A DNA stretch of 35,959 nt from Ignavibacteriales bacterium (GTDB lineage: Bacteria; Bacteroidota; Ignavibacteria; Ignavibacteriales; Melioribacteraceae), in NCBI GenBank assembly GCA_016234355.1, contig JACRFC010000169.1, positions 1-35,959 of the forward strand, read 5' to 3'. The position numbers and the translations under genes are program-made. Positions within the stretch are counted from its first letter, which is position 1. The number at the start of each line of letters is the position of its first letter. The notes under the pieces were generated by a model. It was not told where the DNA came from and searched no databases. It was given only the letters and a program-made list of their open reading frames with translations. Positions 1 through 35,959 of this stretch are shown piece by piece.

Positions 1-1719
1 AGTTTAATATTTGGTAAAGATTCCGCTTATGGACAATTAGGCAATCGGGCACCGCAAGGATTAAGCGCAATAGAAAGGTTGGGAGCCGGAGGTAGTAATG
101 CCGAAGATGCTTGGCTTTATCGTGCTTATGGCGGAGGCGATCTCAATAAATTTTATGAACGTAAGAGAGAAGGTATTTATAGTCTAGAAAATTTTAACGC
201 TATAGCCAGCCAACTGAACAGAGACTTCGGCGGTAATGAATGGATGATTGAGAGGCGGTTAAACACGATGCCGCAATTTAGTGATTTTAAAACTGCGGGG
301 ATAATACCGAAGCTTGCACAAAGTATTGCCGAGCACCCATATGGTTATACGCAAGAGGATTTTAAAAAAATTAAGAATGATCCGGATTTTAAGGAAAGAA
401 ACATGGGGGATTATCAAAAAGATGCTGCGGGTGCGGTTAGTGCCACTGAAAAAAATAGAGCCGAACAGCAAACAATTATGAATCAGATTGGTGATGATTA
501 CCGCAAGATGATCAATAAAATGGGATTGGATTGGTTAAGCACTTGGCGCGATCTTTCAACATCGGCGAACAACTATAAAATTATTCAAGATCAACTGAAT
601 GATGTTCTCGGCGAAAGCATAAAAAGGTTCAAAGAGTTCTTTGTTGAAGGAGGAAAAAGCGCTAAAGAATTTGAAGAGTGGAAGAAGAGAGAGGAGCTTG
701 AGAGTAATAGATTCCAACCTAAGAAAGAGGAAACCGAAGACGACCAGACGACCAAAAAATCTTTACAACAGCTTGATAATAAGTTTAAGTTACAACATAG
801 TCCGAGCTATGACGAATGGAAGAACAAACACACACCGATCAAAGATGCACACGGCATACCGGCAGAAGGATTTGTAGCGGAAGAAATGTCGAAGTTACAA
901 AAAGCATTAAGTGAATCTCCTTTAGGAATGAGATATAGAACAAGTCTTTATGAAGGAGATGCTACAACAGGACACGCTCCGGGTTCGCCACACTATACAG
1001 GAAAAGCATTTGACACAAGTCTTTATGATAAGGTTGCCAACAAAAAAATTGATGCGGATAATTACCCGCCGGAGGTAAAAACTTTTTACCAACAATTTGC
1101 TGATGAACATGGACTAAAGTATGGCGGTTCTTTTAAGCGATCATTTCGGGACGGGAAATTTATTGCCGGTCCAGACAACAATCATTTTCAAGAGGGTATA
1201 GGTTCACCGGTGAATGAAGATGAGAGCCATTCAGAGTTTAACAGAATTAAATCAGTTGTAGGACGAGACAAAGAATATCAAAAAGAATATCAAGAGGATA
1301 CTCGTAAACAATTGCTAATGCGAAGCGAGTATGAAAAATATGGAATTTCAATACTGCCCTCTTATAGAATTTCGGGCAATGAGTTATCTCCCAAATCAAT
1401 GAGCGAAGGGTTCAAAAAAGCATTGCAGTATCGAAACGAACCTTACTGGCCAATCTCTGAATCGGCAATAGATTATAAGAGGAAAGATCAATCTTTCTTT
1501 GAACCAAGTAGTAAAATAAAAAATGAAAAAAATGAAGGGAACTTTAATTTTGATCCGAACGCAATTAAAGAAGCAATCTTACAAGGATTTCGAGAATTAT
1601 CAGGGAGGGGCAATGATCAAAAAGAAATTATTATTAGAGACAAAACAGCGAATGGAATTACAAGTGAACATATGGAAACTTCTAGACGCAATGCTAATTC
1701 ATTTTATAACGGGAGATAG
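1..1719 (+). CDS. Phage tail tape-measure-like protein, C-terminal part, with an M15/D-Ala-D-Ala carboxypeptidase-like segment; 5' partial
   Basis: Frame is open from base 1 (SLIFGKDSAYGQLGNRAPQGLSAIERLG...), so the TTG at 79 is probably not the true start. Segment SPHYTGKAFDTSLYD...GPDNNHFQ resembles the SxHxxGxAxD / HF metal-binding motifs of M15-type peptidases. C-terminus EIIIRDKT... is typical of tail proteins. Confidence 0.6.
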   Translation, partial: SLIFGKDSAYGQLGNRAPQGLSAIERLGAGGSNAEDAWLYRAYGGGDLNKFYERKREGIYSLENFNAIASQLNRDFGGNEWMIERRLNTMPQFSDFKTAGIIPKLAQSIAEHPYGYTQEDFKKIKNDPDFKERNMGDYQKDAAGAVSATEKNRAEQQTIMNQIGDDYRKMINKMGLDWLSTWRDLSTSANNYKIIQDQLNDVLGESIKRFKEFFVEGGKSAKEFEEWKKREELESNRFQPKKEETEDDQTTKKSLQQLDNKFKLQHSPSYDEWKNKHTPIKDAHGIPAEGFVAEEMSKLQKALSESPLGMRYRTSLYEGDATTGHAPGSPHYTGKAFDTSLYDKVANKKIDADNYPPEVKTFYQQFADEHGLKYGGSFKRSFRDGKFIAGPDNNHFQEGIGSPVNEDESHSEFNRIKSVVGRDKEYQKEYQEDTRKQLLMRSEYEKYGISILPSYRISGNELSPKSMSEGFKKALQYRNEPYWPISESAIDYKRKDQSFFEPSSKIKNEKNEGNFNFDPNAIKEAILQGFRELSGRGNDQKEIIIRDKTANGITSEHMETSRRNANSFYNGR

Positions 1720-3401
1720 TGAATATGATACGGAAAATAGAACCCTTAGTTGAAGTATGGAATGTTTTCGGCTATCAAAACATCAGCCAGTATATCTCCA
1801 GCGTAAGGATTCAGAACAGTGTTGATACTCCGGTTGGAGTGATGACATTAGTTATTAACCCAAGCGCAACAAGCAGTTTGCCAACCTCAATTATACATAA
1901 CGCTATTCTAAATGAAGCGCAGAAAAGATTAGAACTAAACTCGATTGTTTCGGCGAAGATAGATAAAAATTCCGAGAAGCATTCTTTTCTTGGAAGGATT
2001 GACAATATTTATCCACGGATATCAGCAGACGGAAATAACACACAGCGGGAATTAGTTGTTAATTGCTCAATGCTATTGCCAAAAATTTTAATAAGAGATG
2101 AGATAATAAACTTCCCTTTGCTACAATATATGCCGGGCGCAAAAGAAAAACTTGGCACAGAGAGAGTAATGTTTTTAGAAGGCATGAGAGGGAACGTATC
2201 GGAAGATAAGACGAACGTATTTCAAGGCAGTAAACCGGAAGACGCAGTAAAGTGGATTATAGAAAATTGCATAGCGACTAATACCACAGTTACTAATGGA
2301 CGGACACGAGGCGGAAACATAGTTGCAAAATCTTTTTTCAACCCTAAGAAAGCCGCGACGTTCCGTTTTCGTTTTCTTTTAGGGGAACAACTTTACAATC
2401 CAATCCTCTCAGTGTATGCCGGTCCATTGTTAAGCTATATTATTTCATGTATTGACGTGGCTTTTTATGAAATTTTCTTCGACACCGAAACGGGAGAGGA
2501 CGGGCTCGCATATAATGTTATGACTGTGAGACCCAAGCCCTTTTCGTTTGTTGATTACAAACCGCAGCACAGTGCAAGCAAAAATTATAATGTAATAACC
2601 GGATGGGTAAATTTTGATAGTTACGAAAAGGAAAATCTTTTGGATAACCGACATAAAAAGGGAGTAGTAGATGCCATTACAAAAAACAGTGAGCAGAGAT
2701 TAACCGATACAACCGGAATTTCCGATTATGAGTTAAAGAATTCCTTTTCCGTAACCTTTCAACAATCAATAATGGCACCGGCAAATAGTTTGTTTGGGCA
2801 GTTAGGCCCTCTTTTCCCGCTACTAAATTTTGACAGCATTAAACGATATGGCTTAAGACATCTTCAGCTGGATTCTACTGTAAGCAACTATGAAAGCCCA
2901 AAAGAAAAATACAATAGGATGATAGCGAGCAAAACACCGCAAGATCTTGCCAAAATTATGAGTGAACCAAAAGGAGAACTTGAAGCTTTATTTGATAAAC
3001 GGGAAAAAGTATTTGAATGGTATGCTTATCCATATTTTGAAAGCGGATCAATTACATGGGTGGGTGATGAAAATTTGAAAGTTGGACAACGATTAATATA
3101 TGAAGACAAAGAATTTTTAGATCCAGAAGAGAAGAAAGTTTACCACGGAGTGGAATATTATATCAACAGTATTGCGCATGAGTTTGCGTATGGTAGATTT
3201 TTTAGAACTACAACAGAATTAAGCAGAGGAGCGCCGAAAGGATTAGCAGCAAAATGGCTTAATAAAAATAGAGCTGATTTCATAAGTCCAACGGAGCTAG
3301 ATTATGACCTATATATGAACAAAGGTATTAGGGTTGATAAGGTCTATGAACGACCGACTATGGAAGAGATGTTGCAAAATGGACTAACGGAAATTGTATG
3401 A
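1719..3401 (+). CDS. Probable phage tail/baseplate structural protein
   Basis: 560-aa ORF overlapping the upstream tail gene by 1 nt; context and composition consistent with a baseplate hub-like protein; no catalytic motif recognised. Confidence 0.5.
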   Translation: MNMIRKIEPLVEVWNVFGYQNISQYISSVRIQNSVDTPVGVMTLVINPSATSSLPTSIIHNAILNEAQKRLELNSIVSAKIDKNSEKHSFLGRIDNIYPRISADGNNTQRELVVNCSMLLPKILIRDEIINFPLLQYMPGAKEKLGTERVMFLEGMRGNVSEDKTNVFQGSKPEDAVKWIIENCIATNTTVTNGRTRGGNIVAKSFFNPKKAATFRFRFLLGEQLYNPILSVYAGPLLSYIISCIDVAFYEIFFDTETGEDGLAYNVMTVRPKPFSFVDYKPQHSASKNYNVITGWVNFDSYEKENLLDNRHKKGVVDAITKNSEQRLTDTTGISDYELKNSFSVTFQQSIMAPANSLFGQLGPLFPLLNFDSIKRYGLRHLQLDSTVSNYESPKEKYNRMIASKTPQDLAKIMSEPKGELEALFDKREKVFEWYAYPYFESGSITWVGDENLKVGQRLIYEDKEFLDPEEKKVYHGVEYYINSIAHEFAYGRFFRTTTELSRGAPKGLAAKWLNKNRADFISPTELDYDLYMNKGIRVDKVYERPTMEEMLQNGLTEIV

Positions 3402-3410
3402 TAGGCAATT

Positions 3411-3515
3411 GGCAATGATCAAAAAGGAATTATCATAAGGGATAAAACTGAAGGTGGTATTTCAGTAGAGCAATTTGATCACGCGAGTCGGAGGGCAAAT
3501 TCGGTATTTAAATAA
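3411..3515 (+). pseudogene. Orphan C-terminal fragment homologous to the end of the tape-measure-like protein
   Basis: Translates to GNDQKGIIIRDKTEGGISVEQFDHASRRANSVFK*, parallel to GNDQKEIIIRDKTANGITSEHMETSRRNANSFYNGR* at 1609-1719; in-frame TAG at 3402-3404 just upstream, no start codon. Confidence 0.75.
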
Positions 3516-3600
3516 TAAAAAAACCACGATTAGATACGAGTTCAACATTCAAATTACTAAGGGTTGTATGTGATAATTTAAAATAATGCAAGGATGAATC

Positions 3601-3900
3601 ATGCAACAAATTATCACAATCCAAGTGGAGCTTGAAGAATTTAAGGAAATAGTAAAAGAGATTGTCACAGATGTTGTCAAGAGACAATTGGTTCATAACA
3701 GTTCGTCTGAGAAAGAAGATGAATTAATTTCTATGAACCAAGCTTGTCTGATGTTGAATGTTTCCAAAGTTACACTCTGGAACTATCGTAAGAAAAAATT
3801 AATCCATGCTCGGAAAATTGGCAGAAGAGTTCTATTTAGTAAAAAAGAATTGCGTGAGGCAACAGAACATGCTTATATTGGACAAGCGCTTCATAATTAA
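3601..3900 (+). CDS. Excisionase-type / MerR-like HTH (HTH_17) DNA-binding protein
   Basis: SMNQACLMLNVSKVTLWNYRKKKLIHARKIGRRVLFSKKELREA matches the winged-helix excisionase family pattern. Confidence 0.8.
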   Translation: MQQIITIQVELEEFKEIVKEIVTDVVKRQLVHNSSSEKEDELISMNQACLMLNVSKVTLWNYRKKKLIHARKIGRRVLFSKKELREATEHAYIGQALHN

Positions 3901-4020
3901 AGGTAATGTGTGAACTGTGTGAGAAATATAAATTTTATTTTCCAACTTATTATAATAAATATAGTTAGACGTTAAGAAGCGACTCCCGCCACCTCCACTT
4001 ATATCATACAGCTTATCTAA

Positions 4021-4047
4021 AATGCGTTTATAATTAATAAACGCATT
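4021..4047. repeat. Perfect inverted repeat, 11-bp arms, 5-nt loop
   Basis: AATGCGTTTAT-AATTA-ATAAACGCATT. Confidence 0.85.
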
Positions 4048-4070
4048 CCATTGAAAATAAAACAATTCTT

Positions 4071-4211
4071 TTAGGTAGGAAACACTTTACTATAAATTTC
4101 CTTAGTCAAAGGTAATCGATTTCCCTTGACTATGATGTTTCTATGGTCTAATTCCTTCAGCAATTGATTTTGTTTGTACAATAGTTTGTTATTTCTTTTT
4201 AATAATTCCAT
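4071..4211 (-). CDS. Possible small ORF (46 aa)
   Basis: MELLKRNNKLLYKQNQLLKELDHRNIIVKGNRLPLTKEIYSKVFPT*; frame is open further upstream without an ATG, so it could be a remnant of a longer gene. Confidence 0.3.
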   Translation of the reverse strand: MELLKRNNKLLYKQNQLLKELDHRNIIVKGNRLPLTKEIYSKVFPT

Positions 4212-4312
4212 CTCTATACTGTCGTATTGGGCTGCCCGATTTGTTGATTGCGCCCGGCAATTACTTGATAAAAAAGAAAAGTTAAAAGAACAATGATTAT
4301 GGTTTTTATTAT

Positions 4313-5098
4313 TTACTCCTCATATATATAGTCAAATATCTTTTCATGTGTAAGCATTTCATTTGAGTAATAAAGCAATGACCGCATTAACATTCTGTTC
4401 TCATCATCGTATTCGAATATTTCTTTCTGTTTTATTATACCTCGCGAGTTAAATGATTCGCGGCAAATTAATTCTTTGTTTTCGTTATATGATAAATCTT
4501 CATAACCAATCAACTTATCATTTGAGTCGTATTCGTCAATATGAATATCTAGTCCGTCAATATTTTTTATCCGAACATTTTTTAGCTGAACATTACCATC
4601 TGAATTGTAAAAATATTGAATATCATTTTTCACACTTCTGTCTATGTGAATCGAGTGAAAAACTCCGTCTTCATTCGAAGCTTCAATGTTTTTTTGCTTT
4701 CCATTTTCATCGAATTCAAATTCAATTATTTCATGTTTATTCTTGGAAAAATATTCCTGTCGTATAAGGTTATGCTCTTCATTATATATAAAGATTGTAC
4801 GGGATTCTTCATTCCAATTTTCATCATAGTCGATTTGTTCTATTAAATTATCATTTTCATCATAAATGAATTTTATGATTTCCGTTTCCTCTCCATATGA
4901 TTCTCTTCTAGAGATATTATTCTTATTATCATCAACAAAACGGTGTTCTATCTTTCCATCAGTTGAATAATGAATATCTTCTTCTACCTCATTCTCTGTG
5001 TCGTATTTGTGCTCATAGTATAGGAATGATCTTTCTTCGGGCGGATTACTTGAGTAATCTTTGAAGATGCAGAAAATCCTGTAATCAGTTTTTAGCAT
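4313..5098 (-). CDS. YD-repeat-like protein
   Basis: Repeated Y/F-D-E-N-x(n)-E/R-x-x-x-Y units (e.g. FIYDENDNLIEQIDYDENWNEESRTIFIYNEEHNLIRQEYF). Confidence 0.6.
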   Translation of the reverse strand: MLKTDYRIFCIFKDYSSNPPEERSFLYYEHKYDTENEVEEDIHYSTDGKIEHRFVDDNKNNISRRESYGEETEIIKFIYDENDNLIEQIDYDENWNEESRTIFIYNEEHNLIRQEYFSKNKHEIIEFEFDENGKQKNIEASNEDGVFHSIHIDRSVKNDIQYFYNSDGNVQLKNVRIKNIDGLDIHIDEYDSNDKLIGYEDLSYNENKELICRESFNSRGIIKQKEIFEYDDENRMLMRSLLYYSNEMLTHEKIFDYIYEE

Positions 5099-5116
5099 AA
5101 AAGTATCTCACACTAA

Positions 5117-6154
5117 TTAATTTAATCTTGCAAATTCTGATTCTTGAAAAACATACGAGATCAATTGGTTGCCCCTTAAATCCATCACTCCCTTTTTACC
5201 TAATTCTGTAAACTGGATAATTCCTTCATGAAATATTGGAGGTTGCTCAAATTTAAATGGAGTTAAAAAATCCTGTTCTAATCCAAGAAGCGCCCAATTG
5301 TACTTTGCTTTTACCGGAAGCATCCCGTTTTGGGCATAAGCCACATCTCTGAAAATGAATTCAGTTATTTGTTCTCCGTTTTTATCAATAACTCCCCAAT
5401 AACCGTCTTTTTTGACAATCAACTTATCTTCATATGCAAAGGCTGCTTCATCATAAATCGGATCAATGACAAATTCATTTTCGCGGTTAATAAAGCCGGC
5501 TCGTTCCCCGATCGAAGCAGCGGCTAATCCATATTCAAAGCGGGAGACTTTATCATAAATAGGTGGGATTACCATATCCCCGTAAATGTTTAGAAATCCA
5601 TACTTATTGTTTTGCTTAACTCTCACAAGCCACTCCGATACGTAATCGTTTTCATTGAGCAGATCAAAAGGGTTGATTATTTTTGAACGGAATTCAAATG
5701 AGGTTATAAATTGACCCTTACAATTTACAAGTGCTTCTTCCTTATAATTTGCATTGTCACTAAATCTAGCGACTTTAGCTACACCGCAATCGAAGGGTGT
5801 AGTTAGTAGTGGTTCATCGTAGACAAATATTTCATTTCCCTCTTTATCAATTATCATTGTGTCCTGCAGATTAGAAACGAAGGCATATCCCTGGCTGAAA
5901 TCTTCGGCGAGATCGTATTTGTAGATAACTTGATGATTGCCGAGTCGGTTGATATAGCCGGATTTATCCCGTTTTTCGATTCTTGCTAAATCATCATGGA
6001 AATCGTAGAGAGTACAGCGGTCAAACCAAATCCTTGAGTCGTTTTTAAGCTGTATTCCTTTTTCTAGGAGGCCGTTCTTTTTCCTATAAACGATGCAACT
6101 TCCGTTAATAAAGTCTCCGCAAATAATTTGTTCATTTTTAGAATTCATCATCAA
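5117..6154 (-). CDS. WG-repeat (KWG-type) protein
   Basis: Repeats such as NKYGFLNIYGDMVIPPIYDKVSRFEYGLA, ERAGFINRENEFVIDPIYDEAAFAYEDK, GYWGVIDKNGEQITEFIF. Confidence 0.85.
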   Translation of the reverse strand: MMMNSKNEQIICGDFINGSCIVYRKKNGLLEKGIQLKNDSRIWFDRCTLYDFHDDLARIEKRDKSGYINRLGNHQVIYKYDLAEDFSQGYAFVSNLQDTMIIDKEGNEIFVYDEPLLTTPFDCGVAKVARFSDNANYKEEALVNCKGQFITSFEFRSKIINPFDLLNENDYVSEWLVRVKQNNKYGFLNIYGDMVIPPIYDKVSRFEYGLAAASIGERAGFINRENEFVIDPIYDEAAFAYEDKLIVKKDGYWGVIDKNGEQITEFIFRDVAYAQNGMLPVKAKYNWALLGLEQDFLTPFKFEQPPIFHEGIIQFTELGKKGVMDLRGNQLISYVFQESEFARLN

Positions 6155-6203
6155 CTCCTAGTTTTTCTAATCCAAATGTATCTGCTGGATTAGATGTTAA
6201 GAG

Positions 6204-6218
6204 TATCATTAAATGATA
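6204..6218. promoter_or_regulatory. 15-bp palindrome TATCATT-A-AATGATA, putative operator
   Basis: Same sequence at 11115-11129, within an identical 18-bp string GTATCATTAAATGATATT; lies between divergent genes. Confidence 0.5.
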
Positions 6219-6273
6219 TTTTAAATGTTTGTGTAGTTAATGAAATTAGAATTCATTTTATTTGATTCAGAAT

Positions 6274-6291
6274 TTTCTGCACGTGCAGAAA
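6274..6291. promoter_or_regulatory. Perfect 18-bp palindrome TTTCTGCACGTGCAGAAA, putative operator
   Basis: Reads identically on both strands; in the divergent intergenic region 6155-6403. Confidence 0.55.
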
Positions 6292-6403
6292 TCCATTTAA
6301 ATGAATCTATTATTGTAACATTAAATGAGTTTTGAAAATCGAAAAATTTATTCCATTGAATCTGCGCAAACGAGTAACCAACAATAAGGGAAGGAGAATA
6401 ATT

Positions 6404-6640
6404 ATGAGTAGAATTAAAATTAGTGTACCTTATACAGAGATGTACGCTGTAGAGGATGCAATTTCTAGGGATCCACATGATAAGTTGGGTAGTGTAATTC
6501 GCTTGATTGATCATTACCTGGAATCTGAATATGAATGTGAGGATGGGAAAATAGTAAAACCATACGAATTCTATATAGGATCTACTTCTCAAGATTATAG
6601 AATGAGAGCTTCAAAGCATGGAGCTGAATATGTGAATTAA
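6404..6640 (+). CDS. Small hypothetical protein (78 aa)
   Basis: MSRIKISVPYTEMYAVEDAISRDPHDKLGSVIRLIDHYLE...; RBS-like AAGGAGA upstream of ATG 6404 favours this start over 6332. Confidence 0.65.
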   Translation: MSRIKISVPYTEMYAVEDAISRDPHDKLGSVIRLIDHYLESEYECEDGKIVKPYEFYIGSTSQDYRMRASKHGAEYVN

Positions 6641-6810
6641 TGGTAGTAGTTTATAAGGAAAGATCTATCAAAAGAATGATGGAGATGGAAAGTTTATTAA
6701 ATGACCAATACATTAGATACTCAAACAATGTAAAGGGTGGCTCTGCTGGTCCTCGCGCTCAAGATTCCGATGACTATAAATATGTTTATGTATGTTTTAA
6801 AATGAAATAA
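6640..6810 (+). CDS. Small hypothetical protein (56 aa), translationally coupled
   Basis: TAATG overlap with the preceding stop; MVVVYKERSIKRMMEMESLLNDQYIRYSNNVKGGSAGPRAQDSDDYKYVYVCFKMK*. Confidence 0.5.
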   Translation: MVVVYKERSIKRMMEMESLLNDQYIRYSNNVKGGSAGPRAQDSDDYKYVYVCFKMK

Positions 6811-6818
6811 ATTACATT

Positions 6819-7319
6819 TTGTCTATGAATTTTCTAGCAATAGATTTCGAAACAGCCAATTATTATCGGGATAGTGCTTGCGCTGTTGGATTGGTACGCG
6901 TCGAAAATCTACAAATTGTTGAGCGAAAATGTCTACTGATTAAACCGCCGTCAAAATGGTTTGTCTTCTCTTACTTACATGGAATTACATGGGAGGATGT
7001 TAAAGAGCAACTAGATTTTGGATCTCTCTGGAATGAAATTGAACCTTTCTTCGCCGGAATTGATTTTGTGGTTGCCCACAACTCCAGTTTCGATTCTTCG
7101 GTTTTGAGAGCGCTCTGTAATAGATACAATCTTGAAATGCCGAATATCAACTTCAAATGTACTGTCAACATCTCTAGAAAACTTTGGGGAATTTATCCAA
7201 CCAAACTCTCAGATGTCTGCAATAAATTTGGAATTCCTCTTCAACATCATGAAGCTATGTCAGATACACTTGCGTGTGCAGAAATAATGATAAAGGCTAT
7301 TAAAGAAGGATATTCATAA
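6819..7319 (+). CDS. DEDDh 3'-5' exonuclease (DNA polymerase III epsilon-like)
   Basis: LAIDFETAN, VVAHNSSFDSSVL, HHEAMSDTLACAEI motifs. Confidence 0.9.
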   Translation: MSMNFLAIDFETANYYRDSACAVGLVRVENLQIVERKCLLIKPPSKWFVFSYLHGITWEDVKEQLDFGSLWNEIEPFFAGIDFVVAHNSSFDSSVLRALCNRYNLEMPNINFKCTVNISRKLWGIYPTKLSDVCNKFGIPLQHHEAMSDTLACAEIMIKAIKEGYS

Positions 7320-7336
7320 ATACAAAGAGGTTAGAA

Positions 7337-7525
7337 ATGAAAAAAAATCTTACTGAAGCTAGTTTTTCTAATCCGAATGCATCTGTTGAAACGCATTTTC
7401 GTAGCATCATTAAATTAGATTTAATGAATAAGAAATGGAATTGTTATAAAAAAATATTAGTGTGTTTTATAAAGATGGTCTTAATGAGATTTACTTGGCA
7501 TCAGAATATTTCTTATATCAGATAA
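7337..7525 (+). CDS. Hypothetical ORF, possibly degraded
   Basis: RBS-like AGAGG before ATG; N-terminus SFSNPNASVETHFRSIIK is repeated at 6160-6216; 3' end overlaps the convergent nuclease gene. Confidence 0.3.
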   Translation: MKKNLTEASFSNPNASVETHFRSIIKLDLMNKKWNCYKKILVCFIKMVLMRFTWHQNISYIR

Positions 7526-8407
7526 GTTTTTTTCTAAATAATCTGGGAATTCAATTATGTTATTTAGATTTTTAGCACATTCGTCTAAATCGAGATAGTT
7601 TCTAAAATATATTTTAAAATTTATAATATCCTCATGTTTTAAATCAGTTTGAGATAGTAATCTTCTAATGTCTCCCTTTCGACTCTTTTGGGGAATATCT
7701 TGGATATATTTAAGCACTAGCTTATCATTCATAATCAAAGTCTTTGAACCATCCTCAATATTTTCTATCCAATGCATTTGGTTTTTAGTTAAGGGTTTGT
7801 TGATACTTCTTTTTGATATTAACACATGCTTGATATTAGTATATCCATAACCGAGTGCATTCTTATAAATTCTTAAATAATTTAGATATTGATCGATATT
7901 ATATCTTGCGTCAACTTTGATCTCAACAAGTATCACTCTACCATTTTTATCAATCAAAATCATATCAGCATATAAGCCATACCTATCATCATCTTCGTAT
8001 TGTAATTTCCAAAGTTTAAGAGATTCATATCTTTCATTTAATAATTGAGAAAAAAAATTATCTAGTAAAGAACCTTTACTTTTATGAAAAGAATCTATTA
8101 ATCGTGGAGCAATAACAAATTCTAATTTTTTACTATGCTCGATTCTCTCTTCAGAAATTGATTCCCCAACCTTACTTGCTAAATCTTTTACAACATTAAA
8201 AAAGTTGGAAATTCTTTCAGCCTGATTAAACCTGCTAACATCTTTATTTATTATATGTATACTGTTTGTTAGAATGGCAATTATATTTTTCTCTTTCGGT
8301 AACTCCATTAATACTCTTCTAAATTTGATTTCCCATAATAATTTATCTTCTAAGAAATAATCAGAGTCTCTGATTTCTAACAAATTGTTATCAAAATTAA
8401 ATGCCAT
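7481..8407 (-). CDS. PD-(D/E)XK nuclease superfamily protein
   Basis: YADMILIDKNGRVILVEIKVDARYNIDQYLNYL: D-x(n)-EIK core plus downstream QYLNYL helix. Confidence 0.7.
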   Translation of the reverse strand: MAFNFDNNLLEIRDSDYFLEDKLLWEIKFRRVLMELPKEKNIIAILTNSIHIINKDVSRFNQAERISNFFNVVKDLASKVGESISEERIEHSKKLEFVIAPRLIDSFHKSKGSLLDNFFSQLLNERYESLKLWKLQYEDDDRYGLYADMILIDKNGRVILVEIKVDARYNIDQYLNYLRIYKNALGYGYTNIKHVLISKRSINKPLTKNQMHWIENIEDGSKTLIMNDKLVLKYIQDIPQKSRKGDIRRLLSQTDLKHEDIINFKIYFRNYLDLDECAKNLNNIIEFPDYLEKNLSDIRNILMPSKSH

Positions 8408-8463
8408 TACACTTCCTTATATATTCAATTATACAATAATATCATTAAAGGATGTTAAAAATA

Positions 8464-8574
8464 ATGGAAAAAATACAAAATGTTATTTTTCTTAAACTAG
8501 AAAGGTTTTATAATGGTAAAAATGAAACAGTGAATGGAATTAGGAAAGTGTATGATAATTATTGTTTTAAGTAA
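8464..8574 (+). CDS. Possible small ORF (36 aa)
   Basis: MEKIQNVIFLKLERFYNGKNETVNGIRKVYDNYCFK*; no clear RBS. Confidence 0.2.
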   Translation: MEKIQNVIFLKLERFYNGKNETVNGIRKVYDNYCFK

Positions 8575-8653
8575 ATAAAAGAGAAATAATAAAGAGTTAT
8601 TACAAGAGAATTATTTCTAGTCATGAATATTATTTTCTTCATAAATGATTACA

Positions 8654-9919
8654 TTATTTAAACCTTCTGTTGACATATCTATTAAACCACTCTTGAGTAA
8701 TTCGTCTTAACTCCACTGAAACACTGCGATTTCTAAAACCTCGAAGATCACCTAAGTGTACAGCATCTTTATTAATTCTAACCTCGAGTGTTGCTTCCTC
8801 ACTACCATTTATTACTTTCTAGAAATAACACTTATTTGATTTTACTGCCGGTATGTATCCACGAATGCAGTTCTGTTGCTTCTTAGCCCAGGAAGTTTGT
8901 TCATCAATGTTGCGGAGTGCAATAATATTCTTGGTACCTGTAATTGGCGGATTAGGGAATCTAGCATAGTTGGATTTTCTTGTCTGAGCTTTGATTTTTA
9001 CTTTGTTCTCTATCTCCGTCAAATTGCTGATTTCCTTGATTTGATCGAACTTTATATTCCAACGCTGGGATAACGAGGTTATATTCCCAACACTTTGAGA
9101 GAATCTAATAAAATTTTCAGAATGAATAAGACCGTTAATAGCATTTATTGAAAGAAAATTAAATGAATATGGGTTTTCTGAAAGAAGAGTCAAAAGGTTA
9201 CGGTTAAAACTTTTCAGATGTGACAACACTTTTAATATTTGGATCCTGAGATCAGAATCCATTCTCATTATATTACGAAAATCTATAAGTGAATTTAACT
9301 TTAAGTGAGACGGCTGAAACTTAGCCAAGATGTTCAACATGTTTTGTGTACCGGGAAAATGAGCTTTGTGCAAAATTTCTTTTCGTTTCTGCGGGAGAAG
9401 GACTTCTAAAAAGTTGAGGTGATTATATAGAGAGAATGAGTGATTGAACTTATCAATATTGACTGAGATATAAGCAATGATAGGATCAGATTTCAAAAGT
9501 GAAATAAAATTTTCACCGAAATAAATGCTGGCTTTTATCAGTTCTGAATTAGAGTCGTTAAAGGGAGAGATATTTTTTAATAAATCTTCAGGAAATTTCT
9601 CAAAAAATTTTCTCTCATTCAAAGTGTTGTCATTTAATTTGATAAATGAAGAAGAGTCCTGCTCAGTACTCCCATCAGGATTTTGAGCCGGCACTTTTTC
9701 CTGTGCGACAGCAATACTGGACGGTAAAATAATCTTATATGTGGCGATGTTTATTTCTGGTTGGACTTCAATCCAGAAATCAGCATCTGTTGCCGATATA
9801 AATCCTCTGAGATGAGGGTAACCTAAAAGAATGTAAGTATAGTCAGGATGATTGAACTGGAAGAACTTGTATTCTCCTAGTTCGGAACGAAGCTTTTTTA
9901 AAAGGTTTGATCGAGTCAT
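8654..9919 (-). pseudogene. PcfJ-like protein gene interrupted by one in-frame TAG (8819-8821)
   Basis: LRNIDEQTSWAKKQQNCIRGYIPAVKSNKCYF-[TAG]-KVINGSEEATLEVRINKDAVHLGDLRGFRNRSVSVELRRITQEWFNRYVNRRFK*; the second part continues in the same frame and looks like the missing PcfJ-type C-terminus. Confidence 0.75.
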
Positions 9920-9950
9920 CTACCAACTACAGAACTATATTATTATGAAA

Positions 9951-10907
9951 TCAGTTTAACAATTTGCCTGCTATTTCTTCAAGTAATATTCGTTTTGACA
10001 TTGAATAATCTTTTGCTCTTTCAGTAATCAAATTGAACAGATCATATTTTGTTATTTGCCGATCCGATTCTAAAAGATCACTCAGAATTTTTACACCAAG
10101 TTTTTTCATAATCTCTCGGTTTACTTTATAAATAAATTCGGAAGATATCGGTCGATCCATTTCGGAAAGTTTTTTATTTATAACTTCAGCGTAATTTAAA
10201 CGTTCTCGAAGTTTGTAATCTAATAATTGATAGGCATCTTGGAGAAATAAATTATAATGCGATAGACACACTTCATCGCCCTGGAATTTAACATAAGCTC
10301 GGTTACTGCATACATATCTTAATAGATAATTATTAATCTGAAATGTTCTAAACCCGGTTTCTGAATTAACGATACTTAGCCCTACTCCGAACACATCCTT
10401 TCCGAACACTTTATTGGGGAATGGTTCAATTGTAACCAGCGTTTCTGTATTTATAAAGGTATCATAATCGTTTATGAATACACTTTCTACATTTTTATCA
10501 TCAAGTCTTCGAAGTATCTCAAGATCTTCAACTTCCGTAAATTTACTGCTTGTTATAGTGAGAGCTTCTCCTTGTTCGCATTTAATATTAACATAACGGT
10601 TCTTCATACCTAAGAGATAATCATTCAATAAAGATGTTACTGTTTCAATGTCGAGTATTTTTAACTGATAGGTAGGGAAAGAATGCCACCTTAAGAGTTT
10701 ATATAAAAATGTTTCCCGCATTGGCAGCTGTTTTATTCCATTGTCGAATATCTCAAGGAACAGAGTCTTTCCATTGTTAATGACATGTAATTGTTCGGGC
10801 TCGACCTGGATAATTTCTGTTTTTAATTTCAGTAAATAATCAATTGCGTCATTTCTATCAGAAAACATTTTCATTTTTCCGGTGGGTTGCTTTACTATCA
10901 TAAACAC
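9951..10907 (-). CDS. DUF932-like phage/plasmid-related protein
   Basis: VFGVGLSIVNSETGFRTFQINNYLLRYVCSNRAYV matches the DUF932 'G..NSETG...R..CsNg' pattern. Confidence 0.7.
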   Translation of the reverse strand: MFMIVKQPTGKMKMFSDRNDAIDYLLKLKTEIIQVEPEQLHVINNGKTLFLEIFDNGIKQLPMRETFLYKLLRWHSFPTYQLKILDIETVTSLLNDYLLGMKNRYVNIKCEQGEALTITSSKFTEVEDLEILRRLDDKNVESVFINDYDTFINTETLVTIEPFPNKVFGKDVFGVGLSIVNSETGFRTFQINNYLLRYVCSNRAYVKFQGDEVCLSHYNLFLQDAYQLLDYKLRERLNYAEVINKKLSEMDRPISSEFIYKVNREIMKKLGVKILSDLLESDRQITKYDLFNLITERAKDYSMSKRILLEEIAGKLLN

Positions 10908-10908
10908 C

Positions 10909-11058
10909 TCAACTTATTTTTATTGCCGATTGATGAATTAGAAAATTATTATACATAAGTTCTAATCCTATGAGTTCTTTAGTCTCAAATCTTTTTTCTT
11001 CGCCTACTCCAACACTTTTGAAAGAACTTTTCTCCACTGATACAACTTTCGTTTTCAT
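10909..11058 (-). CDS. Small hypothetical protein (49 aa)
   Basis: RBS AAGGAG upstream of ATG at 11058; MKTKVVSVEKSSFKSVGVGEEKRFETKELIGLELMYNNFLIHQSAIKIS*. The track start at 11139 has less support. Confidence 0.55.
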   Translation of the reverse strand: MKTKVVSVEKSSFKSVGVGEEKRFETKELIGLELMYNNFLIHQSAIKIS

Positions 11059-11114
11059 CTCTTTCTCCTTATAGATTTCTGATTCAAACATAACAGACAG
11101 TTCTTTCCTTCCGG

Positions 11115-11129
11115 TATCATTAAATGATA
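11115..11129. promoter_or_regulatory. 15-bp palindrome TATCATT-A-AATGATA, putative operator
   Basis: Identical to 6204-6218; between the WYL regulator (+) and the DUF932/PcfJ operon (-). Confidence 0.5.
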
Positions 11130-11198
11130 TTAGTTGCACCTATTTGGACAGTAATGTAATTTGAATTTGAAAATTGAAAAGAGGACTCTTTTCCTTAT

Positions 11199-12059
11199 AT
11201 GAAAGATCTCAAGGTAAAGATTAAACGTCAGACCGAGATTTTAGGTTTAATTCTTGCTCACCCAGGTAAATATCAATTATATGATTTGGAAGAGATGTAT
11301 GGAGTCAATGATCTAACTATAAAGAGAGATCTGCAGGAGCTTCGCTCATTCGGAATTGATATTCATTCGGAAGGGAAGAAAGGAATAAACATCACTTCCA
11401 AGATATCTAATGATATCCTCAAAGCAATCATACCTCAATATATAGGCATCGCTGTAAATCAAAGCTCATACGATCAAGCGACCAATCTTTTTATAAGTAA
11501 ACTCGGCTCTAAATCCATTTCAACGCCAACACAACTTCAGATGTGTATAGACCAAAATTTTCAAGTGAAGATATCGTACCAAAAACCGGAAGAGAAAATT
11601 GTTGAGGAAAGGATTTTAGAACCATACTGCATATTTCAAGGAGATAAACATTGGCGGCTACTTGCCAACCACAATGGATCGATTAAGCAGTTTCTACTGA
11701 ACAATATAAAGACAATTGAAAGGCTTGAAAAGAAGTTCAAACCAATTTCACAAAAAGAGATAGATGAAATCTTCGGTACTTCTTTTAAGTGCTGGCTCGG
11801 CAAGGAAAGATATACTGTGAGGCTGAAGTTTCTTCCACCTTGGCCTGATAGAATGAAGCCTCGACAGTTAATGGAATTTCAGAAAGTGATAGAAGAACCG
11901 GATGGTTCGATTATTTACGAGACCGTCGTTAACTCACTTAACGAGATTACTTCATGGATTGTAAGTCGCGGAGAGGGGGTTGTTGTATTAGAGCCAGAAG
12001 AATTAAAACAGAATGTAATTAGTATAGCAAAGGGGGTTATGAAGAATTATACCTCTTAA
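11199..12059 (+). CDS. HTH-WYL domain transcriptional regulator
   Basis: N-terminal HTH (YQLYDLEEMYGVNDLTIKRDLQELRSFGIDI) plus WYL-type region (VKISYQKPEE...EPYCIFQGDKHWRLLANHNGSIKQFLLNNIKTIERL). Confidence 0.85.
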   Translation: MKDLKVKIKRQTEILGLILAHPGKYQLYDLEEMYGVNDLTIKRDLQELRSFGIDIHSEGKKGINITSKISNDILKAIIPQYIGIAVNQSSYDQATNLFISKLGSKSISTPTQLQMCIDQNFQVKISYQKPEEKIVEERILEPYCIFQGDKHWRLLANHNGSIKQFLLNNIKTIERLEKKFKPISQKEIDEIFGTSFKCWLGKERYTVRLKFLPPWPDRMKPRQLMEFQKVIEEPDGSIIYETVVNSLNEITSWIVSRGEGVVVLEPEELKQNVISIAKGVMKNYTS

Positions 12060-12176
12060 TTTACGAAACGCAAAAAAAGTGTGTTAGTTCATAATCATTA
12101 TTTTGATACCGCATGAAGTTTTTAGATAAGCGTAAACCTAGAGAACACCGTAAACTTAAAATAGGAGAAAGATAAA

Positions 12177-12353
12177 ATGGAAGTCAAAATAGAAAACGGA
12201 AAGCTAATCATAAGCATTGATTTACAGGAACCAACACCTAGTGCATCTGGAAAAACATTAGTGGTAGCAACTACACACGGAAACGTGGCCACAAAATGTC
12301 TCGTCGAGGGCAAAAATGTAATAATAGGTTTGAACGCCTACATAAAAAAATAG
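12177..12353 (+). CDS. Small hypothetical protein (58 aa)
   Basis: GGAGAAAG RBS then MEVKIENGKLIISIDLQEPTPSASGKTLVVATTHGNVATKCLVEGKNVIIGLNAYIKK*; absent from the ORF track (below 60 aa). Confidence 0.7.
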   Translation: MEVKIENGKLIISIDLQEPTPSASGKTLVVATTHGNVATKCLVEGKNVIIGLNAYIKK

Positions 12354-12449
12354 AAACGTCGAGCTAACACTAGGTATAACAGTACTTATAAGATAGTACC
12401 TTTTTAAATCTGTTACGAGCCTACTTCCACTCCATCCCAAACATTGTTA

Positions 12450-12484
12450 AAATTGGGGATTAAACTCTAATCCCTAATTTTTTT
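12450..12484. terminator. Probable intrinsic terminator
   Basis: AAATTGGGGATTA-AACTC-TAATCCCTAATTT (13-bp stem, one G-U) followed by TTTT. Confidence 0.75.
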
Positions 12485-12555
12485 CTAAATAAATACCGTG
12501 CCAAATCTATTTTTCATTGCTTTAAGTGCTTTATTGCCGTAAATTTGAAATCATT

Positions 12556-13410
12556 ATGAAGCGTTTTTCTTTCACAAAAATGAGTGGTGCAGGGAATGAT
12601 TTTATATTATTTGATAAAAAAATCAATCCTGGTATTGAGCTAACAACTCAAAACATCAAAAAAATGTGTGAAAGACGCACTGGAATTGGCGCTGATGGTG
12701 TTCTTTTAATTTCTGATCTGAAGAATTTTGCATTTGAGATGAATTACTTTAATGCTGATGGTTCCACCGGCAGTTTATGTGCTAACGGAGCCCGTTGTGC
12801 TATAAAGTATGGAAACGAAAGCGGCAGAATTTCTAACAATAAAATTTCATTCATAGCTAATGGAGTTGAATATTCCGGGCAGTTATTGGATAATGGACAG
12901 GTTAAGTTCTTCTTAAACCGCCCAAAAAAGATGAAACAGAATTTTAAGATTAAGGCAGGAAATCAGTTAATACCTGCTTCTTTTGTAGATACGGGTTCTC
13001 CGCATATTGTTATAAAATTTAATGATGTTCTTAGAAATCCGGCTGATCCAAACTCGTGTTATAATGATCTTGATACTTTCCCGGTTTATGAACTTGGTAA
13101 AGAAATTCGTTATCATAAAGATTTTGCACCGGAAGGAACGAATGTAAATTTTATACGCATTCATGATGGAGAAATTGATATTAGAAGTTACGAGCGTGGT
13201 GTAGAAGATGAAACACTTTCTTGCGGAACGGGAACAGTTGCAGCTGCTTTATTAGTTTTTGCAAAAGAAAATTATAATCCGCCTATTAAAGTGCACCAAA
13301 AGAGCGGAGATGAATTGATAGTGGATTTCAAAATAGAAGAACAAAAAGTGCAGGAACTCTCATTAACCGGTCCTGCCAAAATTATATTTAATGGTAAAAT
13401 TACAATTTAA
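12556..13410 (+). CDS. dapF: Diaminopimelate epimerase
   Basis: FTKMSGAGNDF, NADGSTGSLCANGARC, SCGTGTVAAALL signatures; ATG 12556 preferred over 12526. Confidence 0.95.
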   Translation: MKRFSFTKMSGAGNDFILFDKKINPGIELTTQNIKKMCERRTGIGADGVLLISDLKNFAFEMNYFNADGSTGSLCANGARCAIKYGNESGRISNNKISFIANGVEYSGQLLDNGQVKFFLNRPKKMKQNFKIKAGNQLIPASFVDTGSPHIVIKFNDVLRNPADPNSCYNDLDTFPVYELGKEIRYHKDFAPEGTNVNFIRIHDGEIDIRSYERGVEDETLSCGTGTVAAALLVFAKENYNPPIKVHQKSGDELIVDFKIEEQKVQELSLTGPAKIIFNGKITI

Positions 13411-13421
13411 TTGAGGGATAA

Positions 13422-13727
13422 ATGAGTAAAGTTATTTTTTCCATACGCTACAATATTTTTCCGGAAAAACGAGAAGAATACTTAGATGTGGTTCGCGAAT
13501 TAAAAAACATTGTTAAAGCAGAAGGATTAGAAACCTATTCTGTTTTTGAACAAAAAAATAAAGCAAATAATTTTGAAGAAGTATATATTTTCAAAAGCCA
13601 GGAAGCTTATGAAAATTTTGAAGATAATACCGATGAACGAATTGATATTCTAATGACAAAACTTTCCGATATGATAAAAGAACAAACGACTCAATACACA
13701 ACATTGTTCGAAGTAAATAACGTATAA
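13422..13727 (+). CDS. Antibiotic biosynthesis monooxygenase (ABM)-like dimeric ferredoxin-fold protein
   Basis: YNIFPEKREEYLDVVRELKNIVKAEGLETYSVFEQKNKANNFEEVYIFKSQEAYENFEDN. Confidence 0.7.
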   Translation: MSKVIFSIRYNIFPEKREEYLDVVRELKNIVKAEGLETYSVFEQKNKANNFEEVYIFKSQEAYENFEDNTDERIDILMTKLSDMIKEQTTQYTTLFEVNNV

Positions 13728-13785
13728 CAGAAAAATACTGTTTAACAAATTTTATCTGCCTGCCGAATTAATCCGGGAATTATAA

Positions 13786-14835
13786 ATGTTTGAATATGTT
13801 GGTGCAATACATATACACTCAATATTTTCCGATGGCTCCGGTGAAGTAAAAGACATTGCTCAATTTGCCAATGAATCGGATCTGGATTTTTTTATCCTTA
13901 CAGATCACAATACTCTCCGCGCCTTAAAAGAAGGATTCGAAGGTTGGTACTCGAATACTCTTGCATTAGTCGGCTGCGAAATAAATGATAAGGAAAATAA
14001 AAATCACTATCTCGCATTTGGTATTAACGAAACGATTTCTACACGCTTACCTGCTAAAGAATATGTTCAAAAAGTTAACGAAATGGGCGGCATAGGATTT
14101 TTAGCTCATCCCCATGAAAAAAGAAATTCGATGAAAGAACATCCGCCTTATCCTTGGACTGAATGGGAGTTAAATGATTTTACAGGAATCGAAATATGGA
14201 ATCACATGTCCGAGTGGATGGAAGGACTAACAGAGCAGAATAAATATAATTACTTTGTACATCCTTTAAGATCAATCGTTGGTCCGCCTGTAGAAACATT
14301 AAAAGTCTGGGATTCATTAAATCTAAAAAGAAAAGTTGTTGGCATTGGCGGTGTTGATGCACATGCGCATAAAATTAATGTTCTCGGTTTTGTTGAAATT
14401 GAAATCTTTCCATATAAAGTGCTTTTCAAATCAGTTCGTACTCATATACTATGTGAAGAGGAATTAATTATTTCTTCCGAGACGCATGAGATAAATAAAT
14501 CAAAGAAAAATGTTTATAAAGCTTTGGCTGCCGGAAGATGTTTCATCTCTAATTTTTATCATGGGGATGCAAGAGGATTTCGTTTTTATGCGGAAAGCGA
14601 GAATAGAACATATCAAATGGGTGATACCGTTCCGCCATCTAAAAAGGTTAAGTTAATTGTAAACTTGCCGAGTTCATCTGATAAAATTAGATTGATTCAT
14701 AATGGTGAATTAAAAGAAGAGAAAAGCGGAACAAATGTTGAATTTTTAGCCCCTAAAAAGGGGGTTTATCGTGTTGAAGTTTACAATAATCAGAATGCGT
14801 GGATTTTTTCAAATCATATTAGAATAGGTCTATAA
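13786..14835 (+). CDS. PHP-domain metal-dependent phosphoesterase-like protein
   Basis: GAIHIHSIFSDGSGEVKDIAQFA, LTDHNTL, FLAHPHEK motifs. Confidence 0.85.
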   Translation: MFEYVGAIHIHSIFSDGSGEVKDIAQFANESDLDFFILTDHNTLRALKEGFEGWYSNTLALVGCEINDKENKNHYLAFGINETISTRLPAKEYVQKVNEMGGIGFLAHPHEKRNSMKEHPPYPWTEWELNDFTGIEIWNHMSEWMEGLTEQNKYNYFVHPLRSIVGPPVETLKVWDSLNLKRKVVGIGGVDAHAHKINVLGFVEIEIFPYKVLFKSVRTHILCEEELIISSETHEINKSKKNVYKALAAGRCFISNFYHGDARGFRFYAESENRTYQMGDTVPPSKKVKLIVNLPSSSDKIRLIHNGELKEEKSGTNVEFLAPKKGVYRVEVYNNQNAWIFSNHIRIGL

Positions 14836-14890
14836 TTTTTCTTAGATTTCTCGCCGAATTTTTCCGATTTATCAAAATAAGAGGTTCAAA

Positions 14891-15583
14891 GTGTTAGAAA
14901 GAAGAAAAAAAATCAGCAAAAAGCAGATGAAAGAAGACAAACTTGTAACTACTTATTACAAAGCTTATAATTTTTTTATTGAATATCAGGCAAAAATACT
15001 GATTGGCGCTGCATTAGCAGCATTAGTAATTGTTGCAATGGTTCTTTTGTCAAATAAAAGAAGTTCTGATAACAAAAATGCAGCTGAAATGCTCTCGAAA
15101 GTTATACCTCTTTATGAAGCCGGTCAATTTAAGGAAGCTGTGGATGGACTTACTTCAAGTAGGATAATTGGATTGAAAAAAATAGTTTCAGATTACGGCA
15201 GCACAGAAAATGGTGAAACAGCAAAAATCTATTTAGCCAATTCTTATGTGGTGTTAGGAAATTTGGATTTAGCTTATAAAGAATATAATTCCTATTCCGG
15301 ATCTAATCCATTATTTAAAGCTACAGCATTAGCAGGTAAAGCCGGATGTTTAGAAATTAAGAAAGATTATGAAAAAGCTGCTGATTTGTTTCAGGATGCT
15401 TCAAAAGTATCTAAAGGGAATCCATCTAATAGTGAATATCTCCTAAAGGCAGGAATTGACTTTATTAAGTTGCGTAAAAAAGACGAAGCTAAATCTGTTT
15501 TAGAAATAATAAAAAAAGATTATAAGAATACACCGGCATTTTATGAATTAGACCGTTATCTAATTCAAGTTGAAAATTTATAA
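14891..15583 (+). CDS. Membrane-anchored TPR protein
   Basis: Single N-terminal TM (ILIGAALAALVIVAMVLL) followed by TPR-like helices; GTG start. Confidence 0.7.
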   Translation: MLERRKKISKKQMKEDKLVTTYYKAYNFFIEYQAKILIGAALAALVIVAMVLLSNKRSSDNKNAAEMLSKVIPLYEAGQFKEAVDGLTSSRIIGLKKIVSDYGSTENGETAKIYLANSYVVLGNLDLAYKEYNSYSGSNPLFKATALAGKAGCLEIKKDYEKAADLFQDASKVSKGNPSNSEYLLKAGIDFIKLRKKDEAKSVLEIIKKDYKNTPAFYELDRYLIQVENL

Positions 15584-15676
15584 TCAATTCGATATTAATT
15601 TTACAGAAATATCCATTCTTGATTTTATATCAAGCGGTGGGTATATTTTCATTACGATAGAAGGATTAATAAAATT

Positions 15677-16243
15677 ATGGCTGATACTTCCGATTTCAGA
15701 AACGGATTAATAATTAAATATAAAAACGAACCATACGTAATTGTTGAATTCCAGCATGTAAAACCGGGTAAAGGGGGTGCTTTCGTTAGAACTTCGTTGA
15801 AAAACTTAAAAACAGGGCGTGTTTTAGATAATACATTCCGATCTGGCGAGGGAGTTGAAATAATTCGTGTTGAAAGAAGAAAATATCAATATCTTTACAG
15901 AGAATCTGCCGGGTTAGTTCTAATGGATAACGAAACTTATGAACAGATTACAGTTGCAGAAAGTATTATCGGTGATGGACAAATCTACTTAAAAGAAGGT
16001 GTTGAAGTTGAATTGCTGTTGGATGACAAAGATCAAATCATATCGGCAGAAATACCTATCTTCGTAGAACTCAAAGTTGTTGAAACTGAACCGGGATTTA
16101 GAGGTAACACTGCAAACAATGCATTGAAACCGGCAAAAGTAGAAACTGGCGCAAAAATTAGTGTTCCACTGTTTATCAATGAAGGTGATCTACTTAAGAT
16201 TGATACACGAACAGGCGGATACTTAGAACGAGTTAAAAACTAA
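15677..16243 (+). CDS. efp: Elongation factor P
   Basis: EFQHVKPGKGGAFVRTSLKNLKTGRVLDNTFRSGE; ends with TRTGGYLERVKN. Confidence 0.97.
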   Translation: MADTSDFRNGLIIKYKNEPYVIVEFQHVKPGKGGAFVRTSLKNLKTGRVLDNTFRSGEGVEIIRVERRKYQYLYRESAGLVLMDNETYEQITVAESIIGDGQIYLKEGVEVELLLDDKDQIISAEIPIFVELKVVETEPGFRGNTANNALKPAKVETGAKISVPLFINEGDLLKIDTRTGGYLERVKN

Positions 16244-16254
16244 CGGTTGGCAAA

Positions 16255-16728
16255 ATGGATCTAAATCTTCTAAAAAAGCTCATCAAAATGGTTGAGCAAA
16301 GCGAGATCACCGAATTTACTGTTCAAGAAGGTGAACTTAAAGTAAAGATTTCTAAAAATTCCAATCAAGCTCCACAAGTTCATTTTCAACCGGTTGCTGA
16401 TTATGGAAGACAATCTTCCGGTTTACAGCAATTCAATCCTTCAGTTGAACAAAAACCAATTGCAACAACTGAACAGACCAAATCGAACTTGCACGAGATT
16501 AAATCTCCGATTGTAGGAACATTTTATCGCGCACCGGCGCCGGATGCTGATCCCTACATACAAGTCGGCGATATGGTTTCAGCCGGTTCTGTCCTATGTA
16601 TTGTTGAAGCGATGAAATTAATGAACGAGATTGAATCTGATATTAACGGCAAGGTTGTAAAAATACTTGTTGAAAATGCTACCCCGGTTGAATACAATCA
16701 ACCTCTTTTTCTTATTGAAACCGTTTAG
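16255..16728 (+). CDS. accB: Acetyl-CoA carboxylase biotin carboxyl carrier protein
   Basis: C-terminal biotinyl motif VEAMKLMNEIESD. Confidence 0.96.
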   Translation: MDLNLLKKLIKMVEQSEITEFTVQEGELKVKISKNSNQAPQVHFQPVADYGRQSSGLQQFNPSVEQKPIATTEQTKSNLHEIKSPIVGTFYRAPAPDADPYIQVGDMVSAGSVLCIVEAMKLMNEIESDINGKVVKILVENATPVEYNQPLFLIETV

Positions 16729-16754
16729 TGTTATCTTATCTTTAAGAGGAAAAT

Positions 16755-18095
16755 TTGTTTAAGAAAATTCTAATCGCTAACCGAGGCGAGATAGCACTAA
16801 GAATACTTAGAACATGTAAAGAGTTAGGTATTCCAACAGTAGCGGTTTACTCGGAAGTAGATCGTGATTCCTTACATGTTGTTTTTGCCGATGAAGCAGT
16901 TTGTATTGGTCCCGCACCAAGTAATCAAAGTTACCTAAAAATTCCAAGCATACTTTCAGCAGCTCAAATTACAGGTGCAGATGCAATTCATCCCGGTTAT
17001 GGTTTCCTTGCTGAAAATGCAGAATTCAGTGAGATATGTGCTGATTCAAATATAAAATTTATTGGACCTTCACCGGATTCAATCCGCAAAATGGGAGATA
17101 AAGCATTCGCAAAAGAGACCATGAAAAAAGTTGGTGTTCCGGTTGTATCCGGAAGCGCGGGTGTGGTTAATGATGTTGATGAAGCTAAAAAGATTGCCGC
17201 TGAAATTGGTTACCCCGTTATGCTTAAAGCATCGGCAGGCGGCGGTGGAAAAGGAATGCGTATTGTCTTGGAAGAAAGTGAGATCGAAAAAGCATTTCAG
17301 ACTGCGGGCAATGAAGCAGGAGCTGCTTTTTCAAATTCTGCTCTATATATGGAAAAGTATGTTGAAAATCCAAGACACATTGAAATACAAGTTCTTTGTG
17401 ATCAGCATGGGAATTTTTATCATTACGGAGAAAGAGACTGTTCAATTCAGAGAAGACACCAAAAATTAATTGAAGAATCGCCATCACCATTTATCACAAA
17501 TGCAGTTCGTACAAAAATGGGAGAGGCAGCATTACTTGGAGTTCGTTCAGTAAATTACGAAGGCGCGGGAACAATTGAATTTCTTGTTGATAAGCATCAA
17601 AATTTTTATTTCATCGAAATGAATACAAGAATTCAAGTCGAGCATCCGGTTACAGAGATGGTACGTAATCTTGATCTCATCAAAAATCAGATTTTAATTG
17701 CAGCTGGACGTGAAATAGAAGACAAACCGCTTGATTCGCGCGGACATGCAATTGAATTTAGAATTAATGCCGAAGATCCAGATCATAATTTTAGACCATC
17801 GCCCGGTCAAATTGAATATTTACATTTTCCGGGCGGCTTCGGTGTTCGTATTGATTCACATGTGTATACCGATTATGTAGTCCCTCCAAATTATGATTCA
17901 CTGATTGCTAAGATGATTATTTGGGGAACCGACCGCAAACACGCTATAGCTCGAGCCCGGCGCGCATTCGAAGAATTTCAGGTTGAAGGTATTAAAACTA
18001 CCATACCATTTCACAAAAAGGTTTTGGAAAACGAAAAATTCATTAATGGAGATTTCGATACTTCATTTATAGATAAACACATTAATATTAATTGA
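16755..18095 (+). CDS. accC: Acetyl-CoA carboxylase biotin carboxylase subunit
   Basis: [56 protein letters not shown] start. Confidence 0.97.
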
Positions 18096-18105
18096 CGAGG
18101 TTACA

Positions 18106-18486
18106 ATGAACATTCCGCAAAATCTTAAGTACACAAAAGATCACGAATGGATAAAGGTTGAGGGTAATGTAGGAACGATTGGCATTACTGATTTTGCTCA
18201 AGGCGAACTGGGCGATATAGTTTATGTTGATATAGCTTCTGATATTTCAGAGTTAACGATTGGAGAATCATTCGGTACAATTGAAGCGGTTAAAACAGTA
18301 AGCGATATGTATGCACCGGTTTCCGGTAAAGTTTTAGAATTAAACAAAAAACTGAATGATGAACCGCAGCTTGTTAATACAGATCCATACGGAGAAGGTT
18401 GGATTATTAAAGTTGAACTGAGCAACGCATTTCAATTGAACGATCTTCTTGATGCTGCTGCTTACAATTCTCAACTTGGTCATTGA
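18106..18486 (+). CDS. gcvH: Glycine cleavage system H protein
   Basis: [34 protein letters not shown]...[18 protein letters not shown]. Confidence 0.97.
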
Positions 18487-18506
18487 TTTTTGGATCATAA
18501 TTTTTA

Positions 18507-18540
18507 ACAGCAGAATCTACTTTCGGTTCTGCTGTAATTT
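18507..18540. terminator. Probable intrinsic terminator between gcvH and guaA
   Basis: ACAGCAGAA-TCTACTTTCGG-TTCTGCTGT followed by AATTTTAATT. Confidence 0.6.
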
Positions 18541-18557
18541 TAATTCACTTCGGATTC

Positions 18558-20099
18558 ATGCTACACACACAAAAAATTTTAATACTCGATTTTGGTTCGC
18601 AATTCACTCAGCTAATCGCAAGAAGAATCCGCGAGAGCAAAGTTTATTCTGAAATTCATCCGCATACTTATCCGATTGAACAAATAAAAAAAGAAAAGCC
18701 GGTTGGAATAATTTTATCCGGCGGACCAATGAGCGTAAACGAATCCGATTCACCGAGAATTTCAGAAGAAATTTTAGAACTCGGTATTCCCGTACTTGGT
18801 ATCTGCTACGGATTACAATTAATCTGTAAATTACTCGACGGGAAAGTTGAACCGGCTTCCGACCGTGAGTATGGCAAAGCTCATTTGGGTATTATAAAAA
18901 ATGATCTTCTTTTTAACGGTGTTGGAGATGACTCGGTTATATGGATGAGTCACGGGGATTATGTTACAAAATTGCCGGAAGGATTTTCTTTGACCGCTAA
19001 AACCGAAAATTCTCCGCTTTGTGCAATTTCAAATCCGCAGAAGAAAATTTATGGAATTCAGTTCCATCCAGAAGTAGCTCATACAATATTTGGCAAGAAA
19101 ATATTAGATAATTTTTTGTTTGATATTTGCAATTGCAAAGCTGATTGGACTTCTAAAAATTTCATTAATAGTGTAATGGTAGAAGTAAAACAAAAAATTG
19201 GGAATAAAAAAGTGATCTGTGCTTTAAGCGGCGGTGTGGATTCATCTGTTGCCGCTGTTTTAATTCATCAGGCAATCGGCGATCAACTTGTTTGTATTCA
19301 TGTAGATCATGGTATGATGCGTAAGGATGAAAGTACTTCTATTATTAAAATGTTTAGTGATAATTATAAGATGCGTGTTGAACATGTTGATGCTTCTCAA
19401 CTTTTTCTTTCACGACTTGCCGGCGTAACAGATCCCGAAAAGAAAAGGAAAATTATCGGCAACACTTTTATAGAAGTATTTGAAACCGAAGCCAAAAAAT
19501 TTTCTGATGCAGAGTTCCTCGTTCAAGGTACACTTTATCCCGATGTAATAGAATCGGTCTCTGTGAAAGGTGCATCAGTTACTATAAAGACACATCATAA
19601 TGTTGGTGGACTTCCGGAAAAAATGAATTTGAAATTGATCGAACCATTCCGTGAGCTTTTTAAGGATGAAGTAAGAGCGATAGGAAGAGAACTTGGTTTG
19701 CCGGATATTTTTGTTAAACGTCACCCGTTTCCGGGTCCCGGACTTGCCGTGCGTGTTTTAGGCGAGATTACTGTAGAAAGATTAGATTTGCTTCGTGAGG
19801 TTGATGCTATTTATATCAATGAGCTACTGAATGCAAATATTTACGATAAAATCTGGCAAGCATTTTCAGTTTTACTGCCGATCCAAACTGTCGGTGTTAT
19901 GGGAGATGCACGTACTTATGAGAATGTGATAGCTCTAAGAGCTGTTACTTCAACAGACGGAATGACAGCAGACTGGTTTAGATTTGATCATGATTTTCTT
20001 GAAACCGTATCGAATAAAATTATTCGTTCAGTCCGCGGTGTTAATCGTGTTGTTTATGATATAAGTTCTAAACCGCCTGCCACCATAGAATGGGAATAA
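18558..20099 (+). CDS. guaA: GMP synthase (glutamine-hydrolysing)
   Basis: [49 protein letters not shown]. Confidence 0.98.
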
Positions 20100-20126
20100 A
20101 ATAATCTTCAGCTAAAGGGGAAAGCT

Positions 20127-20804
20127 ATGAAAGTAAAAGAACTGCCGATTGATGACCGCCCGCGTGAGAAATTAACTTTAAGAGGTGCACAAAGTTTATC
20201 AGATGCCGAACTGATTGCAATTCTCTTGCGAACAGGAACAAAAGGCAAAAGTGTTATTCAAGTGGCTCAGGAATTAATTCAAAAGTCCGGTGGATTAAAT
20301 AATCTTGCCTCGCAGACAAGTGAGGCTATTCAAAAACATCTTGGGATAGGAAAAGATAAAGCCGCCACACTAATTGCAGCATTTGAAATAAGCCGAAGAT
20401 CTGACGCTCAGAAAAAATTATATTCAGTGAAAAAAATTACTTCACCCTGTGATATTGCAGATGTTTTCATTCCTCTTTTGCGGGATAAAGTAAAAGAAGA
20501 ATTTTATGTTGTGTGCTTAAATTCTGCTAATAAAATAACAAAAGTCGAATTGATTTCTGTTGGAAATCTAAATTCAAGTTTGGTTCATCCGCGTGAAGTA
20601 TTTAAGGTGGCAATCGAAAATAATTCTGCAAATATTATTTTACTTCATAATCATCCCAGCGGAAATACCGAACCAAGTAATGAAGATATTGTTATGACAC
20701 GCAAGATGGTTGAAGCCGGTAAACTGATGGAAATACAAGTTTTCGATCATCTTATTATAGCCGGGAACAATTATACAAGTTTGGTTGAAAAAAGAATAAT
20801 ATGA
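20127..20804 (+). CDS. radC: RadC/JAB-domain protein
   Basis: RPREKLTLRGAQSLSDAELIAILLRTGT...LLHNHPSGNTEPSNEDI. Confidence 0.95.
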   Translation: MKVKELPIDDRPREKLTLRGAQSLSDAELIAILLRTGTKGKSVIQVAQELIQKSGGLNNLASQTSEAIQKHLGIGKDKAATLIAAFEISRRSDAQKKLYSVKKITSPCDIADVFIPLLRDKVKEEFYVVCLNSANKITKVELISVGNLNSSLVHPREVFKVAIENNSANIILLHNHPSGNTEPSNEDIVMTRKMVEAGKLMEIQVFDHLIIAGNNYTSLVEKRII

Positions 20805-20896
20805 TTGAAAATAAGTTGATATTATCAAAATTTTAAGTCAGAAAATTCTTATATTTATAAAAGATTTTAACTCACCAAAAGGAAGGGAGAATTAAG

Positions 20897-21163
20897 ATGA
20901 AAAAAATCATCAATCTGGGGTTGGCATTAGTTCTCGCTGCTGGAATTATTGGATTTACAGGTTGCAGCGGCGTTTCTGAAGAACAAATGGCAGAACTTGA
21001 TGCGCTTCGTTCTGAAGTAAAAGCACTTGAGAAAGAAGTTGGATCATTGAAAACTGAAAAGGCAGCTATTGAAAGAGAAATTGCTGAAAAGAATGCAAAG
21101 CTTGATCAATGCGCTAAAGAGAAAGCTGAAACTAAAAAGAATCTCGAAAAACTCGGGATGTAA
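20897..21163 (+). CDS. Coiled-coil lipoprotein
   Basis: Signal peptide with lipobox FTGC; heptad-rich helix. Confidence 0.75.
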   Translation: MKKIINLGLALVLAAGIIGFTGCSGVSEEQMAELDALRSEVKALEKEVGSLKTEKAAIEREIAEKNAKLDQCAKEKAETKKNLEKLGM

Positions 21164-21192
21164 TTAATAAGTTTATAATGACGGAGGAATAA

Positions 21193-21903
21193 ATGAAGAT
21201 TTACAAATTATTATTAACCAGCATGTTTTTTATGCTTCTCTCTGTCAATCTCTTTGCGCAGGATAAAGAAATGACCAAAGAGGAATGGCAGAATGAGATT
21301 AATCGTTTAACAGAAAGAAAAGTTGCTCTTACTTCAGAATTAAATACATTAAAAGCAGAAGTTGCTAATCTGAAAAAAATGAGAGACGGCTTAAAAGCAT
21401 ACGATGACTGCATGAATGAACTTTATGCAATGCTTGGCGGTACAAAAGCTGATGTGGATAATTTTAGAAAACAATTAGCTGCATTAACTTCAAAGATTGA
21501 TGCTCAACAAGTTCCGAAAACTGATAGGCAAGCTGAACTTAATGCTATGAAGAAGAATAAGATCAGTGCGCTTCCCGAATTCTTTGATAAAGTTCAAAAC
21601 CAACTTCAAAGAAAACTTGATGCTTGGATGGAAGCCCCAAAAGAAATCAGTTATACAGTTGTAAAAGGCGATCACCTATGGGGAATTGCTAAAAAGAAAG
21701 AACATTATGCAAATCCATTTGCTTGGCCTATTATTTATAAAGCAAACAGAGATCAAATTAAGAATCCGGATCTAATCTTCCCGAAACAAAATTTCAAAAT
21801 TCCGAATTTGACCGAAGAAGAAAAAGCAAAGTATGATAAGATCAGAAGGAATTATAAACCGGCACCGCCAACTCAAACACAAAAACCGGCTGCGGCTAAG
21901 TAA
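21193..21903 (+). CDS. LysM-domain secreted/periplasmic protein
   Basis: Signal peptide; YTVVKGDHLWGIAKKKEHYANPFAWPIIYKANRDQIKNPDLIFPKQNFKIP. Confidence 0.9.
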   Translation: MKIYKLLLTSMFFMLLSVNLFAQDKEMTKEEWQNEINRLTERKVALTSELNTLKAEVANLKKMRDGLKAYDDCMNELYAMLGGTKADVDNFRKQLAALTSKIDAQQVPKTDRQAELNAMKKNKISALPEFFDKVQNQLQRKLDAWMEAPKEISYTVVKGDHLWGIAKKKEHYANPFAWPIIYKANRDQIKNPDLIFPKQNFKIPNLTEEEKAKYDKIRRNYKPAPPTQTQKPAAAK

Positions 21904-21940
21904 GGAAAATTATTTTTTAATGTCATTATTAATTTTTAAG

Positions 21941-21982
21941 ATAAAGCCCTTTTCAATTTTTGTTGAAGAGGGCTTTATTTAT
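21941..21982. terminator. Probable intrinsic terminator
   Basis: ATAAAGCCCTTTTCAA ... TTGAAGAGGGCTTTAT (16-bp stem, one G-U) then TTATTT. Confidence 0.75.
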
Positions 21983-21996
21983 TTACGGAGGTAAAT

Positions 21997-22965
21997 ACGC
22001 AAGTAGAAAAAATATTAAAATTGGATAATGTTGATCTTCTTTCGTTCATCGGAATAAATGACGGAAATATTAAACCGTTGGAAGAAAGATTTAATACGAA
22101 CATTACTGCACGCGGAGATGTAATTTATGTACAAGGCATACAGGAAGAAGTGGATGCCATCGAAAAAGTTATCAAGGAGATGATTTTTGTCCTTAATACA
22201 ACGGGTAAACTTCAACCGGGCGATGTATATACTATCATTGATCTAACGCTTCAAGGAAAAGAAATTATAAACGGTAATGATTATGATAATATTGTTCTCT
22301 ACTCTAAGAAGGATGTAATTAAAGCTAAGACGCCGAACCAAATTGTTTATACTAAAAGCGTTCGTGAAAACGATATTTGCTTTGCAATTGGCCCGGCAGG
22401 AACAGGAAAAACTTATTTAGCCGTTGCATTTGCTGTAGCGGCATTAAAGAAAGGAATTGTAAAAAAAATAATTTTAGCCCGCCCGGCAGTTGAAGCCGGG
22501 GAAAGTTTAGGATTTTTACCCGGAGATTTCCGAGAGAAAATTGACCCGTATTTACGCCCATTATACGATGCTCTTGAGGAAATGATTCCTTCGGAACAAC
22601 TGAGAAATTATTTAGAGAAAAGTGTTGTGGAAATCGTTCCGTTAGCATTTATGCGGGGCAGAACATTAAACAATGCTTATGTTATATTAGATGAAGCACA
22701 GAATGCTACAGGCATGCAGATGAAAATGTTCCTAACACGTTTAGGACCAAATTCTAAATCAATTATTACCGGAGATATTACTCAAATAGATCTGCCGAGT
22801 TATTCTCAAAGCGGATTGGTGCAGGTTAAAGAAATATTAAAAAGTGTAGATGGAGTTGGCTTTGTCTATTTTGATAAAGGTGATGTACTAAGACACAAAT
22901 TGGTTAAAGATATAATCAACGCTTACGAGAAACATTACAATAATAACGGCAATAAGAAAGAATAA
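21997..22965 (+). CDS. phoH: PhoH family protein
   Basis: FAIGPAGTGKTYLAVAFAVAAL, RPAVEAGESLGFLPGD, VILDEAQNAT. The start is uncertain: the track uses TTG 22021, but the GGAGG motif is placed for an ACG at 21997. Confidence 0.9.
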   Translation, partial: TQVEKILKLDNVDLLSFIGINDGNIKPLEERFNTNITARGDVIYVQGIQEEVDAIEKVIKEMIFVLNTTGKLQPGDVYTIIDLTLQGKEIINGNDYDNIVLYSKKDVIKAKTPNQIVYTKSVRENDICFAIGPAGTGKTYLAVAFAVAALKKGIVKKIILARPAVEAGESLGFLPGDFREKIDPYLRPLYDALEEMIPSEQLRNYLEKSVVEIVPLAFMRGRTLNNAYVILDEAQNATGMQMKMFLTRLGPNSKSIITGDITQIDLPSYSQSGLVQVKEILKSVDGVGFVYFDKGDVLRHKLVKDIINAYEKHYNNNGNKKE

Positions 22966-23034
22966 TTTTGGAAGAGGGACAAAATTCAAAGCACAAAATC
23001 TAAAAATCCAAATTTGTAAATCGTAAATTGTAAA

Positions 23035-23820
23035 TCATAAATATTTCTTACTTTCTTCCCAGAATTTATCCATCTCAGATAAGGTTGATTCGGATACAGT
23101 TTTTCCCGATTCTTTTATTTTCTTTTCAACATAACTAAATCGCGCAATAAATTTTTCATTTGTAAGTCTTAAAGCATTTTCCGGATTAACGCCGAGAAAG
23201 CGTGCATAATTAGTGAGAGCGAAGAAAACATCTCCCATCTCTTTTTCAAACTCATCCTGGTTACCGGCTTTTTCCATTTCGTGCATCTCTTCTATTTCCT
23301 CAATAACCTTTTTCCAAACATCTTCTTTTTTCTCCCAATCAAAACCGACTTTAGAAGCTTTCTCCTGCAAACGGTAAGCACGCGCCAAACTTGGTAGATT
23401 TTTCGGAACTCCTTCTAAAACAGAATCTCTTCCTTCGGAAAGTTTTATCTCTTCCCAGTTCTTCAAAATTTCTTTTGTGTCTGCAACTTTTGTATCACTG
23501 AAAATATGCGGGTGACGTCTTATCAATTTATCTGTTATAGAATCTATTACATCATTAAGAGAAAAATTTTTATTCTCCTCGGCTATTGCAGAATGAAAAA
23601 CTATATGAAGAAGCAAATCGCCAAGTTCGGCTTTTAACTCATTATAATCTTTCAGATCTATTGCTTCAATCATTTCATAGGTTTCTTCAAGAGTAGCTGC
23701 TTTAATCGAATCATGAGTCTGTTCCTTATCCCACGGGCATTCCTGACGTAATCGTTTCATAATAGCCCAGAGATTTTCAAATTTTTCGCCGGTCATTCCG
23801 TTCTCCAATTTTGATAGCAA
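23035..23820 (-). CDS. mazG: Nucleoside triphosphate pyrophosphohydrolase MazG
   Basis: RLRQECPWDKEQTHDSIKAATLEETYEMIEAI...ELGDLLLHIVFHSAIAEE. Confidence 0.96.
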   Translation of the reverse strand: MLSKLENGMTGEKFENLWAIMKRLRQECPWDKEQTHDSIKAATLEETYEMIEAIDLKDYNELKAELGDLLLHIVFHSAIAEENKNFSLNDVIDSITDKLIRRHPHIFSDTKVADTKEILKNWEEIKLSEGRDSVLEGVPKNLPSLARAYRLQEKASKVGFDWEKKEDVWKKVIEEIEEMHEMEKAGNQDEFEKEMGDVFFALTNYARFLGVNPENALRLTNEKFIARFSYVEKKIKESGKTVSESTLSEMDKFWEESKKYL

Positions 23821-23913
23821 AGATAATCAGACTGGTGCGAATCGAAAAATATTTACGGAAGATTTTATGATTTATTTTTCAATATATTTGAATAAAATAT
23901 TTTACGAGGAAAA

Positions 23914-24375
23914 ATGATAGAGCAAAAGATTCGCGAAATTATAGGTCACGAACTGCCGACTTATGCAAAACCTCTTGCAGCTTATATTCCTGCGCAGCAA
24001 TCCGGGAATTTAATTTTTACTTCAGGGCAATTACCTACAAAGGAAGGAAAACTTATTGCAGAAGGGAAAGTAGGTTATGATGTATCCGAAGATAAAGGAA
24101 TTGAGTGTGCACGCGTTTCTGCAATTAATTGCTTAGCAGCAATAAAAATGGTGATTGGCGATTTAGATAAAATAGAACAAGTTGTAAAATTAGTTGTGTT
24201 CGTAAACTCTGCAGATGGTTTTACTGCACAGCCAAAAATTGCAAACGGCGCATCGGAATTTTTAGTTCAGGTTTTTGGTGAAAAAGGAAAGCATGCCCGC
24301 AGTGCGGTAGGTGTTAGCGAATTACCTATTAACGCTCCGGTTGAAATTGAAATGATCGTCCGTGTTAATACTTAA
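23914..24375 (+). CDS. RidA/YjgF-family protein
   Basis: GNLIFTSGQLPTKEGKL...ARSAVGVSELPINAPVEIEMIV. Confidence 0.92.
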   Translation: MIEQKIREIIGHELPTYAKPLAAYIPAQQSGNLIFTSGQLPTKEGKLIAEGKVGYDVSEDKGIECARVSAINCLAAIKMVIGDLDKIEQVVKLVVFVNSADGFTAQPKIANGASEFLVQVFGEKGKHARSAVGVSELPINAPVEIEMIVRVNT

Positions 24376-24500
24376 TTTCTATTGAATTAACTTGAATATG
24401 TGGTTTCTTTCCAATAAAATTGAATTAGAATTTGATCGAATAAATAGAAACAATTCAAATCAATGGATTGTTAAATGAACATAAAAAGTTAAGGACTGAA

Positions 24501-25001
24501 ATGAAAAAATTTATTCTAATAATTATTATTCTTGTTGTTTCAATTTCCCAAGCTCAATACCGCGATGATCTGAATAAACAAATAGATATACGAAGCGGAA
24601 TTGTAAAAAATAATTCTTTTGGTTCAATCCTTGGATTCATCAATCCCGATAATTTTTCCATGCGCCATTCATTCGGTTTATCTTACTCTGCTTTCGGCGG
24701 AGTAGGTGGAATGGCACTTGGTGTTTATACAAACAGCATGGCTTACAAATTCAGCGATAGACTAAATTTGGAAACAGATATCAGCATAGTAAATTCACCA
24801 TACAATTCTTTCGGTCAGGATTTCTCAAAGCAAATCAACGGAGTGTACTTAAGCCGTGTACAAATGACATACAAACCTACCGATAACATGAACATTATTC
24901 TCCAATACAGACAAGTGCCGGGCGGATTTTATTCGCCATATTCTTACGGCGGTTCCTCACTGTTCAACAGAGACAACTATTTCAATAATTGGGGCTTCTA
25001 A
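24501..25001 (+). CDS. Exported hypothetical protein
   Basis: Signal peptide MKKFILIIIILVVSISQAQ; ATG 24501 preferred over 24468. Confidence 0.6.
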   Translation: MKKFILIIIILVVSISQAQYRDDLNKQIDIRSGIVKNNSFGSILGFINPDNFSMRHSFGLSYSAFGGVGGMALGVYTNSMAYKFSDRLNLETDISIVNSPYNSFGQDFSKQINGVYLSRVQMTYKPTDNMNIILQYRQVPGGFYSPYSYGGSSLFNRDNYFNNWGF

Positions 25002-25068
25002 GAAAGAGAGATAGTTTTTTATTAAATTGCGCTTAGGATAACAAAGAAAAATTGAGCGCAACATCGAA

Positions 25069-25554
25069 TTGGAAAATATTAACCCGAAAAAAACATCAAA
25101 TCCGAAAAGCCGAAAATCTTCCGCTGTTAATCTGATCCTTAATGTATCCATTTTTGTTTTAGCCGTAATAATTCTTTACATGCTTTATTCGATCTACGTC
25201 AAGCTTGCAAATAATCCGGGAGAAGGCGATACACAGGCAAACGGACAAGTTGCATCGGATATAATTCAAGTTGAAGTTTTGAACGGATGCGGTATCGGCG
25301 GAGTGGGTGATAGGTTTACGGATTTTCTCCGCTCAAATAATTTTGATGTTGTAAATGTTGGCAATTACGTTTCGTTTGATGTTGATGAGAGTCTTGTGAT
25401 TGATAGAACCGGAAACATGGCAAATGCATACAAGATTGCAAAAGCACTTCGCATAAAAAATGAAAATGTAATTCAACAACTGAACAAAGATTATTTTCTT
25501 GATGTCTCGATCGTCATTGGAAGAGATTATTTTAATTTAGCTCCATTTAAATAA
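25069..25554 (+). CDS. LytR C-terminal (LytR_C)-like membrane-anchored protein
   Basis: TM helix, then VEVLNGCGIGGVGDRFTDFLRSNNFDVVNVGN; TTG start. Confidence 0.8.
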   Translation: MENINPKKTSNPKSRKSSAVNLILNVSIFVLAVIILYMLYSIYVKLANNPGEGDTQANGQVASDIIQVEVLNGCGIGGVGDRFTDFLRSNNFDVVNVGNYVSFDVDESLVIDRTGNMANAYKIAKALRIKNENVIQQLNKDYFLDVSIVIGRDYFNLAPFK

Positions 25555-25563
25555 GAGGTAGAA

Positions 25564-25917
25564 TTGGATTCATTAAAATTTGCAAAGATGATTACAGAGA
25601 TCATCAAAACTAAAAAGGGCTTTGACATAAGAATACTTGATCTTCGGAAACTATCCGGAGGAATAGCCGATTGTTTTGTAATCTGTTCGGCTGATGCAGA
25701 TCGGCAGGTTAAAGCTATTGCCGATGCGGTTGATGATGAACTTAATAAAAAAGGAATCAGATGTTTTCACAAAGAGGGATTTGAAACATTGAATTGGGTG
25801 CTGCTTGATTATTTTGATGTTGTTGTTCACGTATTCCGTGTAGAAGCAAGAAGCTACTACAATCTTGAAAAACTTTGGGGCGATGCACCCGTAATTAAAA
25901 TTGCCGATGAGAAATAA
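25564..25917 (+). CDS. rsfS: Ribosome silencing factor
   Basis: DIRILDLRKLSGGIADCFVICSADADRQVKAIADAV...WVLLDYFDVVVHVF; TTG start. Confidence 0.93.
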   Translation: MDSLKFAKMITEIIKTKKGFDIRILDLRKLSGGIADCFVICSADADRQVKAIADAVDDELNKKGIRCFHKEGFETLNWVLLDYFDVVVHVFRVEARSYYNLEKLWGDAPVIKIADEK

Positions 25918-25944
25918 TCTATTGAAATCACTCCGGAGATATAT

Positions 25945-27585
25945 TTGAAAAATTATTTAATAAATCTTTTTAAGACCACAAAATTAAAATTGCCTTATCT
26001 CTCTGAAATTGATCCGACATTTTCTGTCCCGGGTCAAAGTAATCACGGTGATTATGCAACAAACGCTGCGATGATCCTTTCTAAAAAACTAAAAAGAAAT
26101 CCAAAAGACATTGCAAATGAAATTATTACAAACTTAGATTATGATAAAAATATTATTGAGAAAATAGAAATTGCCGGACCGGGATTTATCAATTTTTATT
26201 TTACTGCTTCCTATAATTCACAAATAGTTAAAGATGTTTTAGATGAGAAGGAAAATTTCGGCAAATCAAAAAAATATGCCGGCAAGAAAGCGATGGTTGA
26301 GTTTATCTCTGCAAATCCTACCGGTCCATTAACTGTCGGACACGGGCGCAATGCTGTAGTTGGAGACACAGTTGCTAATATGCTAGAATGGATTGGCTAT
26401 TCAGTTGACCGCGAATATTATTTCAATAATGCGGGAAGACAGATGCGCGTACTTGGCGATTCCGTTCGATTACGTTATTTAGAATTACTAGGACAGAAAT
26501 CCACCGAAGGCGGAGAATTTCCTGAAGATTACTATCAAGGTGAATACATAAAAGATATTGCCGCTAAGTTGAAGAATGAATACGGCGATAAACTTGTAAA
26601 CGAAGATGCCGAAGGTAAATTTAAGCAAGCTGCCGAGAAGGAAATATTTGCTGATATTATCAAAACGATGGAGCGGATTCAAATCCGCATGAAGAATTTT
26701 TTCAATGAAAATACTTTGTATGAAGAAGGGAAGATCAAAGCTCTGCTTGATGAGTTTAAGAAAAAAAATCTATCGTATGAAAAAGATGAAGCTGTTTGGC
26801 TCAAGCTGACCGAACTCGGCAACGATCAGGATAAAGTGATTGTAAAAGCGACTGGAGAACCGACATACCGTTTACCGGATATTGCTTATCACATTACGAA
26901 ATATGACCGTGGTTATGATTTGATGATTGATCTTTTCGGCTCCGACCATAGCGCAACTTATCCCGATGTTCTAGCAGGATTGCGTGCACTTGGTTATGAT
27001 GCAAGCAAAGTGAAAGTACTGATCCATCAATTTGTTACGATAATGGAAAAAGGTGAAGTGGTTAAGATGTCAACCCGCAAAGCAAATTATATAACACTTG
27101 ATGAATTAGTTGATGAAGTCGGGAGTGATGTTGTACGTTACTTCTTTAACATGAGAAGCATTACAAGTCATTTAAATTTTGATCTTGATCTTGCTAAGAA
27201 ACAATCCGATGAAAATCCGGTTTTCTATCTGCAATACGCCCACGCAAGAATTTTTTCTATTCTGCGTATGACAAAAGATGAAGGATTAAATTCTTCTTTG
27301 GAAAATCTTGAACTGTTAATAACAAAAGAAGAACAAAACCTTCTCAAAAAACTTTATGAATTTCCGGATGATGTGATCTATAGTGCGGAAAACTTTGAAA
27401 CGAACCGGATCACTTCATATCTTGAAGAATTAGCAGCTCTCTTCCACAGATTTTATACCGAGTGCAGAATAATCGGCAGTGAAAAGAAACTTGCCGAAGC
27501 GCGCATTGCACTTTGCATCGCAGTTCAAACTGTAATTAGAAACGGATTATCTATTCTCGGTGTCAGCGCTCCGGAGAAAATGTAA
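25945..27585 (+). CDS. argS: Arginyl-tRNA synthetase
   Basis: EFISANPTGPLTVGHGRNAVVGD, MSTRKANYITLDELVDEVG; TTG start. Confidence 0.97.
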   Translation: MKNYLINLFKTTKLKLPYLSEIDPTFSVPGQSNHGDYATNAAMILSKKLKRNPKDIANEIITNLDYDKNIIEKIEIAGPGFINFYFTASYNSQIVKDVLDEKENFGKSKKYAGKKAMVEFISANPTGPLTVGHGRNAVVGDTVANMLEWIGYSVDREYYFNNAGRQMRVLGDSVRLRYLELLGQKSTEGGEFPEDYYQGEYIKDIAAKLKNEYGDKLVNEDAEGKFKQAAEKEIFADIIKTMERIQIRMKNFFNENTLYEEGKIKALLDEFKKKNLSYEKDEAVWLKLTELGNDQDKVIVKATGEPTYRLPDIAYHITKYDRGYDLMIDLFGSDHSATYPDVLAGLRALGYDASKVKVLIHQFVTIMEKGEVVKMSTRKANYITLDELVDEVGSDVVRYFFNMRSITSHLNFDLDLAKKQSDENPVFYLQYAHARIFSILRMTKDEGLNSSLENLELLITKEEQNLLKKLYEFPDDVIYSAENFETNRITSYLEELAALFHRFYTECRIIGSEKKLAEARIALCIAVQTVIRNGLSILGVSAPEKM

Positions 27586-27600
27586 TTATAAATTTTAAAA

Positions 27601-27751
27601 GAGGTAATCTCAAAAGTAAAAATATAACTTAGTGTTTCTTAGTGACCTTTGTGTCTTAGTGGTAAAAATCTTTTTGTTTAATAGAAAAAAAAAGCCAAAC
27701 CACAAAGACACTAAGATCACAAAGGTTCACTAAGACTTTTGAGACCACCTC
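27601..27751. repeat. Large imperfect inverted repeat
   Basis: Left GAGGTaaTCTCAAAAGT...CTTAGTGaCCTTTGTGtCTTAGTGG; right ...CCACAAAGACACTAAGATCACAAAGGTTCACTAAGACTTTTGAgaCCACCTC. Confidence 0.75.
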
Positions 27752-27765
27752 CAGGAATGGGCTAT

Positions 27766-28572
27766 ATGGATATTTACAGTAAGATAATTGAATTAAAAAA
27801 AGAGAATAGAAGTTTTGTAACTGTTAGCGTCGTCAAATCAACCGGTTCTACTCCGGGTAAAGCCGGATTTAAGATGGTTGTTGATCACGAGGGAAAAACT
27901 TACGGCACAGTTGGCGGCGGCGCTATTGAGATGGAAGCAATTCAAGAATCAAAAAGATTAATGGCTTCCGGTGAAGAAAATTTGTTGAAAGAATATTTAC
28001 TAAGTAATGATGAAAAAATAATCAATCCAAAAGCAACTGTTGTTCCGATGAGTTGTAACGGAAAGGTTTGGCTCTACTACGAATTCGAAAGAAACTTACC
28101 GGTGATCTACATCTTCGGCGGGGGACATGTAGGACAAGCATTGATCGAGATTCTGGGCAAACTTAAATATCATGTAATATTGATTGACAACCGGCAGGAA
28201 TTATTTGAAAAAAATAAAGCCAAAGGAATTAATTGCATCTATATGGAATACAAAGATTTTGTTGAGCAGTTTGTTCCGGCTGATGATTCTTATTTTGTTG
28301 CTGTTACTTACGGACATCTATTTGATTATGAGATCTTAAAAACATTATACAGCAGAAATTTAGTTAAGAAATATATCGGAGTTATTGCCTCACGCGCTAA
28401 AGCTGCCGCAATGATCAACAATCTGAAAAGTGAAATCGATTCCGGCATTGATCTCTCCAAACTTCACATGCCGATCGGATTGAAGATTGGAGGGGATACC
28501 GCTTACGAAATTGCTCTTTCCATTGCTGCTGAGATACAGTCTGTTAAGTATGAAAAAAATGTTTTGATATAG
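27766..28572 (+). CDS. XdhC/CoxI-family protein
   Basis: VKSTGSTPGKAGFKMVV, GTVGGGAIEMEAI, IFGGGHVGQALIEIL. ATG 27766 preferred; 27739 lies in the inverted repeat. Confidence 0.9.
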   Translation: MDIYSKIIELKKENRSFVTVSVVKSTGSTPGKAGFKMVVDHEGKTYGTVGGGAIEMEAIQESKRLMASGEENLLKEYLLSNDEKIINPKATVVPMSCNGKVWLYYEFERNLPVIYIFGGGHVGQALIEILGKLKYHVILIDNRQELFEKNKAKGINCIYMEYKDFVEQFVPADDSYFVAVTYGHLFDYEILKTLYSRNLVKKYIGVIASRAKAAAMINNLKSEIDSGIDLSKLHMPIGLKIGGDTAYEIALSIAAEIQSVKYEKNVLI

Positions 28573-28598
28573 TTTGTATTTTATTTTAAGTTGCACTT
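28570..28598 (+). repeat. 29-bp direct repeat, copy 1
   Basis: TAGTTTGTATTTTATTTTAAGTTGCACTT, identical to 29343-29371. Confidence 0.9.
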
Positions 28599-28670
28599 GC
28601 CACAAGGGGCGGATATTAATGATGAAATATATTTATCGTTATTTTTTCCAAAATTTTTAATGGGGGCTGT

Positions 28671-29201
28671 ATGAAAATCAAATCTTCCTCTCTTATCCCA
28701 ATCGAAAGAATTACTTCCAAGATTTATTTATTACGCGGAGATAAGGTCTTGCTTGATCGCGACCTTGCCGAATTGTATGGCGTCGAAACAAAAAAATTAA
28801 ATCAGGCAGTTAAAAGAAACATAGGAAGGTTTCCACGGGATTTTATGTTCCAATTAACAATAGAAGAATCTAGTTCTCTAAGGTCACAATTTGTGACCTT
28901 GAAGAAAGGTCAACATTCCAAATATTTACCATACGTTTTTACAGAGCAGGGCGTTGCTATGTTATCGTCCATATTAAATAGCGAACGCGCCGTGCAGGTA
29001 AACATTGCAATTATGCGCGCGTTTGTACAGATGAGAAAATTTCTGCAGAGCAATGAAGAACTTTCGAAGAAGTTGAACGATCTTGAGAAAGAAACGGGAA
29101 AGAAATTTGCAGCACAGCAGAAGCAGATTAAACTTGTTTTCGATGCTATAAGAGAACTGATGATGGAGAATGTAAAACCGAAAAGAAAGATTGGTTTTTG
29201 A
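28671..29201 (+). CDS. ORF6N-domain DNA-binding protein
   Basis: [46 protein letters not shown]...[15 protein letters not shown]. Confidence 0.93.
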
Positions 29202-29244
29202 ATTGCCATAGCGCTTACCCGGCATTTCTTAACAGAGTTGACGG

Positions 29245-29327
29245 CTTGCCCGCCGTTTTTTTTGGCGGGGCTTGCCTGCCGTTTTTGGCGGGGTGAGCCT
29301 GCCTGCCCCGTGTTTTTTACGGGGGTG
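29245..29327. repeat. Cluster of three GC-rich hairpins
   Basis: CCCGCC-T-tract-GGCGGG; CCTGCC-T-tract-GGCGGG; CCCCGT-T-tract-ACGGGG in an otherwise AT-rich region. Confidence 0.75.
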
Positions 29328-29342
29328 GAAAAATGCTTTGAT

Positions 29343-29371
29343 TAGTTTGTATTTTATTTTAAGTTGCACTT
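29343..29371 (+). repeat. 29-bp direct repeat, copy 2
   Basis: Identical to 28570-28598. Confidence 0.9.
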
Positions 29372-29441
29372 ACTGCAAGGGTCGGGTCTTATGATTGTTT
29401 CTAAGATTTATATTTTTTTGCAATTGCAAAGAGGATAAACA

Positions 29442-30806
29442 ATGTCAGATTCAATTCAAGAAATATCTGTAATAGTACCAGAAAATCCATTTCTTTCTAA
29501 AGAATACGCGGAATATAAACATTGCCTTTGTGCATTGCCCGTAGCAAAACTTATGCAATGGTGGCCGGGTACTCCCCATGTCCCACACCGAAATGCAGAT
29601 AAGGTAAAAGCTATTCAACGTTTCTTGGATTGGAAAAGAGTTGCACAAATTGCTGCTTATTTACTCCAATGTGAGATTGTAGATACGTCCGCTAAATTAG
29701 ATAAATACTTCAATAATATTTATGAACCTAGAAAAAATGAACCGGGTAGAGAGTGGCCACCCAAAATCAGTAAAGTAATTGGTTTTGAGAGAAGTGAGTA
29801 TCGTGTATTCTCAAATATATTAGTCCATATCAATGGAGCTGAATTAAAGGAAAAAGAGATTAATGGTGAAAAGAAACGTGCAGGAATGTTAAGTTTTGAT
29901 GAGGAAGATCCCAAATTGTTTTTCTCTGTTATAGATGGGCAACATAGAATCAACGGTGCTTATCTTGCACTTAAAATATTACAAGAAAAGAATCCTGATG
30001 CGACTTGGGATTTACCTGCCGAAGTCTTTTTGGATCTTGACCCAGTAGGCCAACCAAGATTACAAGCACAAATTTTTATTGACGTAAATTTTTATCAAAA
30101 GAAAGTTGATAGATCTTTAGTTGCTGATCTTTTCCCAACCGCACGAGGCGCTCGTAAATCGCTAGATGACAAAGAAAGAGCTCAAGATATTGGCCGAAGA
30201 CTCATGCTTGAAACTGGACCACTTGTAGGTATGATTCAAATACCTGGGATCAAGTTTGGTTTTAAAGATGTAATTACTTTAGCAACATTGAATAATGCTA
30301 TTGAGGATATCCTTGAGGTATTAAGAATAAACGGTATAGACAACATTAATAGCCAAACAGAATTTCTTTCACAATGTTTAAATTCATGGCTTCAAGCAAG
30401 TGGGAGATTTGAAAATCCTGAATCTCACGAGAAAAAAGAACTAAGTCCAGCAAATGTTGCTTATCAGGGTCGTGTATTAGTTTCGGTTCTTGCATTAATT
30501 CCAGCGTTGATCTGGAAATTACGTACAAAGAAAGTTGTCTTAATTTCAGATAAAGCAAGCGAAATGCTTATTAGTTTTCTAAAATCAATAGCACAGAATG
30601 CTGGGCTTCTTGATAACGGAATTTTTATTGACAAAAATAAATTCAAGAAGCGAGATTTTTTAGGAAGTGGTGGTATAGCACGTTTCAGAGATTTGCTATG
30701 GGCTTCAATTAAGGGGAGAAAGACAGCACGATTAAAACCTGAACGAGTAAGTAAAATAGCGGAAGAGAATAAATCTAGTGTTAATAAATATTTTTCGAAT
30801 AAATAA
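29442..30806 (+). CDS. DGQHR-domain (DndB-like, ParB-related) protein
   Basis: FFSVIDGQHRINGAYLALKIL...IFIDVNFYQKKVDRSLVADLFP. Confidence 0.85.
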   Translation: MSDSIQEISVIVPENPFLSKEYAEYKHCLCALPVAKLMQWWPGTPHVPHRNADKVKAIQRFLDWKRVAQIAAYLLQCEIVDTSAKLDKYFNNIYEPRKNEPGREWPPKISKVIGFERSEYRVFSNILVHINGAELKEKEINGEKKRAGMLSFDEEDPKLFFSVIDGQHRINGAYLALKILQEKNPDATWDLPAEVFLDLDPVGQPRLQAQIFIDVNFYQKKVDRSLVADLFPTARGARKSLDDKERAQDIGRRLMLETGPLVGMIQIPGIKFGFKDVITLATLNNAIEDILEVLRINGIDNINSQTEFLSQCLNSWLQASGRFENPESHEKKELSPANVAYQGRVLVSVLALIPALIWKLRTKKVVLISDKASEMLISFLKSIAQNAGLLDNGIFIDKNKFKKRDFLGSGGIARFRDLLWASIKGRKTARLKPERVSKIAEENKSSVNKYFSNK

Positions 30807-30814
30807 GTTTTCAA

Positions 30815-31642
30815 ATGACACTTGAATTTCAAATTCAGAAAATATTTGATACCTTGCAGATGCAAGGAGGCACACTTCCTCAACATGGAATAATGTCAAA
30901 TAAGCTAGGTAAGATAGCACCTAAACGAGGTTCGCTCGATGTACCAGTTAAAACAGAAATTGTAAAACTTTTTGCGACAGCTTCTATTGAAATGTGGTTA
31001 AGAGCCATCCATAGTTTTCTAATATCCACAGCACTGACAAACGCTAGTCCTTTATGGGCATCTATTTCTGGTTACTATTCAAGTCACTATACGATCCGAG
31101 CTTTAGCTCATTTATTAGGTATCTATCAATTACGAAAGAACAGATTTACTGTAACTCTACAATCCTCTAAGACTGGTTTTATATGTAGTTTCAAAGAAGG
31201 CAGAAATAGAGAACATTCTTTCTATTGGAATAAAGTCAAAGAGCATCCATACTTTTTCACTGACCAGTTATTTACGGATAATCCTGAAGATGCTGATATT
31301 TCTGATGCAGGACATCGGAATTTAGCTACGTATATAGATCATCTAAATAAATTTCCCAATTTTTCACCTTTAACTTATGATGAAATGAAACAAAGAATTG
31401 AATATATATCCAAAATTGAGATAAAGTCTTATCCTATCCCCATGAGAACAAAATATCCAGATATAGACTCTGTTCAGATCGTTGCGTATCATCGAATTGT
31501 TTACTTTAGAGAGCTAATAAATAATGTGTTAGGAGATTCTAATCGGTTTTGGTCTGTTCATAGAAATCCTAGTTGGTGTCGTGGCATTATTGACTTCCAA
31601 AGGGTAAAACCTCAATTAATAGCTTCAATAGGACAGCAATAA
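30815..31642 (+). CDS. Uncharacterised protein of a defence-like operon
   Basis: 8-nt gap after the DGQHR gene and 1-nt gap before the methyltransferase gene; WASISGYYSSHYTIRALAHLLGI resembles a HEPN-type helix (weak). Confidence 0.6.
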   Translation: MTLEFQIQKIFDTLQMQGGTLPQHGIMSNKLGKIAPKRGSLDVPVKTEIVKLFATASIEMWLRAIHSFLISTALTNASPLWASISGYYSSHYTIRALAHLLGIYQLRKNRFTVTLQSSKTGFICSFKEGRNREHSFYWNKVKEHPYFFTDQLFTDNPEDADISDAGHRNLATYIDHLNKFPNFSPLTYDEMKQRIEYISKIEIKSYPIPMRTKYPDIDSVQIVAYHRIVYFRELINNVLGDSNRFWSVHRNPSWCRGIIDFQRVKPQLIASIGQQ

Positions 31643-31643
31643 T

Positions 31644-32771
31644 ATGAAGTATATGGGCTCAAAAAGACTGATGCTGAAGAATGGTCTTGGTCAAATGTTA
31701 AAAAGAGAAATGAATGATGCTAATAGATTCGTCGACATCTTCGTGGGTTCAGGTGTTGTTGCAGCTCATGTTGCTGAAAATTATGATATAATAGTACATG
31801 CATACGACCTTCAACTTTACAGTGCAATTATTTCAGATGCGATTATTGGTAGAGTGAAAATTATTGATTGGCAACCATTGTGGGATAATTGGGAAAGGAA
31901 TGCAAGAGATTTATTCAAAACTTATAATGTACCTTCCATAAAAAAAATAACTCAGCTTATAGTTAAGAGTTGTCGAGCTTGGTGCGCAAAACAGAAAGAC
32001 CTTCCAATAACCAAAGCTTATGGTGGTCATTATTATAGTCCTAAACAAGCTGTATGGATTGATGCACTCAGAGCTACATTACCAGAAGATAACACTTTAA
32101 GAAAAGTTGCACTAGCAGCTCTGATTCAGGCCGCGAGTAAATGCGCCGCAGCACCAGGGCATACTGCTCAACCGTTTCAACCAACCCGTACCGCTAAACC
32201 ATATCTTACTGATGCATGGGGAAAAGATATTTTACAAAATACTAAAGTAGCATTCCTTTCTCTTTCAAATCGTTTTGCTAAGAAAAAAGGTTTTGCAAAA
32301 GTTGCTAATGCTAATGTTGTTGCAGATCAACTTGAAAAAGGTGACTTGGTGTTTATAGATCCGCCCTATTCAGGTGTTCATTACAGTCGCTTTTATCATG
32401 TTATTGAAACGATAGCGCAAGGTAAATGTGGTAATGTTTCGGGAGTTGGTCGTTATCCAGATTCAAAACTAAGACCACGTTCAAAATATAGTATGAAATC
32501 GGAGTCACAGAATGCACTCGATGAATTACTAAAAAAGATTGCTTCAAAAAAAGCTAAAGCAATTCTTACATATCCAGATCACGAATGTTCAAATGGACTT
32601 TCAGGTAAAATTGTGAGAGAAGCTGCAGAAAAATATTTTTCAGTTGAAAAGAAATCTGTTAAAAGTAATTTTAGTTCACTTGGCGGAAGAAGTAATGGGG
32701 ATAAAAATACAGCAGGCCGAGATGCACGTCGAAACGCCAACGAACTTATACTTTTACTAAAACCCAAATGA
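31644..32771 (+). CDS. D12-class DNA N6-adenine methyltransferase
   Basis: KYMGSKRLM, FVDIFVGSGVVAAHVA (SAM motif), LVFIDPPYSGVHYSRFYHVIE (DPPY). Confidence 0.88.
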   Translation: MKYMGSKRLMLKNGLGQMLKREMNDANRFVDIFVGSGVVAAHVAENYDIIVHAYDLQLYSAIISDAIIGRVKIIDWQPLWDNWERNARDLFKTYNVPSIKKITQLIVKSCRAWCAKQKDLPITKAYGGHYYSPKQAVWIDALRATLPEDNTLRKVALAALIQAASKCAAAPGHTAQPFQPTRTAKPYLTDAWGKDILQNTKVAFLSLSNRFAKKKGFAKVANANVVADQLEKGDLVFIDPPYSGVHYSRFYHVIETIAQGKCGNVSGVGRYPDSKLRPRSKYSMKSESQNALDELLKKIASKKAKAILTYPDHECSNGLSGKIVREAAEKYFSVEKKSVKSNFSSLGGRSNGDKNTAGRDARRNANELILLLKPK

Positions 32772-33586
32772 GTATCGCTATGGAAAGTCAGCATCGTTCT
32801 TTTTCTATTCGCATTTTTCTTGCTGAAGGAAGTCCTTCTGGTCTTAAGTTTGTTGAAAAATCAAATTGGATTGGGCTTGGTGTTGTTTGTCCGCGACCAC
32901 GATTATCAAGTGTGAAAGAACGAAAGGAATTTGATCGCGCTGCTATTTATGTCCTAATTGGTCCTTCTGATACATCAGATCTTCCACTTGTATATATCGG
33001 TGAAGGTGATCCTGTTCGAACTAGATTAGAGGATCATCATTCAAAAAAAGATTTTTGGACGATTGCCTATTTCTTTACAAGTAAAGATGCAAATCTTAAC
33101 AAAGCTCATATTCAATATTTGGAACACCGGTTAATCACTTTAGCAAAGGAAGCCAAACGCTGTAAATTTGATAATCTGAATGTTCCTACTGCACCTTCAT
33201 TATCAGAGGCAGAGTATGCCGATATGGAAGTATTTCTTGAAGAAATGCTTTTGTGTTTTCCAGTATTAGGTGTTACTATCTTTGAAAAGCCGGAACTCAA
33301 ACCAAGACAACACCAAATACTTATTCTCAAAAATAAAGGTGTTCATGCTGAAGGTTACAAATCGGAAGATGGTTTTGTTGTGAAAAAAGGTTCAACTTGT
33401 GTTATAGAAACTGTTCCATCCATTCACACACATGTTGTCGATCTACGTAGTGATTTTCTTAAAAGTGACCTCTTGATTAAACGTGATGACCATTTTTTTG
33501 AATTATCACAAGATTATGAATTTTCATCACCATCGTTGGCTGCAACATTTCTTTTAGGGGCGAACATAAATGGAAGAGATTGGTAG
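32768..33586 (+). CDS. GIY-YIG nuclease with DUF4357-like C-terminus
   Basis: AIYVLIG...VYIGEGDPVRTRL...YLEHRLI (catalytic Glu)...LNVPTAP; C-term DGFVVKKGSTCVIE...FSSPSLAATFLLGANINGRDW. ATGA overlap with the methyltransferase gene. Confidence 0.88.
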   Translation: MSIAMESQHRSFSIRIFLAEGSPSGLKFVEKSNWIGLGVVCPRPRLSSVKERKEFDRAAIYVLIGPSDTSDLPLVYIGEGDPVRTRLEDHHSKKDFWTIAYFFTSKDANLNKAHIQYLEHRLITLAKEAKRCKFDNLNVPTAPSLSEAEYADMEVFLEEMLLCFPVLGVTIFEKPELKPRQHQILILKNKGVHAEGYKSEDGFVVKKGSTCVIETVPSIHTHVVDLRSDFLKSDLLIKRDDHFFELSQDYEFSSPSLAATFLLGANINGRDW

Positions 33587-33674
33587 AAAACATCTAATGG
33601 AATAACTCTGAAACAGTTACAAGAAAAAGCTGAGGATAACAGTTAATACACAAAAGCAACTTGACTGAAATAAC

Positions 33675-34358
33675 CTAATCCGCAATTGCCACAGAAGCCG
33701 CATAGATATTAGCCGCACCGCTTTCTAAAATAATTCTTCCGCATTCGGCAATAGTAGCGCCGGTTGTTATAACATCATCAATCAGCAGCACATTTTTATT
33801 TTGTAATAATTTATTGCGGCGAAGAGCAAAAGCATCTTTCATGTTTTCCTTTCTCTCAACTAAATTCATACTTGTCTGTGTCTCTGTAAAACGGACGCGT
33901 TTTATTAATCTGCTTTTTACCGGAACTTGTAAAATCTTTTTCATTCCCTTCGCAATAAAATCCGATTGATTGTATCCGCGTTCCGCACGTTTTAAGTGAT
34001 GCAAGGGAATCGGAACAATCAGATCAATTTTCCATTCTTGAATTTTATCATTTACGGCGGCGGCTAATAATTTGCCGAGGAAAACTCCGATACTGAATTT
34101 ACCGTTGTACTTCAGATCGTGGATTATATCCTGAAGCTCTTTATCTTTCTCAAAAACAAAGAGGGAAGTAAATCCTTTTATGATCTTCTCGTTCTTAAAT
34201 TTTCTGGCGAATTCGATTTCGGTTCTTTCACTATCTGTATGCTTTATTTTTGATAAACAAGAATTGCATACAACAATTTCCGTGCTGGTAAGTTTATTTT
34301 TGCAAGATGGACAGAAACGAGGAAGGAAGAAATCGGAAATGTCGGTTAGAAAGTTCAT
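33675..34358 (-). CDS. comF: ComF-family phosphoribosyltransferase-like protein
   Basis: FCPSCKNKL...CNSCLSKI; VLLIDDVITTGATIAECGRIL-type PRPP motif. Confidence 0.9.
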   Translation of the reverse strand: MNFLTDISDFFLPRFCPSCKNKLTSTEIVVCNSCLSKIKHTDSERTEIEFARKFKNEKIIKGFTSLFVFEKDKELQDIIHDLKYNGKFSIGVFLGKLLAAAVNDKIQEWKIDLIVPIPLHHLKRAERGYNQSDFIAKGMKKILQVPVKSRLIKRVRFTETQTSMNLVERKENMKDAFALRRNKLLQNKNVLLIDDVITTGATIAECGRIILESGAANIYAASVAIAD

Positions 34359-34367
34359 CTATTTTTA

Positions 34368-34784
34368 TTACGAGATTCCGTTCTCAATAAAATATTTCCC
34401 GCACTTTTTATCACTAAGTTCTAAGTGATTAAAGAACCACTGCCTAATTCCTTTTAACTGTTCTATTCCAATCGTCTCAAGTCCTTTGCTGAAACGGTCT
34501 GTTGAAGTGAGTATCTGTTTGTAGAACCGGTCATGCTCAAGCTTATGAGAAATATAACCGGGAAATTTTGTTGACCTCATCAAATTTTCTTCGGTCTCAA
34601 AATGAACTTCAACAACTTCAAGTAACTTAAACAGATAATTTTGAATCATCTTTTTATCTGTAGAATTTAATTTATCATACAGCTTGTTAACTAATACCGC
34701 CATTGATTGATGCTGCTCGTCAATCAAGCTGACTCCGATAAGCTCGTTCCTGGTAATTTCAATGAAGTTCATTGCAGTGCCCAT
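34368..34784 (-). CDS. Bacteriohemerythrin
   Basis: IDEQHQSM...HFETEENLM...HKLEHDRFYKQI iron-ligand pattern. Confidence 0.88.
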   Translation of the reverse strand: MGTAMNFIEITRNELIGVSLIDEQHQSMAVLVNKLYDKLNSTDKKMIQNYLFKLLEVVEVHFETEENLMRSTKFPGYISHKLEHDRFYKQILTSTDRFSKGLETIGIEQLKGIRQWFFNHLELSDKKCGKYFIENGIS

Positions 34785-34798
34785 TTATAATATTGATA

Positions 34799-35959
34799 CT
34801 AAATCATTCCGGACCTTTTACGCAAAAACCATTCGGCAGCAAATAAAAGAATAATTATTATAAGCACTCGCTCATCAGACCATAAATTATATTCTTTCTT
34901 TGTACCGGTTTCTTTTACGGGATTTCTATTTATCGCGCGCAGTTTATCAAGCAGATTAGAATAATTATCAATTGAATAATACTCACCGCCCGTTGATTTA
35001 GCAAGCGATTTTAAGAATGCCGGACGCATCCGCGTATCAATCTTTTCGATCTGTGTTTCGCTAATGCTAAACCGCCCGGTACCGGTTTTCATTTTTGCGC
35101 CATTTAAGAATGATGATGCAGAAAAAAGATAATCACCGGGTTCGTTTGGAGTAAATTCTTCATTGTAAATTCCGTTTCCGGCGGGTGTTAATGCCAGATC
35201 GAATTTCTTTTCATCTTTCGAAATTTGTAATTCAATTTGTGCAGTATCAATCGGAGAGAAAGTATTATCATATAATTGTGCGGTAAAATTCACTTCTTCA
35301 TTCGGTGAATATATTTTTTTATCGGTTGAAACACTGAATTGTTTTTGCACCGACGAAAGGTTAAGCCATTTTACAATGTCGTTAATAAAATTATCAAAGA
35401 ACTCTGGATGCTTCTCAGCTGTCTGCAATTGCCATTTCCAAATATCGCCGGCTAAAATTGCGAATGCTCTCTGCTTGCCTAAACTTCTTGAAACAATTAG
35501 AGGATTAGCGATTGGAATATTCCTAACCTTTGATGAAACTAAAGTATTACTTCCCGGTTTGATCTGAATTTTTACCGCTGCTTGTGAGACGGGAGGTAAA
35601 TTATTCCAAATTTCTTTTTTGCTGCTTCCGATTGAAAATGATGAAGAGTATAGATCGCTGTTAAGTTCCGGTAAAACTTGTATAAAGTCTGTGCTGCTGT
35701 TTTCAATTGTGAAAGGAAGAAGATTCTCCAGCAATTTCAACCGAGCAATATTAACACTGTTTGAAAGTAAAATAAAAAACGGTTTGTTCTGATTATTAAC
35801 AGCAAATGAAATCTTATCAATTAAGTTTTGCGGTGAACCGGAAGCGGGAAAGTCAATTAAGAATAAAACATCGGCGCTGTCTATTGCAGAAGTTTTTACA
35901 TCGTTCAAAAATTTATTAGCGGAGATCTGTATTATTTTTTTTAGCTGTATGTTTTTATC
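34799..35959 (-). CDS. Membrane-anchored protein, C-terminal part; 5' end beyond window
   Basis: Frame stays open to base 35959 (DKNIQLKKIIQISANKFLNDVKTS...), so the track start at 35908 is not reliable; C-terminal TM VLIIIILLFAAEWFLRKR. Confidence 0.6.
   Translation of the reverse strand, partial: DKNIQLKKIIQISANKFLNDVKTSAIDSADVLFLIDFPASGSPQNLIDKISFAVNNQNKPFFILLSNSVNIARLKLLENLLPFTIENSSTDFIQVLPELNSDLYSSSFSIGSSKKEIWNNLPPVSQAAVKIQIKPGSNTLVSSKVRNIPIANPLIVSRSLGKQRAFAILAGDIWKWQLQTAEKHPEFFDNFINDIVKWLNLSSVQKQFSVSTDKKIYSPNEEVNFTAQLYDNTFSPIDTAQIELQISKDEKKFDLALTPAGNGIYNEEFTPNEPGDYLFSASSFLNGAKMKTGTGRFSISETQIEKIDTRMRPAFLKSLAKSTGGEYYSIDNYSNLLDKLRAINRNPVKETGTKKEYNLWSDERVLIIIILLFAAEWFLRKRSGMI

What the first reader, a model, noticed from the sequence alone, without database searches (positions are those of the whole stretch)
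29442..33586. Four-gene operon: DGQHR protein + unknown 275-aa protein + D12 adenine methyltransferase + GIY-YIG/DUF4357 nuclease
The four ORFs run in one direction with gaps of 8 nt, 1 nt and a 4-nt ATGA overlap, and sit between core genes (XdhC family, comF). The nuclease keeps the GIY, YIG, Arg and Glu positions and the methyltransferase keeps a SAM motif and DPPY. A modification enzyme plus a GIY-YIG nuclease is RM-like; the DGQHR gene (DndB-like, ParB-related fold) and the unknown gene are not part of a classical type II RM system as I know them. Inference: a modification-coupled defence system in which DGQHR and the 275-aa protein regulate or sense.
Basis: partly seen in the sequence, partly recalled or inferred. 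Interest (0 to 1): 0.85.

Follow-up and report, generated by a model that had tools for sequence, protein, structure and literature searches.

The report
Mobile DGQHR–X–adenine methylase cassette plus nuclease
The four-gene operon is real, but its lasting core is a three-gene cassette (a DndB-like DGQHR protein, an uncharacterised helper and a DNA adenine methylase) that also travels in prophages and plasmids and looks like an undescribed system that writes and uses a DNA mark, with the nuclease as an optional add-on.

Summary
The four ORFs and family calls hold. The GIY-YIG start is probably 32780 (so the ATGA overlap is doubtful) and this gene ends about 20 codons before its relative.

Comparison changes the picture. 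DGQHR + X (the "unknown") + a D12 adenine methylase form a tight cassette in 17 loci: three Ignavibacteria, one other genome of the phylum, two plasmids, eleven viral contigs. Several sit at prophage cargo sites, two beside the portal gene as in the P2 gpA–gpQ defence hotspot. Only two of 17 carry GIY-YIG; one has an HNH gene instead. The methylase type (KYMGSK versus Dam/DpnM) changed at least three times on both the DGQHR and X trees, so DGQHR–X seems to need an adenine mark more than one particular enzyme. A DGQHR + window-type-X pair also follows DndC, DndD and DndE–HerA in a phosphorothioation locus.

X matches no Pfam, NCBIfam, PADLOC or PHROGs family. The cassette is not in PADLOC-DB 2023 and I found no paper describing it.

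First reading partly supported: modification-coupled defence is plausible, but the system is DGQHR–X–methylase with GIY-YIG as an accessory. Function is untested.

The parts
29442..30806 (+). DGQHR-domain protein, 454 aa (DndB/GmrS-related, ParB/Srx-like fold by family)
   Evidence: TIGR03187 1.7e-23, PF14072 7.8e-13; QR pair, DGQHR and FxxxN invariant in 17 homologues
30815..31642 (+). protein X, 275 aa, uncharacterised family
   Evidence: No Pfam/NCBIfam/PADLOC/PHROGs hit; orthologues in L002 and L034; distant homologue beside DGQHR in a dnd locus, E 5.7e-5; likely counterpart of the ~420-aa prophage X family
31644..32771 (+). D12-class DNA N6-adenine methyltransferase, 375 aa (KYMGSK/GHTAQPF subfamily)
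   Evidence: PF02086 5.4e-13; KYMGSK, GSG and DPPY motifs kept; 47.5% identical to the Rhizobium plasmid copy
32768..33586 (+). GIY-YIG nuclease with C-terminal DUF4357 (accessory; PADLOC PDC-S14 family); probable true start 32780; ends about 20 codons early compared with L002
   Evidence: PDC-S14 3.1e-90, DUF4357 2.5e-11, catalytic residues kept; in-frame homologous codons continue after the stop
29240..29311 (+). terminator-like hairpins upstream, separating the operon from the ORF6N gene
   Evidence: 5 terminator-like sites in 29190-33750 against 2.3 expected, four of them here; consensus match only

Best explanation
The operon is an Ignavibacteria version of a mobile three-gene module, DGQHR-X-adenine methylase, to which a GIY-YIG/DUF4357 nuclease gene has been added. 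Shown: the three genes are kept together across distant hosts and mobile elements, and the methylase can be exchanged for another type of adenine methylase (Dam/DpnM type) while DGQHR and X stay. Inferred: the methylase marks host (or prophage) DNA with N6-methyladenine. DGQHR, a relative of the DGQQR NTPase domain of GmrS/BrxU/SspE, works with X as a mark-reading, NTP-driven complex that tells marked from unmarked DNA and blocks incoming DNA. In the window the GIY-YIG protein would supply or boost cleavage; in other hosts an HNH enzyme may take that place, or DGQHR-X acts alone.
For: All 8 full-length methylase relatives found in viral contigs with methylase-only patterns have DGQHR and X directly upstream. 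A search seeded by X found 11 loci, all with DGQHR upstream and a D12 methylase next to X. Plasmid examples: R. tumorigenes and Z. mobilis pZZM405. In the 16 D-X-M loci tabulated, all ORFs are intact, DGQHR and DPPY are present in all, and D-X gaps run from -8 to +8 nt. DGQHR and X identities correlate at 0.96 over all pairs. The methylase type changes at least 3 times on each of the DGQHR and X trees, forced by well-supported branches. A 17th locus has the permuted order M-D-X. Cargo positions: portal gene, integrase, CI repressor; the gpA-gpQ region of P2 is a known defence hotspot (PMC9122126). The argS-comF slot holds other cargo in sister species, for example HerA + methylase. Mechanistic precedent: DGQQR GTPase coupled to mark recognition and cleavage in SspE (PMC13251355); DGQHR resembles GmrS DGQQR (PMC4619093). 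A DGQHR + window-type-X pair follows DndC, DndD and DndE-HerA.
Against: There is no activity data. Most prophage copies show no adjacent nuclease, so restriction is not evident from sequence; DGQHR and X could merely regulate the methylase, as DndB represses the dnd operon (PMC4507180). Homology between the 275-aa window X and the ~420-aa prophage X is only suggestive: hhalign P 0.035; score above all 200 column-shuffled nulls. That the two methylase types write the same mark is not shown. The dnd link rests on one locus.
Confidence: 0.45

Rival explanations
1. RM-like system as first read: the methylase protects a site and the GIY-YIG enzyme cuts unmodified DNA, with DGQHR and X as regulators or subunits.
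For: Tight operon with conserved order in two Ignavibacteria genomes; intact GIY-YIG residues; this nuclease family repeatedly sits in RM operons.
Against: GIY-YIG is missing from 15 of 17 core loci, including the Ignavibacteria locus L034. The window copy lacks the last part of DUF4357. The family rides with type I RM systems that already have HsdR.
Confidence: 0.25
2. Modification-only module: DGQHR and X control the expression or activity of the methylase, and the mark protects the mobile element from host restriction or regulates prophage genes. It is not a defence system.
For: Mostly in prophages and plasmids, usually without an adjacent nuclease; DndB is a transcriptional repressor of its operon (PMC4507180).
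Against: Retention of both DGQHR and X through methylase swaps, including two with the methylase gene on the opposite strand, is more than a simple regulator would need; the DGQQR relatives are effectors; alternative cargo at the same chromosomal slot includes defence-like genes.
Confidence: 0.22
3. GIY-YIG acts as a separate modification-dependent (type IV-like) nuclease that happens to be co-transcribed.
For: PADLOC lists the family as a single-gene candidate; a different single-gene GIY-YIG system, CMoRE, is a type IV enzyme (PMC12923530); DUF4357 also occurs fused to GmrSD (PMC4619093).
Against: In most inspected plasmids it lies beside RM genes rather than alone, and in L002 it starts 2 nt after the methylase.
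Confidence: 0.2

Closest known systems
Dnd phosphorothioation systems (DndB = DGQHR protein; DGQHR_dnd_1)
   Same: DGQHR gene beside a DNA-mark-writing operon; a window-type X relative follows DGQHR in one dnd locus, L061
   Different: The mark writer here is an adenine methylase; no DndC, DndD or DndE; the DGQHR scores far below the DndB and DGQHR_dnd_1 cut-offs
GmrSD / BrxU / SspE (DUF262 DGQQR NTPase + DUF1524 nuclease)
   Same: QR, DGQ(H/Q)R and FxxxN motif set of the ParB/Srx-like NTPase
   Different: No DUF262 or DUF1524 match; a dedicated methylase and X are added
Type II restriction-modification
   Same: Adenine methylase with a nuclease gene in one operon (two loci)
   Different: Nuclease absent or swapped in most loci; two constant non-RM genes
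PADLOC PDC-S14 (GIY-YIG/DUF4357)
   Same: The fourth gene is a clear family member, 3.1e-90
   Different: PDC-S14 is a single-gene candidate; it does not cover DGQHR, X or the methylase
Dpd (7-deazaguanine) DpdB
   Same: DGQHR protein associated with a DNA modification; weak DpdB matches of the prophage DGQHR
   Different: Far below the DpdB cut-off; no other dpd genes seen

Membership tests
DGQHR domain family (TIGR03187) | model score above cut-off | tested here: met
   83.7 bits against 58.85; DGQHR, QR and FxxxN invariant
DndB (TIGR03233) / DGQHR_dnd_1 (TIGR04172) | equivalog cut-off | tested here: not met
   22.4 against 328 and 44.4 against 450 bits
Dnd system | dndCDE genes adjacent | tested here: not met
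   None among the neighbouring ORFs; present only in L061
D12 N6-adenine methyltransferase | PF02086 above cut-off and DPPY | tested here: met
   49.7 against 22 bits; DPPY in all tabulated copies
Type II RM | constant methylase + cognate endonuclease pair | tested here: not met
   Nuclease present in 2 of 17 (GIY-YIG) or swapped (HNH_2 in L034)
Type II RM | cleavage of unmethylated sites | not testable with these tools
   Needs biochemistry
GmrSD type IV | DUF262 and DUF1524 domains | tested here: not met
   No such hits
PDC-S14 | PADLOC model match | tested here: met
   E 3.1e-90 over residues 4-271
P2-type prophage defence hotspot cargo | position between gpA and the portal gpQ | tested here: inconclusive
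   L019 and L023 lie beside the portal gene; the gpA side was not examined
Known anti-phage system in PADLOC-DB 2023 | models covering DGQHR, X and MTase as one system | tested here: not met
   X: no hit; DGQHR: weak DndB/DpdB only; MTase: generic MTase_II. DefenseFinder was not available

The most novel reading that the evidence does not exclude
DGQHR + X is a general reader/effector pair that is combined with different DNA-mark writers (two kinds of adenine methylase, and a phosphorothioation machine) and defends without a classical restriction nuclease, nucleases being optional add-ons.
Probability: 0.3. Interest if true: 0.82.

Novelty: new variant of a known kind. Interest (0 to 1): 0.62.

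Why it matters
Modification-coupled defence has to link a mark writer to an effector. Here a pair of genes stays the same while the writer is exchanged, which points to reading of the mark itself and offers a natural set of swaps for testing how a DGQHR protein senses DNA marks. The role of DGQHR proteins outside DndB repression is open, X is an uncharacterised family, and the cassette is present in prophages and on plasmids of culturable species such as Zymomonas mobilis ZM4, so it can be tested directly.

Tried and rejected
AlphaFold of the window X with two sequences: pLDDT 34, not used. Foldseek of the prophage X model (pLDDT 81.6, pTM 0.87) against PDB and BFVD: nothing at E <= 0.001. An HEPN reading of X (YYxxxxxxR helix, RNxxxY) was considered from the motif pattern only and has no profile or fold support. 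Direct hhalign of the window X family against the prophage X family was not significant with 2-3 sequences; adding the dnd-locus relative improved it. Operator idea: TTTGCAATTGCAAA and TTGCA-N5-TGCAA lie upstream of DGQHR, but only CAATTGCAA persists in L002; not used. GATC depletion in the window: none. PDB sequence searches with the DGQHR, methylase and GIY-YIG proteins found no usable relative. Literature searches on DGQHR and PDC-S14 found no description of the cassette.

Full report
Observation. The four ORFs are present as stated. Profile searches give DGQHR/DndB, a D12 adenine methylase and a DUF4357 protein that is a strong member of PADLOC's PDC-S14 candidate family; the 275-aa protein (X) matches nothing in Pfam, NCBIfam, PADLOC or PHROGs. 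Two corrections: by comparison with L002 the GIY-YIG start is probably 32780, which removes the ATGA overlap, and the reading frame stops about 20 codons before the end of its relative although homologous codons continue after the stop. An ORF6N gene lies between XdhC and the operon, and terminator-like hairpins separate it from the operon.

Same operon elsewhere. One other Ignavibacteria MAG (L002) has all four genes in order (93/76/73/82% identity). A third Ignavibacteria genome of another family (G470, L034) has DGQHR-X-MTase, an HNH_2 gene 157 nt upstream on the same strand, and no GIY-YIG match in the genome. The set is rare: X was found in 1 of 396 genomes of the phylum (the window's own), and DGQHR of the window type in 2 of 296 of the class.

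The conserved core. The methylase profile, searched alone against viral contigs, gave eight full-length relatives (39-48% identity); every one is the third gene of DGQHR (~505 aa)-X (~420 aa)-MTase. X as the query gave 11 loci, three of them new, all with DGQHR upstream and a D12 methylase on the other side of X. Two plasmids carry it: Rhizobium tumorigenes pRt932 and Zymomonas mobilis pZZM405. Another genome of the phylum (G147, L060) has the three genes in permuted order M-D-X between chromosomal genes. In the 16 D-X-M loci tabulated the ORFs are intact, DGQHR and DPPY are universal, and the genes mostly overlap or nearly touch.

Methylase exchange. Twelve of the 16 tabulated loci have the KYMGSK-type methylase; four (L010, L023, L026, L029) have a Dam-type enzyme (the best solved relatives of the L023 copy are DpnM, 1.7e-57, and E. 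coli Dam), in two cases on the opposite strand. On both the DGQHR and X trees the type must have changed at least three times, as forced by strongly supported branches. DGQHR and X identities correlate at 0.96 over all pairs. The pair is therefore kept as a unit while the methylase is replaced; this is the strongest hint that DGQHR-X depends on an adenine mark rather than on one enzyme. A common GATC-type target is possible: Dam/DpnM relatives, and more distant KYMGSK relatives beside BglII/BstYI-family endonucleases. It is not shown.

Where it sits. Prophage copies neighbour the P2-type portal gene (L019, L023), integrases (L016, L017, L018, L029) or a CI-like repressor (L013, L026). The gpA-gpQ region of P2-like phages is an established hotspot of anti-phage systems (PMC9122126). 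The Zymomonas copy is followed by DUF4433 and macro-domain genes, which by my own knowledge resemble DarTG. In the window's own genus the argS-comF interval is variable: 0.4 kb with nothing (G394), xdhC only (G593), HerA + N4/N6 methylase (G323), XRE/ImmA + DUF4411 (G176), NYN-domain gene (G291). So the operon is cargo at a variable site between genuine core genes, not contamination.

The GIY-YIG gene. Relatives on plasmids lie inside or next to type I RM operons in L007, L041, L042, L043, L044 and L045, near RM genes in L004, L005, L006 and L040, and in no obvious RM context in L039 and L046. It is a promiscuous accessory of modification systems; with DGQHR-X-MTase it was seen twice, both in Ignavibacteria.

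X and the dnd link. The prophage X family is predicted with good confidence (pLDDT 81.6, pTM 0.87) as a mostly helical protein with no match in PDB or BFVD. The window X family is shorter; its relation to the prophage family rests on the same slot, the same order of W, YY, HxxxW and RNxxxY motifs, and a profile comparison that beats all 200 column-shuffled nulls but has hhalign P 0.035. In genome G099 (L061), DndC, DndD and a DndE-HerA fusion are followed by DGQHR and then a 319-aa protein that the window X profile finds at E 5.7e-5 among 693 sequences, the next being a shuffled one at 1.5. The same gene pair thus seems to accompany phosphorothioation as well.

Mechanism. DGQHR proteins share their QR, DGQ(H/Q)R and FxxxN motifs with the GmrS domain (PMC4619093). 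In SspE the DGQQR motif is required for GTP hydrolysis, which couples mark recognition to cleavage (PMC13251355). DndB itself is a repressor (PMC4507180). The best-supported reading is a mark-writing methylase with a DGQHR-X complex that uses the mark; whether to restrict foreign DNA (favoured), to regulate, or to protect the element is not decided by sequence.

Novelty. PADLOC-DB 2023 has no model set for the cassette and no paper found here describes it. DefenseFinder and subscription literature were not available, so 'undescribed' is limited to these sources.

Noticed in passing
window 28671-29201: ORF6N/Rha-like gene directly upstream is itself a strong match to PADLOC candidate PDC-S05 (2.2e-63).
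   Followed up: partly
L047 2409-5947 (G323): The argS-comF slot of a close relative holds a HerA-like ATPase followed by an N4/N6 DNA methylase, another possible modification-defence pair.
   Followed up: partly
L048 740-2379 (G176); L050 2042-4265 (G291): Same slot: XRE/ImmA metalloprotease + DUF4411 pair, and an NYN-domain gene with a 309-aa unknown; the slot looks like a small hotspot of the genus.
   Followed up: partly
window 33580-33646: Codons homologous to the C-terminus of the L002 nuclease continue in frame after the stop of the GIY-YIG gene, so the window copy ends about 20 codons early.
   Followed up: partly
L061 483-7494 (G099): dnd locus with DndC, DndD, a DndE-HerA fusion, DGQHR and a window-type X relative; no dndFGH seen before the contig end.
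   Followed up: partly
L007, L041, L042, L043, L044, L045: GIY-YIG/DUF4357 genes lie inside or next to type I RM operons in six plasmids of several phyla.
   Followed up: partly
L009 1084-5051: Acinetobacter plasmid: BglII/BstYI-type endonuclease, HTH gene, KYMGSK-type methylase, small membrane-like protein and DGQHR in a row.
   Followed up: partly
window 29417-29430 and 19126-19139: Perfect palindrome TTTGCAATTGCAAA just upstream of DGQHR and once more in the window (0.06 expected at up to 1 mismatch).
   Followed up: partly
window 79-3401 and 4313-12059: Large proteins without Pfam match, WG-repeat protein, RNase T-type exonuclease and a WYL regulator; looks like a further variable region.
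   Followed up: no
L014 1320-2411: A PD-(D/E)XK-like gene (PF14281, below cut-off) lies upstream of one prophage cassette; link uncertain.
   Followed up: no
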